Source: an uncultured Roseobacter sp.
GTDB lineage: Bacteria; Pseudomonadota; Alphaproteobacteria; Rhodobacterales; Rhodobacteraceae
Length of the DNA stretch: 64,000 nt
Direction: 5' to 3'
NCBI RefSeq assembly: GCF_947493125.1
Contig: NZ_CANLQB010000013.1
Span: forward strand, 1-64,000
Shown here: positions 1-64,000 of the stretch, piece by piece
Layout of the letters: the number at the start of each line of letters is the position of its first letter
Numbering within the stretch: position 1 is the stretch's first letter
The notes under the pieces: generated by a model
The model's database searches: none
Seen by the model: only the letters and a program-made list of their open reading frames with translations
What the model was told of the DNA's origin: nothing
Translations under genes and position numbers: made by a program

Positions 1-1260
1 GCCGCCGCTCAGCGTGAACGTCGCCGCAGTGGCGCCTGGGATTTCGGTCCCGCCGCGCAGCCACTGCCAGGTGGTGGAGATGGGCGCGGTGCCGGTGGAC
101 GGTGCCGCGGTGGCGATCAGGGTCTGGCCGACCTCGGCCAGGCCCGAAAGCGTGGGCACACCGTTGATCTCGGGCGCGCGGGCCGCGATGGCCATACTCG
201 CCGAAGTGGCGCTGTCGCTGCCTTGTGCATTCGTGTCGGTTTGGCGGACGGAGATTGCAGCGCCTTCATCGCCGCCGCTCAGCGTGAACGTCGCCGAGGT
301 GGCACCGGGGATTTCGGTCCCGCCGCGCAGCCACTGCCAGGTGGTGGTGATGGGGGCGGTGCCGGTGGAGGGTGCCGCGGAGGCGGTCAGCGTTTCGCCG
401 ATCTCGGCCAGACCCGAAAGCGTGGGCACACCGCTGATCTCGGGGGCACGGGCCGAAATGGCGATGCGTGCCGATGTGGCACTGTCGCTGCCGTCTGCGT
501 TTGTCTCTGTCTGGCGAACGGAGATCTCGGTGCCTTCGTCCCCGCTGCTCAGGGCGAATGTCGCTGCCGTCGCACCTGGGACTTCGGCGCCATCGCGCAA
601 CCACTGCCAAGCGGTGGTGATGGGGGCGGTGCCGGTGGAGGGTGCCGGGGAGGCGGTCAGTGTTTCACCGATCTCGGCCAGGCCAGTGATTGTGGGCACA
701 CCGTTGATCTCGGGCGCGCGGGCCGCGATGGCCATACTCGCCGATGTGGCGCTGTCACTGCCTTGCCCATTCGTGTCGGTTTGGCGGACAGAGATTGCAG
801 CGCCTTCATCGCCGCCGCTCAGCGTGAACGTCGCCGAGGTGGCACCGGAGATCTCGGCGCCATCGCGCAACCACTGCCAGGCGGTGGTGATGGGCGCCGT
901 GCCGGTGGACGGTGCTGCCGAGGCGGTCAGCGTTTCGCCGATCTCGGCCAGGCCCGAAAGCGTGGGCACACCGTTGATCTCGGGCGCGCGGGTGGAAATG
1001 GCAATACTTGCCGAGATGGCGCTGTCGCTGCCTTGTGCATTCGTGTCGGTTTGGCGGACAGAGATCTCGGTGCCTTCGTCATCGCCTTCCAGGGCGAATG
1101 TCGCCGCGGTGGCGCCCGGGATCGCGACGCCATCGCGCAGCCACTGCCAAGCAGTGGTGATCGGCGCGGTGCCGGTGGAGGGTGCCGCGGAGGCGGTCAG
1201 TGTCTGGCCGGCTTCGGCGAGACCTGTGATGGTGGGGACCCCGTCGATTTCCGGAGCGCG
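1..1260 (-). repeat. 270-bp tandem repeat encoding 90-residue Ig-like modules
   Basis: Copies begin at 1, 271, 541, 811 and 1081, exactly 270 bases apart with no indels between copies. Divergence is mainly point substitution, and stretches of several tens of bases are identical between copies. Conserved blocks in the module include the codons for GVPT, AWQWLR and SVRQTDTN. The array continues past the left edge. It encodes protein modules and is not a CRISPR or satellite array. Confidence 0.9.
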
Positions 1261-1422
1261 GACACCGACCAGTGGTGTGATGGTGAACCGTTCGCCGGTA
1301 TCGGTCTGGAGGTCATAGGCGATGCCGCCGGTTACGGGAATGCTGAAGGGCGGGTCTCCCTCGTGGCGCGTCCAGGATCCGTTGGGATCCGCTTGTGGCT
1401 TGGTCCAGATGGTGCGGGGCAT
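1..1422 (-). CDS. Ig-like tandem-repeat protein, C-terminus beyond left edge (partial)
   Basis: About 474 residues are visible, reading off the left end of the window. After roughly 50 N-terminal residues (MPRTIWTKPQADPNGSW...) come almost five copies of a 90-residue module. Each has the pattern GVPTLSGLAEIGETL, then TAWQWLRDG, then DEGAAISVRQTDTN. This alternation of core Trp and Gly-rich turns is typical of bacterial Ig-like/PKD-like beta-sandwich repeats in surface proteins and phage fibres. The start codon overlaps the stop of the upstream small gene (TAATG), so the two are translationally coupled. Together with the spike base gene just upstream they form a three-gene unit. I infer a fibre or spike that contacts surface polysaccharide. 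No signal peptide is visible, which argues against a conventional secreted adhesin. The function itself is unproven. Confidence 0.75.
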   Translation of the reverse strand, partial: MPRTIWTKPQADPNGSWTRHEGDPPFSIPVTGGIAYDLQTDTGERFTITPLVGVRAPEIDGVPTITGLAEAGQTLTASAAPSTGTAPITTAWQWLRDGVAIPGATAATFALEGDDEGTEISVRQTDTNAQGSDSAISASIAISTRAPEINGVPTLSGLAEIGETLTASAAPSTGTAPITTAWQWLRDGAEISGATSATFTLSGGDEGAAISVRQTDTNGQGSDSATSASMAIAARAPEINGVPTITGLAEIGETLTASPAPSTGTAPITTAWQWLRDGAEVPGATAATFALSSGDEGTEISVRQTETNADGSDSATSARIAISARAPEISGVPTLSGLAEIGETLTASAAPSTGTAPITTTWQWLRGGTEIPGATSATFTLSGGDEGAAISVRQTDTNAQGSDSATSASMAIAARAPEINGVPTLSGLAEVGQTLIATAAPSTGTAPISTTWQWLRGGTEIPGATAATFTLSGG

Positions 1423-1850
1423 TATGAAATCTCCACGGTGATTGCGTCTGTATCGGGACCAGCGGTCAGAGAGGGCCGGGCCGGCACGGGAGCAAGGCTT
1501 TCGATCCTGATGGCGTCGGCGCGTTCGCTGAGCACGGTGATCACAACGGGAGCCGCGGCAACAGGCACCGCGGTCGCGAAGGGACCTGCGGCACTTTCGA
1601 CCTCCAGATAGAGTATGCTGCCGGCGGCGGCTTCCGGGACGCTGAGCGTGCTTGCCGTTCCGTAATCCGCGCCGCCGGGGGTGCTGCCCCAGGCATAGGA
1701 GGTGATTGCCGTGCCGTCCGACAAACTGGCGGAGAGGGTGTCCCCTACCTCCGCCGTTCCATCGTTCAGACCAGAAAGCAGCAGGCTGGGCTGCATCGTG
1801 CCACTGCTTCTGGTGGATACCGTCGTGAAACCGACTGAAATGGAAATCAT
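1422..1850 (-). CDS. small Ig-like domain protein of the spike module
   Basis: A 142-residue protein. Residues 25-75 (GLNDGTAEVGDTLSASLSDG, then SYAWG) resemble one degenerate copy of the Ig-like module found repeatedly in the next gene, with a single core Trp. No signal peptide or membrane segment is present. A good ribosome binding site (GGAGGGAT) precedes the ATG. It lies 42 bases after the spike base gene, and its stop overlaps the start of the long repeat gene. The position suggests an adaptor or fibre subunit in the same assembly as its neighbours. I do not recognise a named family. Confidence 0.65.
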   Translation of the reverse strand: MISISVGFTTVSTRSSGTMQPSLLLSGLNDGTAEVGDTLSASLSDGTAITSYAWGSTPGGADYGTASTLSVPEAAAGSILYLEVESAAGPFATAVPVAAAPVVITVLSERADAIRIESLAPVPARPSLTAGPDTDAITVEIS

Positions 1851-1892
1851 ACGGGAGATCCCTCCGGGGTCAGAGCTTCAGGAATGGCCGGA

Positions 1893-2153
1893 TCACGCGA
1901 GGGCCACGATCCCCGAAGCCGTGGTGCCGGTGCTCCAGACCCGGGACACCCGGATCGGAAAGGCGATGCCGGCGGCCACATGGATCGTTGCCGTTGTCCC
2001 GCCGATCGTGGTGACACGCAGGGCCCCATCGCTGGCGACATTGATCGCCCGACTGGCTTCGGTGAGGTCCTCGGTGTCGCTGGGGGTGACGGGGATGAGG
2101 CGGACAGCCGGGCTCTCGAGACCGGTCTGGTAACTTTCAAAGGCATCCGTCAT
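1893..2153 (-). CDS. GTA/phage head-spike base protein (RCAP_rcc01079-like)
   Basis: An 86-residue protein with the layout I associate with the spike base family typified by Rhodobacter capsulatus rcc01079 (GhsA). The N-terminus contains TGLESPA, followed by VTPSDTEDLTEASRAINV, a short beta-rich centre, and a C-terminus FPIRVSRVWSTGTTASGIV. In R. capsulatus the head spikes of the gene transfer agent help it bind the capsular polysaccharide. Here the gene heads a minus-strand unit with two Ig-like proteins and has a clear ribosome binding site (GGAGAG). No capsid, portal or tail genes are near, so this is a detached spike module or the edge of a prophage lying to the left. Identification is from remembered family sequence, without a search. 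Confidence 0.75.
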   Translation of the reverse strand: MTDAFESYQTGLESPAVRLIPVTPSDTEDLTEASRAINVASDGALRVTTIGGTTATIHVAAGIAFPIRVSRVWSTGTTASGIVALA

Positions 2154-2399
2154 CTCGAATCTCTCCTTCAGGCTGCATGGATTTCAAAGCTGTACTGCTG
2201 GGTCGGCGCACACTGTCTGGAAATTTGGTTAAGATTGTCGGACGTGACCGCGCGCGCAGGAACGTGAGCTGGAAACGGCTGAAATTCCGCGTATTTTGAA
2301 CGGAATGGACATATTTTCCTGCGATGAGGATGTTCTCAGCGGGGGTGCCGTGCGCTATACCCGTGCCTCGACCTGATCAGCGAAGGATGCCGCGTTTCA

Positions 2400-3923
2400 A
2401 TGCCACCGATGCTTGCGCTCTATCTCTGGCCTGCGATCAGTGCGGTGATCCTGCGCAACATGCGTCTGCCGCTGGCCATTCTGGTCGTGATCTTCGCGGG
2501 TTACATGTTCCTGCCGGTGAAATTTGCCATCGATTTCCCGATGATCCCGCCGATGGACAAACATGCCATCCCGGTCATGACTATCATGGCGGGTGTCCTG
2601 CTGTTTGCGACGCTGCGCGAGTCTGCTCCGAACCAGCCGGGGCTGCTGCCCAAGAGCCTGCTGGCACGGATCCTGATCGGGCTGGTTGTGCTCGGGGCCA
2701 TCGGGACCGCGATCACCAATGGCGACCGGATCGTCACACCGCAGGAGGTCAAGCGCCCGCTCAGCCTCTATGACGGCGTTTCCATGGCGATCGGCTATGT
2801 CATCCTGATCCTGCCCGTGCTCATCGGACGCAAGTATTTCGCCCGGGCGGAGACGCATCGGCTGATCCTGATCGTCTTTTGCATCGCGGCCTGCATCTAT
2901 GCGCTGCCGGCGCTGTTCGAGGTGCGCATGTCCCCCCGCCTGAACCGCTGGATCTATGGCTTCACCCCGCATGACTGGCGCATGCACGTGCGTGGGGGCG
3001 GCTGGCGCCCGATGGTGTTTCTCGAGCATGGGCTGCGTGTTTCGCTGTTCTTCGCGCTTGGGCTGATCGCCGCGGTCGGGTTGTTCCGCATGGGCTGGAA
3101 AGTGGGCTTCACGATGGTGGCCTCGGCCGGTCTTGCCGTGACGCTGGTGCTGACCAAGTCTCTCGGTGCGGTGATCATCGCGGCGCTCATCGTGCCGCTG
3201 GTGTTCTTTCTCAACACCCGTTTGCTGATCCTTGCGGCGGCGGTCATCGGGACGATCGTGCTGACCTATCCGATCCTGCGGGGCGGGGGGTATGTGCCGA
3301 TCGACAAGGCGCTGGAACTGGCCGCGCGCGTTGACGAGAAGCGCGCAGGCTCGCTGCGGGTCCGGGTGGAAAACGAGGAGATCATGCTGGCGCGCGCTGC
3401 CGAACGGCCCGTTTTCGGCTGGGGCGGGTTCGGCCGGTCGCGGGTGCGCAACGAGAAGGGCAACGACATTACCACCGCCGACGGCTATTGGGTGATCATG
3501 ATCGGTCGCGTCGGCTGGGTGCATTACATCGGGGAATTCGGACTGATGACCGCGCCGATGGTGCTGTTGTTCCTCCAGCGCCGCCGGCTCGGCATCACCC
3601 GTGACACCGCCATCCTGTCGATCATCGTGGCGGCCAACATGATCGATCTCATCCCGAACTCGGGTCATTCGCCAATCCTGTTTCTGATTGTCGGCGCACT
3701 CTGGGGCCGTCTGGAACGGGGGCCGGAGGACGATGACGGGGAGGGCGGCCTCGATCCGCCTGAGCAGGACGGCCGTCCGCAGGGCGAAGATGCGTCACGC
3801 TATGCACGGGATTTCGGCAAGAAGCCCGTCTCCCGGCAGCGTCCGCTCAAAACAAAGGTGGAGCGGTCCACTATACACCCCCGGTATCGGCGTGATACCG
3901 GGCAAAACCACTCCGCGTCCTGA
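2400..3923 (+). CDS. O-antigen ligase / Wzy-like polysaccharide polymerase
   Basis: 507 residues with about ten to twelve hydrophobic segments spread over residues 1-430 and a hydrophilic tail of about 75 residues. Between the last groups of helices is a large loop (about residues 295-365) with ERPVFGWGGFGRSR. This matches the periplasmic loop of the O-antigen ligase/Wzy_C superfamily, in which a GWG(x)G element precedes catalytic Arg/His residues. The family polymerises lipid-linked repeat units or transfers them in the periplasm. The glycosyltransferase and sulfotransferase genes follow within a few bases, indicating one transcript. It is most likely the Wzy polymerase of this locus. A ligase role is the alternative. 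Confidence 0.72.
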   Translation: MPPMLALYLWPAISAVILRNMRLPLAILVVIFAGYMFLPVKFAIDFPMIPPMDKHAIPVMTIMAGVLLFATLRESAPNQPGLLPKSLLARILIGLVVLGAIGTAITNGDRIVTPQEVKRPLSLYDGVSMAIGYVILILPVLIGRKYFARAETHRLILIVFCIAACIYALPALFEVRMSPRLNRWIYGFTPHDWRMHVRGGGWRPMVFLEHGLRVSLFFALGLIAAVGLFRMGWKVGFTMVASAGLAVTLVLTKSLGAVIIAALIVPLVFFLNTRLLILAAAVIGTIVLTYPILRGGGYVPIDKALELAARVDEKRAGSLRVRVENEEIMLARAAERPVFGWGGFGRSRVRNEKGNDITTADGYWVIMIGRVGWVHYIGEFGLMTAPMVLLFLQRRRLGITRDTAILSIIVAANMIDLIPNSGHSPILFLIVGALWGRLERGPEDDDGEGGLDPPEQDGRPQGEDASRYARDFGKKPVSRQRPLKTKVERSTIHPRYRRDTGQNHSAS

Positions 3924-3932
3924 GACTTGCCA

Positions 3933-4895
3933 ATGCCCTGCAAGCTTGCCATTTCGATCATCAACTATCGCACGCGCGATCTGACACTGGGGTGCGTGGC
4001 GTCAGTGCTCGATGATATCGGCACGCTCGATGCCCGTATCGTGGTGGTCGACAATGCCTCCGGCGACGGCTCGGCGGAGGCGATTGCCGACTGGATCGCC
4101 GCCCAGCCCGCCGAGACACCCGTCGAACTGGTGCGGTCGCCGGTCAACACCGGGTTTTCCGGTGGCCACAACCAGGGGATCGCGGCGGTGGAGGCCGAGC
4201 ATTATCTGTTGCTGAATTCCGATGCGGTGCTGCGTCGGGGCTTTCTGCGCGCGATCCTTGCTGCAGCGGAGGCGCAGCCGCAGGCGGGGCTGATCGCACC
4301 GCGGATCGAAACGGACGCGGGTGAGGTGCAGGTCAGCCAGTTCCGCTTTCACAACCCCTGGAGCGAGTTGGACCGCGCGGCGGGGGCAGGACCGGTCAGC
4401 CGTCTGCTCCGCCGCCGCGTGGTGGCGCTGTCCCCGCCGGCCGATCCGGCGGAGGTCGAATGGGCCTCCTTCGCCTGCATCCTGCTGCGCGGCGAGATGG
4501 TGCGTGCCCTGGGGCCTATGGACGAGGGGTATTTCCTCTATTACGAAGACGCCGAATATTGCCTGCGCGCGCGCCGGGCCGGCTGGAGTATCGCGCTGGC
4601 ACCCGAAGCGGTGGCGGTGCATTTTCGCGGCGGCTCCGGCCCGGTGAAGAAGAACGCCAAGGCGCGCAAACGTCTGCCGGCCTATTACTACAGCTCCCGC
4701 ACCCGGTTTCTCTATCAGGCCCACGGGCGGGCGGGGCTGACCTGCGCCAACCTCGCCTGGCATGTGGGCCGTGTCCTGGCCCGGACCCGGACGTTGCTCG
4801 GCGGCCGCCCTCATCTGGCGGTTCAGCAGGAGGCGCGCGACATCTGGACCAACTTCCGCACCCCGCTGGGGCCGCGACACGCGCCGGGAGAATGA
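3933..4895 (+). CDS. family 2 glycosyltransferase (rhamnosyltransferase-like)
   Basis: 320 residues of a GT-A fold enzyme. It starts MPCKLAISIINYRTRDLTLG, has a nucleotide-binding segment RIVVVDNASGDGS (about residues 36-48), and an NTGFSGGHNQG motif followed by YLLLNSDAVL that provides the metal-binding acidic pair. ASFACILLRGEMVRALGPMD and the YEDAEYCLRARRAGW motif near residue 200 are typical of WcaA/rhamnosyltransferase-like enzymes. An upstream in-frame TTG (3927) exists, but the ATG is preferred. Its stop is one base from the sulfotransferase start, so the two are probably translated together. It adds a sugar to the lipid-linked repeat unit in the cytoplasm. The sugar cannot be read from sequence. 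Confidence 0.85.
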   Translation: MPCKLAISIINYRTRDLTLGCVASVLDDIGTLDARIVVVDNASGDGSAEAIADWIAAQPAETPVELVRSPVNTGFSGGHNQGIAAVEAEHYLLLNSDAVLRRGFLRAILAAAEAQPQAGLIAPRIETDAGEVQVSQFRFHNPWSELDRAAGAGPVSRLLRRRVVALSPPADPAEVEWASFACILLRGEMVRALGPMDEGYFLYYEDAEYCLRARRAGWSIALAPEAVAVHFRGGSGPVKKNAKARKRLPAYYYSSRTRFLYQAHGRAGLTCANLAWHVGRVLARTRTLLGGRPHLAVQQEARDIWTNFRTPLGPRHAPGE

Positions 4896-4896
4896 T

Positions 4897-5754
4897 GTGA
4901 CCACCAGCGGACCTCTGCCCGATTTCATCGTGATCGGCGCCATGAAATGCGGCACCACGACGCTGGCGGCCCAGCTTGCCGCGCAGGCGGGTGTGTTCAT
5001 GTCGACACCGAAGGAGCCCAACTACTTCTCGGATGACGCGGTGTTCGCCCAGGGGCAGGGGTGGTACGAGGGGCTTTTCGCGCAGGCACCGCCGGGGGCG
5101 CTGAAGGGGGAGGCTTCGACCCATTACACCAAGCTGCCCACCCACCCCGAAACACTGGCGCGGATGACCGCGCTGCTTGCCGCGCCAAAGCTTGTCTACA
5201 TGATCCGCAACCCGGTGGCGCGGGCGGTGTCGCACTATATTCACGACTGGTCCCTGCGCGTGGTGGGGGATGACGCCGAAGCAGCCTTCCGCAGCCGCAC
5301 CGAATTCGTCGATTACGGCTGCTACGGCATGCAGATCGCGCCCTTCATCGAGGCCTACGGACGCGGGGCGGTGTTGCTCACCTGCCTGGAGGCGTTCCAG
5401 ACCGACCCGGTTGCGGAATTTGCCCGGGTCGCGGCCCATCTCGGTCTGCCGGAGGGCGTGGCCTGGCAGGAGGGTCTCGATGCGCAGAACGTCTCGGGCG
5501 CGCGGTTCCGGCGGCTGCCCTTCCAGTCGGTTCTGGTGGACAGCCGCGCGGCGCGCGCCTTGCGCCGCGGGTTGGTGCCGAAAGCGCTGCGCGAGAAGAT
5601 CCGGGCGCGCCGGCAAATGACCGCCCGGCCAGAGATCCCGGCGGATCTCGAAGCCCGGATGCAGGCCCGGTTCCTCGAAGACCGCGCGGGGCTGGCGCAG
5701 GTCTTTCCCGGCCATCCCGCACTCGATCTGTGCTATCCGTTTCGGCCCGCGTGA
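4897..5754 (+). CDS. PAPS-dependent sulfotransferase
   Basis: 285 residues. The 5'-phosphosulfate loop is IGAMKCGTTTLAAQL (about residues 12-26), and the 3'-phosphate-binding segment is VYMIRNPVARAVSHYIHDW near residue 110. Both are hallmarks of the sulfotransferase domain superfamily that moves sulfate from PAPS to a hydroxyl group. The GTG start was chosen because it lies one base after the preceding stop and everything before it is non-homologous overlap with the glycosyltransferase gene. Lying between two GT2 genes, it probably sulfates the polysaccharide repeat unit or its lipid-linked precursor in the cytoplasm. Confidence 0.88.
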   Translation: MTTSGPLPDFIVIGAMKCGTTTLAAQLAAQAGVFMSTPKEPNYFSDDAVFAQGQGWYEGLFAQAPPGALKGEASTHYTKLPTHPETLARMTALLAAPKLVYMIRNPVARAVSHYIHDWSLRVVGDDAEAAFRSRTEFVDYGCYGMQIAPFIEAYGRGAVLLTCLEAFQTDPVAEFARVAAHLGLPEGVAWQEGLDAQNVSGARFRRLPFQSVLVDSRAARALRRGLVPKALREKIRARRQMTARPEIPADLEARMQARFLEDRAGLAQVFPGHPALDLCYPFRPA

Positions 5755-6719
5755 CAGCTGCGGCCCATATCGGCGCTGTGGTCATCGGGCGCAACGAGGG
5801 CCAGAGGCTTATTGACTGCCTGACCTCGATGCAGGGGCAGGTGGGCCGCATCGTCTATGTGGATTCCGGGTCCACCGACGGCAGCCAGGCGGCGGCGACC
5901 GACCTCGGGGCCGAGGTGGTTGCGCTTGATACTACGGTTCCCTTCACGGCGGCCCGGGCGCGCAACGCCGGTCTGGCCCGGCTGATGGAGCACGCGCCCA
6001 CGCCGGAGCTTGTGCAATTCGTCGACGGGGACTGCGCGCTCGATCCGGGCTGGATCCCGGCGGCGGTGGCGTTTCTGGCGGCGCATCCGGAGGTGGCGGT
6101 GGTCTGTGGACGCCGGCGCGAGCGCTTCCCCGAGGCCAGCGTCTTCAACCGGCTCATTGACCGGGAATGGGATACGCCGGTGGGGGAGGCGCGGGCCTGC
6201 GGCGGCGATGCGCTGATGCGGGCGGCCGCGCTGGCGGAGGTGGGGGGCTACAATCCTGGCCTCATCGCGGGCGAAGAGCCGGAGCTTTGCGTGCGGCTGC
6301 GTGCGGCGGGATGGAAAATCTGGCGGCTCGATGCGGAAATGACGTTGCACGATGCCGCGATCACGACGGTGGGGCAATGGTGGCAGCGGGCGCGGCGTGC
6401 GGGCCATGCCTATGCCGAAGGGGCAGCGCTGCACGGGGCCCCTCCTGAGCGGCACAATGTGGCGCCAACCCGGCGGGCGCTGCTTTGGGGGCTGGGGCTG
6501 CCTCTGCTCACCCTGGCGGCGCTGGTCCTGTGGTGGCCGGCTGCGCTGGCTCTGTTGCTGATCTGGCCTGTGCAGGTGCTGCGGCTGTGGCGCCGTTATG
6601 GTGATGGTGCGCAGGCGCTGGCGATGACCTTCGGCAAACTGCCCGAGGCACAGGGCGTTCTGACCTACGGGTGGCGCCGCCTCACCGGGGCGCGCCCGGC
6701 GCTGATCGAATACAAGTAA
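5751..6719 (+). CDS. family 2 glycosyltransferase with C-terminal membrane segments
   Basis: About 322 residues. The N-terminus reads HIGAVVIGRNEGQRLIDCL, followed by IVYVDSGSTDGS and FVDGDCALDPGW (the DxD-type motif), then ACGGDALMRAAALAEVGGYN. Two hydrophobic segments near residues 245-285 suggest membrane attachment, as in ExoA/WcaA-type enzymes. I start it at the GTG that overlaps the sulfotransferase stop (GTGA). A GTG at 5730 is also possible, and neither has a strong ribosome binding site. It is the last gene of the plus-strand run from the Wzy-like polymerase and lies five bases from a convergent gene. Confidence 0.83.
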   Translation: MTAAAHIGAVVIGRNEGQRLIDCLTSMQGQVGRIVYVDSGSTDGSQAAATDLGAEVVALDTTVPFTAARARNAGLARLMEHAPTPELVQFVDGDCALDPGWIPAAVAFLAAHPEVAVVCGRRRERFPEASVFNRLIDREWDTPVGEARACGGDALMRAAALAEVGGYNPGLIAGEEPELCVRLRAAGWKIWRLDAEMTLHDAAITTVGQWWQRARRAGHAYAEGAALHGAPPERHNVAPTRRALLWGLGLPLLTLAALVLWWPAALALLLIWPVQVLRLWRRYGDGAQALAMTFGKLPEAQGVLTYGWRRLTGARPALIEYK

Positions 6720-6723
6720 CGCC

Positions 6724-8112
6724 TCAGATCGCGCGGGCGCGCAGATCGCCGTAAAGCGCGCGGCAGGCCTGCAGAAGCTCCGTTTCATCCGGCTCTGCCG
6801 CCGGACGGTCCGGACGGCGGAGCGTCTCGGCCGGAGCCGCCTCGGGCAGATCGAGCCGGGCACAGAGCTTCGGCCAGACCGTCTCGGTGTCATCACACAG
6901 TGTTTCGTAGCAGACAAAGACGGCCGCATCGGGGGCTGTGCGCAGCAGGGCCTCGTAGGTCGCGCGCCAGAGCCTCAGCCAGTAGTCGAGATCGCTGGCC
7001 GGATCGCCTTCGGGTGGCGCCTCAGTGAAGACGAAGGGCCGGTGGTCGGCTCCGAATTCGTGATGCGCCAGCCAGGTCATATACTGCCGCGCAAAGTGAT
7101 CCTCTGCGTCGCGGGCCAGAAAGTCCCGGTGCTGGCGCATGAGTGAGCGCGCATGGGTCAACGGGTCGCGGAAGGGGATCAGCAGCACCGCCTGCGGGAA
7201 GGCGGCGGCGATCTCCGGCAGCCGCAGGATATTGTTGTTGTTCTTCGACAGGTACCTTTTGCCCTCCGCCGCGCGCAGGATCGAGGCGACATAGCCCTGG
7301 AACGCCGCCCGTATGTCGGACGGGACCTGCATCGGGGTCAGCCGGTCGGCGTGGATATAGCTCTCCCCGCACTGGACGCGCCAGAAGACTTCTTCCAGGG
7401 CTTCGGGGCTGTCGAAATCCACCAGAATGCCATCCCCATGCGCCCGCTCCTGTGCGGCCATCTGCTGCCGCGCGCCGCCGCTGAGCCGCGCCCAGAGGTT
7501 CGGCGCCAACACGAAGGGCATGTCACGGTAGGTGAGCGACCGGAAGGCGCCCGTGGCATGAAGCTGGCGCATCAGGATCGTGGTGCCCGCGCGGGCGAGC
7601 CCTGCAACGAAGACGTGGGGCTCCTGGGCCACGCGATCCCTGTCGACCGGATAGAGCTTCTGGTCGATGTCCATCGAGACCTCGGCCACCGCCCGGCTGC
7701 CGAGCGCCAGCCGGTGCAGCAGCTGCGCGCCCGCGCCGTAGTCCGAGGATCCTCCGACAGGGCGCAGCTTGGCATAGGCCAGGGCAACAACGGTGATGAA
7801 GATGAGACCCGCCCAGGACATCGAGAAGTCGAGGAAGGCAACGCCCATGAGATGCGCGAGCCCCGCCAGCAGGGCAAAGGGCGCGAAGGCGGCAAGCAGG
7901 CTGACGGCAACCCGTCCCGTGGTCCGCAGCATCATCAGCGCATAGCGCGGCAGGACCTTTTCCTTCCAGTGGTCCGAAATCCGCTCGGACCGCAGGATGG
8001 CGGGCACACGGGCCAGAATGTGCTGAAAGCGCCCGAGGGTCGCAAAGAACTGCACGCGCATCAGGATTTCGACAAAGCCGATCCCGGCCAGCGCGGCAAA
8101 CAGCCAGTTCAT
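6724..8112 (-). CDS. membrane-anchored sulfotransferase
   Basis: 462 residues. The first 140 residues contain three hydrophobic stretches (about residues 3-25, 65-90, 95-113). A sulfotransferase domain follows, with VFVAGLARAGTTILMRQLH near residue 167 as the PAPS 5' loop and VLLIPFRDPLTHARSLMRQ as the 3' element. It is longer than most stand-alone enzymes because of the membrane part. It is the third gene of a tight operon (arylsulfotransferase-like, small membrane protein, this gene), with six bases between it and the small gene. It probably sulfates a membrane-bound or lipid-linked glycan, with the catalytic domain on the cytoplasmic side where PAPS is made. Confidence 0.82.
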   Translation of the reverse strand: MNWLFAALAGIGFVEILMRVQFFATLGRFQHILARVPAILRSERISDHWKEKVLPRYALMMLRTTGRVAVSLLAAFAPFALLAGLAHLMGVAFLDFSMSWAGLIFITVVALAYAKLRPVGGSSDYGAGAQLLHRLALGSRAVAEVSMDIDQKLYPVDRDRVAQEPHVFVAGLARAGTTILMRQLHATGAFRSLTYRDMPFVLAPNLWARLSGGARQQMAAQERAHGDGILVDFDSPEALEEVFWRVQCGESYIHADRLTPMQVPSDIRAAFQGYVASILRAAEGKRYLSKNNNNILRLPEIAAAFPQAVLLIPFRDPLTHARSLMRQHRDFLARDAEDHFARQYMTWLAHHEFGADHRPFVFTEAPPEGDPASDLDYWLRLWRATYEALLRTAPDAAVFVCYETLCDDTETVWPKLCARLDLPEAAPAETLRRPDRPAAEPDETELLQACRALYGDLRARAI

Positions 8113-8118
8113 TCAGGG

Positions 8119-8364
8119 TCAGTCCTTGGACGGTTGGGAGGCCTCTGCTGCAGCCTTGCGCTTCTTCATCATCCGCTTGATCGGATACCAGAGCACCGCG
8201 AAGACGGCGAGCAGGATTGACCCGATGATCCCGAGGATCACCGCGATGGCGCCCAACCCGAGCCCGGGGCCCACATAGGCATGGGCCGCGTGTGGCAGCG
8301 CCAGCGTGACAAGAGCGGCCAGCGTCAGCAAGCGGAGCGCGGGCGACGTGAATTTCTCGATCAT
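8119..8364 (-). CDS. small two-helix membrane protein of the sulfation operon
   Basis: 81 residues: an N-terminal hydrophobic segment ending in LPHAAHAYVGPGLGLGA, which could be a cleaved signal peptide (HAA-HA), then one strong helix (about residues 40-62, IAVILGIIGSILLAVFAVLW) and a basic tail KRMMKKRKAAA. Its ATG overlaps the stop of the upstream arylsulfotransferase-like gene (ATGA), and a sulfotransferase follows six bases later, so it is made with both. The AYVGPGLGLGAIA stretch recurs, from memory, in small hypothetical proteins beside polysaccharide sulfotransferases. I know no biochemical role. A scaffold or partner for the two sulfation enzymes is an inference. Confidence 0.7.
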   Translation of the reverse strand: MIEKFTSPALRLLTLAALVTLALPHAAHAYVGPGLGLGAIAVILGIIGSILLAVFAVLWYPIKRMMKKRKAAAEASQPSKD

Positions 8365-9728
8365 GATTTGTCTCCCTGAGACTGAATGGTGCTGCAGTCG
8401 GTCTGAAGCCAGCGGTCAACGGTGGCCTGATCTAGCACGAAGGCCTCGCTCACGTGAAGGGCGCGCCCGTCCGTGCGGTCGTAGACGTTCACGAAATCGA
8501 ACACGAGCTCGCCGGTCTCCAGATCGACCTCCAGAAACCGCCCTTGGGTCGCGCTCGCGATGATCACGGTGCCATAGTCCGTGAACTGGTGCTGGCCGTT
8601 GATCCGGGAGTAGAAATTATGGTCGGCCCCGTCGATCAATGTGCGGTGGGTGTTGGCAGCCAGGTCGATCTGTTCGATGGTGGAAAACTCCGGCAGACCG
8701 CGGCGGTCCGAGCGGTAGCGGTTGTTGTAGATCGAGATTGTTCCGTCGGCATGCCAGTCGGGATCGTGCTGCCCGTCACCGGCGCCCGAATACCACCATT
8801 TGATCTCCAGCGTATCGGGGTCCATCACGAAGATCAGGTTGGTGGTGTGATAGCTCTGCACCAGATCGCCGACTTCGAATTGCGGGAAGGCCTCGGCCAG
8901 ATCGCTGGGCAGCGCTTCGATATGGTTGGGATGGGTGGCCTGATCGCCGCGCCGGCCGCGGCGCAAATCGAAGATCGGGATGCGGACATTGGCCTGTTCC
9001 ACATCCGCCATGTCGATTTCGCGCAGGGTCTCGCCGGTCTCGGCATCGATCAGGATCAGTATCGGGTGGAGATCCCCCTGATAGCCGCCATAGGTCCAGA
9101 AGGCGGTGTTGTCTTCGGTTGGGGTGGCCACGTGGTGGAAGATGCCCTGTTTGACCCAGTCGACTTCGCTGCAATAGCCGAACTTGATGAGGCCACCGGC
9201 GCTTTCCTGCAGGTTGATCGCCATGGATCCATCGGGAAAGAGTGCTGCGCCATAGAGGTTCTTGAGCGTGTCCTCTTCGGTATCGGGAAGCTCCATCAGT
9301 TCGGGCAGCTCCGCATTCAGATACCAGCGGTGCAATTCGCGGCCCTGCGGGTCGATCAGGATCGCGCCCCAGAAGGCCTCTTCGAAATCGAAGGCGGCGA
9401 TCAGAAGCCGGTAGGCGGGGGGCGCATCCGGTGCAATCCAGATTTGTGGCACACCGCGCCGCGCGGTGACGCCGGTCAGCGGGAAGTCCTCGAACTTCTC
9501 ACCATCGAGCGGCTGGTACTGGCGCATCATGCGGGTGGGTGTGCCACCGAGATCGTTCTGCAGCTTCTGCGCGATGGAAAGGTCTTCGTCCTGGTCGCCG
9601 CGCACGAAATCGACCACGGATTTCATCTGGTCGTAGGGAAAGACCTGAAAGGTAACCGAGGCCACACCCCAGGCAAAGAAGGCGGCGGCAACGAGATAGA
9701 GAAGGGCAAACCGGGCGACCCAGTTCAT
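8361..9728 (-). CDS. arylsulfotransferase (ASST)-family protein, membrane-anchored
   Basis: 455 residues. An N-terminal anchor (about residues 5-25) is followed by a periplasm-type beta-propeller sequence. Signatures include THPNHIEALPSDLAEAFPQF, SYHTTNLIFVMDPDTLEIKW, GDGQHDPDWHADGTISIYNN and a late GQFLEV-type strand (TQGRFLEVDLETGEL). The HDP...SIYNN pattern and conserved His residues match the ASST family, which moves sulfuryl groups between phenolic sulfates through a histidine without PAPS. The start follows a strong GGGGAGG site. It leads the operon with a small membrane protein and a PAPS-type sulfotransferase. It may sulfate or desulfate the polymer outside the cytoplasm, but the true donor is unknown. 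Confidence 0.8.
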   Translation of the reverse strand: MNWVARFALLYLVAAAFFAWGVASVTFQVFPYDQMKSVVDFVRGDQDEDLSIAQKLQNDLGGTPTRMMRQYQPLDGEKFEDFPLTGVTARRGVPQIWIAPDAPPAYRLLIAAFDFEEAFWGAILIDPQGRELHRWYLNAELPELMELPDTEEDTLKNLYGAALFPDGSMAINLQESAGGLIKFGYCSEVDWVKQGIFHHVATPTEDNTAFWTYGGYQGDLHPILILIDAETGETLREIDMADVEQANVRIPIFDLRRGRRGDQATHPNHIEALPSDLAEAFPQFEVGDLVQSYHTTNLIFVMDPDTLEIKWWYSGAGDGQHDPDWHADGTISIYNNRYRSDRRGLPEFSTIEQIDLAANTHRTLIDGADHNFYSRINGQHQFTDYGTVIIASATQGRFLEVDLETGELVFDFVNVYDRTDGRALHVSEAFVLDQATVDRWLQTDCSTIQSQGDKS

Positions 9729-9997
9729 GTCAGGAACCTCCCCTTGATGGATGAGCCAAGCCGGTCCAGTGATACTTGGCTGGCGTGCCATGTCGAAAGG
9801 ATATTCCGGATCTGGCCGTTCTTCCGGCAGATCGGTGCCGAAGGTCGAAAATATGACCTGTCGCGATACCCGTCTGAACACAAAAAACCGATGTCTGAAA
9901 TCATACTGTCACTCAATCGCATAAACAAATACTGCATTTGAAACGCTAGGTCGAATTCCCGACATATTCAAGCCAGGCGGTTCTGATCCGGCCTGGA

Positions 9998-11440
9998 TCA
10001 GCGGGAAATGTCTGCGCTTTGCTCAACGGTTGTTCGGCGCCAGGTCAGCAGCGCCAGGCCCAGCGAAGCGAGGAGCCACGCGCCGAAGACCAGCGCCGGG
10101 GACAGCTCCCAATGGGCCATGCGGAAAAACGCATTCCGCTCGGTCAGCAGGTTTTCCAGGATCGGATCCTTGAGCGGAAAGCGCATCCCGCTGGGTACGG
10201 TCATGGTCATGCTGGCGCAGGCAAGGCTGAAGAAGAGCGACAGGCCGAACAGCCCCTGCAGGATGCGCCGCGCCCGACCGTCCCAGCGCGTCCAGAGCCA
10301 CAGCAACGGCAGGAACATGAAGAAGACCGCGGGCATGGTATGGCGTGGCCCGACCGAGGCACCGCCGCCCCAGTAGAAATAGGAGGCGTTGAGCAGGAAA
10401 TAATAGAGGATCACGGCGAGGCAGAGACCCATGTCCGCCCGGTGGCCCGCACCGCCCCGGCCGGGCGCGCGCAGCCCGTACCAGATGCCGATGGGGACAA
10501 GGGCCAGCAGCGGTGAAAGCCAGAGGATGCCGCGGCGGATGCTGAACAGAATCTGCCACAGCACCGCCGGATCGGGCCGGGTAAGGCCGAGAAAGCCCTC
10601 CTGCATGCCTTCAAAGCCCACGACCGAGGAATACCCGACCCGGAACGGGCTGCCGAAGCTGGCCCAATGATAGACCATCATCGGCAAGGCGGCGGCAATC
10701 GCAGCCCCGAAGGCCAGCGCGAAAAGCCGCCACGCCGTCGCCCGCGGCAGCAGCGTCAGCCGCCACAGCGCGTAAAGCGCAATCATCAGCGCCGGGGGGG
10801 CGGCGGTATATTCGATGCTGACCGCAAGGCTGAGCGCCGCCCCCGCCAGCGGGGCCCGCAGGCCCTGCGGCAGCCGCGTGGGCGCGCGCGCCAGCCCGGT
10901 GGCGAGGGCGAAGGCGATGGCCAGCGCCGCGCCCGCGGCCACATGTCCGAAGAACTGCACCGACCACCCCAGCACCGGCGTGGCCAGGCACACCGAGAGG
11001 CTTGCCATCAGCGCGGCCCGCGGGTCGCCTCCCAGTCGCAGCCCGGCCCGGTAGAGTGCCGCGCCGGCCAGCGCCATCAGCAGCCCGCCCGTGGTCCAGG
11101 CGATGGCCCGCCAGATCAGCGCCGCGCCGCGGGGCAGCGTGTCAAGCGGCGCATCGAGCTGGAAAAGGGCCGCTGCGGCCTCCGGGGCGACGGCGCGCCC
11201 CACGGCATAGGCCGGGACCGCGAGCAGCGCCATGCCGGGCGCCTTGTCAGAGTAGTAATGCGCCCCGACCTGAGCCTTGTCGACGGTCAGCGCGGCGTGG
11301 CGATCAATCCGCGTTGTGCCCTCTGCCACCAGCGCGTCTGACAGCATCAGCCGGGTGGAGGAATTGGCACCGCCGAATTCCGGCAGGAACGGCAGCGGCA
11401 CCAGCATCAGCAGCACAAAGAGCAGCGTGGCGGGTCTCAT
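9998..11440 (-). CDS. GT-C type integral membrane glycosyltransferase
   Basis: 480 residues with about ten or eleven hydrophobic segments. The first periplasmic loop carries STRLMLSDALVAEG and HYYSDKAPGMALLAVPAY. The acidic residue and the SDKAPG motif just after the first helix are typical of GT-C enzymes that use polyprenyl-phosphate sugars in the periplasm. Its ATG overlaps the stop of the GT2-GtrA fusion upstream (ATGA). That pairing mirrors gtrA-gtrB-gtr(type) cassettes, where GtrB loads the lipid, GtrA flips it and the last protein transfers the sugar. I infer side-chain glycosylation of the polysaccharide. Confidence 0.7.
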   Translation of the reverse strand: MRPATLLFVLLMLVPLPFLPEFGGANSSTRLMLSDALVAEGTTRIDRHAALTVDKAQVGAHYYSDKAPGMALLAVPAYAVGRAVAPEAAAALFQLDAPLDTLPRGAALIWRAIAWTTGGLLMALAGAALYRAGLRLGGDPRAALMASLSVCLATPVLGWSVQFFGHVAAGAALAIAFALATGLARAPTRLPQGLRAPLAGAALSLAVSIEYTAAPPALMIALYALWRLTLLPRATAWRLFALAFGAAIAAALPMMVYHWASFGSPFRVGYSSVVGFEGMQEGFLGLTRPDPAVLWQILFSIRRGILWLSPLLALVPIGIWYGLRAPGRGGAGHRADMGLCLAVILYYFLLNASYFYWGGGASVGPRHTMPAVFFMFLPLLWLWTRWDGRARRILQGLFGLSLFFSLACASMTMTVPSGMRFPLKDPILENLLTERNAFFRMAHWELSPALVFGAWLLASLGLALLTWRRTTVEQSADISR

Positions 11441-12600
11441 TTACGCAGGAACCGCTTGCGGAAGACCAGATAGCGGGCCCCGAGGAAGTTGAAGCCCATC
11501 CCCGCCGCAATGCCGACGAGGGCGGCGAGCTGCAGCGCATAGACCCCGTCGGAGAGAACACTCATCCGCAGGCCGAGTGCCACGCAGTAGTTGACCACGA
11601 GGCCCAGCACCGAGGCGCTGACAAAGCCGAGGAACTGGCGCAGCATGGGTTCATGGCGCGCATAGGAGAAGGTGAACCGCCGGTTCAGCAGGAAATTGGT
11701 GACCAGGCTGACGCAGATACCGCTGGCCAGGCACAGCCATTCGGGCAGACCCGCCCAGAACGCCAGGCTGAGCACGGAGAGGTTCACCACCACACCCGAG
11801 GCGCCCACCACGAGGAATTGCGCCAGATACATCATGCCGGCGAACTGGAACATGTAGAGGCGGCGCAGGTGCTGGATATAGCGCAGCTGCTCGGCCAGGG
11901 TGAGCTTGCTCTCGCCGAACTGCCGGTCGGTGAAATGGATGGGGACTTCGCCGACGTTCTCGAAGCCGCATTTCACGATCAGCTCCAGGGCGATCTTGTA
12001 GCCCACCGGGTTGAGATCCCGGGCCTTGTCGAAATCGGATTTGCGCAGCGCGAAAAACCCCGACATCGGGTCGCGTATCGCGGTCAGGGGCCGGGCCAGG
12101 ACGGTGGCCACGAAGCTGTTGAACCAGCGAAAGAACCCCCAGTCGTCGTCGGTGGAGCCGCCGGGCACATAGCGCGAGCCGATGACGAACTGCTGGCCTG
12201 AATGCAGCGCCAGCACCAGATTGGGAATCGTTTCCGGCGGGTGGCTGAGATCGCAGTCCATGCAGATCAGCACCGGGTAGCGCGCCGCCCGGAAGCCGTC
12301 CACCACCGCTGAGCTGAGGCCGCGGTCGGTCTCCCGCACGAGAATGCGCGCCCAGTCGAAGCCGGCAGCCTCCACCGCTTCGACGCTGCCGTCGCGGCTG
12401 TTGTCGTCGACGAAGATCACCTCCAGCGTCAGCCCCGCGCGCTCTCGGACCTGATCAACCCGGTTCAGAAGATGCGGGATGTTCTCGGCTTCCCGGTAGG
12501 TCGGCACGATAATGCTGATCCCGACTGTGTAGTGGACATCGCAGAGATCCGTCGAAGGGGGCGCCAACCGGTCGGTCATGTCTTCTGTCACTGTTGTCAT
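11437..12600 (-). CDS. polyprenyl-phosphate glycosyltransferase fused to GtrA-like domain
   Basis: 387 residues with two parts. Residues about 28-250 form a dolichol-phosphate-mannose-synthase-type GT2 domain: SIIVPTYREAENIPHLL, EVIFVDDNSRDGS, LICMDCDLSHPPE (catalytic DxD) and IGSRYVPGG. Residues about 255-380 hold four helices of the GtrA family, ending in AGMGFNFLGARYLVFRK. The first part loads a sugar from GDP-Man or UDP-Glc onto polyprenyl phosphate. GtrA proteins are thought to flip that lipid. Fusion of both in one chain, translationally coupled to a GT-C enzyme, gives a compact three-function glycosylation cassette. GDP-mannose would be available from ManC in this locus. Confidence 0.88.
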   Translation of the reverse strand: MTTVTEDMTDRLAPPSTDLCDVHYTVGISIIVPTYREAENIPHLLNRVDQVRERAGLTLEVIFVDDNSRDGSVEAVEAAGFDWARILVRETDRGLSSAVVDGFRAARYPVLICMDCDLSHPPETIPNLVLALHSGQQFVIGSRYVPGGSTDDDWGFFRWFNSFVATVLARPLTAIRDPMSGFFALRKSDFDKARDLNPVGYKIALELIVKCGFENVGEVPIHFTDRQFGESKLTLAEQLRYIQHLRRLYMFQFAGMMYLAQFLVVGASGVVVNLSVLSLAFWAGLPEWLCLASGICVSLVTNFLLNRRFTFSYARHEPMLRQFLGFVSASVLGLVVNYCVALGLRMSVLSDGVYALQLAALVGIAAGMGFNFLGARYLVFRKRFLRK

Positions 12601-12867
12601 GCGGTGTCCTTGTGGACGGGTATCATGGGCCGTGTCGATGCTGCAAGAATACTGCTTTCACATGGCCGAGCAGGCACAGCTTGTCGATAAAACGCTTGTT
12701 TATTGGTAAACTTGTGATCTTCCGTGACCAATTCGCATATGGGGCCACGCCGGTAACTGTCCCCCTGTTTTGGGCTGGGATCACCGAAGCACTTGCAGTA
12801 CTGCTGCAGAGCAGGACAGTCTTCCCAGGATGTCCGGCACGAGTGACCGACGACGAGTAATTCCCAG

Positions 12868-14238
12868 ATGGCCCTGTTTTCCCCCCTGGCTCTGATGCGC
12901 GGCGACAGCGCGCGGGCGCGTGTTTTGCGCGGCACCATGATGACGGTCGTCAATTTCGGCGGCAGCAAGGGGCTGCGGCTGGCCTCCAACCTGATCCTGA
13001 CCCGGATCCTCTTTCCCGAAGCCTTCGGGATGATGGCGCTGATCACCGTTTTCGTCGGCGCGCTGGAGATGTTTTCGGACATGGGGGTGAACGCCTCGAT
13101 CATCCAGAGCAAGCGTGGCCACGACCCCGAGTATCTCAACACGGCCTGGACGGTGCAGATCCTGCGCGGCGCCGTGCTTTATGTGGCGGCGCTGCTGCTC
13201 GCTGCCCCCGCCGCGCGGTTCTATGACGAGCCGATGCTGGCGCAGCTTCTGCCCGTTGCCACGCTCTCCATGCTGATTTCGGGCTTTACGTCCACCAAGG
13301 AGGCCACCGCCAACAAGAAGATCCTGCTTGGCCGGATCACCGCCATCGGGCTGGGCACGCAGGCGCTTGGCATTCTGGTCAACATCGGCATGGCGCTCTG
13401 GCTGCAGTCGGTCTGGGGGCTGATCTTCGGGGGGATTGCCGCCAATCTCGCGAAGGTGACGCTGACCCATCTTGCGCTGCCGGGCGCGCGCAACCGGCTG
13501 GCCTGGAACTGGGAGGTGTTCTGGGACATCTTCCATTTCGGCAAATATATCTTCATCAGCTCCATCGCCGGGTTCTTCATCAATCAGGGGGACCGGGCGA
13601 TCCTGGGCAAGTTCGTGAGCCTCGCGGAGCTGGGGATCTACAACATCGGCTGGCTGATGGCGTCGGTGCCGATGGCCTTCAACCGGCTCTTCGGGCGGCG
13701 TATCCTGTTTCCGCTCTATGCCGAGAAGCCGCCCGCTGAAAGTGACGAGAACCGGCGCAACATCGCCCGGGTGCGCCTTGCCATGACGGGCGGCATGCTG
13801 ATGATCAGCTTCGCCTTCGGGCTGACCGGGGACTGGCTGATCCAGACACTCTATACGCCCGAGTACCATCTTGCCGGGCCGATCCTGGTGCTGGTGGCGC
13901 TCGCGGGCATGCCTCTGGTGATCACCGCAGCCTACAGCAGCCTGCTGCTCGGGACCGGCGATTCACGCAGTTTCACCATCCTGCTGATCACCACGGCCCT
14001 GGTCCAGATCGGCCTTTTGTGGATCGGCGTGCAGAATTACGGGCTGCTCGGGGCCATCGCGGCACCGGCGCTGGCCGTTTTCATCGTCTATCCCTTGAAC
14101 GTGTTTCTGGTGCGGCGCCACAAAGGCTGGGACCCGGTGCATGATGGGCTCTATGTCCTGCTGGCTGCGGTCATCGCGGCTGTGGTGCTGAGCGTGCATC
14201 CCGATGCGGTGGCCCGGGTTATGACAGGCGGCGCCTGA
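12868..14238 (+). CDS. Wzx-type oligosaccharide flippase (MOP superfamily)
   Basis: 456 residues with about twelve to fourteen hydrophobic segments. The N-terminal region VNFGGSKGLRLASNLILTRI followed by LFPEAFGMMALITVFVGAL is characteristic of WzxC-like flippases of the polysaccharide biosynthesis (PST) family, as is SDMGVNASIIQSK at about residues 70-82. Flippases of this class move undecaprenyl-diphosphate-linked repeat units to the periplasmic face. The gene is divergent from the Gtr-like pair and is followed 98 bases later by the beta-helix protein. It is the only clear Wzx in the window and so probably serves the whole locus. Confidence 0.85.
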   Translation: MALFSPLALMRGDSARARVLRGTMMTVVNFGGSKGLRLASNLILTRILFPEAFGMMALITVFVGALEMFSDMGVNASIIQSKRGHDPEYLNTAWTVQILRGAVLYVAALLLAAPAARFYDEPMLAQLLPVATLSMLISGFTSTKEATANKKILLGRITAIGLGTQALGILVNIGMALWLQSVWGLIFGGIAANLAKVTLTHLALPGARNRLAWNWEVFWDIFHFGKYIFISSIAGFFINQGDRAILGKFVSLAELGIYNIGWLMASVPMAFNRLFGRRILFPLYAEKPPAESDENRRNIARVRLAMTGGMLMISFAFGLTGDWLIQTLYTPEYHLAGPILVLVALAGMPLVITAAYSSLLLGTGDSRSFTILLITTALVQIGLLWIGVQNYGLLGAIAAPALAVFIVYPLNVFLVRRHKGWDPVHDGLYVLLAAVIAAVVLSVHPDAVARVMTGGA

Positions 14239-14336
14239 AGCCTTGTCTCTCTGCCCCTGATCTGCGCACCGGGCGTCCGGCCCTTGTCCGGCACGAAGGG
14301 ACCTGACATTCTGCGCTCTTCGAAAGGCCTGATGTT

Positions 14337-16571
14337 ATGACCACGCGCCGCACTGCCCTTCAGATCCTGTCCGCCGCAGCCCTGCTGCCGGCGTTGCCGC
14401 GGCAGGGTGGGTCGCAGACGCTCGATTTGTCCATCCGGCTGACCGCCCCGCCTCTGGCCGTCGCGCCCATGGGCGTGTTTCTCGAGGCGGTTCCCGCGCC
14501 AACAGCGCGCGCGGGGAGCGCAGGCTATCCGGCGGCTTACCGGCCGGAGTTTCACGAGATCACCTACGTCTGGTCGCTGCTCGACGAAGGGCCGATGCAG
14601 ACGCCCGAGCACCTCGTTGCGGCGCACCGCCGGACGGATCAGGCCATGGGCCCCTTCATCGCGCGTGTTTTCACGACACCAGGCCGGCACCGGGTCGCGG
14701 TGGAGGCCTTTGCCCCCGATGGTCGCCGGGGGCGCGCCGAAATCACGGTGGAGGTGGGGGATCCGGCGCGGGCCTTCGGTCCGGACGGGACCATCGTGGT
14801 CGCTGCCGACGGTGATTTTTCCGGCGCGCCTGGGCATCACCCGCGCAATGCGGTGCGCACGTTGCAGGACGCCTTTCGCCGGTACAAGGCGCTGGGAGTG
14901 CCGCAGGTGCAGATCCTGTTGCGGCGCGGACAGGCGCATGTGCCCCCGCGCGACCGCGCCTTGCAGTTCCGCAACCAGTCGGCGCATTGCCATATCGGTG
15001 CCTGGGGGCAGGGGCCCCGGCCGCTCATTGACCTGACGCAAAATGCCTCGGGCCTTTTCCTGCTGCATCCCAAGTGGGACGGGCGCGCGCTGGTGCTGAA
15101 GGATTTGCAGTTCCGGGGCGGCTGGGACCCCACCACCGAACTGTGGCAGTCCGCGCAAACCGAAGCCGTGGTCGCCACCCGCGGCAACGCCGCGCTGCTT
15201 CTGCATAATTGCCGCGAGGAGGGCTGTGCGGTCACCGTCAACAGCCGCCCACCCAGCCAGCAGACGGGCGTCCGGGCGATGACGTTCTTCAATGCCTACG
15301 ACAAGACCGATTTCAAGGATTTCCTGTTGCTGGGCCCGCGCGACGAGGTGGATGTGGCCATCACCGGCTGCCGGGTGGTGCAGAACCTGCAGGCGCTCAA
15401 CGGCGGTGAAAACCGGGCGGTGACCTCCTACAATATTTACGGGCGTAACGCGCATAACTTCATCCGCTGCAGCGCGCGCCGCCTTTACGTCGCCTCCAAC
15501 GATATCTTCATGCGTCACGGCTGGGCGATGCAGAAGGTCTTCGACAACCCCGCCTTCCGGATCAACCGCAACAACGTGCCCGATATGCGTGCGGTGATCG
15601 CGCGCAACCACATCGAAGGCATGATCGTGCGGGATACCAAGGGCGCGCCGGTGCCGATGAATTTGCTGATCGAGCAAAACTACATCGTCTCGAACCCCAC
15701 GACAGGCCGGGCGATTGGGCTGCGCGGCGGGGCGGCCAGCATCCGCAACAACATCGTGCTGGAACACGACACCCCGAAACCGCCACGCACCGGTGCGGGC
15801 TTTCGCGGCTTTGTCTCCCTGGCACGGGAAGAGGGGGAGCGCGCGACACGCGACATGCCCTTCCTGGTCTACAACAACAGCTTCATCCTGCTGCGCCGGG
15901 ATGAAAATGCCCAGCATGGGCCCGGCACGGTGGTCACCTCGGAGGATCGGTTCACTCAGATCCGGGAAAGCAACAATCTGCTCTGGGCACCGGCCCTGGA
16001 CATAGATCCCACCGGGGATGGCCCGCTGGAGACCACATCGCTCGGCTGGGACGCACGCTATCGGGGCGCACGGATCGGGTGGGCCCGGTTCGGCAAGGGC
16101 AGGCTGCCCCGGCAGATGTTTCCCGGCGACACGCTGCTGGTGCCCTACTGGACGGATTATTTCGATATCCCGCTGGGCCCGGGAGATTTTGCCGGGCAGG
16201 CGGGGCGCCATGCGATGATCGTCAGCATCGCCGGGAAACGGCGCAGCTTTGATGCGTTGAGCGGTGATGTGGACATCCGCTTCGAGGCGCAGGGGGTGCG
16301 CGTCACAAACACCAGCCCGGCGCGCTGGCCTGCGGGCGCGGATTTCATCCTGCATTGTGATCGCGGCAGCACGCCCTCGGCGATGCAGACGCAATATGCA
16401 CATCCGCCCGGAACAATCGCGCTCTACTCACCGCTGCCGGGGGCGGGGGCCCGGGGCAGCGCGCGGGGTGACCTGATTGCGGCTTATGATTTCCTGGGTC
16501 GGCTGAGGCCCGGCACCTGGCATCCCGATGCGCCCTCCGGTGATCCGTCACGCGGTGCGGTCGAACCCTGA
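14337..16571 (+). CDS. Tat-exported beta-helix protein, possible polysaccharide-active enzyme
   Basis: 744 residues. The N-terminus MTTRRTALQILSAAALLPAL is a twin-arginine signal (TRRTALQ). Residues about 30-145 look like a PKD/Ig-type sandwich (HEITYVWSLLDEG, GRHRVAVEAFAPDGRRGRAE). Residues about 150-600 contain Asn-rich rungs such as VASNDIFMRHGWAM, IARNHIEGMIVRD, LIEQNYIVSN and SIRNNIVLEH, the pattern of right-handed parallel beta-helix proteins such as polysaccharide lyases and epimerases. The last 140 residues are a separate beta-rich part. It follows the flippase gene. I infer a periplasmic or secreted protein that trims or remodels the polymer. Catalytic residues cannot be assigned. 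Confidence 0.7.
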   Translation: MTTRRTALQILSAAALLPALPRQGGSQTLDLSIRLTAPPLAVAPMGVFLEAVPAPTARAGSAGYPAAYRPEFHEITYVWSLLDEGPMQTPEHLVAAHRRTDQAMGPFIARVFTTPGRHRVAVEAFAPDGRRGRAEITVEVGDPARAFGPDGTIVVAADGDFSGAPGHHPRNAVRTLQDAFRRYKALGVPQVQILLRRGQAHVPPRDRALQFRNQSAHCHIGAWGQGPRPLIDLTQNASGLFLLHPKWDGRALVLKDLQFRGGWDPTTELWQSAQTEAVVATRGNAALLLHNCREEGCAVTVNSRPPSQQTGVRAMTFFNAYDKTDFKDFLLLGPRDEVDVAITGCRVVQNLQALNGGENRAVTSYNIYGRNAHNFIRCSARRLYVASNDIFMRHGWAMQKVFDNPAFRINRNNVPDMRAVIARNHIEGMIVRDTKGAPVPMNLLIEQNYIVSNPTTGRAIGLRGGAASIRNNIVLEHDTPKPPRTGAGFRGFVSLAREEGERATRDMPFLVYNNSFILLRRDENAQHGPGTVVTSEDRFTQIRESNNLLWAPALDIDPTGDGPLETTSLGWDARYRGARIGWARFGKGRLPRQMFPGDTLLVPYWTDYFDIPLGPGDFAGQAGRHAMIVSIAGKRRSFDALSGDVDIRFEAQGVRVTNTSPARWPAGADFILHCDRGSTPSAMQTQYAHPPGTIALYSPLPGAGARGSARGDLIAAYDFLGRLRPGTWHPDAPSGDPSRGAVEP

Positions 16572-16582
16572 GCCCGTCTCAT

Positions 16583-16612
16583 AAAAAAAGGGCGGCCTTG
16601 CAGACCGCCCTT
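16583..16612 (-). terminator. intrinsic terminator after the sorting-substrate gene
   Basis: An eight-pair stem, AAGGGCGG at 16588-16595 with CCGCCCTT at 16605-16612 and a nine-base loop. Read on the minus strand, the stem is followed by a run of Ts (the A-run at 16583-16589), the classical Rho-independent form. It lies 24 bases past the minus-strand gene ending at 16637. On the plus strand no T-run follows, so it is mainly a minus-strand terminator, though it may also slow transcription leaving the beta-helix gene. Confidence 0.85.
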
Positions 16613-16636
16613 AGAAAAAACCGTCCGGTTGTCGAT

Positions 16637-17602
16637 CTAGCGGGTCCGGCGCCGCCGCGCCCAGCCCAGCAGCACGATACCGCCCGCCAGAAGCGGCAGG
16701 CTGGCCGGCCCCGGCACGGGCGATGGCGTGTTGTCGTTGTCATCGCCATTGGTGTCGGTGGGAACTGATTTCGCTCCGATGAAATCCGCCTGAAGCCGAC
16801 TTCCGCCAAAAATCTTGCGCTGGCCGGATTCAGTCACACGCACGTAATCCGTGACGGGACTGTGGAACCGGAAGAGCCAGGTCTGATCCTGCGTGCTGGC
16901 TTCACCGCTGTCGTCCAGCGCGAACAGTCCAGTGTCTGTCAGGAAGTTGCGAACACCTTTGGTGAAGCCGTCGAAGACCTGGGTGGCAACGGAGCAGTCC
17001 GCATCGCTGCACAGGCTCAGTTTGAAAGGATCGATTCCGCCGAGATCCGCGATGACGAGGTCTGTGAACCCTCCCAACACGGAGTTGAAGGTGACAAAGG
17101 AGTTACGCCCGAAATCAAGCTGTTCGTCAGCCTCGACCGTGGTGCCGGAGATCCCCGAGTTGTCCCAGGTCGAGATTTGCGAATTGACATAGGCGGGGTC
17201 ACCGGCTGCGCCGCTGGCATTTGCTGCGGCCCCGTTTTCGCCCTGATCCGTGCGCCAGGGGCCGGTTGGGTCGGCACTTGACGGCCCGGAGCTCGGGTCG
17301 GTCAGCGATGAAAAGGTCAGCGCCGTGTCGATATCAAAGGAAAAGTTTTGCGCCACCAGAGAGGCTGACGTGGCCTTGTCGTTGCCGTTCAGATTGCCAA
17401 GCTGGTAGACCGTCTGTGTGCCGACCGTCAGCGGCGCAACCGAACTGGTTGTCGGAACCGATTGTTCCGCGATCAGGAAGATATCCAGACCAAGAGCCTT
17501 CGACTGACCCGGCGCAACCGCGGCGCAGGTGAGCAGCGCAAGGGCCGACAAAGCGGTGCGCGGTGTTGACCTGAATGTGCAAGATGATCTTTCAAAGCGC
17601 AT
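16637..17602 (-). CDS. VPLPA-CTERM-type exosortase substrate (321 aa)
   Basis: Residues about 12-36 form a signal peptide (TALSALALLTCAAVAPG). The C-terminus is a tripartite sorting tail: the motif PVPGPASLPLL, a helix AGGIVLLGWA and a basic end RRRRTR. This matches the PEP-CTERM/VPLPA-CTERM class recognised by exosortases, with a variant VPGPA box. The body is rich in Ser, Thr, Asp and Gly, includes two Cys (LCSDADCS), and is predicted all-beta. The exosortase that would process it lies about 34 kb away in the same locus. It is probably surface-released or matrix-associated. No enzymatic motif was recognised. Confidence 0.8.
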   Translation of the reverse strand: MRFERSSCTFRSTPRTALSALALLTCAAVAPGQSKALGLDIFLIAEQSVPTTSSVAPLTVGTQTVYQLGNLNGNDKATSASLVAQNFSFDIDTALTFSSLTDPSSGPSSADPTGPWRTDQGENGAAANASGAAGDPAYVNSQISTWDNSGISGTTVEADEQLDFGRNSFVTFNSVLGGFTDLVIADLGGIDPFKLSLCSDADCSVATQVFDGFTKGVRNFLTDTGLFALDDSGEASTQDQTWLFRFHSPVTDYVRVTESGQRKIFGGSRLQADFIGAKSVPTDTNGDDNDNTPSPVPGPASLPLLAGGIVLLGWARRRRTR

Positions 17603-18133
17603 AATCTGTAACTCTTCTCATCTTTGTGCTGGTTACTGGTGGAACTCGGAATGTCTAATGCGTTTATAATAAATTGATATGACCGGCTGCGCCATGCTGA
17701 ATACGCGTGAACCTGCCAAATCATTTGGAAACCGGTTAAAAACGTCACTTTCCGGTACGTCTTTACAACCATTGATAGAGTTACCCAGGTGTTCGGAGGG
17801 ATGCGAGGAATAAGGCGTCGTGCGATTCGTGGACAATTCCAGCCCTTTTCCAGCATTGATCACCGAAGCGGGCCCGAGGGGCAGGGTATGGATGTAGAGC
17901 GAAGGCGCGGGTCCCATCGCCCAATCAGGGCCAGGGTCGGGGTGCAGGACGATGGCGGACCGGAGCGATCATAAATATGAAGCAGGAACGTTTTCCATCT
18001 CTTCAGACATTGCAGGTATTGGACTGGTGTTTGCCCCGCCGCGCCCGTCGTCCTCGGACGGGTTGCCAGACTTTACTCATTTGCCGACCTTCGACATAAG
18101 CCGGAAGACCAGTTTCAGGATGTTTCTTTTGTG
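17603..18133 (+). other. 531-bp intergenic region between divergent genes
   Basis: This stretch separates the sorting-substrate gene (minus) from the GT4 gene (plus) and must hold the promoters of both. It is visibly more AT-rich than the coding DNA, mainly between 17603 and 17760. I found no convincing gene, hairpin or recognised operator. Short open frames here lack ribosome binding sites and family resemblance. Confidence 0.6.
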
Positions 18134-19399
18134 ATGTCAAAGCCAGTGCGCATCGCCTACCTCACAGCGATCTATCCAGGGGTGTCTCATACGTTCATCC
18201 TGCGGGAAGTCGAGGGGCTGCGGGCGCTTGGGCTTGATGTTGAAACCGTGTCGGTGCGCCGTCCGGGGCCGGAGCATCTGCGTGGTCCGGCGGAACGCGC
18301 TGCCGCGGAGACAACGTATTATCTTCTGGAGACCGCGCGCCGTGGCCTGAACCTGCCGGTGGCTCTGGTCGCCGCCCTGGCCCGGCCCGGTCTGTTCTTC
18401 CGGGCGCTCGGGCTGGCCTGGAACACCCGGGCACCGGGCCTTGGCGCGGGGCTCTACCAGCTGTTTTATCTGGCTGAAGCGCTTGTACTCGCACGGCACC
18501 TGCGGGCGCGCGGGGTCACGCATCTGCACAGCCATTTCGCGCAGGCCAGTGCCACGGTCGCGATGCTGACGGCCGAACTGGCAGAGATCGCCTTCAGCTT
18601 CACGCTGCACGGGCCCGCCGATCTTTACGAGCCGCACCGCTGGCGTCTGGGCGACAAGATCGCGCGCGCCGGTTTCGTGTCCTGCATCAGCCATTTCGCG
18701 CGCGCGCAGGGGATGCTGTTTTCCGATCCCGCCCACTGGCCGCGGTTGCGCATCGTGCATTGCGGCGTGGTGCCGGAAACCTATGCGCAGGCGCCGGATA
18801 CCCCCCGTGATGGCGCGGACGGGCTGCATCTTCTCTTTGTCGGCAGGTTGGCACCGGTGAAGGGGCTCAGGGTGTTGCTCGATGCGCTGGCAGCGGCCCG
18901 CGAGACCCACCCCGGCCTGCGGCTGACCATCGTCGGCGATGGCGAGGACCGGGCGCATCTCGAGGCGCTGGCCGCGCCGATGGGCGAGGCAGTGCGCTTC
19001 ACCGGATACCTCTCGCAGGACGAAGTGGCCGAAGTTCTGGCGCAGGCCGATGCCTTCGTGCTGCCGAGTTTCGCCGAAGGATTGCCGGTGGTGCTGATGG
19101 AGGCGCTGGCCGCCGGCAAGCCCGCCATCGCGCCCCGTGTCGCGGGGGTCGCGGAGCTGATCGAAGATGGACGTACCGGGTATCTGGTGCATGCCGGGGA
19201 CGTCACGGGGCTGCGCGCAGCGATCGAGCGCCTGGCGACGGATCCGGAGGCGGGCAGGGCGCTGGGGGCGGCGGGCCGCGAGACGGTGCAGGCAGAGTTC
19301 GATGCAAGGATCGAGGCCGCGCGCATCGCACGGCTGTTTTGCGCGGGACCGGGGGAGGATCTGCGCCCGGCCCCCCTCCAGCCAGAGGAGATCAGCTGA
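18134..19399 (+). CDS. family 4 glycosyltransferase (WcaL/colanic-acid type)
   Basis: 421 residues of a GT-B enzyme. The N-terminal domain opens RIAYLTAIYPGVSHTFILREVEGLRALG, a hallmark of WcaL/EpsD-like transferases. HLHSHFAQASATVAM and FTLHGPADLY follow. The C-terminal donor domain has LLFVGRLAPVKGL, LTIVGDGEDR and the SFAEGLPVVLMEALAAGKP motif containing the conserved Glu pair. The ATG (18134) is preferred over the GTG three bases upstream. Its TGA overlaps the ATG of the next sulfotransferase (TGATG), so the acceptor made by this enzyme may be sulfated by its partner. Confidence 0.88.
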   Translation: MSKPVRIAYLTAIYPGVSHTFILREVEGLRALGLDVETVSVRRPGPEHLRGPAERAAAETTYYLLETARRGLNLPVALVAALARPGLFFRALGLAWNTRAPGLGAGLYQLFYLAEALVLARHLRARGVTHLHSHFAQASATVAMLTAELAEIAFSFTLHGPADLYEPHRWRLGDKIARAGFVSCISHFARAQGMLFSDPAHWPRLRIVHCGVVPETYAQAPDTPRDGADGLHLLFVGRLAPVKGLRVLLDALAAARETHPGLRLTIVGDGEDRAHLEALAAPMGEAVRFTGYLSQDEVAEVLAQADAFVLPSFAEGLPVVLMEALAAGKPAIAPRVAGVAELIEDGRTGYLVHAGDVTGLRAAIERLATDPEAGRALGAAGRETVQAEFDARIEAARIARLFCAGPGEDLRPAPLQPEEIS

Positions 19400-20334
19400 T
19401 GGCCGAGGCCGATATCACTGCGCGCGCGTTCATCGTTTTCGGTGCGCTGCGCTCCGGCACCACGCTTCTGCGTCTGATGCTGGATGGCCACCCCCGGATC
19501 ACCTGTCCCGGTGAGATGGATTTCCTCATCGATCATCTCGATGCCACGGGCGGTTATGACCGCGCAGCGCTGCAGGCCGACCGGATCTTTCGGGCGCATG
19601 AGGCGCTTTATCCCGATCACCCGCTGTCCGAGCCGGGGCCACAGGATTTCGTCGCCCGTGTGGCTGGGCCAGAGGACGGGATGGCCGCGGTGATCCTGCA
19701 CCGGCATCTCGACAGGGCGCTCGAGGTCTTCCCGGGCATGCGTGTCGTGCACCTGATGCGCGACCCGCGCGACGTGGCGCGCTCCTCTATCGGCATGGGA
19801 TGGGCGGGCAACACCTATTACGGGGTGGATCACTGGATCGGCACGCAGCGCGACTGGCAAAGGGCGCTGCCGCAGCTGCCGGACGCACAGCGGCTGGTGA
19901 TCCGCTACGAGGATCTCATCGTGTCTCCCGAGGAAACGTTGGGGGCGATCTGCAGCTTCGTCGGGCTCGATTTTCATCCCGACATGCTCGCCTATGATGC
20001 GGACAGCAGTTATTCGAAACCCGATCCACGCCTGATCACGCAGTGGAAGCGCAAACAGAGCCCGCGCGACGTGGGGCTGGTCGAAGCCAAGATCGGGCCT
20101 TTGCTGCAGGACAGCGGCTATGCGCCCTCCGGCCATCCGCAGGCCCCGCCCTCAGCCGTGGAGCGGGCCCGGCTCTGGCTGAACAACAAGCGGGTGGTCT
20201 GGGCCTGGCGGTTCCGGCGTCACGGGCTGGTGGACCCGCTTCTGGTGAAGCTCGCGCCCCGGATCGGGCTGTCGCATCTCGGGCGATCCGCCCGGCAACG
20301 CATGGATGCAAATCGCATCCGCCATCTGAAATGA
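19399..20334 (+). CDS. PAPS-dependent sulfotransferase
   Basis: 311 residues. The PAPS 5' loop is IVFGALRSGTTLLRLMLDGH (about residues 11-30) and the 3' loop is VVHLMRDPRDVARSSIGMGW (about residues 114-133). A WAGNTYYGVDHWIGTQRDW segment and RLVIRYEDLIVSPEETL complete the usual sulfotransferase core. Translation is coupled to the glycosyltransferase by a TGATG overlap. The C-terminal 60 residues are basic and may contact membrane or glycan. It is best read as a sulfotransferase acting on the repeat unit. Confidence 0.87.
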   Translation: MAEADITARAFIVFGALRSGTTLLRLMLDGHPRITCPGEMDFLIDHLDATGGYDRAALQADRIFRAHEALYPDHPLSEPGPQDFVARVAGPEDGMAAVILHRHLDRALEVFPGMRVVHLMRDPRDVARSSIGMGWAGNTYYGVDHWIGTQRDWQRALPQLPDAQRLVIRYEDLIVSPEETLGAICSFVGLDFHPDMLAYDADSSYSKPDPRLITQWKRKQSPRDVGLVEAKIGPLLQDSGYAPSGHPQAPPSAVERARLWLNNKRVVWAWRFRRHGLVDPLLVKLAPRIGLSHLGRSARQRMDANRIRHLK

Positions 20335-20440
20335 TCTGCGCCCGCGCCCAGGCTTTCACGGAAAAGCCCGCCCTCACGGATGGCTTGACACAGGACCGGT
20401 CCACTGGAACCAGAGGACCCATCGATTTCCGGAGCGTTTC

Positions 20441-21283
20441 ATGACCCGACTTCCCAATCTCTTCATCATCGGGACACAGAAAGGTGGGTCCACCTCATTT
20501 CACCGGCACCTGGCCGGGCACCCCGACATCGGAAGCTTTCGGGAAAAGGAAATCAACCTCCTGCTCGATGGAATAGACGTCGAAAAACGGCTGCATGAGC
20601 TGGGCCCGCCGCAGGGCGGCGACCGCTATCTTCTGGACGGGTCGATCAATTACACGCGCTATCCGCGCCATGGCGGTGTGCCCGCGCGCATCGTCGAACA
20701 CGTCGGGCGCGAGACGCCGCGCTTTATCTACACGCTGCGCAACCCGGTGGACCGGCTGATCAGCCAGTATCACTGGAACGCACAGCGTTACGGCGCGCCG
20801 CGCGATCTGATGCAGGCGGTGGCCACCGACGACACCTATGTGGCGACCGGACAGTATGATCTGCAGATGCAGCAGTATCTGAAGCATTTCTCGCTGGATC
20901 AGTTCCACTTCGTCCGGTTCGAGACGTTCAGGGCAGATCCGCAGGCAGAGGTCGACAGCGCGCTGGACTGGCTCGGCCTGCCGCCGATGACCATCAACAC
21001 CGAGGTCCGGCTGGCCAGCACCAGCGCAAAGACGACCCGCGCACAGCGCTTTCCCCGGCTGCATGCCTTCCTTGCCGGCACGCCTGCGCTGCGGCGACCG
21101 CTGCAGAAACTTCTGTCCGACCGCACCCTGCGCCGTCTCAACAGTGTCATGTCCACCGAGGTGGAACGCGCACCGGTCAGCCGGGAGACGCGCCACGCGT
21201 TGCTGGAGCGGTATTTTCTCGACAGCATCGACAGGACCGAGGCGCTTCTCGGCCTTGATCTGAGCGACTGGAAAACCGTCTGA
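20441..21283 (+). CDS. PAPS-dependent sulfotransferase (heparan N-sulfotransferase-like)
   Basis: 280 residues. It opens LFIIGTQKGGSTSFHRHLAG, where the GTQKGGST loop resembles the GVQKGGTT motif of NDST/HS3ST-type sulfotransferases. FREKEINLLLDG matches the K/E-N segment seen in that group. The 3' loop is RFIYTLRNPVDRLISQYHWN near residue 97. The gene stands 106 bases after the previous sulfotransferase with its own GGAG site, and its product is clearly a different subfamily from its neighbour. It may sulfate a different position of the polymer. It converges on the SMR gene. Confidence 0.88.
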   Translation: MTRLPNLFIIGTQKGGSTSFHRHLAGHPDIGSFREKEINLLLDGIDVEKRLHELGPPQGGDRYLLDGSINYTRYPRHGGVPARIVEHVGRETPRFIYTLRNPVDRLISQYHWNAQRYGAPRDLMQAVATDDTYVATGQYDLQMQQYLKHFSLDQFHFVRFETFRADPQAEVDSALDWLGLPPMTINTEVRLASTSAKTTRAQRFPRLHAFLAGTPALRRPLQKLLSDRTLRRLNSVMSTEVERAPVSRETRHALLERYFLDSIDRTEALLGLDLSDWKTV

Positions 21284-21292
21284 CCTGCGCTG

Positions 21293-21631
21293 TCAGCGCG
21301 ACGCCACGACGATTCCCGCGAAGATCAGGGCGACGCCAGCCCATTGGTTGACCCCCAGATCCTCGTTGAAAAGCAGGTTGCCCGCCACCGCGATCATGGC
21401 AAAGCCCGCGCCCGCATAGGCGGGGTAGACCAGGCTCACCGGCAGATAATCGAGCGTCTTGGCGAAGAGAAAGACATTGCCCAGGTAGCACAGGCAAGCG
21501 CCGAGAAACCACGGAGACAAAGCCATTTGCAGGATGGGCGCACCGTCCGCGACCACCCGGCCCTGTTTCAGCAGAATCCCTGCCGTGGCATTCACGGCCG
21601 CAGCAATTCCGAGAAGAACCCAGGCATTCAT
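21293..21631 (-). CDS. small multidrug resistance (SMR/EmrE, ArnE-like) membrane protein
   Basis: 112 residues with four hydrophobic helices: NAWVLLGIAAAVNATAGILL, MALSPWFLGACLCYLGNVFL, SLVYPAYAGAGFAMIAVAG and WAGVALIFAGIVVAS. The YPAYAGAGF element is typical of the SMR/DMT fold. Drug-exporting EmrE has Glu14 in helix 1. Here helix 1 has no acidic residue, which fits the lipid-flipping ArnE/ArnF branch better than a drug pump. The ATG overlaps the methyltransferase stop (TGATG). As the last gene of the DprE1-aminotransferase operon it is a good candidate for flipping the lipid-linked sugar made by that operon. Confidence 0.78.
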   Translation of the reverse strand: MNAWVLLGIAAAVNATAGILLKQGRVVADGAPILQMALSPWFLGACLCYLGNVFLFAKTLDYLPVSLVYPAYAGAGFAMIAVAGNLLFNEDLGVNQWAGVALIFAGIVVASR

Positions 21632-22455
21632 CAGATCTTCTCCAGCACGGCCCGGCGCTGCAGCGCAAAGACCTGCGGAGCCACCCCGCACAGCACCTTG
21701 TCGATCCCGTGCAGCACCTGGAGCACAGGCCGGGGCAGGGGGATGAAGAAGGTCTTGGAGGTCACGCCGCCCGAGGCGAGATAGACGAGCGTTTCGGAAA
21801 ACCCCTGCTCCAGCACCTTGAAGCCCCCCATGCGTGTCTCGAATGCTGCGGCATCGTCAAAGAGCAGGTTCGGCACCACGTTGTTGCCCGACCACAGATC
21901 GGAGGGGTCGTTCACCGGTTTGCTGTCGTCAAACACATCGACGTCGTAGGAATACCCCTCGATCCGCATCATGTGCAGCATCATCCGCATCAGCACCGAG
22001 GCGTTCACATCCTGGACCAGGAGTTTACCGCCGGGCTTCAGGATACGGCGGACCTCGGCGAAGAATTTCGGCGGGTAGGGCACATGGTGGATCATGTTCG
22101 AGGCGATGACGAAATCGAACTGCGCGTCCTTGAAGGGCGTCTCCAGCGCATCGACCATCTTAACGTCGAGCCAGTCATATTCGTTGTAGTCGGTCAGCAG
22201 GTAGGATTTCGCCTTCAGCACATCCTTGCCGTAGCCCTGCCCGCAGCCCAGCTCGACCCCTTCCGCGGTGTCGGGGTCGATGAACCGCTGCATCCAGCGA
22301 AAGCGGTTGTCGAGCAGGAAGACAAGGTTCTTGTTCGCCCCGGCATAGAAGGCTTTACGCGCTTCGGGCACATTGCCTTCGTTGCGCATGCGGTTCTCTT
22401 CATGGGCCGGGCGGTAGGGGGCTCCGAGGATCAGGGGCCGGGCGCTGGATGTCAT
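21631..22455 (-). CDS. class I SAM-dependent methyltransferase
   Basis: 274 residues. The SAM-binding motif I is AEGVELGCGQGYGKDVLKA (about residues 64-82). MVDALETPFKDAQFDFVIAS and MIHHVPYPPKFFAEVRRILKPGG form the rest of the Rossmann core seen in Methyltransf_11 enzymes. A GAGAGGAGAG site precedes the ATG. The gene sits between the FAD oxidoreductase (11 bases upstream) and the SMR gene (overlapping). It probably methylates the sugar or amino-sugar made in this operon. The substrate is not evident from sequence. Confidence 0.83.
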   Translation of the reverse strand: MTSSARPLILGAPYRPAHEENRMRNEGNVPEARKAFYAGANKNLVFLLDNRFRWMQRFIDPDTAEGVELGCGQGYGKDVLKAKSYLLTDYNEYDWLDVKMVDALETPFKDAQFDFVIASNMIHHVPYPPKFFAEVRRILKPGGKLLVQDVNASVLMRMMLHMMRIEGYSYDVDVFDDSKPVNDPSDLWSGNNVVPNLLFDDAAAFETRMGGFKVLEQGFSETLVYLASGGVTSKTFFIPLPRPVLQVLHGIDKVLCGVAPQVFALQRRAVLEKI

Positions 22456-22466
22456 GGTCTCTCCTC

Positions 22467-23795
22467 TCAGGCGGCCTTGAGATCTTCGATCACGGTTTCC
22501 ATCCGCTTGCGGGTGCGGTGATAGACGTCCTCCATCAGAATATGGGCAAACTCGCCGTTGCGCCCGACGCTGTAGAGCCCCGGCACGCCGGTGGATTTAT
22601 TGAACTCCCGCCGCACCTCCTCATAGGCCAGACGGTAGACCGGATAGGCGATCTTGGTGCGCAGCACCCGTGCGTCGAGGAAGCGGTCCGTGATGTCGGG
22701 CACAACGTCCGAGAGCTGCTCCAGCATCCGCTGGGCGAGCGCATCATCCTCCATGTTCCACAATTCGCTGCCGGCCTCCGCCCCGATATCGACGGAGAAA
22801 TAGGTCTTGCCCTCGGGCGCGGTCCAGGGCAGCGAAATCGGTGGTTCCTGGACGCGGAAGAAGTCGTATTTCTCCTCCGGGAACCAGACCGCGACATCGG
22901 GCATCAGGTTGCGGCCCTTGAGGAAGAGGTTGACGAAAACCACGTTGGAATAGCGGAAATCCAGAAGCGGTTTGAGCACATCCGCATCGGGTGCAAGCCG
23001 CGGCAGGATGTTCACCGGCGCGGTGCTGATAACCGCCGATGCGGGCTGGACGCCGTCCGCGGTTTCCACGCCAATGGCGCGGCCGTCCTCGATCACGATC
23101 TTCTTCACCGGCGTGTTGAGCCGGATGTCACAGTCGAGCCGGTCCACGAGGCTTTTGCAGATCGCGGCAATGCCACCTTCGGGATAGGCGTGCCAGACCT
23201 TGGGCGTCTCGGGGAGATCCTGGCAGTAGCCGATTGCCACGGCTTTCTTGTTCATCCGCCCCATGGCGCGCAGGTAAAGCGTGTGCAGCACGCCCGGAAG
23301 CTTGTTGCCGATGTCGGGAGACAGCTCTTCCGCCCTGGCACCGGCGAGCCCTTCCATCAGCGGAATGGCCACGTCATGCGCCATCTCGGGCCCGACGGTG
23401 GCCTCGGCCCATTTTGCGGCATCCTTGTGGCCCCCGGGGCGGACCCCCGATGCCTCGACCAGGCGGCTTTTCAGCGCGCTCAGTGTGTAGCGGGGTACGG
23501 TGGCAAGCCCGAAGGGGTAGCTATAGGTTTTTCCCCCCAGCACGATGCTTTCGCCGAAATATTCCACATCCCGGCACTGGTCGGTCACCCCGAGCGTTTC
23601 CGCCAGCCGGTTGGTGATGAGGTGGGTGCCGAAATCGTATTTGAACCCGTCCATGTCGGTGAAGGTGGCGGCGAGCCCGGTCGCACTGCCCGAGGCCTCG
23701 AAGATAACGACAGGAAGGCCCTGCTCGCGCAGCCGTGTGGCAGCAACCAGACCGGCATATCCGGCCCCAACGATCACAACGGGATGGTCTGACAT
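22467..23795 (-). CDS. FAD/NAD(P)-binding oxidoreductase, amine-oxidase-like
   Basis: 442 residues. The N-terminal dinucleotide fold is VVIVGAGYAGLVAATRLREQG ending in the acidic VVIFEAS. FKYDFGTHLITNR near residue 52 corresponds to the second FAD contact of the protoporphyrinogen-oxidase/UDP-galactopyranose-mutase group, and GLYSVGRNGEFAHI near the C-terminus is the third. It lies 33 bases after the aminotransferase gene in the same operon. Possible roles are a sugar mutase-like isomerisation or oxidation of a lipid-linked or nucleotide sugar. I cannot choose between them from sequence. Confidence 0.78.
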   Translation of the reverse strand: MSDHPVVIVGAGYAGLVAATRLREQGLPVVIFEASGSATGLAATFTDMDGFKYDFGTHLITNRLAETLGVTDQCRDVEYFGESIVLGGKTYSYPFGLATVPRYTLSALKSRLVEASGVRPGGHKDAAKWAEATVGPEMAHDVAIPLMEGLAGARAEELSPDIGNKLPGVLHTLYLRAMGRMNKKAVAIGYCQDLPETPKVWHAYPEGGIAAICKSLVDRLDCDIRLNTPVKKIVIEDGRAIGVETADGVQPASAVISTAPVNILPRLAPDADVLKPLLDFRYSNVVFVNLFLKGRNLMPDVAVWFPEEKYDFFRVQEPPISLPWTAPEGKTYFSVDIGAEAGSELWNMEDDALAQRMLEQLSDVVPDITDRFLDARVLRTKIAYPVYRLAYEEVRREFNKSTGVPGLYSVGRNGEFAHILMEDVYHRTRKRMETVIEDLKAA

Positions 23796-23828
23796 AAAAA
23801 TACCCTTTCTTCAAAAATACCACAGGGC

Positions 23829-25292
23829 CTAGCCGCCCTGCGTCACGAACCCTTTGACATAGCTGGTGGCAATCGCCGTCACGCCCCGGCCCATCAGCTT
23901 TTCCAGAGCGGCGATGAAGCGGCGCACCTCCTCTTCGGTCACGATGAGCGGTGGCTCCAGCCGGATGACATTGCGGTTGTATTCGGTGAACGCCACGAGG
24001 ATGTCGTAGTCACGCAGCAGAATAGAGCCGATGAAGCCGCACAGAGACCCTTTGAGCTTGTCGTCCGCCTTCGACAGCACACCGCGGAAGAGCCCCGGCA
24101 TGGTCTGGCTGAAATCCTGGAATTCGAGCCCCACCATCAGCCCTTCGCCGCGCACCTCCTTGATCATATGCGGGAACTTCGCCTGCAGACGTTTCAGCTC
24201 CGAGATCAGCAGGGCCCCCTGTTTGGCGGCATTCTCCAGCAGGTCGTCGTCGTAGATCGTGTTCAGCGTCTCGATGGCGGTGGCGCAGCTTTCGCCCATG
24301 CCGCCGAAGGTCGCCTGCGCATGGATGATCGCCGTCTTCGGGTCGCCATAGGCCTGCATGTAGAAGTCCTTGCGCGTGATGACCGCGCCGACAGCCGCCT
24401 TGCCCCCGCCCAGCGATTTCGCAAGCGTGACCACATCGGGCACCACGCCTGCATGCTCAAAAGCAAAGAACTTGCCCGTCCGGCCCACGCCGCATTGTAC
24501 CTCGTCGGCGATCCAGACCACCTTGTGCGCATCGCAGAGCCTGCGCACCTCCTGCCAGTAGTCCGGCGGTGCGGTGATGATGCCCGCACCGCCCTGGATG
24601 GTCTCGAGGATGAGAACCCCGATCTCCGGGTCGCCCTCCAGACGGCGGCGCAGCGCGTCGATGTCGCCGAAGGGGACCTTCACGGTGGTGGTCATCAGGG
24701 TGAAGTCGTTCTGATAAAGCGGGCTGTCGGTGATCGACAGCGAGCCGCGGGTCTTGCCGTGAAAGGCCTTTTCGGCAAAGAGGATCTTCTTGCGCCCGGG
24801 CCCCGCCACGCGTTCGGCGATCTTCAGGGCATATTCCACCGCTTCCGATCCGGCGGTCGACAGAAACACGTGATCGAGCGTGCCGGGGGCGATCTGTGCC
24901 AGGTTATGCGCCAGCGTCGCGGCATATTGCGACATGAAGGCGATGGCGATCTCGTGGCGCTTTTCCTCCTGGAACCGTTTGCGGGCGGCGAGGATGCGCG
25001 GATGGTTGTGCCCCAGCGCAATGGAGCCGAAGCCTCCGAAGAAATCGAGGATCGCTCGCCCGTTCTGGTCGTAGTAATACATCCCCTCCGCCTTGGAGAG
25101 GGTGATCTTGTGAAAGCCCAGAAGCCGGAAGAGCCCGTATTGCGCAGGGTTGAGATGCGCCTTGAAAAGCTCCGCCACCTTCTCGTTGCTCATGGCAAAC
25201 GCGTCTTCGAGCGTCAGCAGCTCAGGCGGGGGCGGAGCCGGGGTGGTGTCCACGGGCGTGGCCTCCTCGGTGCGGATCGGTGTCTTGTTCAT
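23829..25292 (-). CDS. class III PLP-dependent aminotransferase
   Basis: 487 residues with the ornithine/acetylornithine/4-aminobutyrate aminotransferase fold. The PLP region contains LSTAGSEAVEYALKIAERV, AFHGKTRGSLSITD and WIADEVQCGVGRTGKFFAFE. DVVTLAKSLGGG holds the Schiff-base Lys. It is slightly longer than usual, with a Pro-rich N-terminus. Its ATG overlaps the stop of the DprE1-like oxidase (ATGA), the tightest link in this operon, so the two probably act in sequence. DprE1 enzymes create a 2-keto sugar lipid. An aminotransferase directly coupled to one could aminate that keto group, though this is an inference. A role in amino acid or polyamine metabolism is the conservative alternative. 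Confidence 0.85.
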   Translation of the reverse strand: MNKTPIRTEEATPVDTTPAPPPPELLTLEDAFAMSNEKVAELFKAHLNPAQYGLFRLLGFHKITLSKAEGMYYYDQNGRAILDFFGGFGSIALGHNHPRILAARKRFQEEKRHEIAIAFMSQYAATLAHNLAQIAPGTLDHVFLSTAGSEAVEYALKIAERVAGPGRKKILFAEKAFHGKTRGSLSITDSPLYQNDFTLMTTTVKVPFGDIDALRRRLEGDPEIGVLILETIQGGAGIITAPPDYWQEVRRLCDAHKVVWIADEVQCGVGRTGKFFAFEHAGVVPDVVTLAKSLGGGKAAVGAVITRKDFYMQAYGDPKTAIIHAQATFGGMGESCATAIETLNTIYDDDLLENAAKQGALLISELKRLQAKFPHMIKEVRGEGLMVGLEFQDFSQTMPGLFRGVLSKADDKLKGSLCGFIGSILLRDYDILVAFTEYNRNVIRLEPPLIVTEEEVRRFIAALEKLMGRGVTAIATSYVKGFVTQGG

Positions 25293-26659
25293 GATAGCCC
25301 AAGTCTCTCAGATTGGTGCGATTTGAAAACCCCGGCGGCCCCGATATCCCGGCGCAGCGCCTCGAAATTCTCCAGGTCGTCGTATCCGCGCCGAAAGGTT
25401 TCGGCACTCATCCGCGCATCCTTGGCCAGATAGATGCGCCCCTGGTAGGCGGTGACGATGGCATCGAGACGGTGCAGCAGCCTGGGCAGCGTCTTCGTCA
25501 TCGGAAAATCCAGCGCCAGCGTATAGCCCTGCATCGGGAAAGACAGCCCGGTGCGCGACTGTGCGCCCATCAGCTTGAGCACGGCGAGGAAGGCCCCTTC
25601 ACCGGAGGCCCGGATCGCATCAAGCATCTGGCGCAACCCGCGCAGGCTGGCAGCCAGCGGCAGGACGCATTGATACTGGACGAAACCGCGCCGCCCGTAG
25701 AGCCGGTTCCAGTGCAAGACCGCGTCGAGCGGATAGAAATAGCTGTCGTAATCCACCAGCTGTGTTTCTGTCTTGCCGCGCTGTGCCCGCCAGTAGGCCA
25801 TGTTGAAGGCGCGGGCGCTCCAGCGGTTGAGCAGGAGGTTGGGGGCATTGGCGGGCACTGACAGTCGCCGACGGGCTGGGGCCTCCAGCGGACGGGCGCG
25901 GCGCGCAGCAGGCAGATCATCGAGGCGCGCGTGCTCTCCGCGGAACAGCACCGTGCGCCCCTGCGCCGCGCCACCGGCCAGCGCATCGATCCAGGCCACC
26001 GTATAGGTCCAGTCCTGCGAGGCCTCGAAGGCGGCAAAGGCCGCCTCAAGATCCGGCGCCATCACGGTTTCCTGACGCATCCATGCGGTCTCGACAGGGA
26101 TCATCTGCAGCGCCAGACGCCGGATGATCCCGGTCAGCCCCATGCCACCCAGAGTAGCCTCAAAAAGAGCCGGGTCCTCGGTCGGGCTGCAGCGCCGAAG
26201 GCTGCCGTCTGCACCCATCAGCTCCAGCCAGAGCACATGATCTCCGAAGGCGCCGGCCGCATGGTGGTTCTTGCCATGCACATCCGCGGCTGCCGCACCG
26301 CCCAGGGTGACGAATTTCGTACCCGGCGTCACCGGCACGAACCAGCCCTGCGGCACCGTGATCGCCAGCACATCGGCGAAACTCGCACCAGCCTCGGCCT
26401 CCAGCACGCCGGAGGCGGCATCAAGCGAGACCGCCCGGCCCATCTGCGTTGTCCGGATCACACCCTGCGCCTGCAGCGCACTGTCACCATAAGCGCGCCC
26501 GGCGCCGCGCGCGATAACGGGGCCGGTCTCCAGCACCCGGTGCGCACCCTCACAGGTTTCAGGGGCATGTGTGACACATTTCAAGACCGGGTAGCGGCCC
26601 CAGCCACTCAAGAGTTCATCGGTGGGATGATGACGATATTGCAAGCCCCTTCCCCCCAA
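25289..26659 (-). CDS. DprE1-like polyprenylphosphoryl-ribose 2-oxidase (FAD)
   Basis: 456 residues. VIARGAGRAYGDSALQ and GTKFVTLGGAAAADVHGKNH are the two FAD-binding blocks characteristic of mycobacterial DprE1 and related vanillyl-alcohol-oxidase-fold enzymes, including the HGKNHH flavin-site motif. DprE1 oxidises C2 of decaprenylphosphoryl-ribose on the way to arabinose donors. The segment GYTLALDFPM aligns with the DprE1 stretch that holds the benzothiazinone target Cys, and here that position is Ala. The listed start is TTG with no clear ribosome site. A TTG five codons later follows GGAAGGGG. The gene heads the minus operon and is divergent from a GT-C gene followed by the HAD-UbiA fusion. 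Confidence 0.85.
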   Translation of the reverse strand: MGGRGLQYRHHPTDELLSGWGRYPVLKCVTHAPETCEGAHRVLETGPVIARGAGRAYGDSALQAQGVIRTTQMGRAVSLDAASGVLEAEAGASFADVLAITVPQGWFVPVTPGTKFVTLGGAAAADVHGKNHHAAGAFGDHVLWLELMGADGSLRRCSPTEDPALFEATLGGMGLTGIIRRLALQMIPVETAWMRQETVMAPDLEAAFAAFEASQDWTYTVAWIDALAGGAAQGRTVLFRGEHARLDDLPAARRARPLEAPARRRLSVPANAPNLLLNRWSARAFNMAYWRAQRGKTETQLVDYDSYFYPLDAVLHWNRLYGRRGFVQYQCVLPLAASLRGLRQMLDAIRASGEGAFLAVLKLMGAQSRTGLSFPMQGYTLALDFPMTKTLPRLLHRLDAIVTAYQGRIYLAKDARMSAETFRRGYDDLENFEALRRDIGAAGVFKSHQSERLGLS

Positions 26660-26897
26660 AATCTATAAACTTATACCAAATTACCGGGTTCACTTGTGGA
26701 TCTTGGCCCGCTCAAGTCAACGATTTTTGCCATTCCGTCGGCAATTTGCCGCAAAGCGCTCCGATGTGGATCACAAATTGACATCCTCGCGGCCTTGGGG
26801 CCATTTTAACCGGGCGGTGAAAATCATGTTCCCGACCTCCGGACCCTATCGGTAAAGATCTCTTTTCAGAACGTATGTTTAAATGGGCTGATGCGGC

Positions 26898-28181
26898 ATG
26901 CAGGACGCACAACGATTTCATAAAGACTTTGCGCTGATTTTTTTCGTTCTCTTCGCAATCTACGTGTTGCGTGACGTGCCAGGCGCCCTGGCGCCGCCGC
27001 TTTTCAACGAAGACGGCCCCAACATGCTGGACTTCTACACCGCCAGCCATGCCCCCGCAGATATCTTCCGCTTTTACGGCGGCTATGTCTCGGTCGGCCC
27101 CAACCTTTTGGGATATCTCTTCGGGTTTCTGCCGATTGCAGCGGCCGTCTACGCGCTCTACTGGGTCCCGATTGCGATTGCCGCACTGACCTTCGCGGTT
27201 ATGTGCCATCCAAGCTTTGCGCTTCCAGGCATGACCCGGCCGGAGCGGATGTTCATCGCTCTGCTGCTGGGGCTTTTTCCCGCCGCCAACACCGCCTTGA
27301 TGACCAACACGACCTTCGCGCTGTGGAACCTGGCGATCCTGCTGTTCTTCCTCGGTCTGCTGTGGACACCGCGGACGGGAGTAGGCGCCGTGGCGGGTGC
27401 TGTGTTCTGCGTGATCGCGGCCACATCGCACCCGGTCTCCGTCATTCTGTTCCCCGTTCTGCTGTGGCGCGTCTGGCAAGCGCAGACTGCGCTTGAACGC
27501 TGGGCCTTCCTGCCCGTGACCGCAGTGCTGCCCGTCTATCTTCTGATCGGAGTGGCCCCGGATGGGTCGGGCGATACGCCCGCGATCATTGCCACACTTT
27601 GGGAAGCGATACGGCTGTTTCTGGAGCGCGGTATCTTCGAGACGCTCTTCAGCACCCGGGTGCGCAGCATGTTTCTGCACCGGGATCTGGCCGTCGGTCT
27701 CTGGATTATCAGCCTGGGCCTGCTCGGGGTCGTGATTTGGCAGGCCCGGGGCCGGGTGCGCCTGCTGGTGGTGGTGCTGCTGACCCTCGGATTCGGCAAC
27801 AGCCTGTTTTGTGCGGTCGCGCGGGAGATGCCGCTCGAAAACACCTGGGGGCACCGCTACGGGTATCTCACTGGCGTTCTGTTTCTGTTGGCCGCAGCGC
27901 TCAGCCTGCTGCCGGCCTGGCGCCGCTGGTCTCCGGGCCTGCGCTGGCTCCGGCCGGCGGCCATCACAGCCCTGACCGGGCTGATCCTGTTGTCGCTGGC
28001 CCTGAAGCTGCCCTATTACCGCACCAACCCTGTCAAACGCATGGAAGTGGCGCAGTTGCTGGACACCCTGCAAGATGCCACGAGCCCCTACTGCCTGCGT
28101 GTCGACCGCGGCGAATGGAGCTTTGCAGTGCGGGATTCGGAAAACGCCGAATGCGTCACATTGCCTGCGGTCACGAGATAG
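26898..28181 (+). CDS. GT-C-like integral membrane protein, candidate pentosyltransferase
   Basis: 427 residues with about ten hydrophobic segments. The first extracytoplasmic loop contains LAPPLFNEDGPNMLDFYTAS. The NED acidic pair just after the first helix is the usual GT-C catalytic position. A soluble tail of about 40 residues includes two Cys (SPYCLRVDRGEW and ENAECVTL) that could pair outside the cytoplasm. No named family is certain. Placed between the divergent DprE1-like gene and the HAD-UbiA gene, it is the best candidate to transfer the lipid-linked pentose to polymer. Confidence is good for the membrane topology and modest for the reaction. Confidence 0.65.
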   Translation: MQDAQRFHKDFALIFFVLFAIYVLRDVPGALAPPLFNEDGPNMLDFYTASHAPADIFRFYGGYVSVGPNLLGYLFGFLPIAAAVYALYWVPIAIAALTFAVMCHPSFALPGMTRPERMFIALLLGLFPAANTALMTNTTFALWNLAILLFFLGLLWTPRTGVGAVAGAVFCVIAATSHPVSVILFPVLLWRVWQAQTALERWAFLPVTAVLPVYLLIGVAPDGSGDTPAIIATLWEAIRLFLERGIFETLFSTRVRSMFLHRDLAVGLWIISLGLLGVVIWQARGRVRLLVVVLLTLGFGNSLFCAVAREMPLENTWGHRYGYLTGVLFLLAAALSLLPAWRRWSPGLRWLRPAAITALTGLILLSLALKLPYYRTNPVKRMEVAQLLDTLQDATSPYCLRVDRGEWSFAVRDSENAECVTLPAVTR

Positions 28182-28234
28182 CCCGCCTTGTAAGGAGGGG
28201 CCGCAGCCCGCAGGGGACATATCGGCCCGATAGG

Positions 28235-28263
28235 GTGCGCAGCGGAGCGCACAGGCCTTCTTT
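28235..28263 (+). terminator. possible weak terminator after the GT-C gene
   Basis: A six-pair perfect stem GTGCGC (28235-28240) / GCGCAC (28247-28252) with a six-base loop is followed ten bases on by a short T-rich stretch (TTCTTTTAC). The T-run is offset from the stem, so termination would be inefficient at best. It could separate the GT-C gene from the HAD-UbiA gene 94 bases downstream. Confidence 0.35.
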
Positions 28264-28345
28264 TACAATTTTCTTGGAGTTCAGGCCCGCTACCATGCTA
28301 TGATGGTGATCTGATGTGTAGATTTTAACGAAGACAGATTTTTTA

Positions 28346-29785
28346 ATGACAGCACACGGATTTTCAGTACCGCTTGTGGACGAGAGACCGCTTTGCGTTG
28401 ATCTCGACGGAACACTTTCCCGGGTCGATACCCTGCACGAAGGCATGTTGCGCGCGCTCAAGAAGGCGCCTGCCGACTTTCTGCGCAGCCTGCCGCTGGC
28501 CTTGGCCTCCAAGGCGCGCTTCAAACGGCGCATCGCCGAAATCGCACCGACACCTGCCGAGACACTTCCGCTCAATGAAGACGTGCTCGCCTATGTGCGC
28601 GCGCAGAGCGAGCAGGGGCGACAGGTCGACCTGGTCTCTGCCGCAGACCAGTCCATCGTGGATGCCGTCGCCTCGCGGCTGCCGTTTTTCAATCGTGTGA
28701 TCGGCAGTGACGGGCAGACCAACCTGAGTGCCGCCCGCAAACTCGCGGCCATTCGAGACCTGCATGCCGAGGGCTTTGTCTACGCCGGTGACAGCCGGGC
28801 CGACAGCGCCATCTGGCAGGCCACTGACCAGGCGATTGTCGTGGGCACCGAAACCTTTGCGCGCCAGGCCATTGGCCCTGCGCAACTGGCGGCCCTTTTC
28901 CCGCGCGCCCTGTCATGGCGCGCTGTCTGGCGCGCGGTGCGGCCCCATCAGTGGGCGAAGAACCTGCTGCTCTTCGTACCGCTGGTGCTGGCGGGGCAGG
29001 AGGCGGTAGGCGCGGATTTCCTGATCACGCTTCTGGGGTTCGCTGCGTTCTGCTGCATTGCGTCAGCGGGCTATATTTTCAACGACCTGATGGATCTCGA
29101 TGCCGACCGGGCGCATCCGAAAAAACAATTCCGGCCCTTTGCTGCGGGTATTCTGACGGCCGCTGAAGGTGTCGTACTTTTTGCCGCGCTGATACTCGGA
29201 GGCGGGCTCATCGCCTGGACCCTCGGGCCTGTCTTCATGGCCGTCTGCGGCCTCTATTTCTGCGGCACGATGCTCTATTCCTTCTGGCTCAAGCGTCGCC
29301 CGCTGGTCGATATCATGGCCCTGGCCTCGCTCTATACGATCCGGATCGTGGCCGGCACGGTCCTGACGGCGAATACCTTCTCGTTCTGGATCTTCACCTT
29401 CTCGATGTTCATCTTCGCCAGCCTCGCCATTCTCAAACGCTATACCGAACTGATGGACGAGACGATTCACAGGACCGTCCGCAAGAGCCGGGGGTATACG
29501 GCAACGGACCTGCCGCTGCTGCTGCCGTTCGGGGCGGGGTCGGCGGTCGCAGCGGCCCTGCTTTTCGTGATCTACCTGGTCGAGGAGCGCTTTCCGTCGG
29601 GCGCCTATGCCAACCCCGAGCTGCTCTGGCTGATCTTCCCGATCCTGCTGTTCTGGCAGATGCACATATGGCGCGCAGCCTTGCATGGCAAGGTGCAGGA
29701 AGATCCGGTTCTCTTCGCGCTCAAGGACCGGCTGTCACAAATCCTCGGCGGGCTGTCCGGGCTGGTGATCGTCGCCTCCTGGTAG
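28346..29785 (+). CDS. HAD phosphatase fused to UbiA-family phosphoribosyl-polyprenyl transferase
   Basis: 479 residues. Residues about 12-200 are a HAD hydrolase: LCVDLDGTLSRVD (motif I, DxD), LVSAADQSIVDAV, and YAGDSRADSAIW (motif III/IV acidic). Residues about 205-479 are a UbiA prenyltransferase with nine helices. RPHQWAKNLLLFVP and NDLMDLDADRAHPKKQFRP carry the signatures of decaprenyl-phosphate phosphoribosyltransferase (DPPR synthase, Rv3806c-like). The UbiA part would transfer 5-phosphoribose from PRPP to polyprenyl phosphate, and the HAD part would remove the 5-phosphate, yielding the substrate of the DprE1-like enzyme next door. The reaction order is inferred from the mycobacterial pathway. 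Confidence 0.87.
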   Translation: MTAHGFSVPLVDERPLCVDLDGTLSRVDTLHEGMLRALKKAPADFLRSLPLALASKARFKRRIAEIAPTPAETLPLNEDVLAYVRAQSEQGRQVDLVSAADQSIVDAVASRLPFFNRVIGSDGQTNLSAARKLAAIRDLHAEGFVYAGDSRADSAIWQATDQAIVVGTETFARQAIGPAQLAALFPRALSWRAVWRAVRPHQWAKNLLLFVPLVLAGQEAVGADFLITLLGFAAFCCIASAGYIFNDLMDLDADRAHPKKQFRPFAAGILTAAEGVVLFAALILGGGLIAWTLGPVFMAVCGLYFCGTMLYSFWLKRRPLVDIMALASLYTIRIVAGTVLTANTFSFWIFTFSMFIFASLAILKRYTELMDETIHRTVRKSRGYTATDLPLLLPFGAGSAVAAALLFVIYLVEERFPSGAYANPELLWLIFPILLFWQMHIWRAALHGKVQEDPVLFALKDRLSQILGGLSGLVIVASW

Positions 29786-29808
29786 GCCGCTACCGGCCCC
29801 GGGCGCGG

Positions 29809-32442
29809 TCACCCGCCGTACATGCGGTAGACCCGGCGCCCCATGTAGAACATGACAGCGAAGAAGAGCCCCAAGGGCAGCCAAAGCGACAGCGCAGAGG
29901 GCAGCCCGTGGATTTCAAGCACCTTGTAGACGGGGATCACGAACTGGTGCAGCACGTAGATCGGGAGCGCAAGCCCGCCGAAGGTCAGGGCAATGCGCAA
30001 CAGCACCCGCGCGCCACCCTTCGCCTGCGCCCAGCCCGGCAGAACCGTCAGGAACAGACCCAGCATGAACACGCAGAGACTGCCGTAGTACCCCAGACCG
30101 ATCAGCGAGGTATGCATCCGGGTAGAGCTGGTCAGCAGAATGGTGCCATGCGCCTGCAGAAGGGCAGCGCCGCAGAACACCGCACCCAGTCCGCCAACCA
30201 GCAGCATCCGGCGGCGCACGACGTCCATATCGCTCTGCTGCGTGATCCAGTATCCCACCGCGATCCCTGCCGCGGTCATCGTGCCCAGCTTGAAGACATT
30301 GTAGCCGCCGGCCCCGAACATCAGCCGCAACAGTTCGACCGGGGAGACATATTGCGCATCGGGCATGAGGTCGCGCATGAGCTGCCACAGCCCCCAGCAG
30401 ACAAGCGACAGGATCAGCAGCGTGGTGACCGGGTGTTTCAGCCGGGCGAGCGGCGGCAGCCACAGGCGCGCGGTGGTCAACATGATCGTGTAATAGAGCA
30501 ATACGCTGTAGAAGGCATTGGAGACGGTCAGCCAGTTCATCAGGTTGCCGCGCCGTTCCGCATAGCCGAGATAGACGATCCCCATCAGCACCGCGCCCAG
30601 CCCGACCAGCAGCGCCGCACGGTCGGTCCGGTGATAGACGGCCCGCGGGTCCCGCCGTATCTCCAGCAGCATATAGAGCCCGATGCCGATGCCGAAGACA
30701 AAGGCAAACCCCGGCGTACCGAGGCGCGTGAAGGAAATGAACAGGGTCTGCGGAAGCCCCAGCATGTTCATCAGCCCTGGCCCCCAGTGCGAGAGCAGCA
30801 CCGCCATGACGACCACCGCCCGGGTCAGGGTCAGCGCCCATGTCAGGCGGGTCTTCTCCGGCAGCGGTGCACGCGCGGCGGCCGGGGCAGGGGCATCGGG
30901 CATGGCCTGTGCCGCCACATCCCGCAGGCTGGCCCCTTCGAAGGTTGCATTGATGGCCGGGCGGGGAATACCGGCCTTTTCCATCACCAGCCCGATCTGC
31001 AACCCACTGAGGGAATCGCCGCCGCTGTCGTAGAAACTGTTGTCCGGCCCAATCTCCACCGCGCCCAGAACACGTACCCAGAGCTGCGCAATCCGCGCCT
31101 CTTCCTCCGAAAGCGGCACCCCATGCACGTCCTTGGGGGATGTCTCTGCCGCCCCCTGATCTTGCCCGCTGTCGGACGCGCTCTCGCGCAGGACGGCGCG
31201 GCTGATCTTGCCGGTGGCGGTGCGGGGCAGCGCATCGAGCGTCACCCGTTTGAGGTTACCACCCGCGCTCACGCCCTTTTCCTTGAGCGCCTGCAGCACC
31301 GCCGCCGCCACGAGATCTTCCATGCCGTCCGCAGGGGGTTCCAGTGCCAACAGCACAGCCTCACCGCGCATCGGATCGGCCACCGGGGTCAGGGCGAAAT
31401 GCCCTCGGGCCGCTGGAACAAGCGCGGCGACGCGCGTCTCCAGGGCTTCCGCGCCGACCTTGATCCCGCCCAGGTTCATCTGGTCGTCGAGACGCCCGAG
31501 AAAGTACAGCATGCCGTCGCGGATCTCGCCCCGGTCGGAGGTGCGCAGCCAGCCATCGGTGTCCGCCAGCGGCATGATGGCACCGCCGGAGCCGAGCCGG
31601 CCCGGCGCCACATGTGCGCCGCGGATTTCAATCGCGCCCTTCGCGCCGATCCGCACCCGGTCCTCCGCAGGCCCGACCGACTCCAGCCTGTCCGCATCGG
31701 TCTCGTCCGAGATCACCAGAAACGTTGTCCGTGAGGCTTCGGTCATGCCGTAGTGCTGTACGATCCGAGCCCGGGGAAAGAGCCGCTGCATCTGCTGCTT
31801 TTCCTCCGCGCTCATGTACTGGCTGCCGATCTCGATCCAGCGCACGGCCTCTCCGGCCGTCCCGATCACGTCGGGCGCGGCGAGGATGAGCCGCCACAGG
31901 CTCGGCACTGCGGAGATCGCATTGATCTCGCCTGCGTCGAGCAATTGGCGGATCTCCACCGGATCGAACCGCTCGGGCAGATAGCAGGCACCGCCCGCCG
32001 CACTTACCGCGCGCACGCGTCCCAGCCCGAAGGAATAGGTGACCGGCACACCGATATATTCGCGGATCTCCTCGGTGACCTGCATCACCGCATTGAGCCG
32101 TTGCACCACGTCAGACAGGTTTCGGTGGGACAAGACGATGGCCTTGGGCTGGCCCTCGGTCCCGGAGGTGAAAACGATCTGTGCAGGTCTGTCGCTGACA
32201 GACGTCTCATGCGTCAATCGAAGCCAGCCCCGGGTTTCCGAGGCATGGGTCAGGGATGTGAAGGGCACGCCATAGGCTGCGGGGTCGATGTCGGGCCGCG
32301 TGACGGCAAAGAGCCGCCCTGCATCGTAGGATGCAAAGGCCGCTTGCAGAAACTCATGCGAATTCGCGGCAGCAATGGCAACCAGGCCATCTCTCGCCAC
32401 CGTATCGAGCGAGGCGACATCCAGATGATCCATTCGGGTCAT
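29809..32442 (-). CDS. adenylation-carrier-membrane acyltransferase tri-domain protein
   Basis: 877 residues. The adenylation domain covers about residues 20-420: IVFTSGTEGQPK (A3, 89-100), QHYGMTEASRT (A5), GWLRTSDRGEI (A7), GRLDDQMNLGGIKVG (A8) and PRTATGKISRAV (A10, Lys412). A carrier domain follows at about 445-515, with the phosphopantetheine site GGDS at Ser477. Residues 530-877 are a ten-helix acyltransferase-3 domain with the Arg541...His552 pair. This is a one-chain version of activating, carrying and membrane-transferring an acyl or aminoacyl group, comparable in logic to DltA, DltC and DltB. The adenylation domain is short at its N-terminus (A1/A2 not obvious). It converges on the HAD-UbiA gene. 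The acyl group is unknown. Confidence 0.88.
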   Translation of the reverse strand: MTRMDHLDVASLDTVARDGLVAIAAANSHEFLQAAFASYDAGRLFAVTRPDIDPAAYGVPFTSLTHASETRGWLRLTHETSVSDRPAQIVFTSGTEGQPKAIVLSHRNLSDVVQRLNAVMQVTEEIREYIGVPVTYSFGLGRVRAVSAAGGACYLPERFDPVEIRQLLDAGEINAISAVPSLWRLILAAPDVIGTAGEAVRWIEIGSQYMSAEEKQQMQRLFPRARIVQHYGMTEASRTTFLVISDETDADRLESVGPAEDRVRIGAKGAIEIRGAHVAPGRLGSGGAIMPLADTDGWLRTSDRGEIRDGMLYFLGRLDDQMNLGGIKVGAEALETRVAALVPAARGHFALTPVADPMRGEAVLLALEPPADGMEDLVAAAVLQALKEKGVSAGGNLKRVTLDALPRTATGKISRAVLRESASDSGQDQGAAETSPKDVHGVPLSEEEARIAQLWVRVLGAVEIGPDNSFYDSGGDSLSGLQIGLVMEKAGIPRPAINATFEGASLRDVAAQAMPDAPAPAAARAPLPEKTRLTWALTLTRAVVVMAVLLSHWGPGLMNMLGLPQTLFISFTRLGTPGFAFVFGIGIGLYMLLEIRRDPRAVYHRTDRAALLVGLGAVLMGIVYLGYAERRGNLMNWLTVSNAFYSVLLYYTIMLTTARLWLPPLARLKHPVTTLLILSLVCWGLWQLMRDLMPDAQYVSPVELLRLMFGAGGYNVFKLGTMTAAGIAVGYWITQQSDMDVVRRRMLLVGGLGAVFCGAALLQAHGTILLTSSTRMHTSLIGLGYYGSLCVFMLGLFLTVLPGWAQAKGGARVLLRIALTFGGLALPIYVLHQFVIPVYKVLEIHGLPSALSLWLPLGLFFAVMFYMGRRVYRMYGG

Positions 32443-32874
32443 TGTCCGCTCTCACCATCATTCAGGCGCCCGACCGGATGTGTCATGCGCCAGGTCACAA
32501 GAGGTGGCCCATCCTCACGTCTGCAAGTGACATCGAAAAACTGCGACCCTGACACCAAAACGCGCTTACCTCTTCTTGGCTCTCTGACGTTTGCCCGGAC
32601 ACGACCCTGACCGGCGCTCCAAAACCGATGATCTGACCCCAATACTCCATATGCCACGGGCCTGAACAGTCAGTTCAAAGGGACATAGATCCTCTTGTGC
32701 CGTTTTTGTAGTGACGGACAGAGACGGGTCGCGGCGTCTCGATGTCTGTGGGTGGCCTCCATCGTGCACCCTCATCGTAAGAGCTCACCAGCATCCCATA
32801 CGGCTCTCCCGGCACGCCGTAATCATGGTTATGTAAAATAATTGCCGGGATCAGGCCCTTTTGCAGCAGATAGA
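32443..32874 (-). other. 432-bp gap between the TPR lipoprotein and the tri-domain gene
   Basis: It lies between the stop of the TPR lipoprotein gene and the start of the adenylation-acyltransferase gene, both on the minus strand, so it should contain a promoter for the latter. No gene, strong hairpin or known operator was seen. The part next to the lipoprotein stop (about 32820-32860) is AT-rich. Confidence 0.55.
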
Positions 32875-35322
32875 CTAGTTTTCAATCAGCGACCGCAGCC
32901 TCTGAATTTCTTCTTTCGCGCGCCGGATCTGGTCGCGCTGATCGGTTGGACCCGCAATGCTGACTGCGGTCTGATATTGGTTGAGCGCATCCTCTCGCCG
33001 ATCCAGAGCCGCATAGACCTCGGCCAGATGGTATTGGACGATCGGATCTTCGGGCAAGCCTTCCGCTGCCGCTTCGAGATACGGCAGCGCCTCTTCGCTG
33101 TTGCCCCGCCGGTGCATGATCCAGCCATAGGTGTCCTGTATCGGTGCAGCTTCGACATCGCGGAAACGGCGCGCCACGATCCAGGCCCGCTCCAGGCTTT
33201 CCGCGTCATCTTTGTAGGTGCTCAAGAGGCTGGCGAGGTTGTTGGCAACGATGACCGCATCGGAGTTGGCCGCATAGAGCGTCTCATAGATCTCCACAGC
33301 GTCGTCGATTTTCCCGTCTTGCTCCAGATAGCCCGCCTTGGCCAGAAGCAGGACGGCATTCTCCGGCAGATGCGTCAGCGCCTCCTCGATGACACCGCGG
33401 AAGGCTTCGGGATCTTCCTGCCGGATCTTCAATCGTGCCAGCTCCAGCCAAAGGGCACCGCTGGCCTGCGGGTTCTGTGCCAGAAGATCGCGATAGATCG
33501 TTTCCGCGGCCGCCAGATTGCCGCTCGCCGCCTCAATGCCGGCCTGAACGGCCGTCAGGCGCAGATCCTCCGGGCGCTCTTGACTGAGCGTTTCGATCAG
33601 GCTCCGGGCCGCATCTATGTCCCCGGTCGCGAGCCGGGCCCGCACCAGTGCAATCTGCGACGACAGGCTGGCATCCGCAGAATTCGCAATGCTTTCCAGA
33701 TAAGCGACGGCATCTTCCGTTCCGCTCTGGCGGCTGATCCGCTCCGCCTCGATGGCATTGGCGGCCTGTGTCGCGCGCTCGGTCTCGAACCCGCGCAGCG
33801 TGCGCACCACCTGCTCTGCCCGGCCGAAATCGTTCATCTGCAGATAAAGCTCGCCCGTTACGATCAGCAAATCGAGGTTCTGCGGGGTCAGACGCAGCGC
33901 CTTCAGCAGAATGTCTTCCGCCGGCAGGTACCGTTCCTCGCCGATCAGAAACCGCGCATACCGGATTGTCTCTGCCGGGGCGTTGCCCGAGGCCTCGACC
34001 GCCAGGGCCAGGAAATCCTGCGAAAGCTCCGGGCGCCCGACACGCGCATAAGCTTGCGACATGAGCGTCATTGCCTCTGCGTCATTGGGCTCGCGGTCGA
34101 GCGCTGTCCGCAGACCGGCAATCGCCGCGTCGGTTTCATCCGCGTCGATCTGCCAGGCCGCCTGCATCTTGAGCGCCTCCACCTGGCCCTCGTCCGCCGC
34201 AAGAATTTCACTCACCCGTGCGCGCGCGCCGACCTCGTTGCCCGATGCAAGCTGCATCTTGGCCAGCGCAACCTTTGCATCAAGCACCTCAGGCGTGTTC
34301 TCGGCATCCCGCACCAGCTCTTCCAGCTTGGCAATGGCTGCCTGCCGGTCCCCGGCGGTGAAATCGAGACTGGCCAGAACCAGTTCGAAAGGAAGCGGAT
34401 TGTCCGCAGCCGCGGCAGCCGCCCGCAGCTCTTCCCGCGCCGCATCGGTTCCCCGCACTTCGAGGATAAAGCGGATCAGATCCATGCGGGTTTCCTGCGA
34501 CTGCGCCTCCTCGGCACGGGTCCGCAGGAAATCCTCGGCCTTCTGCAACTCGTTGCGTGACAGGTAAAACCGGATCAGCGTGGCCTTATGCGTATCGTTC
34601 TCCGGGAACAGTGTGATCATGTCCCGAAGCTGCGTCTCGATGGCCGCATCGTCGCCGAGCTCTGCCAGAATGCCGAGGCGCTGCGACATGAATTGCTGGT
34701 TCAGCGGATCCTGTTCCAGCATGAAATCGATGTCCTCCAGCGCCGTCTCGAAGTCACCTTCGCGCAAGGCGTCATCAATCCGCACCGCTCTCAGCACCGC
34801 ATTGTCGGGCTGATCTTCCAACAGCGTGGAGACATTCTGCAACGCCGCGCGACGGCTGGGCTCATCGTCTGCGCGCGCCGCCGTGCCATAGGCGCGCACA
34901 GCCGTAATCGCCTGCACACGGGGCGCATCGGCCGCCAGTTCTTCGGCATGAGAGCCGTGACGCTCGACTTCTTCCATGTTCCCCACGAGCAATGCGATTT
35001 CTGCCAGAAGGACCCGCACATCGAGATCGTCGGGATATTGCTCTACGACACGCAGAAACTGCCGGTAGGCGCGCTGCTTGTCGTTCTTCTCTTCGAGATA
35101 GACCCGCCCGAGCGCCTCGCGCGCTTCCCGATGCGTGGCATCCAGCTGGAACACATTCCGGAATTCCAGGATGGCGCGATCCACATCCCCTTCTGCCAGA
35201 AGGGCAAGACCGCTTTCATAGTGCTCGTTCGCGCGTTCATCCGCCGTCTTGCAGGCTGTCAGAGCGAAAAAGGCGACAAGCAGCAAACAGACTATTTTCG
35301 ATGGCACATTTACGACACGCAC
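32875..35322 (-). CDS. prsT: TPR-repeat lipoprotein of the exosortase/EPS system (PrsT-like)
   Basis: 815 residues. The N-terminus IVCLLLVAFFALTACKTAD is a lipoprotein signal with lipobox LTAC. The rest is a continuous solenoid of about 20 tetratricopeptide units, for example HYESGLALLAEGDVDRAILE and EALGRVYLEEKNDKQRAYRQ. Length, lipobox and position match PrsT, the TPR protein that accompanies PEP-CTERM/exosortase polysaccharide loci. Translation starts at GTG preceded by AGAGGA. By analogy with AlgK-like TPR lipoproteins it should sit in the periplasm or outer membrane and scaffold the export complex. The symbol is by family resemblance. Confidence 0.82.
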   Translation of the reverse strand: MRVVNVPSKIVCLLLVAFFALTACKTADERANEHYESGLALLAEGDVDRAILEFRNVFQLDATHREAREALGRVYLEEKNDKQRAYRQFLRVVEQYPDDLDVRVLLAEIALLVGNMEEVERHGSHAEELAADAPRVQAITAVRAYGTAARADDEPSRRAALQNVSTLLEDQPDNAVLRAVRIDDALREGDFETALEDIDFMLEQDPLNQQFMSQRLGILAELGDDAAIETQLRDMITLFPENDTHKATLIRFYLSRNELQKAEDFLRTRAEEAQSQETRMDLIRFILEVRGTDAAREELRAAAAAADNPLPFELVLASLDFTAGDRQAAIAKLEELVRDAENTPEVLDAKVALAKMQLASGNEVGARARVSEILAADEGQVEALKMQAAWQIDADETDAAIAGLRTALDREPNDAEAMTLMSQAYARVGRPELSQDFLALAVEASGNAPAETIRYARFLIGEERYLPAEDILLKALRLTPQNLDLLIVTGELYLQMNDFGRAEQVVRTLRGFETERATQAANAIEAERISRQSGTEDAVAYLESIANSADASLSSQIALVRARLATGDIDAARSLIETLSQERPEDLRLTAVQAGIEAASGNLAAAETIYRDLLAQNPQASGALWLELARLKIRQEDPEAFRGVIEEALTHLPENAVLLLAKAGYLEQDGKIDDAVEIYETLYAANSDAVIVANNLASLLSTYKDDAESLERAWIVARRFRDVEAAPIQDTYGWIMHRRGNSEEALPYLEAAAEGLPEDPIVQYHLAEVYAALDRREDALNQYQTAVSIAGPTDQRDQIRRAKEEIQRLRSLIEN

Positions 35323-35528
35323 GTTTCAGTCCTCTCTTAGGAACACTATCCGGAAGAAATCATGGTTCGGCAGACGCTGCCAAACCCGCTCTCCAAATCA
35401 CGACGATATGTTTTTTATATGTTTTTTTGATGATCAGGCGTTGAAGCGCTGAAGCTTGGCATATTTTAGGGTTGCCTGTTCAGCGGGTAAACGGAAAAGG
35501 AGAAGCGCTCCCTGATAATTCCGTGAGT

Positions 35529-36221
35529 TCAGCACCCGGTTCCGCGAAGAACGACACCAACAGTGCGCACGAGCACGCCAAGATCCGTGCGCATGGACAC
35601 CATGTTGTCATAGAGGTCGTCATAGTGCACGCGACCGCTGAATTCGCAGTTATTCCGGTCGGAGATCTGCCACAGGCCGGTCAACCCCGGACGCAGGTTA
35701 TAGTAGGATTGACCAGAGTAATGCGCGCGCTGGGACACCATCATCGGACGCGGCCCGACCAGCGACATATCCCCTGTGAGGACATTCCAGAACTGGGGCA
35801 GCTCATCCAGCGAGGTCTTGCGCAGGATGCGACCGATCGGGGTGATGCGCGGATCATTCCGCAGCTTCTGATGCTGTTCCCATTCCTGACGTGCTGCAGG
35901 GTTGGCAGCGAGATGCGCTTCCAGCCGTTCGTCCGCATCATGCACCATGGTGCGCAGCTTCCACATGCGGAATGTGCGGCCGTTCCGCCCGACACGCAGT
36001 TGTGAATAGAAGGGATTATGACCGTCGCACGCGATGAGCGCTGCGGCGACGAGAACCAGAACAACGATGAAAGGCAGCGCGATAAGGGTCGCGACCAGAT
36101 CAATCAGAGGCTTAACAAACGACCGATAGAACCCTGACGACGCAAAGCGGCGGGGCAAGGGGTCTACGATTTCCTGACTGTGAAGAAATTCGCTGTCATG
36201 CGACGAAAATTGCAAAGTCAT
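35529..36221 (-). CDS. priming sugar-phosphate transferase (ExoY/WbaP C-terminal type)
   Basis: 230 residues. One membrane segment (about residues 38-62) is followed by the polyprenyl-phosphate hexose-1-phosphate transferase core: [48 protein letters not shown] and [10 protein letters not shown]. It lacks the N-terminal four-helix region of full-length WbaP, so it is the short ExoY form, many of which use UDP-galactose. GalE in this window would supply that sugar. The enzyme starts the repeat unit on undecaprenyl phosphate. It stands alone on the minus strand between the TPR lipoprotein and the divergent ATPase-Wzz operon. Confidence 0.92.
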
Positions 36222-36726
36222 AATCTACCTACACCAAACTCTGGATCTGAAAATTGATCCTACCTCACCAAGCACACACTCAACACTCGGCCCCGAAAAT
36301 CATTCTATGCACGGCCTTGGTCTAGTACCTAACAGCAATCTGCGACACGGGCAAAGCTCGTCTCAAAAAAAGGTAAAATTTTTCAAGAATAATGTCCAAA
36401 TTTTCGTCACATCACCGGAAATACACGTTCTGATTGCGCGGGCGGCACCAACATCGGCCTCGACAGAGCGCCGGCACACGGAAAACCGAATCGCCCCCGC
36501 TTTTTGACGTTCACTCAAATTTCATATGTAAAAGCCCATCCTTCCCTTACTGTGGTATTTGCGCGGAAGATTGCCGGGGGCCGTCCCGGGCGCCTCATTG
36601 CAGCCTCATGACTGCCTTGATTTAGCAAAAATTTTCCCATAGCCGCTGTTGGGCGAGCCTTTGGCGACCTACATTTTACGAGTACAGTATCAGCGCGAGT
36701 GGTCAGCAGCAGGAAGGCACACTTAC
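36222..36726 (+). other. 505-bp intergenic region between divergent operons
   Basis: This separates the priming transferase (minus) from the ATPase-Wzz-kinase operon (plus) and probably contains promoters for both, making it a likely control point for polymer synthesis. It is AT-rich relative to coding DNA. A TTGACG element at 36504 with TATGTA at 36525 has a 15-base spacer, shorter than ideal, so I do not assign a promoter. No gene or clear hairpin was found. Confidence 0.6.
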
Positions 36727-37608
36727 ATGGCCAGTGAACTTTACACGGCACATTTCGGCTTCCGGGAACGACCGTTTACGCTTTCGCCCGACCCGGACTT
36801 TCTGTTCTGGTCCAAGGCACACGGTCGCGCATTCTCGGTGTTGAAATACGGGCTGACGACCAGCGCGCCCCTCACCGTGGTCACCGGCGAGGTCGGCACG
36901 GGCAAGACCACGCTGATCCAGGCTTTGCTGCGCGATATGGACAAGGAGGTCTCCCTTGGCCTGATCTCCAATGCGCAGGGCGACCGGGGCGATCTTCTGC
37001 GGTGGGTGCTCAATTCGCTGGGCGTGTCGCTGCCGCAGGACACCGATTATGTCTCCCTGTTCCAGCACTTCCAGAATTTCGTGATCGACGAATACGCCAG
37101 TGGCCGACACGTGGTCCTCGTGATCGACGAAGCGCAGAACCTCGGGTCGGAGATGCTCGAAGAGCTGCGCATGCTGACGAATATCAACTCCGGCAAGGAC
37201 GAGCTGTTGCAGATCATCCTCGTGGGCCAGCCGGAACTGCGCCACATCATCAGCCAGCCGGAGCTGCGCCAGTTTGCCCAGCGGGTCACGGTCACCTACC
37301 ATATCGATCCCTTCGATCTGCGCGAAACCCGCGACTACGTCCGGCACCGGCTGCAGCATGTGGGGGGCACCGGCGATGAAATTACCTCCGGGGCCGTGCG
37401 ACATATCTTCGAGGAGACGGGTGGCATCCCGCGCATGATCAACAAGCTGTGTGATCTGGCGCTGGTCTACGCCTCCGCCGCCGACCAGCAGAAGGCTGGG
37501 CTCGGCGTGGTGCGTGAACTCTACCGGGACGGGCTGATCCTGAAACCCGCCGAACCGCCGCTCTACCTGACCAACCGTATCGACGTTCCGCAAAAGGCCG
37601 CCGAATGA
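36727..37608 (+). CDS. ExeA-like AAA ATPase of the exosortase/EPS locus
   Basis: 293 residues. FGFRERPFTLSPDPDFLFWS at the N-terminus is the ExeA/GspA family opening. Walker A is GEVGTGKTT (residues 54-62), Walker B is VLVIDEAQN, and EETGGIPRMINKLCDLALVY is the sensor 2 region. Related ATPases are regularly found beside Wzz and BY-kinase genes in PEP-CTERM polysaccharide loci. No peptidoglycan-binding or membrane domain is attached, so it is a cytosolic ATPase. The start follows AGGAAGG. An in-frame ATG at 36649 would add 26 unrelated residues. Its stop overlaps the Wzz start (ATGA). Confidence 0.85.
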   Translation: MASELYTAHFGFRERPFTLSPDPDFLFWSKAHGRAFSVLKYGLTTSAPLTVVTGEVGTGKTTLIQALLRDMDKEVSLGLISNAQGDRGDLLRWVLNSLGVSLPQDTDYVSLFQHFQNFVIDEYASGRHVVLVIDEAQNLGSEMLEELRMLTNINSGKDELLQIILVGQPELRHIISQPELRQFAQRVTVTYHIDPFDLRETRDYVRHRLQHVGGTGDEITSGAVRHIFEETGGIPRMINKLCDLALVYASAADQQKAGLGVVRELYRDGLILKPAEPPLYLTNRIDVPQKAAE

Positions 37609-39167
37609 ATATAGATCTTGCATTTTACTGGCGATTGTTTCTCAACCGGCTGCCGATCATGCTGGCGTTCGTGCTGGTGTTTTCCAGCCTGGGCGTCATC
37701 ACGGCACTGAAACTGCCCGAAACCTATGCCACATCCGCCAGCCTGCTGGTGGAGGAACCCCAGATCCCGGACCGCATGGTGGCCTCAACCGTGCAGACGG
37801 ATGCCAATGAGCAGCTCGACATCATCCAGCAAAAGCTGCTGACACGCGCCAACCTGATCGACATGGCCAATGAGTTCCGGGTGTTCCGGGACATCGGCGA
37901 GATGAACCCCGACACCGTGTTCCGCGAAATGCGCGCCGCCACCTCGATCAAGAAATCGGCAGGGCGCAACCGGGCGACCGTGATGACAATTAGTTTCGAG
38001 GGCCGGTCCGGGCGGGTCGCGGCGAATGTCGTCAACGAGATGGTCACCCTGGCGCTGGCGGAGAACACCACGCTGCGCATGTCGCGCGCGGAAAACACGC
38101 TCGATTTCTTCCAGCAGGAAGTCCGGCGGCTCGGTGAGCAACTCGACCAGCAAAGTGCGGATATCGCGATCTTCAAATCGCAAAATGCCGCGGCACTGCC
38201 GGAGGAGCAGCGGTATCGTCTGGATCGGATCAACCTGCTGCAGGAACGTCTTGCACAGCTTGAACGGGACCGCGACGGCATCGAAACGCAGCGCAGCGAA
38301 CTCGTGCGGGTCTATGAGAGCACCGGGCAGCTGCGCCGTGCACAGGACAACCGACCTCGCTCATCGGAAGAAGCGCGGCTCGCCGCTGCCAAGGTCGAAC
38401 TGGAGCAGGCGCGGCTGATCTACTCGGACACGCATCCGCGCATGACACAGTTGCTCACGCGCGTGGAGCGTCTGGAAAAGGCGGTACAGGACCAGATCGC
38501 TGCAGATAACACGGACGGCTCTGGCAACAGCGACGGCACAGGAACCACCGAAAGCATGCTTTACAGGACGACGCTGGCAGATATCGACACGCGCGCCGAA
38601 ATCATCGCCGACGAGATCACCCGCGTTCAGGGTGAGATCGAAGAGCTCAAGCAGGCGAATGCGCAAAGCGCGGCCAACGGCATCGAACTGGCCGGGCTGG
38701 AGCGCGACTACGTCAACATCCAGAACCGCTACAATGCGGCGCTGAACAACCTCAATGCGGCACAGGTCAGCGAGCGGATCGAAAGCACCGCCCAGGGGCA
38801 GCGGATCACGGTGATCGAGAATGCCAGCGTGCCGCAATTCCCTTCCGGACCGAACCGGCCCCTCATCGCGATGATGGGGGCCATGGCCGGGATGGGCCTC
38901 GCCGCGGGATATTTCGTTCTGCTTGAGCTGCTCAACCGCGCGATCCGGCGGCCTGCGGAGTTGCAAAGCAAGTTCGACATCATCCCTATCGCCGTCATCC
39001 CCTATATGGAAAGCGCGCGCCAGAAACAGATACGCCGGATCACCCGGGTGACGGTCACGCTTGGTGTCCTTGTGATCGTTCCGCTGGCGCTATGGTACAT
39101 CGACACCAATTACATCCCGCTTGAGCTGGTCGTGCAGAAAGGTCTTTCGAGGCTTGGGATCGGATAG
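37605..39167 (+). CDS. Wzz-type chain-length determinant
   Basis: 520 residues. A first transmembrane helix at about residues 17-36 (PIMLAFVLVFSSLGVITALK) precedes the Wzz domain (TSASLLVEEPQIPDR). A long coiled-coil region covers about residues 145-400, then VPQFPSGPNRPLIAMMG leads into the second helix and a third hydrophobic stretch follows near residue 490. The length is that of the exosortase-associated class rather than short Wzz. No kinase domain is fused. The ATPase and kinase-like genes on either side fit a co-polymerase complex that sets polymer length and couples it to export. Confidence 0.88.
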   Translation: MNIDLAFYWRLFLNRLPIMLAFVLVFSSLGVITALKLPETYATSASLLVEEPQIPDRMVASTVQTDANEQLDIIQQKLLTRANLIDMANEFRVFRDIGEMNPDTVFREMRAATSIKKSAGRNRATVMTISFEGRSGRVAANVVNEMVTLALAENTTLRMSRAENTLDFFQQEVRRLGEQLDQQSADIAIFKSQNAAALPEEQRYRLDRINLLQERLAQLERDRDGIETQRSELVRVYESTGQLRRAQDNRPRSSEEARLAAAKVELEQARLIYSDTHPRMTQLLTRVERLEKAVQDQIAADNTDGSGNSDGTGTTESMLYRTTLADIDTRAEIIADEITRVQGEIEELKQANAQSAANGIELAGLERDYVNIQNRYNAALNNLNAAQVSERIESTAQGQRITVIENASVPQFPSGPNRPLIAMMGAMAGMGLAAGYFVLLELLNRAIRRPAELQSKFDIIPIAVIPYMESARQKQIRRITRVTVTLGVLVIVPLALWYIDTNYIPLELVVQKGLSRLGIG

Positions 39168-39217
39168 ATCCAATGTGCAGGACCAGATCTTGCGGATACT
39201 TTAAAGAGTGAACGGAT

Positions 39218-40027
39218 ATGGAAAAACTTCAGGCCGCCCTGGAAAAGGCGCGACACAAACGCAGCACCGGCACGCCGCCTGATGCGGCACGCCCAGCCGC
39301 ACAGCCGCAGGCCCCAACACCGCCCGATGACCTGCATGCGATGTGGCAGGCCGTCACCCCTTTCGAGGAGGTTCCGGAGGGTCTGCTGCGCGCGCGCCGC
39401 GTCGTCACCCGACAGGCGAGCCCCTCGGCCACGCCATTCGATATTCTGCGCACCAAGCTGCTGGTTCAGATGCGCCAGAACAACTGGCGCCGGCTGGCGA
39501 TCACATCGCCCATGCCCGCCGCGGGCAAGAGCACCGTGGCCTGCAACCTCGCGCTGGGGCTGGGCCGGCAGCGCGACATGCGGTCGATCCTGATGGATCT
39601 CGACCTGCGCACCCCCTCGATCAGCGATTTCTTCGAAACCGTGCCCCCCCACGAGATCCGCGAACTGCTGACCGGCGAGGTGTCGCTACAGGAGCAGGCG
39701 CTGCGGTTCGGAGACAACCTGATCTGCTCGATGGCGGCTGTCCCGGAGAGTGATCCCACCCGGATCCTGCTTGCAGAGGACACCACGGACGTGCTCCAGG
39801 ACATCGAGGAGCGCTATCAGCCCGACCTGATGATCTTCGATCTGCCGTCCGTTCTGGTCAGCGACGACACCCGGGCCTTCCTGAAAAACGTCGACTGCGC
39901 GCTGATCGTGGCGCGCACCAACTCGACGCGCTATTCCCAACTCGACATCTGCGAACGCGAGGTGGCCGAACAGACCAACGTGCTCGGCACCGTGCTCAAC
40001 GCCTTTCCATACGGCGACAAGGCATAG
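39218..40027 (+). CDS. BY-kinase-like ATPase (CpsD/CapB family)
   Basis: 269 residues. Residues 65-269 form the ParA/MinD-like fold of bacterial tyrosine kinases: SPMPAAGKSTVACNL (Walker A, 97-111), ILMDLDLRTPSI (Walker A') and LMIFDLPSVL (Walker B). The usual PGEGKS is PAAGKS here. The C-terminus ends NAFPYGDKA with one Tyr and no Tyr cluster, so autophosphorylation at a tail, as in Wzc, is doubtful. It probably partners the Wzz protein upstream. The first 60 residues are Pro/Ala-rich and likely disordered. No Wzb-type phosphatase was found. Confidence 0.85.
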   Translation: MEKLQAALEKARHKRSTGTPPDAARPAAQPQAPTPPDDLHAMWQAVTPFEEVPEGLLRARRVVTRQASPSATPFDILRTKLLVQMRQNNWRRLAITSPMPAAGKSTVACNLALGLGRQRDMRSILMDLDLRTPSISDFFETVPPHEIRELLTGEVSLQEQALRFGDNLICSMAAVPESDPTRILLAEDTTDVLQDIEERYQPDLMIFDLPSVLVSDDTRAFLKNVDCALIVARTNSTRYSQLDICEREVAEQTNVLGTVLNAFPYGDKA

Positions 40028-40051
40028 CCCGCGCGGACGCTGGCCCCCAGC

Positions 40052-41071
40052 CTATCGCCCCAGCATCACGCGGCTGACCGGGGGGATGCGCTGCACCACG
40101 AGATGCAACAGGATGGGCATGGCCAGGCCCGCGGCCAGCCCCAAAAGCCATCGCAGCCAGATGTCTTCGAGACCGGCGACATCCCATATGCGCCGCGAAA
40201 AGGACGTGGCGAACACGTGGTAGAGATAGATCGTCAGCGCATAGGGCCGGATCTTCTCCAGAAGATGCAACCTGGGCAGGCAGAGCAGCGCAAAAACAGA
40301 TGTGCCGACCCCCATGGCAAGGCTTTGCAGATCGCGTTTGGACGCCGTGAAATCACCCGTTTCAAAGTAGGTCCAGATATTCAGGGCGGAGCTCGACAGC
40401 ATCACAAGGACCGCCCCGAAAGCGATCGCCGTGGCGTGATCCCGAAGCACGGTCCGGTAGCGGAAACAGATCACGCCAAGCATGAAATACGGAAAGAGAT
40501 ATGTCGCCCCGTTCCAGGACATGATCCCCATCCCGGGAAAGATCCGCTGGATATAGACGACACAGGCAACGATAAAGACCAGCGGGGCGAACCGCCCGGA
40601 CACCATCGCATCGAACAGACCATAGATCAGGAAGATCAGACAGATCGACTGCAGAAACCAGAAATGCGCGTAAGAGGAGATGAGGACTCGCCACGCCTCC
40701 GAAACAGGCCGCGCAAAATCGGTCCCCATGACGTTGGACACCAGCAGAAAGAGGATGGAGGCGACGGCTCCCGGCACATAGATCCGCAGGAATTTGCCTT
40801 TGACGAACTTCGGGTACTGGCTCAGAGACAAGGGCCGGATGGCATAGATATAGCCCGCCAGAAACGCAAAGACCGGCATGCGCACGTCCACGAGGAATTC
40901 CGAACTGAGCCGGAGGATATGTGGCGCCTCGATCTGCAGCCCCGCATTCGCGGTGGGCCCGACCACATGGTAACTCACCAGCATCAGCACGGCGATGGCG
41001 CGGATGGTCTCCAGGGGATTGTGCTCCGCAAGCGCCTGTGGCTTTGCGGTGAAGAAAGCGGACCGGTTCAT
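40052..41071 (-). CDS. acyltransferase-3 family membrane O-acyltransferase
   Basis: 339 residues with about ten helices. NPLETIRAIAVLMLVSYHVV holds the Arg...His pair typical of the family, and RMPVFAFLAGYIYAIRPL corresponds to the usual FF(x)LSG(Y/F) stretch. These enzymes move acetyl or succinyl groups onto glycans. I start it at ATG 41071. A longer form from 41185 would add an unrelated basic stretch. It converges on the BY-kinase gene and follows the WecG-like gene by about 120 bases. It is probably one of the enzymes that acylate the polymer or its lipid-linked repeat. Confidence 0.82.
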   Translation of the reverse strand: MNRSAFFTAKPQALAEHNPLETIRAIAVLMLVSYHVVGPTANAGLQIEAPHILRLSSEFLVDVRMPVFAFLAGYIYAIRPLSLSQYPKFVKGKFLRIYVPGAVASILFLLVSNVMGTDFARPVSEAWRVLISSYAHFWFLQSICLIFLIYGLFDAMVSGRFAPLVFIVACVVYIQRIFPGMGIMSWNGATYLFPYFMLGVICFRYRTVLRDHATAIAFGAVLVMLSSSALNIWTYFETGDFTASKRDLQSLAMGVGTSVFALLCLPRLHLLEKIRPYALTIYLYHVFATSFSRRIWDVAGLEDIWLRWLLGLAAGLAMPILLHLVVQRIPPVSRVMLGR

Positions 41072-41189
41072 CGAAAACGCCCATTCCCTTCTTCGACCGC
41101 GGACAGACAACAGCCGCCGGCCACATGCTGGATGGGATATTTGCCCAAAACGCGCGCTCCGACAAGCATCGCGTTCCAAGGCCACCGCA

Positions 41190-41984
41190 TTACGCGAAAG
41201 GATCTTTGTAGATCCCCAGCTTCTGTTTCAGCACCGCCCAAAGAAACGGCGGCTCGTGGATCACATAGCGGTGGAAGCGCGCGCGCGGCTCCTTTGCCAG
41301 ACGGTAGAGCCACTCGAATCCCCATTCGGTGATCCAGGTGGGCGGGCGGTCGAAATCACCGCTCTCGTAGTCAATCGTACCGCCCAGCGGCAGCCACAGC
41401 TTCACGCCGGGCATCCGGTCGCGGTATTTCATGATGAACTTTTCCTGCCGCGCCCCCTGCAGACCCACAAGACAGACAGTGGCACCGCTGTCATTGACGG
41501 CGGCGATCATGCGCTCGATCTCGGCCGGATCGCTGTCAAACTGGAAGGACGGGCTATCGGTGCCGACGATGAAGTCGCGCCCCACCTTGGCATTGATGTT
41601 GGCAGCCGCCTTCTCCGCAACCCCGGGCTTGCCGCCGCACAGAAACACCGTCACGGACGGATCATCGGCATAGCGGGTGTAGAATTTCGGGAAGTAATCC
41701 GATCCCGACACCCGCTCCCGTACGGGCGTGCCCAGCCATTTGGTGGCGAAATACATGATCTGGCTGTCGCAGGTGATCACGTCGAACCGGTCCAGCAGAT
41801 CGTAGAACTCCCGGTCCTGCTGCAGCTTCATGATCATATCCACATGCAGCGTGAGCATCACACCCTCGCGGAAATGCTCGACCAGATCGTCCATGGCGAT
41901 GTCATGCACATAGGCATTGAGCATCGGCACGCGTTTCATCTCGCCCAGACCCGGCAGCATATCCATCTTGCTCCCATCCGCCAT
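41190..41984 (-). CDS. WecG/TagA/CpsF family glycosyltransferase (GT26)
   Basis: 264 residues. VITCDSQIMYFATKWLGTPV, RERVSGSDYFPKF and VTVFLCGGKPGVAEKAAAN match the GT26 core, and QGARQEKFIMKYRDRMPGVK is the typical later segment. Family members add ManNAcA, ManNAc or glucose to a lipid-linked first sugar. The C-terminus (WGFEWLYRLAKEPRARFHRY) is the membrane-association region. GTGATG at the junction overlaps the preceding gene, so it is translated with the oxidoreductase and TIM-barrel genes. These may supply its donor sugar. Confidence 0.88.
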   Translation of the reverse strand: MADGSKMDMLPGLGEMKRVPMLNAYVHDIAMDDLVEHFREGVMLTLHVDMIMKLQQDREFYDLLDRFDVITCDSQIMYFATKWLGTPVRERVSGSDYFPKFYTRYADDPSVTVFLCGGKPGVAEKAAANINAKVGRDFIVGTDSPSFQFDSDPAEIERMIAAVNDSGATVCLVGLQGARQEKFIMKYRDRMPGVKLWLPLGGTIDYESGDFDRPPTWITEWGFEWLYRLAKEPRARFHRYVIHEPPFLWAVLKQKLGIYKDPFA

Positions 41985-42871
41985 CACGCGGGGTCCCCTG
42001 TCTGCACGCCCCCGCCCATGTATTTGTCCACCAGCGCCTTGGTGCCGCGGATGTTACCCGCCGAGGAGGCACCAAAGACAATGCTTTCCACGCCGGGCAG
42101 CTCGGAAATCCAGTGAATCGCCTCATCCGCCGGGATAGCACCACTGGCATAGACCGACATGGCCACCGCCCGCACACGGCCGGATTGCAGCGCATCGAGA
42201 TAGGCATCATATCCGCCCGACATGCGGAAGCCGATCTTGTTGATGTTGGAACAGATGATCGGGCGCTCGATGCCTTCCTTTTCCAGCGCGTCCAGAAGCA
42301 TCGGCATATTCATGGTGATATAGGCCGGCTCCGCCCCGTGTTTTTCGCGGATATGATCGTCGAAGATCTTGAACGCGCGGGTGAACCCCATGCCCAGCAG
42401 AAGATCGGTAAAGACGTTCTGGATGAAGACCACGGGCGCCTTCGTGCCCTGGAACATCTTCATCTCCATGTCGATGAGCACCCGGGCGATACCGTCCACC
42501 TCCTTGGTGGCGAGCGCCTTCGTGCCCGTCAGCGCCGTGGCCAACAGCCCGTCCGACGGCATGAACTCCCGCAGCGCGCCCACCATGCCGTGCTCGGTCA
42601 CCGCATTGGCGTATTTATGGGCATAAGGCATGCAGGGATAGAACTGAAAGCCATCATAGCGCGCAGGATCGGCCTTCACCCGTTTCGCAATCTCGGCGAT
42701 GCGGTCGTGCGTGGTGCACATGAAGGTCCGGATCCCCGCATCATAGGCCACATCGAGCACATCCATGATCGCATCGGTACGCTGAAAGCGCATGGCCTGG
42801 GCCCGGGCCTTTTCCTCGGACATGTGGTTGATGCCAAAGAACTGATTGTCGCCGAAAAGCAGCTTGTCCAT
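41984..42871 (-). CDS. TIM-barrel protein with aldo/keto-reductase-like C-terminus
   Basis: 295 residues. I do not recognise a named family with certainty. The N-terminus KLLFGDNQFFGINHMSEEKA, the centre KAPVVFIQNVFTDLLLGMG and the end VESIVFGASSAGNIRGTKAL resemble the strand order of aldo/keto reductases, whose last turns carry the phosphate of NADPH. The usual Tyr-Lys-His tetrad is not obvious. The ATG at 42871 is preferred to the GTG at 42880 because GGGAGG lies eight bases before it and would abut the GTG. Coupled genes are the Gfo/Idh oxidoreductase upstream and the GT26 enzyme downstream, suggesting work on a sugar donor. Confidence 0.6.
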   Translation of the reverse strand: MDKLLFGDNQFFGINHMSEEKARAQAMRFQRTDAIMDVLDVAYDAGIRTFMCTTHDRIAEIAKRVKADPARYDGFQFYPCMPYAHKYANAVTEHGMVGALREFMPSDGLLATALTGTKALATKEVDGIARVLIDMEMKMFQGTKAPVVFIQNVFTDLLLGMGFTRAFKIFDDHIREKHGAEPAYITMNMPMLLDALEKEGIERPIICSNINKIGFRMSGGYDAYLDALQSGRVRAVAMSVYASGAIPADEAIHWISELPGVESIVFGASSAGNIRGTKALVDKYMGGGVQTGDPA

Positions 42872-42876
42872 CCCGC

Positions 42877-43968
42877 TCACCTCCCGAACCAGCCGCGTTT
42901 CTTCGCCGGCTGCGGGGCTGCGGCACGGGCCTCGCCCACGGGCTGACCGGTCTCGGCGTTTTCGATGATCATCGCCATGGTCCTGTCGGTCTCGGTGGCG
43001 GAGGCGAAATCATTCTCCGCTGCACCCGCCTTGCCGTCGCGCACCGCACCCACAAAGTCGTCAAGCTGGGCGGAATATTCTTCGCCACGCAGATAGAACC
43101 AGCGGTCCTCGGTCAGCTCGGTGGTGTATTTCACCGTCCAGCCGTCCTCATACCCCGCAAGCCCCGGCACCGGCTTGCGCAGATAGGCCTGGCATTCCTG
43201 GCGGTCGGCATACAGGCGGCCATTGGTGCCGATGAGGCTGATCTTGGTGGACATCTTGCGGTGGCTCTCGTCCGACCAGTTCACCGAGAGCTGCGCCGTG
43301 GGTCCGTCGTTCCAGCGCAGGGTGGAAAACACCTCATCATCGGTGCCTTCGGAAAAGACCTGCCCCAGATGCGAGCCGATCACCTGATCGGGCGCGCCGA
43401 AGAACCAGTTCAGCAGGTTGAGCGGATGTGCTGCGTAATCGTAAAGACAGCCGCCGCCTTCGGCCTTGTCGGTGCGCCAGGTGGCGCGCTTGGGCCGCAG
43501 CACAACCGGCCCGTAGGCCTCGGCCAGCACATGGGTGATGCGCCCGATGGCCCCGGCTTCGATCAGCCGCTTCATCTCGGCGAAGGCTCCGACATACCGG
43601 TAGTGATAGCCCACCTGCGCCACCCGCCCCTTGTCGGCAGCCAGCGCCGTCAGCCGCTGACTGTCCTGCCAGTCGAGACAAAAGGGTTTTTCGCAGAAGA
43701 CGTGGCACCCCTTGTCCAGCGCCGCCGTCACCATCGGCGCATGCAGCCGCGACGGTGTGGCGATCACCACCGCATCCAGCGGCTCGTTTGCCAGCATCTG
43801 ATCGTAATCACGATGGACCCGGGTTGCGATATTGCGGCCCAGCACGTCGGCCATGAAGGCGGAGCCGTCGCAGGCCACTGCATCCACGTCAGGATGGGCG
43901 TTGATCATGGAAAAATGGCTCAGCCCCATCTTTCCCAGCCCCACGACCGCTACTTTTACTTTCTGCAC
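42877..43968 (-). CDS. Gfo/Idh/MocA family NAD(P)-dependent oxidoreductase
   Basis: 363 residues. VKVAVVGLGKMGLSHFSMI is the Rossmann motif, and VFCEKPFCLDWQDSQRL contains the EKP motif that marks this family. GGGCLYDYAAHPLNLLNWFF includes the catalytic-type Asp/His positions (GG...D...H). The start codon is GTG with AAGGCAGG upstream. These enzymes oxidise or reduce sugars and nucleotide sugars such as UDP-GlcNAcA in O-antigen pathways. It is the first gene of the three-gene unit ending in the GT26 transferase, so it probably makes that enzyme's donor. Confidence 0.88.
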   Translation of the reverse strand: MQKVKVAVVGLGKMGLSHFSMINAHPDVDAVACDGSAFMADVLGRNIATRVHRDYDQMLANEPLDAVVIATPSRLHAPMVTAALDKGCHVFCEKPFCLDWQDSQRLTALAADKGRVAQVGYHYRYVGAFAEMKRLIEAGAIGRITHVLAEAYGPVVLRPKRATWRTDKAEGGGCLYDYAAHPLNLLNWFFGAPDQVIGSHLGQVFSEGTDDEVFSTLRWNDGPTAQLSVNWSDESHRKMSTKISLIGTNGRLYADRQECQAYLRKPVPGLAGYEDGWTVKYTTELTEDRWFYLRGEEYSAQLDDFVGAVRDGKAGAAENDFASATETDRTMAMIIENAETGQPVGEARAAAPQPAKKRGWFGR

Positions 43969-44237
43969 GAGCCTGCCTTACCTGAAAACCAACAAAAAAA
44001 GGCGTTGCCTGACCTGTCAAACACGCCCGGATATATCTGTCATTGCGCTTTCAGTGCAACCGCAATGGGGCAGCATTGAGGCCCGCGCGCGCGGATTTCC
44101 TGTCGTTGGTCAAAATAATGACAGTATAACCCTGTCTATATGGTGTTCGGAAAATGCCTGTTGCTTGAGGTTCCGCCGTTGCAGCGCGCGGAAAATCCTG
44201 AACAAGGTCTGTCAAACAGCAAAGGAAGCGACCCTGT

Positions 44238-45662
44238 ATGATCACACCAGTTCTGCTCTGCGGCGGATCGGGCACCCGTCTGTGGCCCCTGTCGCGCAAA
44301 TCCTACCCCAAGCAGTTTGCGCAGCTTCTGGAACGGGACTCGCTGTTTCAGGCCTCGGCACAGCGGCTGGCGGGCGCGGACTATGCCGCACCGCTCGTCG
44401 TCACCGGATCGGATTTCCGCTTCATCGTCACACAGCAGCTGCAGGCCGCAGGCATCGACCCCGGCGCCATCCTCATTGAACCGGAGGGGCGCAACACCGC
44501 GCCCGCAGTGCTCGCCGCAGCGCTGCAGGTGGCGCGCGCGGATCCGGAGGGGCTGATGCTGGTGGCCCCCTCCGATCACGTGGTGCCTGATGCCGCCGCC
44601 TTCCGGGCAGCGGTCGAGGCCGGTGTGGCGGAGGCCCGTGGCGGTCGGCTCGTCACCTTCGGCATCACCCCGACCCACGCCGAGACGGGCTATGGCTATC
44701 TGGAGCTGTCCACTGCCCCCGAAAACGGCAAGCCGGTGCCCTTGGCGCAGTTCGTGGAAAAGCCCGATGCGGCCCGCGCCCAGGCGATGCTGGACGATGG
44801 GCGGCATCTCTGGAACGCCGGGATCTTCCTGTTCCGGGCCTGCGACATTCTCGATGCGTTCCGGGCCCATGCGCCGCAGCTCATCGACCCGGTGACAGCA
44901 GCCATCGAGGCCGCGCAGGCGGATCTGGGGTTTCTGAGGCTGGACCCGAAAAGCTGGGCGCAGGCCGAAGACATCTCGATCGACTATGCCGTCATGGAAA
45001 AGGCGGACAACCTCAGCGTCGTGCCCTTCGCCGCCGGCTGGTCGGACCTGGGCGGCTGGGACGCGGTCTGGCGCGAGATGGGCCCCGACGACCGGGGCGT
45101 GGCCAGCAGCGACCATACCACCGCCATCGACTGCCGCGACACGCTGCTGCGCTCGGAAGCGGATGGGCTCGAACTGGTCGGGATCGGGCTTGAGAACATC
45201 ATTGCCGTGGCCATGCCCGATGCGGTGCTGGTGGCCGACAAATCCCGCGCGCAGGATGTCAAACAGGCGGTGGCCGCGCTGAAGGAGACATCCACCCTGC
45301 AGGCCGAGGCCTTCCCCAAGGACCACCGGCCCTGGGGCTGGTTCGAAAGCCTGGTGATCGGCCAGCGGTTCCAGGTCAAGCGCATCCTGGTCAACCCCGG
45401 GGCGGCGCTCAGCCTGCAAAGTCACCATCACCGTTCCGAGCACTGGATCGTGGTGGAAGGCACGGCCAAGGTCACCGTGGATGACGAGGTGAAACTCGTG
45501 ACCGAAAACCAGTCGGTCTACATCCCGCTCGGCGCCGTGCACCGGATGGAGAACCCGGGCAAGGTGCCGATGGTGCTGATCGAAGTGCAGACCGGCTCCT
45601 ATCTCGGCGAGGACGACATCATCCGCTACGAGGACGTCTACGCGCGCAACGAGTCGGAATAA
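44238..45662 (+). CDS. manC: mannose-1-phosphate guanylyltransferase / mannose-6-phosphate isomerase
   Basis: 474 residues, the normal length for the two-domain ManC/AlgA enzyme. The pyrophosphorylase signature LCGGSGTRLWPLSRKSYPKQ opens the protein, LVAPSDHVV and FVEKPDAARAQ follow in the GTP/sugar site, and the C-terminal cupin (about residues 350-470) has LSLQSHHHRSEHWIVVEGTA for metal binding in the isomerase part. It makes GDP-mannose from mannose-1-phosphate and can form mannose-6-phosphate from fructose-6-phosphate. The truncated phosphomannomutase at the right edge supplies the linking step. AGGAAG precedes the start. Confidence 0.95.
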   Translation: MITPVLLCGGSGTRLWPLSRKSYPKQFAQLLERDSLFQASAQRLAGADYAAPLVVTGSDFRFIVTQQLQAAGIDPGAILIEPEGRNTAPAVLAAALQVARADPEGLMLVAPSDHVVPDAAAFRAAVEAGVAEARGGRLVTFGITPTHAETGYGYLELSTAPENGKPVPLAQFVEKPDAARAQAMLDDGRHLWNAGIFLFRACDILDAFRAHAPQLIDPVTAAIEAAQADLGFLRLDPKSWAQAEDISIDYAVMEKADNLSVVPFAAGWSDLGGWDAVWREMGPDDRGVASSDHTTAIDCRDTLLRSEADGLELVGIGLENIIAVAMPDAVLVADKSRAQDVKQAVAALKETSTLQAEAFPKDHRPWGWFESLVIGQRFQVKRILVNPGAALSLQSHHHRSEHWIVVEGTAKVTVDDEVKLVTENQSVYIPLGAVHRMENPGKVPMVLIEVQTGSYLGEDDIIRYEDVYARNESE

Positions 45663-45798
45663 CGCACCCGCGCCTGTGACGCGCTGTCCCCGGCCGCTGA
45701 CCGCTTGAGAGCGCGGCACCGGGACTTCGGCAGCAATCCGCCACCTTCCCGATGCGCATGGCCAGTCGGTCCGTTGCGGTCTGGCTCGGGCCGCCCGG

Positions 45799-46539
45799 TC
45801 AGGCCAGCGTGCGCGCCAGGCTTTGCCAGAGCACATCGGCCAGACGCGCGGTGCCTGCCGGGTTGGGGTGGTGCAGATCTTCCTCCAGCCAGGGCGTGGC
45901 ATCAGGCAGGAAGGCCTCGGTCACCGGCGCCCGGTGCCAGCCGTGGCTGCGGGCAACCCCCTCGTAATGGGCGATGATGGCTTGGGCGAAGGTGCCAGGG
46001 TCGGCCGGCGGACGCGACAGCGCCCCTGCCCCCCTGCTGTAGACCCTGTGCCGCGGCGGGAAGGCCCAGGTCGGAAACAGAACCACCGCCCGCGGTTGCG
46101 CCACCTTTGCCATGGCCTGCATGGCGAACGCCGAGCCCCAGCGGTCCGGGGCCCGCAGGCTGACGGTGGAAAAATCCTGCAGAACAAGGATATCCCAGCC
46201 GCTCTCCAACACCGCGCGGAAAGCGGCGATGCGCTGGGTTTCGATCAGCCGCGCGCCACGCGCCGCGGCCACCGCGATCTGCGGGGCCGCCCCCTCCGCT
46301 TGCGCCCGGGCGCCAATGCGCGCCGCAAGATCATGCCGCAACGTCATGGAGTTGCCGACGAAGAGCACCCGCGGCCCGGGCGCGCGCGGCAGATCGCGCA
46401 GCGTGGCCAGATGCGCCGCCGTCAGATCGGGCGCGCGGCGGGGCGTGGCATGCAGACGGAAGGTCATTGCACCCAACCCGGCAAGGGCGGCAGCGCCGGC
46501 GAGGCCCGCCCCGCCCAGAAGAACCGTTCTGCGTTTCAT
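45799..46539 (-). CDS. Tat-exported SGNH/GDSL-family hydrolase
   Basis: 246 residues. The signal MKRRTVLLGGAGLAGAAALA has a twin-arginine-like start and a long Ala/Gly h-region. PRVLFVGNSMTLRHDL carries the nucleophile (Ser64 in GNSM, replacing the usual GDS). DILVLQDFSTVSL resembles a later block, and EEDLHHPNPAGTARLADV supplies the Asp-x-x-His dyad. The ATG at 46539 has a near-perfect AAGGAGGGG site, so longer versions are rejected. An exported esterase or deacetylase next to several acyltransferase genes would edit acyl groups on the polymer. That role is inferred. Confidence 0.78.
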   Translation of the reverse strand: MKRRTVLLGGAGLAGAAALAGLGAMTFRLHATPRRAPDLTAAHLATLRDLPRAPGPRVLFVGNSMTLRHDLAARIGARAQAEGAAPQIAVAAARGARLIETQRIAAFRAVLESGWDILVLQDFSTVSLRAPDRWGSAFAMQAMAKVAQPRAVVLFPTWAFPPRHRVYSRGAGALSRPPADPGTFAQAIIAHYEGVARSHGWHRAPVTEAFLPDATPWLEEDLHHPNPAGTARLADVLWQSLARTLA

Positions 46540-46743
46540 CTCCCCTCCTTGCATCGGGATGCCCGCGCAGGACGGTCTCCCGAATGACCGGATCACATAT
46601 AAAAGGCCTTGTTGCCGGACCGCCGGGAAGGATAGGCTCAGCGCCACGGATCATCAGGGATGCATGCGCTTCAAGGCTACAGACCTTGTACAACAGAAGC
46701 CGCTTTTGCATAAGCTAGCTCCGCGCAAGACGGAAAAAACAGT

Positions 46744-47517
46744 TTGAACGGCAAGACGGCAGTCATCAACAAGCTACTCGGCCTCGCGGGGTTGGAATTG
46801 CGCCAGCGGGGACGAACAATTTCTGACCTGATGGCACAGCCGCGCCGGGCCAGCGCCGGCTGGGTCATCGAATATATCGGAACCCAGGGCGTCGGGAAGA
46901 CCACCCTGAACAACGCGGTACAGAAATGCCTGCGGACGGATTGGTTTTTCCGCTCCGATCTGGGTCAAAACGGCCCTTTCGCACAGCCGAGCGCCGCCCT
47001 CGAGGATTTGCACCGCGAGATCTACTTCCAGAAGATCAAACGCTTCCAGAAAGAAAACCACAACGCGTGGAAGAGCATCACCGTCACACGCCAGATGTCG
47101 CGCGTCATCAGCGAAAGCCTGACAATCCTGACGCATGATTTTCCGCGGGGCTTCATCCTGGATGAGAGCCTGTTCAAGAACTTCCCGCGCGAGGTCCTGA
47201 AACTCTGCGGCGACACCCCCGAGCCGCTCTGGACAAAACGGGCCTTCATCCACCTGCGCACACGCGACCCCGATTTCGTGGTGTCGCGCTACCAATCCCG
47301 GGTCGAAGAGCGGACCCGCCGCGGCATGCCGCAGATCCCGCCCACCGAAGCGGAAGTCAGGACCCGTGTGCAGGAAGACAACGTGTTTTTCGACACGATC
47401 ACCGAAAAGGCGCAGGCCTTCGGCTGCCCGGTGATCGTGATCTATGCCGAGGACACCCAACAGGATAATATCCGCAAGATCATAGATCTTGAAAAAACCA
47501 TCCGCGCGCAGGCCTGA
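46744..47517 (+). CDS. P-loop NTPase of unknown function beside a sulfotransferase
   Basis: 257 residues. WVIEYIGTQGVGKTTLNNAV (about residues 39-58) is a Walker A loop of the kinase type. GFILDESLFKNFP near residue 137 could be the Walker B/acceptor Asp, and KRAFIHLRTRDPDFVVSRYQ resembles the lid region of nucleoside or sugar kinases. The start is TTG with a weak ACGGA site. An ATG at 46831 would keep the P-loop. The next sulfotransferase begins 34 bases after its stop. I do not recognise a family. It could be a sugar or nucleotide kinase, or a distant sulfotransferase relative. Confidence 0.6.
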   Translation: MNGKTAVINKLLGLAGLELRQRGRTISDLMAQPRRASAGWVIEYIGTQGVGKTTLNNAVQKCLRTDWFFRSDLGQNGPFAQPSAALEDLHREIYFQKIKRFQKENHNAWKSITVTRQMSRVISESLTILTHDFPRGFILDESLFKNFPREVLKLCGDTPEPLWTKRAFIHLRTRDPDFVVSRYQSRVEERTRRGMPQIPPTEAEVRTRVQEDNVFFDTITEKAQAFGCPVIVIYAEDTQQDNIRKIIDLEKTIRAQA

Positions 47518-47551
47518 CCGCCCCTTTGCCAAACGGGATACCCGATCATCC

Positions 47552-48409
47552 ATGCCGAAGTTACGCTCCAGATTTGCGCAGCTCGTTCCCTCCAAACTCC
47601 GACCGCTGCTGAAACGGCAGATCCGGCGATTTGACCGTCTGCGCGGGCTGAGCGGCGCGCGCAACCGCCCCGGTGTGGTGCTGATGCTGCATGTGGGCCG
47701 CTGCGGCAGCACCGTGCTGGCCAATCTGCTGGCGCAGAACGACCAGGTGCACTGGGACGGCAAACTGCCCCGCAAGGCGCTGCAGCTTTATGGCGAGGGG
47801 GTCCGCGACATCGACCACACCCGCTGGATCGCGGAGCAATTCGCGATTTCGGGAGACCGGTTTTACGGCTTCGAATTCAAGATCCTCGCCGACCAGTATC
47901 CGTCGATCTTCGGCACCAGCACCGCTGATTTCCTGCGCGCCTGCCGCGAGATCGGCGTCACCCACTACATTCTTCTGGCGCGGCGCAACACGCTGCGCCA
48001 CGTGGTGTCGCACTATGCCAGCAAAAGCCGCGGCAACTGGCACGCCAACACGGCAGAGGCGGTGCAGAAGAAAGTGTTCTCCCTCGACATCGACGCCATC
48101 TCGACCGGACAGGCGCCGGGGCGGCCCCTGCTGGAGTATCTCGCCGAGGTCGATGCCGCCCATGCCGAGGTCCGCGCCCTGCTGGCCGGGGAAAACTTTC
48201 TCGAACTGGAATACGAGCGCGACATCGACGCCGCCGGGGCGGAAACCGCCTATGCCCGCGTCTGCGCCTTCCTTGGCATCCCGCCCGGCGCGGTCGAGAT
48301 ACGCAACCGCAAGATGAATCCTTTCCCTCTCGACAACGTGCTGGAGAATTATGACGCGGTTGAGCGTGCGCTGGCCGGCACCGACTTCGCCTGGATGAGT
48401 AAGGATTAA
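47552..48409 (+). CDS. sulfotransferase-superfamily protein
   Basis: 285 residues. VVLMLHVGRCGSTVLANLLA is the 5'-phosphosulfate loop and HYILLARRNTLRHVVSHYAS the 3' binding element, with FLELEYERDIDAAGAE as the usual late strand. The RCGSTVL form resembles the Stf0/nodulation (NodH-like) group. An in-frame TTG at 47489 would overlap the P-loop gene, but the ATG at 47552 is preferred. It is the fifth sulfotransferase in the window and is most likely directed at the polysaccharide. Confidence 0.83.
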   Translation: MPKLRSRFAQLVPSKLRPLLKRQIRRFDRLRGLSGARNRPGVVLMLHVGRCGSTVLANLLAQNDQVHWDGKLPRKALQLYGEGVRDIDHTRWIAEQFAISGDRFYGFEFKILADQYPSIFGTSTADFLRACREIGVTHYILLARRNTLRHVVSHYASKSRGNWHANTAEAVQKKVFSLDIDAISTGQAPGRPLLEYLAEVDAAHAEVRALLAGENFLELEYERDIDAAGAETAYARVCAFLGIPPGAVEIRNRKMNPFPLDNVLENYDAVERALAGTDFAWMSKD

Positions 48410-48481
48410 CCCAATCGCCAGAATTGCCTTGACCCAATTGCCGGGATTCTGACTAATTGACAGATAGTTAATTTTTTAGTG

Positions 48482-49099
48482 ATGGACATTATGCGGTATG
48501 TGGTCTGGCTTCTTCTTGCCTGCTTCTTCGGGGTGACGGCACAAACGGCTCAGGCAGCTCCTCTGCCGACGGAGCCGCCTTACGTGATCACGGTCACCTT
48601 CAAGCAAAGAATGATCAGTGACATGACGCTGGACATGCGCACCGGTGCCGAAACATGGCATCGGCCGAATGGCCGCACACGGGACGTGACCTTCTCCTTC
48701 CTGTCCGACGAGATGGATCACTTCCGCCGGGACGGGAACGCCATTTCCATGGAATGGGGCGGGTCCCGGTATTATTCCTACCGCTTCAACTACGATTTCG
48801 ACACGCGCCTGGGCGCGCTGCACTTCGGTGACGGGATCGATCTGGCCGACAGCTACAGCTTCGACGGCAGGACCGGCACGCATTGGATCGGCGAGGACGT
48901 GTGGCCCTATCACTACTCCACCCGCAGCAAGTTGCGCCGGGTTGGGGTCTTTCTGTCCACACCGGCCCCGAACGGCGCCGCGGATGTGGCGCTGCCGCAA
49001 GCCCCGCTGCCCGCGACCCTGCCCATGCTGGCCGCAGGTGTCATCGGGTTCGCGCTCCTGCGGCGGCGGCGTTTGCAGCGTTCAGGCCGGGCGCTCTGA
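48482..49099 (+). CDS. VPLPA-CTERM-type exosortase substrate (205 aa)
   Basis: A signal peptide (RYVVWLLLACFFGVTAQTAQA) is followed by a small beta-rich body with many aromatic residues (WGGSRYYSYRFNYDFD, WPYHYSTRS). The C-terminus is the sorting tail APLPATLPMLAAGVIGFALL then RRRRLQRSGRAL. The box APLPA differs by one residue from VPLPA. The stop region overlaps the end of a convergent acyltransferase gene by 18 bases. The exosortase lies about 2.2 kb away. The TTCATTTT-type DNA before it is AT-rich. The function of the body is unknown. Confidence 0.8.
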   Translation: MDIMRYVVWLLLACFFGVTAQTAQAAPLPTEPPYVITVTFKQRMISDMTLDMRTGAETWHRPNGRTRDVTFSFLSDEMDHFRRDGNAISMEWGGSRYYSYRFNYDFDTRLGALHFGDGIDLADSYSFDGRTGTHWIGEDVWPYHYSTRSKLRRVGVFLSTPAPNGAADVALPQAPLPATLPMLAAGVIGFALLRRRRLQRSGRAL

Positions 49100-50200
49100 C
49101 GACGGGCGCTTCGGTGTCGGGCGGAAGCGCTGAAAATACCGCTCGAGCGTGCGGAAACTCACCTCGGCGACCAGGCAGGCCAGCACCGCGAAGACAATGA
49201 ACACAACCCATTTCGGGAGCGATGCTGTCGGCAGGATCCGGTGCGTGACGTCCAGTACGATCAGGTGATAGAGATAGATGCCGTAGCTGATCGCCCCGAT
49301 GCGCGCCACCAGCCGCTGCTGCAGAAAGGGGCTGAGCGCGTTTTTCTCGCGCACCAGAAGGGCGATGAGGCAATAGGTCATGGTGAGGTGGATCGCAAAG
49401 CTCGGCAGACCCGTCAGATTGCCCGGAAGGACCTGGAACAGCACCCCCATCACCGCAAAGCCGGTCAGCGCCGCCCCGCGCCAGCCTGCGATCGCATCCA
49501 GAAGCGCATAGCCCCGCCGCCGGTGCAGCAGAATGGCCGCCAGCGACCCCAGAATGATCGGCGTATAGGCGGCACTGGGCAGGATGACCCGAAGCGGCCC
49601 GGCATAGCGCTCGAACGGACCACCAAAGGCCCCCATGTGCAGCGCCAGGTTCACCGCCACGAACGCAAGGCAGACCGGGATCAGGATCCTGAGCGGCAAA
49701 AGCACCACCAGCAGCGGCCAGAGCATGTAATACTGTTCTTCCACCGAGAGCGACCAGGTGATCGTCAGCAGCGGGATGTGATCGATCAGAAAATTCGACA
49801 GGAACAGGTAGTAGAAGGGCAGAAGCTCAAGCAGCTCGCTGCGCCCTTTCACGACGATGAAATAGCCCGACACACAGGTCACCACGAAGAAATAGACCGG
49901 TATGATGCGCAGGATCCGCCGCATGTAGAACCCGCGCAGCGAAATGCCGCCCGTTTCATCGGCTTCGCGCAGAAGCAGCGTGGTGATCAGATACCCGCTC
50001 AGCACAAAGAAGAAATCGACACCGAGAAACCCGCGCCGGAAGCCAAGCCACTGCTCCAGATAGGGAAAGGGCGTGAAATGGTGCCAGAGCACCATGAAGA
50101 TGCAGATGAAGCGCAACCCGTCGAGGTTGCCGAAGCGCCGCCGCGCCCGATAGGCCTGCCAGCCGGCGGCGCCCGTGGTGTCTACTTGGGTCCCTTGCAT
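49082..50200 (-). CDS. OafA/YrhL-type acyltransferase-3
   Basis: 372 residues with about ten helices. RFGNLDGLRFICIFMVLWHH carries the conserved Arg...His, GFLGVDFFFVLSGYLITTLL is the textbook acyltransferase-3 segment, and TWSLSVEEQYYMLWPLLVV is the SxEExFY motif. No C-terminal SGNH domain is attached, unlike full OafA. The start codon lies 18 bases inside the end of the glycosyltransferase gene upstream, so the two are on one transcript. It likely O-acetylates a sugar of the repeat unit. Confidence 0.88.
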   Translation of the reverse strand: MQGTQVDTTGAAGWQAYRARRRFGNLDGLRFICIFMVLWHHFTPFPYLEQWLGFRRGFLGVDFFFVLSGYLITTLLLREADETGGISLRGFYMRRILRIIPVYFFVVTCVSGYFIVVKGRSELLELLPFYYLFLSNFLIDHIPLLTITWSLSVEEQYYMLWPLLVVLLPLRILIPVCLAFVAVNLALHMGAFGGPFERYAGPLRVILPSAAYTPIILGSLAAILLHRRRGYALLDAIAGWRGAALTGFAVMGVLFQVLPGNLTGLPSFAIHLTMTYCLIALLVREKNALSPFLQQRLVARIGAISYGIYLYHLIVLDVTHRILPTASLPKWVVFIVFAVLACLVAEVSFRTLERYFQRFRPTPKRPSSERPA

Positions 50201-51249
50201 AGGTCCTTCTCCAGCGTCTCCCAGGCGTTCAGCAGGGTCTCCCGCGCCACCTCCACACTATAGCGCGCCGCGATCTCCGCCGCCGCATGGGCGCGCAGGG
50301 CGTCCAGCGCGCTTGGGTCCGCGCGATACTCTGTCACGATCCGTTCCAGTTGCGCCACCATGCCGATCATGTCGTGATGTTCCACCACGAACCCCGTCTC
50401 GGCGGTGAAATACTCGTTCCCCCCGACCCCTGTATAGCCCACCACGATACAGCCCGCCGCCATCGCCTCCGCCGCCGGCAGGCCGAACCCTTCCATGTTG
50501 GAAAAGGACAAAAAGATCAGGCTCTCGTTCAGGATGCGGTCGCGCTCCGCGTTCGACATGTTCTCGATGGCGATGACCGGGATATCCGCAAAGGCCGCCC
50601 GGCGGCGCAGCGTGGCGGCAACCCGCTGGCTTTGCGGGCGCAGCTTGCGGGGCATATAAGCGATCTGCAGCCGCTTGGGATGATCCGCGCGCAGACCGGG
50701 GCCGGAAACGGGCAGCGTCAGCCGCAGCGGCCTCCGGCCCAGCAGCACCTCGACCGCCTGCCCGGCGACCTGAGAGGTGGCCAGCACCGCCGCGAAAGTC
50801 TCATGCGCATTCTCGCGGTCTTGCCCATAGGCGCGCATCAATGCTGTCGGATCCTGCGCGAACAGCACCTGAGGCCGGCCCGCGAAGAGGCGCGCATAGT
50901 TGGGGTAGCCGAACTCCGGCAATACGTAGACATCGCGGGGCTCAGGGAGAAACCGCGGGTTGCGCGGGTTGCGGCGCCATTCCTGCGCATACTGGCGCAG
51001 ATCCGCGAGCCGCCGCCCAAGGGGCTTGCGCGCCCGCAGGCGGACCAGGTCGGGCAGGTGGAACACCTGGCGCGGCGCCTCGGCGAAAGGATAGCGGTGC
51101 GCGGGCCCGGCGTGCACAAGGGCCACGTCGTATCCCGCGGCCTCCAGGGCCACCGCAAAGTCGTAGATGACCGCCTGCCCACCCATCGGGCGGGCGATAT
51201 CGGGCAGGATGAAGCAATAGCGCGACCGGTCCGCGCCGCCGCCGGTCAT
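50182..51249 (-). CDS. GT-B glycosyltransferase (family 4-like)
   Basis: 355 residues. The N-terminus RYCFILPDIARPMGGQAVIY has the Gly-Gly loop typical of GT4 acceptor domains, and FLSFSNMEGFGLPAAEAMAA gives the EGFGLPxxE donor-binding motif. VVGYTGVGGNEYFTAETGFV follows as expected. The ATG at 51249 is preferred to a GTG 14 codons earlier. It lies 84 bases after the exosortase gene and overlaps the acyltransferase gene, so it belongs to the exosortase transcript. Donor and acceptor are unknown. Confidence 0.82.
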   Translation of the reverse strand: MTGGGADRSRYCFILPDIARPMGGQAVIYDFAVALEAAGYDVALVHAGPAHRYPFAEAPRQVFHLPDLVRLRARKPLGRRLADLRQYAQEWRRNPRNPRFLPEPRDVYVLPEFGYPNYARLFAGRPQVLFAQDPTALMRAYGQDRENAHETFAAVLATSQVAGQAVEVLLGRRPLRLTLPVSGPGLRADHPKRLQIAYMPRKLRPQSQRVAATLRRRAAFADIPVIAIENMSNAERDRILNESLIFLSFSNMEGFGLPAAEAMAAGCIVVGYTGVGGNEYFTAETGFVVEHHDMIGMVAQLERIVTEYRADPSALDALRAHAAAEIAARYSVEVARETLLNAWETLEKDLCKGPK

Positions 51250-51333
51250 GCGACCGCAGCCGCTGCCGCACGGCTGGCGCACGCAGGACACGCCGGAGAT
51301 GGCAGAGACATCGTCACGTGAGGTCTTTCCCGG

Positions 51334-52941
51334 TCAGCTGCCCAGCGGAATGAACCGCGGCAAGGGCTTCTGAATGGCTTTGAGGACCTCCATCAGCCGA
51401 GCCTCGGCGGCGGCATCGGGTTCGTTGCGCTGGATCGGCGTCGTCAGCCGCACGAGCGCACCGTCGGTGCGGCCGGTGCGAACCCCGTCCACCATCAGCC
51501 AGAACTTGGCGGCGAAATCCCAGGCCACCCGGCGCTCTTTCTGCTGGAACCAGTAGAAGACCATCATCCGGGTCTCCCCCTTCTGGATGATCGCGCGGTT
51601 CACCCGGAAGGGCACGTCGCTGGCCATGGCTGCGGTCAGATCGGTCCGCTCCAGCCAGGCGATCTCCCAGCCCGATCCGGGCAGGCAGACCTCGGGGCTG
51701 TGCACCCCGCCCTTGGACTGGTCGTCGTACCAGGCCATGAACAGGTTCACGCGGCCATCGACACCGGGCTTGACGAAGGACACCTGATGATAGTCATCCG
51801 CGCCCAGCTTGCGCGCCACGCCCGGCTTGAGGAATTCGCGCGTTCCGACCTGCGTCCAGCCGTCGAGCTCGCGCGGGAAGAGCGCGAAGCTGTCCCGGTC
51901 GGGCGCGTTGGTGCCCCGCTCCGGCAGCGCCTGAAGCGCCACAGCCGCCGCGATCATCGCCGCACTCGCGGTCACCAGAGCCGCGGAAGGATAGACGAAG
52001 CGGACCCGGGCCAGCTGCGTGCCGAGCCCGTCGGTGTCGAGATCGAGCGCCTGTGCCAGCGAGGGCTTCTCGGGGTGCAGCCAGAGCATCATCCAGGCCA
52101 GCCCGAAGAGGATCACGATACAGGCCAGGAAGATGACCCAGCCCTCGAAGAAATGCGTGAAGCCGTCCAGCCACTCCACCCCGTAATACTGCACGATGAC
52201 ACCGGCCACGGCGATCCGGAAGGAGTTCATCACGATGGCGATCGGCACCGCCGCCAGCAGCAGCGTGACCTTGTGCCAGGCCGGCCCTTTGTAGAGCGTG
52301 GCGAAGATGTAGGAAAAGCTCATGATCGGGAACATGTAGCGCAGCCCCGAACAGGCCTCGGCCACATGCAGCTTGAGGATCCCCAGATCGATGATGTTGC
52401 CGTCGAGGAAAACCGGCACATCCATCAGCCGCAGGAACCAGACCCCCAGTTCCGAGGACATGAACTGCAGGCTCGTGGTGACCTTGAAATAGATCACCCC
52501 CGGCAGCGGCAGCATGAAGACCAGGTGCAGAACCCCGGGCCAGAAGTGCCGTCCCGTGTGCCAGCCCCAGCTGATCAGCAGAATGCCCGCCACCCAGAGG
52601 ATCAGCGCATAGGCCACGATGTCGTCGATGTTGGAGAGAATCCCCAGCAGACCGAGCATGATGGAGAAAAAGACCACCGCCACACCTGGCCAGCGGTCGT
52701 TTTTCTGTCCCGGAACAACCGGCACCTCGCGCAGCTGTTTGAGAAACAGCAGGGCGGAGAGCACCGGGATCAGCGGGCCATGGCTGTATTCCGGCAGTTG
52801 CCAGGCCGCCAGCAGCGCCTCGATCCCATTGGAGAAGAACAGGCCGGCGCCCACAATCGTGACCAGGAGCCAGAAAACACCCCAGTTGAGAAAGCCGGAC
52901 ACATCCGACCGTGGCGGCGAATTTGATGTTGTACTCGTCAT
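51334..52941 (-). CDS. xrtD: VPLPA-CTERM exosortase fused to EpsI domain (XrtD-like)
   Basis: 535 residues. Residues about 20-290 are an eight-helix exosortase with the triad Cys197 (VAEACSGLRY), Arg242 (NSFRIAVAG) and His263 (FTHFFEGW). Residues about 345-530 form an EpsI domain whose signature HSPEVCLPGSGW starts at 414. Exosortases cut C-terminal sorting tails in the inner membrane in a sortase-like way. The fused EpsI form with VPLPA-type substrates fits XrtD. Four candidate substrates are present in the window (16637, 48482, 55515, 56299). A family-2 class name is by resemblance. The catalytic residues are all intact. Confidence 0.9.
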   Translation of the reverse strand: MTSTTSNSPPRSDVSGFLNWGVFWLLVTIVGAGLFFSNGIEALLAAWQLPEYSHGPLIPVLSALLFLKQLREVPVVPGQKNDRWPGVAVVFFSIMLGLLGILSNIDDIVAYALILWVAGILLISWGWHTGRHFWPGVLHLVFMLPLPGVIYFKVTTSLQFMSSELGVWFLRLMDVPVFLDGNIIDLGILKLHVAEACSGLRYMFPIMSFSYIFATLYKGPAWHKVTLLLAAVPIAIVMNSFRIAVAGVIVQYYGVEWLDGFTHFFEGWVIFLACIVILFGLAWMMLWLHPEKPSLAQALDLDTDGLGTQLARVRFVYPSAALVTASAAMIAAAVALQALPERGTNAPDRDSFALFPRELDGWTQVGTREFLKPGVARKLGADDYHQVSFVKPGVDGRVNLFMAWYDDQSKGGVHSPEVCLPGSGWEIAWLERTDLTAAMASDVPFRVNRAIIQKGETRMMVFYWFQQKERRVAWDFAAKFWLMVDGVRTGRTDGALVRLTTPIQRNEPDAAAEARLMEVLKAIQKPLPRFIPLGS

Positions 52942-53090
52942 AATCAGCTCACACCTAAAAACTCAAAGAATGCTCGACGCGCTTATACCGCGAAGTCGGC
53001 CTTCTTTCGTCATCAAATTTTCGACAGATCTTCCTTATCGGATAACGGGTTTCAAGGCAATCGACCGCGGCGGTCTGCCGATCTTCCCGG

Positions 53091-54383
53091 TTAACGGTAA
53101 TCGGTGAAGCGGCTCAGGTCCTCTCCCTTCAGAAGCGCGTCGTAAAGCCCCGCGGTATAAGCCGCCTTGGCATCCCAGTCGTAGAGCCTGTCGGCATAGT
53201 CGCGCGCCGCCTGCGCCATCTCCGCATGGGCCTCGGGCGCGTCCAGACAGCGCTCCATGGCCGCGCGATAGTCCCGCACCAGCCCGTCCATGGGCTGCAG
53301 GGCGATCTGCACGCCCCGCCCGCCCGCAACCAGATCGCCCGGGGCGCCGTAATCGGTGACCAGACAGACCATGCCGGAGGCCATCGCCTCGATGACAACG
53401 CCTGCGCCCAACTCGCGGATGGAGGGAAACACGAACGCATCGCAGCGCCGCATGAACTCGGCCACCTCTGCCTGGCTCTTGCGGCCTTCGAAGATCACCC
53501 GCCCCTCGGCGCCCGCCTCTGCCACGATCTGCCGCAGGCGGGGCTCTTCGGGGCCATCGCCCAACACGTGCAGGATATGGTCCTTCATGCGCTCCGAGCC
53601 CGCAAAGGCGCGCACCGCCGCCTCGGGCACCTTGTAGGGCACCAGACGCCCGGCAAAGAGAAACCGCTTCGGCCCCGCCCCGGAGAACGGCCCCTGCCGG
53701 CCCTGCGCGTGAAACACCTCCGGGTCATAGCCGATCTCGGGAAAGGGCACGATCCGCTCCGCCGCCGAGGCGGGAATGTCATCGATGGTGTGCTGGAAGG
53801 AGGCCAGGATACAGGCCGCATGGCGATAGGTCGAGCGGGCGAACGGCAGGTAGCGATAGAGACCCCGCAGCCGCCGCAGCCCCTCGCGCTCGCGTTTCTG
53901 CTCACCTGAGAACGCCGCCGGCCAATCCAGATTGCCGTTGAGCGGCCCGATCACGAAAGGCTGTGCCGTGCGCCCCGACACGTAGCTCGGCAGCGTCGGC
54001 GACATCGGCGTGATCCGGTGCACCAGATCGAACTCACCGCGCTTGAGCGCGGGCCGGAACTGCGCCAGCGCCTGACGCTCGAAGGCGATGTAGGGCAGAT
54101 AGGCCATGATCTGGCTCGTCGACCAGGCCACCTCGTTGCCGCCGCGCAGAAACAGCGCCAGCTTGTACATGCGCGCCGCGATCCACTCGTTGTCGATGTA
54201 ATGCACCCGGTCGTCCAGATCCCCCGCCTTTTCGATGTTCTCGCGGTTGCGCACATGGGTGACGACGGTGACATCGGCGACGCGGCCAAGCGCACGGGCA
54301 TATTTGTAGCCGACGATCGGCAGGGACGGCCATTCCGGGTTACAGCTTTCCGCCAGCACCAGCACACGACATCGGCGCGTCAT
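53091..54383 (-). CDS. family 4 glycosyltransferase
   Basis: 430 residues of a GT-B enzyme. The acceptor half begins RRCRVLVLAESCNPEWPSLP, and FVIGPLNGNLDWPAAF matches the GPLNG-type segment of GT4 sub-groups. The donor half has RFLFAGRLVPYKVPEAAVRA, LHVLGDGPEEPRLR and FPSIRELGAGVVIEAMASGM, with both conserved Glu. It is upstream of the exosortase gene on the same strand with a 149-base gap that could hold a second promoter. It is probably one of the repeat-unit transferases. Confidence 0.88.
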   Translation of the reverse strand: MTRRCRVLVLAESCNPEWPSLPIVGYKYARALGRVADVTVVTHVRNRENIEKAGDLDDRVHYIDNEWIAARMYKLALFLRGGNEVAWSTSQIMAYLPYIAFERQALAQFRPALKRGEFDLVHRITPMSPTLPSYVSGRTAQPFVIGPLNGNLDWPAAFSGEQKREREGLRRLRGLYRYLPFARSTYRHAACILASFQHTIDDIPASAAERIVPFPEIGYDPEVFHAQGRQGPFSGAGPKRFLFAGRLVPYKVPEAAVRAFAGSERMKDHILHVLGDGPEEPRLRQIVAEAGAEGRVIFEGRKSQAEVAEFMRRCDAFVFPSIRELGAGVVIEAMASGMVCLVTDYGAPGDLVAGGRGVQIALQPMDGLVRDYRAAMERCLDAPEAHAEMAQAARDYADRLYDWDAKAAYTAGLYDALLKGEDLSRFTDYR

Positions 54384-54576
54384 AGACCATCTTCCAACAG
54401 CTCACTCTTCAGGCCGCTTGCTAGCACGGTGGCGGGCGGAAAGAGGAGCGAAATCTAAAAATTCCTTAAAATCGCATGGGGTGCAGGCGCCCGCGCGGCG
54501 GAAAAACACGCTATCCGTGGCCCGGCACGGCAGATAGGAGTTGACGCGATCTGCCGCAGCCAACAGGAACACTGCC

Positions 54577-55518
54577 ATGACAGAGACTACATCCGCCGCT
54601 GCCGACCGCTCCTACGTGGTGATCTCGCCCTGCCGCAACGAGGCGGCCTATATGCGCCGCACGCTCGACAGTATGGTGGCGCAGTCCGCACCGCCCGCGC
54701 TCTGGGTGATCGTGGATGACGGCTCCACCGATGACACCCCCGCCATTCTCGCGGAATATACTGCTGCCCACGACTGGATCCGGGTCGTCCCGAAGCCCGA
54801 CCGCGGCCACCGCGCCGTGGGCCCCGGCGTGATCGAGGCGTTTTACGCCGGGTTAGAGACGGTGTCGCTCTCCGATTACGCCTATCTGTGCAAGCTCGAC
54901 CTCGATCTCGACCTGCCGCCGCGGTATTTCGAAATCCTGATGGACCGCATGGAGGCCACCCCGCGCATCGGCACCTGTTCCGGCAAGGCCTATTTCCGCA
55001 ACAGCGCGGGCCAGCTGGTCAGCGAGAACATCGGCGACGAGATGTCCCTGGGCATGACCAAATTCTATTCCACCGCCTGTTTCGAGGCCATCGGCGGCTT
55101 CGTACGCGAGGTGATGTGGGACGGGATCGACTGCCACAAGGCGCGGCAACTGGGCTGGGCGCCGGTGAGCTGGGACGACGAAGATCTGCGCTTCGAGCAC
55201 TTGCGCCCCATGGGCTCCAGCCAGCAGAGCATCTTCACCGGGCGGCGGCGGCACGGCTTCGGGCAGTATTACATGGGCACGCATCCGCTGTTCCTGATCG
55301 CCTCGGCCATCAACAAGGCGCGGCAGAAGCCCTATGTGCTGGGCGGGCTGGCGATGCTGCAGGGCTATTTCGGCGCCATGCTGCGCGGAGTGGACCAACA
55401 CGGCGACACCGAGCTGATTGCCTTTATCAGAGACTATCAGAAGCGCGCCCTGCGGATCGGCAAAGCCCGCGCCGTGGCCGAGATCGAAGCGGAACGGGCG
55501 GGGTTGTTGAAGGTCTAG
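54577..55518 (+). CDS. family 2 glycosyltransferase
   Basis: 313 residues. SYVVISPCRNEAAYMRRTLD, LWVIVDDGSTDDTPAI and YLCKLDLDLDLPPRYFEILM show the GT2 nucleotide-binding and DxD motifs. Late residues include WDDEDLRFEHLRPMGSS, in the position of the catalytic ED pair. It starts at ATG with AGGAA upstream, and a longer form from 54541 is unlikely. Its last four bases overlap the convergent sorting-substrate gene. No membrane segments are evident. The sugar is not determinable. Confidence 0.85.
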   Translation: MTETTSAAADRSYVVISPCRNEAAYMRRTLDSMVAQSAPPALWVIVDDGSTDDTPAILAEYTAAHDWIRVVPKPDRGHRAVGPGVIEAFYAGLETVSLSDYAYLCKLDLDLDLPPRYFEILMDRMEATPRIGTCSGKAYFRNSAGQLVSENIGDEMSLGMTKFYSTACFEAIGGFVREVMWDGIDCHKARQLGWAPVSWDDEDLRFEHLRPMGSSQQSIFTGRRRHGFGQYYMGTHPLFLIASAINKARQKPYVLGGLAMLQGYFGAMLRGVDQHGDTELIAFIRDYQKRALRIGKARAVAEIEAERAGLLKV

Positions 55519-56057
55519 GCGGCGTTAGCCGTCTCGCGCCGGATCACGAGCAGCGCGCCCAACCCTGCGGCCAGCAGCGGAAAACCCGCCGGCAAAGGCA
55601 CCGGAGATGGCGTCACGGTGACCGTGGTTTTGGACCAGGATGCGCTTCCTATATGATAGCCCTCACCGTCGTCAAAATCATGATAATAGCTAGCGCCTCC
55701 TCCAGCCTTAAAAGAAAACTCGGCCAGACCCGAAAACGCCATAACTTTGTATGACCCTTCCATCGTTGCAAAGTCGTAGGTGAAAAAGCCGTAACGGGTG
55801 TCACCTTCAAGAAGGGTTCCGGTGATACTGTAAAAATCAACAAGCGAGTCGAAGAAAAATCCGGCAAATGTCGCGTCAACGTCATCATATTCCTCAATGA
55901 CTTCGCCTGTGAAGTATTCCACCAATTGTGAAGACGAAGTCTCGAGATCTTTGTCCGAAACCGAAACCTCCAGCGTAAAATCCCGCTTCGGAACCTGGGT
56001 GGCCGCCTCCGCGAAACCGGGCAGCACCAGGGCGAGGAGACAGGCGAAAAACCTCAT
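55515..56057 (-). CDS. VPLPA-CTERM exosortase substrate (180 aa)
   Basis: This is the canonical example in the window: a signal peptide (FFACLLALVLPGFAEA), a beta-rich acidic body (VEYFTGEVIEEYDDVDATFA), then PVPLPAGFPLLAAGLGALLV and RRETANAA. The box VPLPA is exact. Unlike the other three, its basic end is only RRE, then a neutral tail. The body has a lower GC content than neighbouring genes. It lies within about 3 kb of the exosortase. No catalytic motif was recognised, and a matrix or surface role is likely. Confidence 0.85.
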   Translation of the reverse strand: MRFFACLLALVLPGFAEAATQVPKRDFTLEVSVSDKDLETSSSQLVEYFTGEVIEEYDDVDATFAGFFFDSLVDFYSITGTLLEGDTRYGFFTYDFATMEGSYKVMAFSGLAEFSFKAGGGASYYHDFDDGEGYHIGSASWSKTTVTVTPSPVPLPAGFPLLAAGLGALLVIRRETANAA

Positions 56058-56298
56058 AAAACAATCCTTTCTTTGAAAATCAGCAGCTTACCGGGGCTGA
56101 AGAATACCTGTCATGCTAGCACCCGGTGGCGGCACACGTCCAATCCCCTATGAGCATGACACCGAATCTGCACTGGAGCGCAGCCGACAGGTCTAGGCGG
56201 CAGCGCCTGTGCCGTGCCCCATCGCTTCATTGATCGCAGCGGCGGCAGACGTTAGCGTCAAAGGGTTATGTAAATTCATTTCCAGAAAGGGAATTTAG

Positions 56299-56937
56299 AT
56301 GCTCAGGTTCATCATGGCCACGGGCCTGCTCGTGTGTTTTGCGACGACAGGGTCGGCAGCGTCCTTCAAATACTCATCATCCAGCGTTGATCAATTGGAC
56401 TATTTCGATCAGCACCGAATGGGTGGGTATGTTTCCCCGAGCGAGGATCTTTCCTACCAAACGGGCGTTTCTATTGTGTTCGAAATCAACGAACGGATCA
56501 AAAGGAATACAACTTACGTCTACGATAGGAGCGCCAGAAACTGGGATGTGTCCATAGTCGGCGGTGGAGTGAAACCCGAATATGAGCTTCTACCTTTTGA
56601 TGGATTCGAGTTCTCTATCACGACAGGTTCAGACCGTCAGGTCATTGATTGGGATTTCTTCTACGAGGAGGATTTCGCAGTTGATTATTTCCGGTGGAGT
56701 TCCTCGCCTCTCGAAGAGCGAAGTAAAGGCAACTACGAGTTCATCGACTTGGACTGCGTAGATGAGCTGGATGATCCAGGCAACGAAAGTGAGTGCTTTG
56801 ACGACGAAACATTCCGCGCCAACGGTGTTGGCACTTGGGAGAGGGTCACACCGGTTCCCGTCCCTGCCTCCCTGCCCCTGCTGGCCGGCGGCCTGGGCCT
56901 GATCGGTCTGGCCCTGCGGCGGAAAAGGCGCGTCTGA
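56299..56937 (+). CDS. VPLPA-CTERM-type exosortase substrate (212 aa)
   Basis: A signal peptide (LRFIMATGLLVCFATTGSAA) is followed by a body rich in Tyr, Phe, Asp and Glu with paired Cys (LDCVDELDDPGNESECFDDE). The C-terminus reads PVPVPASLPLLAGGLGLIGL then ALRRKRRV. The box is VPVPA. The region 56380-56830 is clearly lower in GC than the flanking genes, suggesting separate acquisition of the body. It is followed closely by a sulfotransferase gene. The function of the body is unknown. Confidence 0.82.
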   Translation: MLRFIMATGLLVCFATTGSAASFKYSSSSVDQLDYFDQHRMGGYVSPSEDLSYQTGVSIVFEINERIKRNTTYVYDRSARNWDVSIVGGGVKPEYELLPFDGFEFSITTGSDRQVIDWDFFYEEDFAVDYFRWSSSPLEERSKGNYEFIDLDCVDELDDPGNESECFDDETFRANGVGTWERVTPVPVPASLPLLAGGLGLIGLALRRKRRV

Positions 56938-57023
56938 CGTCAAACCGCTCAAAAGCGCGGTAGGCGTGACGGAGAAACTGCGCTAGAGCGGACGCCAACC
57001 ATTCCTGCGAGTACCCTGCCCCG

Positions 57024-57662
57024 ATGACACCCTCCGCCCTTTCCCGTCTGCGCGACAAGATCCTTTACGATGTGCTCGGGCATGTGCCCCGCAACCGCCC
57101 CTTTCTCTTCGGCATCGGGCTGAGCAAGACGGGCACCACCTCGCTCAACGACGCGCTGGAGATCCTCGGCTACAGCGCCTTTCACCTGCCGCCCATCGCC
57201 CATGCGGACGCGCAGGGGCAGATCCGCAGCCGCTGGCCCTGGTGGGTCTACAAATACGACGCACTCACCGATCTGACGGTCTCGGTGCTGCATGCGGAGC
57301 TGCGCGAGACCTTCCCCAACGCCCGCTTCATCCACACCCGCCGCCCGCTGGAGAAATGGCTCGACAGCTGCCGGAGGCACTTCACCGCGGAACTGGGCCA
57401 GACCCGGATCGCGCAGGGGCAGGCGTATCTCAACGATCTCTGCGACGCCTTCTACGGCAGCCATATCTACGACGAGGCGGGCTATCGCGCAGCCTATGAG
57501 CGCCACGAGCGCGAGGTGATGGCGCTGCACGGCGGGCAGCCCGGGTTCATGGACTGGGACCTGACCCAGGGCGACGGCTGGGCGCCGCTCTGCGCGTTTC
57601 TCGGAAAACCGGTGCCGGAGGCGCCCTTTCCTGTCTCTAACAAGGGGCGCAAGGCCTCCTGA
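57024..57662 (+). CDS. sulfotransferase-family protein (Sulfotransfer_4-like)
   Basis: 212 residues, short for the superfamily. RPFLFGIGLSKTGTTSLNDA is the phosphate loop with the LSKTGTTSL form typical of the Sulfotransfer_4 group, followed by LEILGYSAFHLP. RFIHTRRPLEKWLDSCRRHF is the 3' element, and FMDWDLTQGDGWAPLCAFLG completes the core. Its stop is eight bases from the convergent rhomboid gene. It may act on the polymer or on another acceptor. Confidence 0.82.
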   Translation: MTPSALSRLRDKILYDVLGHVPRNRPFLFGIGLSKTGTTSLNDALEILGYSAFHLPPIAHADAQGQIRSRWPWWVYKYDALTDLTVSVLHAELRETFPNARFIHTRRPLEKWLDSCRRHFTAELGQTRIAQGQAYLNDLCDAFYGSHIYDEAGYRAAYERHEREVMALHGGQPGFMDWDLTQGDGWAPLCAFLGKPVPEAPFPVSNKGRKAS

Positions 57663-57670
57663 GCGCTGCC

Positions 57671-58348
57671 CTAGGGCGTGTCCCCGGCGTCCTCCGCCCC
57701 GTCCCGGGCACGGGGGTCCACCAGCAGCGCCATGATCCAGCCGGCGATGAAGCCGCCCAGATGCGTCTCCCAGGCCAGTTGCCCGCCCATCGCCCACCAC
57801 AGCACCAGGTTCAGCACCACCAGCCAGAAGGCCGCGTTGGCCACCGGCCAGAGCCCCTCGCGGCGGGTGAAGCGATCCACATAGTTCCAGGCCAGCAGCG
57901 CGCCCGCCAGCCCGAAGAGCGCCCCCGAGGCCCCGACCATCGGTGGAAAGGGCTGGGCCAGAAGGGCAAAGACCACAGCCCCCCCGGCCTGCGCGCCCGC
58001 ATAGACCAGCCCGAAACCCCGGGCGCCCACCCGCTCCACAACCGGGCCGCCCAGCGACCACAGCGTGATCATATTGACCGCAAGATGCGCCAGCCCGCCG
58101 TGCAAAAGCCCGTATGTCAGGAACATCAGCGTCGGCTGCACCGCGTAATTCGGGGTCCAGCCGCTCAGCAGCCCCGGCCAGAAGGCGCCGTAGTCATAGA
58201 CCAGGCCGCGCAGCCGGGGGGCGCCGACCAGCCCCTGATCGGTCAGCTGCAGGACAAGCTCGGTGCCGCAGCAGATCACGGTCAGGGCAATCAATATCCA
58301 TCTGCCCGACGGGCCGGATGCAGACTGCGAAGGACTAGGGTTCGACAT
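57671..58348 (-). CDS. rhomboid-family intramembrane serine protease
   Basis: 225 residues with six helices. The catalytic Ser141 lies in VGASGALFGL (GxSG), the His196 in WETHLGGFIAGW, and the oxyanion-side motif HxxxN is H88LAVN92. All key residues are intact, so activity is expected. It begins at ATG 58348 (a GTG is three bases earlier) and follows the beta-barrel gene by 43 bases in the same direction as Wza. This is an unusual partner for an export operon. A role in processing membrane or sorted proteins is possible and is discussed as a finding. Confidence 0.9.
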   Translation of the reverse strand: MSNPSPSQSASGPSGRWILIALTVICCGTELVLQLTDQGLVGAPRLRGLVYDYGAFWPGLLSGWTPNYAVQPTLMFLTYGLLHGGLAHLAVNMITLWSLGGPVVERVGARGFGLVYAGAQAGGAVVFALLAQPFPPMVGASGALFGLAGALLAWNYVDRFTRREGLWPVANAAFWLVVLNLVLWWAMGGQLAWETHLGGFIAGWIMALLVDPRARDGAEDAGDTP

Positions 58349-58391
58349 CACGCGCCATCGTGGACATTGGCCTTAGCGTAAGACCGACGTT

Positions 58392-59813
58392 TCAGGGCGT
58401 CCAAGAGAAATTACGCTCCACCCCCAGGAAAACGGTGTTGGAGCTGCGGTCCTCGGCATTGTCCTGCGTGGACAGACGATGCCTGTAGCCGCCCACCAGC
58501 CCCCAGTCCCGCGTCAGCGCGTAGCGGTAGCTGAGGCTGACATCGACGCGCTGTGCGTCATTGCCGGCCTCGCCCAGCTCGTTGCGGTCGAAGAACGACA
58601 GGCTCACTCCGAAGCTGGACAGGCTGTTGACCTGCTGGTTGTAGGCAGCGTTCAGGCGGGTGTTGATTTCCTCGTTGTTGTCGTTGTCGGTGTTGACCGA
58701 CTGGCTGAGACCGACGGACACGGTGCCTGTGGACAGGTTGTGCACGTAATCCGCCTGCACCAGCGGATCGGTCCCGAGCGAGTCGGTGCCGGTCGCCCCC
58801 AGTGTCAGGGACAGCGCGCCGCGCGGCATCTGCATCGTACGGCGCACGCTGAACGAGGACCGCCGGCCGTCATCGTTGGAGGTGATGTCGGAGGCATAGC
58901 TCACCCCCAGCGCACCGTTCGGCAGCGCCCGCTCCCAGTCGATGGAGCCGCTCAGCCCTTCATCGGTGGCGGTCTGATCGCCCGACCGCTCGACCCGGTC
59001 ATAGCTGAGCCCGATGTTGATCGTGTCGACCCTGCTCGCCTGCAGCCGGACCGCCGATCCGAAGCCGGTGGTCTCCCGGTCGACCCCATCGCCACGGGCG
59101 TCGAAATCCCGGTAGAGCGAGGTCAGGCTGGCGGTGATGCGCGGGGTGATGCGGAAATCGATCTGTCCGGAGAAATCCTGGCGGGAACTGTCCTGCAGGT
59201 TCGGGTCGGCGTCGTCGCTGTATGCGATCCGGTTCTCACTCCAGTTGAAGCTGGCCCCGATCGGCGCCTCCTGCCCGACGGCCCCCTCAAGGCGGTAGCT
59301 GTAGGTGCGCCGCGTCCCCTCGGTCTGGTCGATGACGTTGCCGTCCTGGTCGAAATCCTCGTCCTGAATGCCGGAGGTCACATCCGCCTCGCGATAGCGC
59401 AGCGAGATCCCGGCGCGCGCACTGCGGGTCTGCCGGTTGTAGGAGAGCGTGCCGAAACTGTTGGTCAGATCAACGCTGTCGCGGCCCGCGCGGCCTTCCT
59501 CGATATCGGTCCCGAGACCCAGCGAGAACCGGTCGATGGCCCGCTGGCTGTCGAGCCCGAAGCTCAGGATGGTGCGGCCGAAGAAATCCGATTCCCCCTC
59601 TACATCCAGATCGGGGTTGTCACTGTATTCAAAGCGCTGTTCCACGCCGAAATTCGCCACCATGCCCGGCGGCGTGCCATCCTGCGCATGACCGGCGGCA
59701 CCGGCGCAATACAGAAGGACCGCCGCCGCTCCGGTGCTGCGTCCGACGATGCTCTGCTGTGGGGCGGGCTGTCCGCTATTCGAACAACCGCCGCTCGGGT
59801 ACCAGAATGACAT
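58392..59813 (-). CDS. outer-membrane beta-barrel protein of the EPS export operon
   Basis: 473 residues. After an atypical N-terminus and hydrophobic stretch (AAAVLLYCAGAAGHAQ) come repeated amphipathic strands, for example GVEQRFEYSDNPDLDVEG, DFRITPRITASLTSLYRDFD and DVSLSYRYALTRDWGLVGGY, ending in NTVFLGVERNFSWTP. The final aromatic (here ...WTP) and alternating pattern are those of outer-membrane barrels. It resembles the barrel proteins that accompany Wza in exosortase-linked polysaccharide loci. The start overlaps the Wza gene end by 38 bases, so the two are co-translated. Confidence 0.83.
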   Translation of the reverse strand: MSFWYPSGGCSNSGQPAPQQSIVGRSTGAAAVLLYCAGAAGHAQDGTPPGMVANFGVEQRFEYSDNPDLDVEGESDFFGRTILSFGLDSQRAIDRFSLGLGTDIEEGRAGRDSVDLTNSFGTLSYNRQTRSARAGISLRYREADVTSGIQDEDFDQDGNVIDQTEGTRRTYSYRLEGAVGQEAPIGASFNWSENRIAYSDDADPNLQDSSRQDFSGQIDFRITPRITASLTSLYRDFDARGDGVDRETTGFGSAVRLQASRVDTINIGLSYDRVERSGDQTATDEGLSGSIDWERALPNGALGVSYASDITSNDDGRRSSFSVRRTMQMPRGALSLTLGATGTDSLGTDPLVQADYVHNLSTGTVSVGLSQSVNTDNDNNEEINTRLNAAYNQQVNSLSSFGVSLSFFDRNELGEAGNDAQRVDVSLSYRYALTRDWGLVGGYRHRLSTQDNAEDRSSNTVFLGVERNFSWTP

Positions 59814-60396
59814 CTCCGTCCTTCAGCTCGATATCCGTTGTCACGGCGCCGTCTGCGAGCGCCTTGTAGTTCAATGTGGTGACGCTCTGCTGTCTCGTCC
59901 GGGGATCGGTGCGCCGCAGCTGGATGCGCTTGACGGCCGCAAACCGCGAGACCCCGCCGCTGATCGCCACGGCCTGCAGCAGGGTCGTGCCCGTCTCAAC
60001 CTCGACCACACCGGGCCGGTTCACCTCGCCCACGAAATAGACCGAGATGGTCGGCCCGCTGGCCGCGGCCCCCCCGGCGCTGAGCGGCGCGCGCACCGCC
60101 GGGTTCACGGAGACGAAAACGGTTGGGCTGGTTGCGAAATTGGGGGAGATGGCGCTGGAAATGCTGGCCTCGATCTCGCTGACGGTCAGCCCCCGTGCCG
60201 GCAGAGCCCCGGCGAACGGAAAGTTGAACCGCCCGTCCGGCAGGACCGCCACGGTGCGGTTGAGCGATCCGTCCTCAAGCACCTCGATGGTCAGGGTGTC
60301 CCCAGTCTGCACGCGGTATGACCCCTGTGCGAGCGCCATCACGGCCCAGCAGGACAGAACGAGCCCCGCCATAATTGTCTTCAGGATCTTGAGCAT
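59776..60396 (-). CDS. Wza/GfcE-type polysaccharide export protein
   Basis: 206 residues. The signal peptide (MLKILKTIMAGLVLSCWAVMAL) lacks a lipobox at the usual place (AQGSY), so this is the non-lipidated short form. The Poly_export domain begins GSYRVQTGDTLTIEVLEDGS and includes VAVLPDGRFNFPFAGALPAR. A SLBB domain follows: VYFVGEVNRPGVVEVETGTT then LLQAVAISGGVSRFAAVKRI. It ends at DVILVPERRLFE. It is the exit-channel component, coupled by overlap to the beta-barrel gene. Its length matches the exosortase-associated class. Confidence 0.9.
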   Translation of the reverse strand: MLKILKTIMAGLVLSCWAVMALAQGSYRVQTGDTLTIEVLEDGSLNRTVAVLPDGRFNFPFAGALPARGLTVSEIEASISSAISPNFATSPTVFVSVNPAVRAPLSAGGAAASGPTISVYFVGEVNRPGVVEVETGTTLLQAVAISGGVSRFAAVKRIQLRRTDPRTRQQSVTTLNYKALADGAVTTDIELKDGDVILVPERRLFE

Positions 60397-60554
60397 ATGC
60401 CTGTCCTCACCACGAAATTCCGGTTGTCGCCCCCATTGCGCAGATGGACAATCTCTACACCTGCAGCCCGGGGCAAGACCAATGTCGCATCCGATTATCG
60501 CAGGATTAGCCCCGGACTGTCACCACAGCGCCACAGGCACAGACAACCCTGGGC

Positions 60555-61391
60555 CTACGTCGCGCCCGACAGCATGTCCGGGGTGATCATCTCGTAGCCC
60601 ATCAGCGACACGATCTCAGGGTCCAGTGTCTCGTTGATGATGTCCAGCGTGGCCGGTCCGAGTTTCTCGCGCCAGCATTCGCGCAGATAGTAATCGGCAT
60701 AGGTGCGGTGAGACACCGTGCCATCCTCGCGCTTGACCCCTTCGGAAACGGGAACGTGCCGGTCGCGTTTCGCAATCCCCAGATCGGCTGCAACCCGCGC
60801 CAGCGTCGCCGCCTCATCGGCCAGAAAATCCTCGTAGCGCGCAATCACCGCATGGGTCGCGGCCTGTTGCAGACGCGCATAGCCGCGCATCTTGCGGTTC
60901 CAGACCTCCGCCGGCAGCAGCGGCCTTGGGCCGAGATTCTCGCGCTGTTCCATCACCGGCAGGCGCCGCGTCAGGAAGCGCTCCAGATCGCTGTCCTGCG
61001 CGCCCACGTGATAGGGCCGCTGGAACAGCGACAAAAGCCAGGCATAGGGATTCTTGACCAGCATCAGAAACCGCACCGAGGCGAGCGCCTCCGGCCCGAT
61101 CCGTTCGGGATCGGGGTTCATGTGCTTCCAGCCGAGGTTGCGCGCGAAGGTCGCCTCGAAGAACCGATCACGCGCGGTTTCGTGCAGCCGGTGGGTCAGC
61201 CCGGGCATGAACCGGCGCAAACGGCGGGTGAAGATCGTCCGCAGATCTCCGTCATCGACCCGCCCGGGAAGCACCTGGGCCTGAAGATTCAGGTCCGCCA
61301 GGGCCGCAAGGTAATTGGTGCCGGTGTTCCGCTCACCGTAGATCTTGAGCGCGACATCGTCCGATGAACTGAAGGGCTTCGTGGATCTCAT
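60555..61391 (-). CDS. sulfotransferase-like P-loop protein
   Basis: 278 residues. ALKIYGERNTGTNYLAALAD is a P-loop like that in some bacterial sulfotransferases, with ERNTGTN in place of the usual xKxGTT. RFLMLVKNPYAWLLSLFQRP is the 3' phosphate element, and VIARYEDFLADEAATLARVA is the late strand. The C-terminal YLRECWREKLGPATLDIINE is the helix seen in the family. The ATG at 61391 follows AGAAGGAAAC. A TTG two codons earlier is also in frame. It is probably a sulfotransferase but more divergent than the others here. Confidence 0.72.
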   Translation of the reverse strand: MRSTKPFSSSDDVALKIYGERNTGTNYLAALADLNLQAQVLPGRVDDGDLRTIFTRRLRRFMPGLTHRLHETARDRFFEATFARNLGWKHMNPDPERIGPEALASVRFLMLVKNPYAWLLSLFQRPYHVGAQDSDLERFLTRRLPVMEQRENLGPRPLLPAEVWNRKMRGYARLQQAATHAVIARYEDFLADEAATLARVAADLGIAKRDRHVPVSEGVKREDGTVSHRTYADYYLRECWREKLGPATLDIINETLDPEIVSLMGYEMITPDMLSGAT

Positions 61392-61614
61392 GAACAAGCC
61401 AATGTTTCCTTCTGGCGACTAACAACCTGCAACCAACCGCCCTCACAGGTCAATCACAGGTTGCTCACAGGACTGTTCCGGCAAAGGCGCAAAAACATCT
61501 TGGGATAGAATTGAATCCGTTCTGCAAAACGATGTGACAGTCTCGTGAAGTTATGGGAATCGACCGGACGTCGGCACCCACAGCGTAAATTTCCGGCACT
61601 CTATCGTGCGCTGG

Positions 61615-62598
61615 TCATCGCGCATACCCCCCGCTGCGGTGCCACGCCCAGGCATCCGCGATCATGTCACCCATGGTCGAGCGCTCCGGCGTCCAGCCCA
61701 GCTCCTCGAGCGCGCGCACCGAACCCGACACCAGCCGGGTCGCATCGCCCGCCCGGCGCACCCCTTCCTCGACCGGCACCGGCCGGTTGGTGATCCGCCC
61801 CGCGGCCTCGATCACCTCGCGCACCGAAAAGCCGGTGCCGGTGCCGAGGTTGAAGACCCGGCTGCCGCGCCCCGCCTGCAGCCAGTGCAGCCCCTTCACA
61901 TGGGCCTCCACCAGATCGCAGACATGCACGTAGTCACGAATGCAGGTGCCGTCGGGGGTGTCGTAATCGGTGCCGTGGATGGTCAGCGCCGGGCGCTGCC
62001 CGTCGACCGCCTGCAGGATTAGCGGCACCAGATGGGTCTCGGGCTGGTGGAATTCGCCCACCTCGGCCTCCGGATCGGCCCCCGCCACGTTGAAATAGCG
62101 AAAGATCACCGAGCGCAGCCCATGGGCGGCCTCGAAATCGCGCAGCATGTCCTCGATGGCCCGTTTCGAGGCGCCATAGGCGTTGAGCGGGTCCTGCGGG
62201 CAGTGCTCGTCCAGCGTCACCCCGTCCTGCTCGCCATAGGTGGCGCAGGTCGAGGAGAAGACAAAATCGCGACACCCCGCCGCCAGCGCCGCCTCGATCA
62301 GGTTGAGGCTCCCGGTCACGTTTGTGCGCCAGTAGCGCCCCGGATCCGACATCGCCTCGCCCACCTGGCTCAGCGCCGCGAAATGCATCACCGCCTCCGG
62401 GGCATGGACCGCAAAAACCGCGTCGAGCCGGGCGCGGTCCAGCAGGTCGCCTTCCTCGAAGGGGCCGAATTTCACCGCATCGCGCCAGCCGGTATCGAGG
62501 TTGTCGAAGGTGACCGGGGTGTGGCCTGCAGCCCGCAGCGCCTTGCAGGCATGCGATCCGATATAACCGGCCCCGCCCGTGACGAGAATTGTGCCCAT
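61615..62598 (-). CDS. galE: UDP-glucose 4-epimerase
   Basis: 327 residues, normal for GalE. The NAD motif TILVTGGAGYIGSHACKAL opens the protein, and SSTCATYGEQDGVTLDEHCP carries the catalytic Ser (SST), with YGASKRAIEDML providing YxxxK. DYDTPDGTCIRDYVHVCDLV and LGTGTGFSVREVIEA are typical later signatures. It interconverts UDP-glucose and UDP-galactose and would supply galactose for the ExoY-type priming enzyme. It is separated from the phosphomannomutase by a divergent 198-base region. Confidence 0.94.
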   Translation of the reverse strand: MGTILVTGGAGYIGSHACKALRAAGHTPVTFDNLDTGWRDAVKFGPFEEGDLLDRARLDAVFAVHAPEAVMHFAALSQVGEAMSDPGRYWRTNVTGSLNLIEAALAAGCRDFVFSSTCATYGEQDGVTLDEHCPQDPLNAYGASKRAIEDMLRDFEAAHGLRSVIFRYFNVAGADPEAEVGEFHQPETHLVPLILQAVDGQRPALTIHGTDYDTPDGTCIRDYVHVCDLVEAHVKGLHWLQAGRGSRVFNLGTGTGFSVREVIEAAGRITNRPVPVEEGVRRAGDATRLVSGSVRALEELGWTPERSTMGDMIADAWAWHRSGGYAR

Positions 62599-62796
62599 GC
62601 TCTGCTCCTGTCTGTCCGGACCGTGGTGCTGCCCTCCCGCATATCAAACAGGCCGCCAATGGCGAGCGAAAAACAACACGTCCCAGAGGCGCGCGCGGGC
62701 TTGTGCCGGCCCGGGCCAGCGGGCATTGTGCGCCGCGCCCCACCCGGCATGATACGGCGCGCAGCGCCGGCGAACCCGCAACTGCAAGGACATGAC

Positions 62797-64000
62797 GTGG
62801 CTCCAAAATTCGGCACCAGCGGCCTGCGCGGCCTCGTGGTCGAGCTGACCCCCAACCTGATTGCCAGCTATACACGCGCCTTTCTGGCCAGCTGCCCGCA
62901 CGGCGGCGCGGTGCATGTGGGGCGCGACCTGCGCGCCTCCTCCCCCGCCCTGGCACAGACGGTGCTCAAGACCGTCACCGGGGCCGGGCTCGCGGCGGTG
63001 GATCACGGCGTGCTGCCCACCCCGGCGCTGGCGCTGGCCGCGGGCACGGCGGGCCAGGCGGCGATCATGATCACCGGCAGCCACATCCCCGCCGACCGCA
63101 ACGGGCTGAAGTTCTACCGCCCCGACGGCGAGATCGGCAAGGCGGATGAGGCGGCGATCCTGGCCGCCTGCGAGACCGCCCCGCCCCCTGCCCCGGCACC
63201 CGGAACGCTGCAGCAGAGCGCGGAGGCGCTTCGGGCCTATGCCGCGCGTTACCTCGACGCCTTTGGCCCGTCGGCCCTCGCCGGGCTCCGGGTCGGGGTC
63301 TATGAGCACAGCTCGGTGGCCCGCGACGTGCTGGGCGACGTGCTGGAGGGGCTGGGCGCCGAGGTGGTGCGGCTGGCGCGCTCGGAAACCTTCATCCCCG
63401 TCGATACCGAAGCGGTGGACCCGGAGACGCGCACACAACTGTCGGACTGGTGCCGCGATCACGGGCTTGATGCGCTGGTCTCCACCGATGGCGACGCCGA
63501 CCGCCCCATGGTCACCGATGCCGCCGGTCGGATCGTGCCCGGCGATGTGCTGGGCCCGCTCACCGCGCGCAGCCTGGCTGCTGCGGTGATCTGCACCCCG
63601 GTCTCCTCGAACACGCTGGTCGATGCGATGCAGGGGTTCACCCAGGTTCGGCGCACGAAGATCGGCTCCCCCTTCGTCATCGCCGCCATGGAAGAGACCG
63701 CAGGCGCCCGCGTCGTGGGCTATGAGGCCAATGGCGGCTTCCTGCTGGGCTTTGCGGCAGAGGGGCCCGCCGGCCCGCTCGCGCCGCTGATGACGCGCGA
63801 CTGCCTGCTGCCCATCCTGGCCCCGCTGGCCACCGCACGGGCCGCGGGCCAGCCGCTGGCGGATGTGGTGGCCGCCCTGCCCGCCCGCTTCACCGCCGCC
63901 GACCGCATCGCGGGGATCGAGACCGACCGCTCTCGCGCCTTCCTGGAGCAGCTGACCGACAGCCCGGAGGCGCGCCGCGGCTTTTTCGACGGGCGCGCGG
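62797..64000 (+). CDS. phosphomannomutase/phosphoglucomutase (partial, right edge)
   Basis: About 401 residues are present of an expected 450-470. The start is GTG with AAGGA six bases upstream. KFGTSGLRGLVVELTPNLIA opens the alpha-D-phosphohexomutase fold. MITGSHIPADRNGLKFY contains the phosphoserine (Ser in TGSHIP, usually TASHNP). STDGDADRPMV is the metal-binding DGDxDR, and GYEANGGFLLGF is the sugar-specificity loop. The ORF runs off the right end without a stop. It would convert mannose-6-phosphate to mannose-1-phosphate for ManC. Confidence 0.92.
   Translation, partial: MAPKFGTSGLRGLVVELTPNLIASYTRAFLASCPHGGAVHVGRDLRASSPALAQTVLKTVTGAGLAAVDHGVLPTPALALAAGTAGQAAIMITGSHIPADRNGLKFYRPDGEIGKADEAAILAACETAPPPAPAPGTLQQSAEALRAYAARYLDAFGPSALAGLRVGVYEHSSVARDVLGDVLEGLGAEVVRLARSETFIPVDTEAVDPETRTQLSDWCRDHGLDALVSTDGDADRPMVTDAAGRIVPGDVLGPLTARSLAAAVICTPVSSNTLVDAMQGFTQVRRTKIGSPFVIAAMEETAGARVVGYEANGGFLLGFAAEGPAGPLAPLMTRDCLLPILAPLATARAAGQPLADVVAALPARFTAADRIAGIETDRSRAFLEQLTDSPEARRGFFDGRA

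What the first reader, a model, noticed from the sequence alone, without database searches (positions are those of the whole stretch)
21293..29785. A DprE1 / HAD-UbiA lipid-pentose pathway with an aminotransferase where a reductase is expected
The DprE1-like oxidase (25289-26659) and the HAD-UbiA fusion (28346-29785) match the mycobacterial route PRPP + polyprenyl-P to DPPR, DPR and the 2-keto lipid. No DprE2-type short-chain reductase is in the window. Instead the oxidase overlaps a class III aminotransferase by four bases (ATGA). A FAD oxidoreductase, a methyltransferase and an SMR protein lacking the helix 1 Glu of EmrE follow in the same operon, and a GT-C protein lies between. One reading is that the 2-keto pentose lipid is aminated rather than reduced, then methylated, flipped by the ArnE-like SMR protein and transferred by the GT-C enzyme. 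This would be a polyprenyl-linked 2-amino-pentose donor. I know of no description of it.
Basis: partly seen in the sequence, partly recalled or inferred. Interest (0 to 1): 0.82.

Follow-up and report, generated by a model that had tools for sequence, protein, structure and literature searches.

The report
Aminotransferase replacing DprE2 beside DprE1
Next to the enzyme that oxidises a lipid-bound ribose, this bacterium carries an aminotransferase where a reductase is normally found, and the same swap recurs in many other bacteria, which points to an undescribed route to a lipid-bound amino-pentose for decorating the cell surface.

Summary
A five-gene operon (DprE1-like oxidase, class III aminotransferase "AT", FAD oxidoreductase, methyltransferase, SMR protein; 21293-26659, minus strand) lies beside a HAD-UbiA fusion in an exopolysaccharide locus. 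No DprE2 was found in the window's genome; all 18 DprE1-bearing relatives found have one next to DprE1. A search with the AT alone gave 79 loci, mostly Rhizobiales; 75 also hold DprE1 and 75 UbiA. Among 44 DprE1-bearing genomes of that order, 29 have DprE2, 14 have AT, one neither, none both. One AT is fused to DprE1 in a single 957-codon frame. On the DprE1 tree the switch needs at least three changes, and no conserved DprE1 position separates AT-linked from DprE2-linked enzymes. AT loci carry an SMR protein (87 of 91; DprE2 loci 0 of 18), in Rhizobiales most like the aminoarabinose flippases ArnF/ArnE, and the Rhizobiales transferase folds most like ArnT. Most likely AT aminates the 2-keto pentose lipid made by DprE1, giving a polyprenyl-phosphoryl 2-amino-2-deoxy-pentose. 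No chemistry has been shown; the window's FAD, methylation and GT-C steps remain guesses. New variant of the known three-component pentofuranose pathway.

The parts
28346..29785 (+). HAD-UbiA fusion: predicted polyprenyl-phosphate phosphoribosyltransferase plus 5'-phosphatase
   Evidence: PF01040 82.6 bits and PF12710 26.6 bits, the latter just under its cut-off; NF006088 530.7 bits; same kind of domain pair as the characterised PPPRS ORF15 (PMC11127046)
25289..26659 (-). DprE1-like FAD oxidase (start probably 26644)
   Evidence: NF053785 444.7 bits; PDB DprE1 307 bits; HGKNHH and AKDAR motifs kept
23829..25292 (-). class III PLP aminotransferase (AT), in the place that DprE2 has in relatives
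   Evidence: PF00202 298 bits; lysine of AKSLGGG invariant in 14 of 14 aligned family members
25289..25292 (-). ATGA overlap of DprE1 stop and AT start
   Evidence: a four-base overlap also joins DprE1 to AT in L166 and DprE1 to DprE2 in L023 and L024
22467..23795 (-). FAD amine-oxidase-like protein, role unknown
   Evidence: PF01593 90.8 bits; none of the 25 NCBIfam models shown reached its cut-off; only weak PDB relatives, best E 6.6e-10
21631..22455 (-). SAM-dependent methyltransferase, role unknown
   Evidence: PF08241 58.9 bits; nearest plasmid homologue 45% identical, beside a GtrA gene
21293..21631 (-). SMR protein, predicted lipid-sugar flippase
   Evidence: PF00893 42.2 bits; EmrE-type and ArnE models about equal, both far below cut-off; Asn at the EmrE Glu14 position
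26898..28181 (+). membrane protein, candidate GT-C transferase (not verified)
   Evidence: about ten hydrophobic segments; no family or PDB match
26660..26897 (.). divergent intergenic region between the operon and the membrane protein plus HAD-UbiA pair
   Evidence: gene layout and sequence

Best explanation
The genes make a polyprenyl-phosphate-linked 2-amino-2-deoxy-pentofuranose. HAD-UbiA joins PRPP to polyprenyl phosphate and removes the 5'-phosphate, giving polyprenyl-P-ribofuranose. The DprE1-like oxidase oxidises C2. The class III aminotransferase then transaminates the 2-keto lipid, in place of the reduction by DprE2. An SMR protein flips the product and a GT-C enzyme transfers it to an envelope polymer. 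In the window the FAD protein and the methyltransferase probably tailor the amino-sugar further. Shown here: gene content, conservation, fusion, lack of a detectable DprE2, the flippase type that goes with AT. Inferred: every reaction, its stereochemistry and the acceptor.
For: 1) No DprE2 found in the window's genome: best NF053786 match 79 bits, the level of a background reductase (72-81 bits) in the five DprE2-bearing genomes of the same genus, against 129.7-204.5 bits for the DprE2 next to DprE1 in 18 of 18 DprE1-bearing relatives. 2) None of those 18 has AT. 3) Of 44 DprE1 genomes among 297 of the order of L056: DprE2 29, AT 14, neither 1, both 0 (Fisher p 1.3e-10 without correction for kinship). 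4) A search with AT alone gave 79 loci; DprE1 in 75, UbiA in 75. 5) L083: DprE1 and AT in one 957-codon frame without internal stop. 6) AT sits in DprE2's slot: four-base overlap with DprE1 in the window and L166, as DprE2 has in L023 and L024; the genome of L166, G279, shows no DprE2. 7) Tree of 64 DprE1: three changes, all forced by supported branches; the window's DprE1 lies among DprE2-linked ones. 8) 40 columns are invariant in all 63 compared and none in the conserved part separates AT-linked from DprE2-linked enzymes, so C2 chemistry is likely kept. 9) SMR profile hits 87 of 91 AT loci and 0 of 18 DprE2 loci; GtrA 0 of 91 and 7 of 18. At E 1e-5 the L056 SMR protein matches only ArnF and ArnE in NCBIfam. 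10) The Rhizobiales GT-C model matches ArnT first (E 3.6e-05), AftA and AftB further down (E about 0.02).
Against: No biochemistry. Class III aminotransferases mostly take amino acids, diamines or aldehydes (recalled); the nearest named ones are PigE and putrescine aminotransferase. Two loci (L064, L092) have HAD-UbiA, SMR, epimerase and AT but no DprE1 in the held stretch, and in G732 DprE1 and AT lie on different contigs. Most Rhizobiales modules add a GalE-like epimerase that the window lacks, so the products may differ. In 7 of the 14 AT genomes of point 3 only 46 of 52-87 reductase candidates were scored, so absence of DprE2 is a little less sure there; in the window's genome all 53 were scored. 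The SMR profile was seeded with AT-linked proteins including the window's own, so the window's match to it is circular; 11 of 18 DprE2 loci show neither SMR nor GtrA. The window's SMR protein is no closer to ArnE than to EmrE. Its GT-C is unverified. Bradyrhizobium algeriense (L126) has both AT and DprE2, though also a second, interrupted DprE1 stretch.
Confidence: 0.72

Rival explanations
1. The oxidase of these loci oxidises another carbon (C3 or C5), so the product is a 3-amino or 5-amino pentose lipid.
For: The nearest solved aminotransferases, PigE and putrescine aminotransferase, act at chain ends (recalled). Most Rhizobiales modules hold a GalE-like epimerase, and a GalE-like enzyme turns lipid-linked ribofuranose into xylofuranose, a change at C3, in Citrobacter (PMC11127046).
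Against: No conserved DprE1 column separates AT-linked from DprE2-linked enzymes. The epimerase is not detected in the window nor in the stretches L170 and L178, so it is not part of the core.
Confidence: 0.12
2. AT serves a neighbouring amino-sugar or amino-acid step of the exopolysaccharide, and the 2-keto lipid is reduced by some unlinked reductase to arabinose.
For: The locus has many other polysaccharide genes. The genome holds many short-chain reductases, 25 matches to a DprE2 query.
Against: Mutual exclusion of AT and DprE2, the DprE1-AT fusion, and AT with DprE1 and UbiA in other bacteria, where the flanking genes read in L056, L083, L116 and L094 differ.
Confidence: 0.1
3. AT is a PLP enzyme with another reaction on the keto lipid (for example epimerisation or elimination), giving a sugar without nitrogen.
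For: Class III relatives include lyases, such as PbfA in the match list.
Against: The catalytic lysine is invariant in 14 of 14 aligned members and the window protein aligns over its length with transaminases. ArnF/ArnE-like flippases in the Rhizobiales module L056 suit an amino-sugar.
Confidence: 0.06

Closest known systems
Three-component pentofuranose systems (Citrobacter youngae O1/O2, PMC11127046)
   Same: HAD-UbiA type synthase, flippase and GT-C; tailoring of the lipid-linked ribofuranose by accessory enzymes, including a GalE-like epimerase as in most Rhizobiales modules
   Different: An aminotransferase follows DprE1; the word aminotransferase does not occur in that paper's main text. 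SMR instead of MATE flippase.
Mycobacterial DprE1/DprE2 2'-epimerase giving polyprenyl-P-arabinose
   Same: HAD-UbiA corresponds to Rv3806c plus a phosphatase; DprE1-like oxidase with the motifs shared by DprE2-linked relatives
   Different: No DprE2 found in the genome; the gene in its place codes for a PLP aminotransferase
Arn pathway (undecaprenyl-P-4-amino-4-deoxy-L-arabinose; ArnB, ArnE/F, ArnT; recalled)
   Same: Predicted polyprenyl-P-aminopentose, SMR flippase, ArnT-like GT-C fold in Rhizobiales: works like it
   Different: Different precursor (PRPP, not a UDP-sugar), different oxidase, class III rather than DegT-type aminotransferase, nitrogen predicted on C2
PigE / putrescine aminotransferase (class III)
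   Same: Family and catalytic motifs of the aminotransferase
   Different: A separate family: full-length members 59-66% identical to the window's AT, while on plasmids the one record at 64% is followed by records listed at 31-36%

Membership tests
DprE1 (NCBIfam equivalog NF053785) | score over the curated cut-off of 500 bits | tested here: not met
   444.7 bits; a DprE2-linked relative scores 399.4. Filed as DprE1-like, not as the equivalog.
DprE1-like oxidases | full-length alignment and conserved HGKN and KD residues | tested here: met
DprE1/DprE2 2'-epimerase system | a DprE2 reductase partner in the genome | tested here: not met
   best match 79 bits, background level; 18 of 18 controls positive
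Three-component pentofuranose system | PRPP-dependent polyprenyl phosphoribosyltransferase with phosphatase domain | tested here: met
   UbiA and HAD domains, HAD just under the Pfam cut-off but NF006088 well over its own; activity not tested
Three-component pentofuranose system | flippase in the locus | tested here: met
   SMR protein; function not tested
Three-component pentofuranose system | GT-C transferase in the locus | tested here: inconclusive
   window: no match, poor model; Rhizobiales module: GT-C fold
Three-component pentofuranose system | pentofuranose transferred to a periplasmic polymer | not testable with these tools
   needs chemistry
Class III aminotransferase | PF00202 over cut-off and catalytic lysine | tested here: met
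   298.2 bits against 30.5; K292 invariant in 14 of 14
Arn pathway | DegT-type ArnB aminotransferase | tested here: not met
   AT matches PF00202 and weakly PF00155 only; the whole genome was not searched for ArnB

The most novel reading that the evidence does not exclude
A widespread second branch of the lipid-linked pentofuranose pathway exists in Pseudomonadota (and in a MAG named Thermodesulfobacteriota), in which DprE1 hands its 2-keto lipid to an aminotransferase, once fused to it, instead of DprE2. It makes a polyprenyl-P-2-amino-2-deoxy-pentose that is flipped and transferred as in the Arn system, which would be an independently evolved way to put positive charge on the envelope.
Probability: 0.65. 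Interest if true: 0.86.

Novelty: new variant of a known kind. Interest (0 to 1): 0.79.

Why it matters
It would add an amino-sugar branch to the PRPP-derived lipid-linked pentose pathway, predict a new class of surface sugar (2-amino-2-deoxy-pentose) in many Rhizobiales and some other bacteria, and offer a second, independent route to an Arn-like cationic modification. DprE1 is a leading tuberculosis drug target, so a natural exchange of its partner enzyme also bears on how its product is handed over. The prediction can be tested directly with a few purified enzymes.

Tried and rejected
Considered and rejected. (a) A missed DprE2 elsewhere in the genome: with a relative's DprE2 (best 33% identity, 65 bits) and with the family model gave background only. 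(b) Aminotransferase next to DprE1 by chance in one genome: rejected. (c) DprE1 changed its chemistry in AT-linked lineages: no separating column in the conserved part. The two columns that came out as separating are residues 3-4 at the ragged N-terminus.

Led nowhere. The AT count in the class found 2 of 385 genomes, the window's own and G279; no more than 4 candidates per genome were scored in the rows shown. (order of G279) covered only 2 genomes. Plasmid neighbours of the FAD protein and of the methyltransferase show no aminotransferase and nothing annotated as DprE1; a 'FAD-binding oxidoreductase' lies at the edge of the first stretch and was not examined. The single-sequence model of the window's membrane protein was too poor (pLDDT 52), and its profile does not match the Rhizobiales GT-C. 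Literature for aminopentoses and for the gene combination gave no description of this pathway in the library held; only listings were seen, except PMC11127046.

Limits of the counts. Searches of many genomes score a limited number of candidates in each: 5 per genome, so 44 DprE1 genomes is a lower bound; 46 (7 of the 14 AT genomes had 52-87); 90 (two genomes had more). In one search the count of 77 loci with EPI includes a weak match in L083 (48 bits), and of the 2 with DprE2 only L126 is strong (242 bits; L081 49 bits).

Rows dropped before counts. tree: 64 rows; genomes G563, G687 and G501 of the 44 had no locus and are not in it, and L157 and L160 were dropped as duplicates of L169 and L178. 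tree: 21 hand-picked AT loci, 18 DprE2-linked loci and the window; hits under 900 bases, among them those of the second DprE1 of L126, were not taken. L179 (G664) left out, which lacks the HGKNH motif. AT set: the 79 loci plus 12 of the 14 stretches fetched (not L172, L179); whether some of the 12 are genomes already among the 79 was not checked. L122 is a contig end and L131 a 28% identity match.
Full report
What is there. The minus strand from 26659 to 21293 holds five genes in a row: a DprE1-like FAD oxidase (25289-26659), a class III aminotransferase (AT, 23829-25292), an FAD amine-oxidase-like protein (22467-23795), a methyltransferase (21631-22455) and an SMR protein (21293-21631). The oxidase stop and the AT start share ATGA. 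The oxidase probably starts at TTG 26644 behind a purine-rich run (my reading). On the other strand lie a membrane protein (26898-28181) and a HAD-UbiA fusion (28346-29785; NF006088 530.7 bits, over cut-off). The surroundings are an exopolysaccharide locus: Wzx-type flippase, O-antigen ligase-like protein just under its cut-off, glycosyltransferases, sulfotransferases, ManC-type protein, WecG-type transferase, and an XrtA-type ATPase and chain-length protein, both below cut-off.

DprE2 is not found. Of 99 genomes searched as relatives (the window's own included), 19 have a DprE1-like protein, 18 besides the window's own. In the two I read closely (L023, L024) the order is HAD-UbiA, GtrA, DprE1, DprE2, and DprE1 and DprE2 overlap by four bases. 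With the DprE2 model NF053786, all 18 have a match of 129.7-204.5 bits next to DprE1, while the window's genome has 79.1 bits at best, all its 53 candidates scored. A background reductase of 72-81 bits is also present in the five same-genus genomes that do have a true DprE2. A direct search with a relative's DprE2 gave the window genome at best 65 bits and 33% identity. The genome is listed as 100% complete in 32 contigs.

AT belongs with DprE1. The one scan of GTDB contigs, made with AT alone, returned 79 loci, most of them Rhizobiales by title, at 52-66% identity; L131 is only 28%. In 75 of the 79 a DprE1-like protein and in 75 a UbiA protein lies in the same stretch. With wider probes an SMR protein is found in 76, an extended short-chain dehydrogenase (called EPI here) in 77 (one of them weak), a GT-C-like protein in 53, DprE2 in 2 (one of them weak). 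The commonest order is UbiA, DprE1, SMR, EPI, AT, then GT-C on the other strand (44 loci with exactly that pattern, 20 more without the GT-C match). The four loci without DprE1 are L122 (contig end), L131 (not the same family), and L064 and L092, which have the rest of the module. On plasmids one record reaches 64% identity to AT and the other 29 listed lie at 31-36%, so the family looks discrete.

Mutual exclusion. In the order of L056, 297 genomes were searched; 44 have DprE1 (NF053785, E up to 1e-50). Of these 44, 14 have AT at 59-64% identity, 29 have DprE2 (E up to 1e-25), one (G664) has neither, and none has both. In 7 of the 14 AT genomes not every reductase candidate was scored (46 of 52-87). 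The G664 protein lacks the HGKNH motif and may not be a true DprE1. AT and DprE1 lie within about 3.4 kb of each other in 13 of the 14 (G732: different contigs); DprE2 lies next to DprE1 in 28 of the 29 (G501: different contigs). None of the 18 DprE2-bearing relatives has AT. G279, from another order, has AT next to DprE1 and no DprE2. Of 16 AT genomes reached from the scan, only Bradyrhizobium algeriense has DprE2, in a stretch that also carries a second, interrupted DprE1 homologue beside DprE2. Fisher's test on the 44 gives p = 1.3e-10, but kinship makes that figure too small.

Fusion and independent switches. L083, a MAG named Thermodesulfobacteriota, carries DprE1 and AT in one frame of 957 codons without internal stop. 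In a tree of 64 DprE1 proteins the label AT needs three changes, all forced by branches with at least 95% SH-aLRT support: the window inside a set of 27 otherwise DprE2-linked rows, the group of G279, L116 and L083 (itself 91%) inside a set of 14, and the Rhizobiales clade. A smaller tree gave four changes, two forced. In G279 the DprE1-AT junction is again a four-base overlap. In the window the DprE1 is of the local, DprE2-linked type (57.6% identity to a Salipiger plasmid copy), while the AT is 59-66% identical to full-length ATs of other orders.

The oxidase looks unchanged. Across 17 AT-linked and 46 DprE2-linked DprE1 proteins, 40 columns are invariant, among them H128-G129-K130-N131 and K413-D414 of the window protein; no column in the conserved part separates the two groups. 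This favours the same C2 oxidation in both and makes AT the second enzyme acting on the same keto lipid.

Flippase and transferase. A profile of AT-linked SMR proteins hits 87 of 91 AT loci and 0 of 18 DprE2 loci; GtrA is found in 0 of 91 and 7 of 18, and the other 11 DprE2 loci show neither. The profile was built from AT-linked proteins, the window's included, so only the contrast with the DprE2 loci is informative. At E 1e-5 the Rhizobiales SMR protein of L056 matches just two NCBIfam models, ArnF (50.9 bits) and ArnE (36.8), both below cut-off; the window's protein scores about the same for EmrE-type and ArnE models. All 13 aligned members have Asn where EmrE has Glu14 (EmrE residue recalled, lined up by eye). 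The Rhizobiales GT-C protein (L056, pLDDT 85.4) finds ArnT as best solved fold (E 3.6e-05), with ALG12 and AglB below it and AftA and AftB at E about 0.02; TM-scores are low (0.3-0.4), so the fold is GT-C but the acceptor cannot be read from it. The window's own membrane protein could not be assigned.

EPI. It is GalE-like (3ehe, E 1e-28) and keeps the nucleotide-binding and YxxxK motifs. In Citrobacter a GalE-like enzyme turns lipid-linked ribofuranose into xylofuranose (PMC11127046, section 11). EPI is not detected in the window nor in L170 and L178, so it varies the product rather than forming the core.

Literature. PMC11127046 (abstract and outline, passages, section 11 and first part of section 12 read) describes the three-component pentofuranose pathway, with DprE1/E2 for arabinose and an epimerase for xylose; aminotransferase does not occur in its main text. 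Eight library searches, seen as listings, gave no account of an aminated branch. This library is open-access only and holds no bioRxiv collection.

Verdict. What is shown is a repeated, nearly exclusive exchange of DprE2 for an aminotransferase, once as a fusion, together with a particular flippase type. That AT aminates C2 of the keto lipid is the simplest reading. The stereochemistry, the further steps in the window and the acceptor are open.

Noticed in passing
window 29809-32442 (-): Large protein with AMP-binding and carrier (PP-binding) domains and a C-terminal hydrophobic region, ending tail to tail with HAD-UbiA; could acylate a sugar.
   Followed up: no
window 6724-9881 and 19339-21283: Three sulfotransferase-like proteins and an arylsulfotransferase-like protein, suggesting a sulfated exopolysaccharide.
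   Followed up: no
window 36649-39167: XrtA/PEP-CTERM-type ATPase and chain-length protein, each below the model's cut-off.
   Followed up: no
L083:8310-11183: DprE1-aminotransferase fusion in a MAG named Thermodesulfobacteriota, next to an FkbM-like protein.
   Followed up: partly
L126:4021-8429: Bradyrhizobium algeriense carries an AT-linked DprE1 next to a DprE2 with a second, interrupted DprE1.
   Followed up: no
L119:7355-8480: DprE1 homologue found as two separate pieces in this Brucella cytisi record; not examined further.
   Followed up: no
L064 and L092: Module with HAD-UbiA, SMR, epimerase and AT but no DprE1 in the held stretch.
   Followed up: no
L181:13522-14813: Hirschia baltica plasmid: homologue of the window's methyltransferase next to GtrA, hinting at methylation of lipid-linked sugars.
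   Followed up: no
L179:9718-11067: DprE1-like protein of G664 without the HGKNH motif, placed inside the AT-linked clade.
   Followed up: partly
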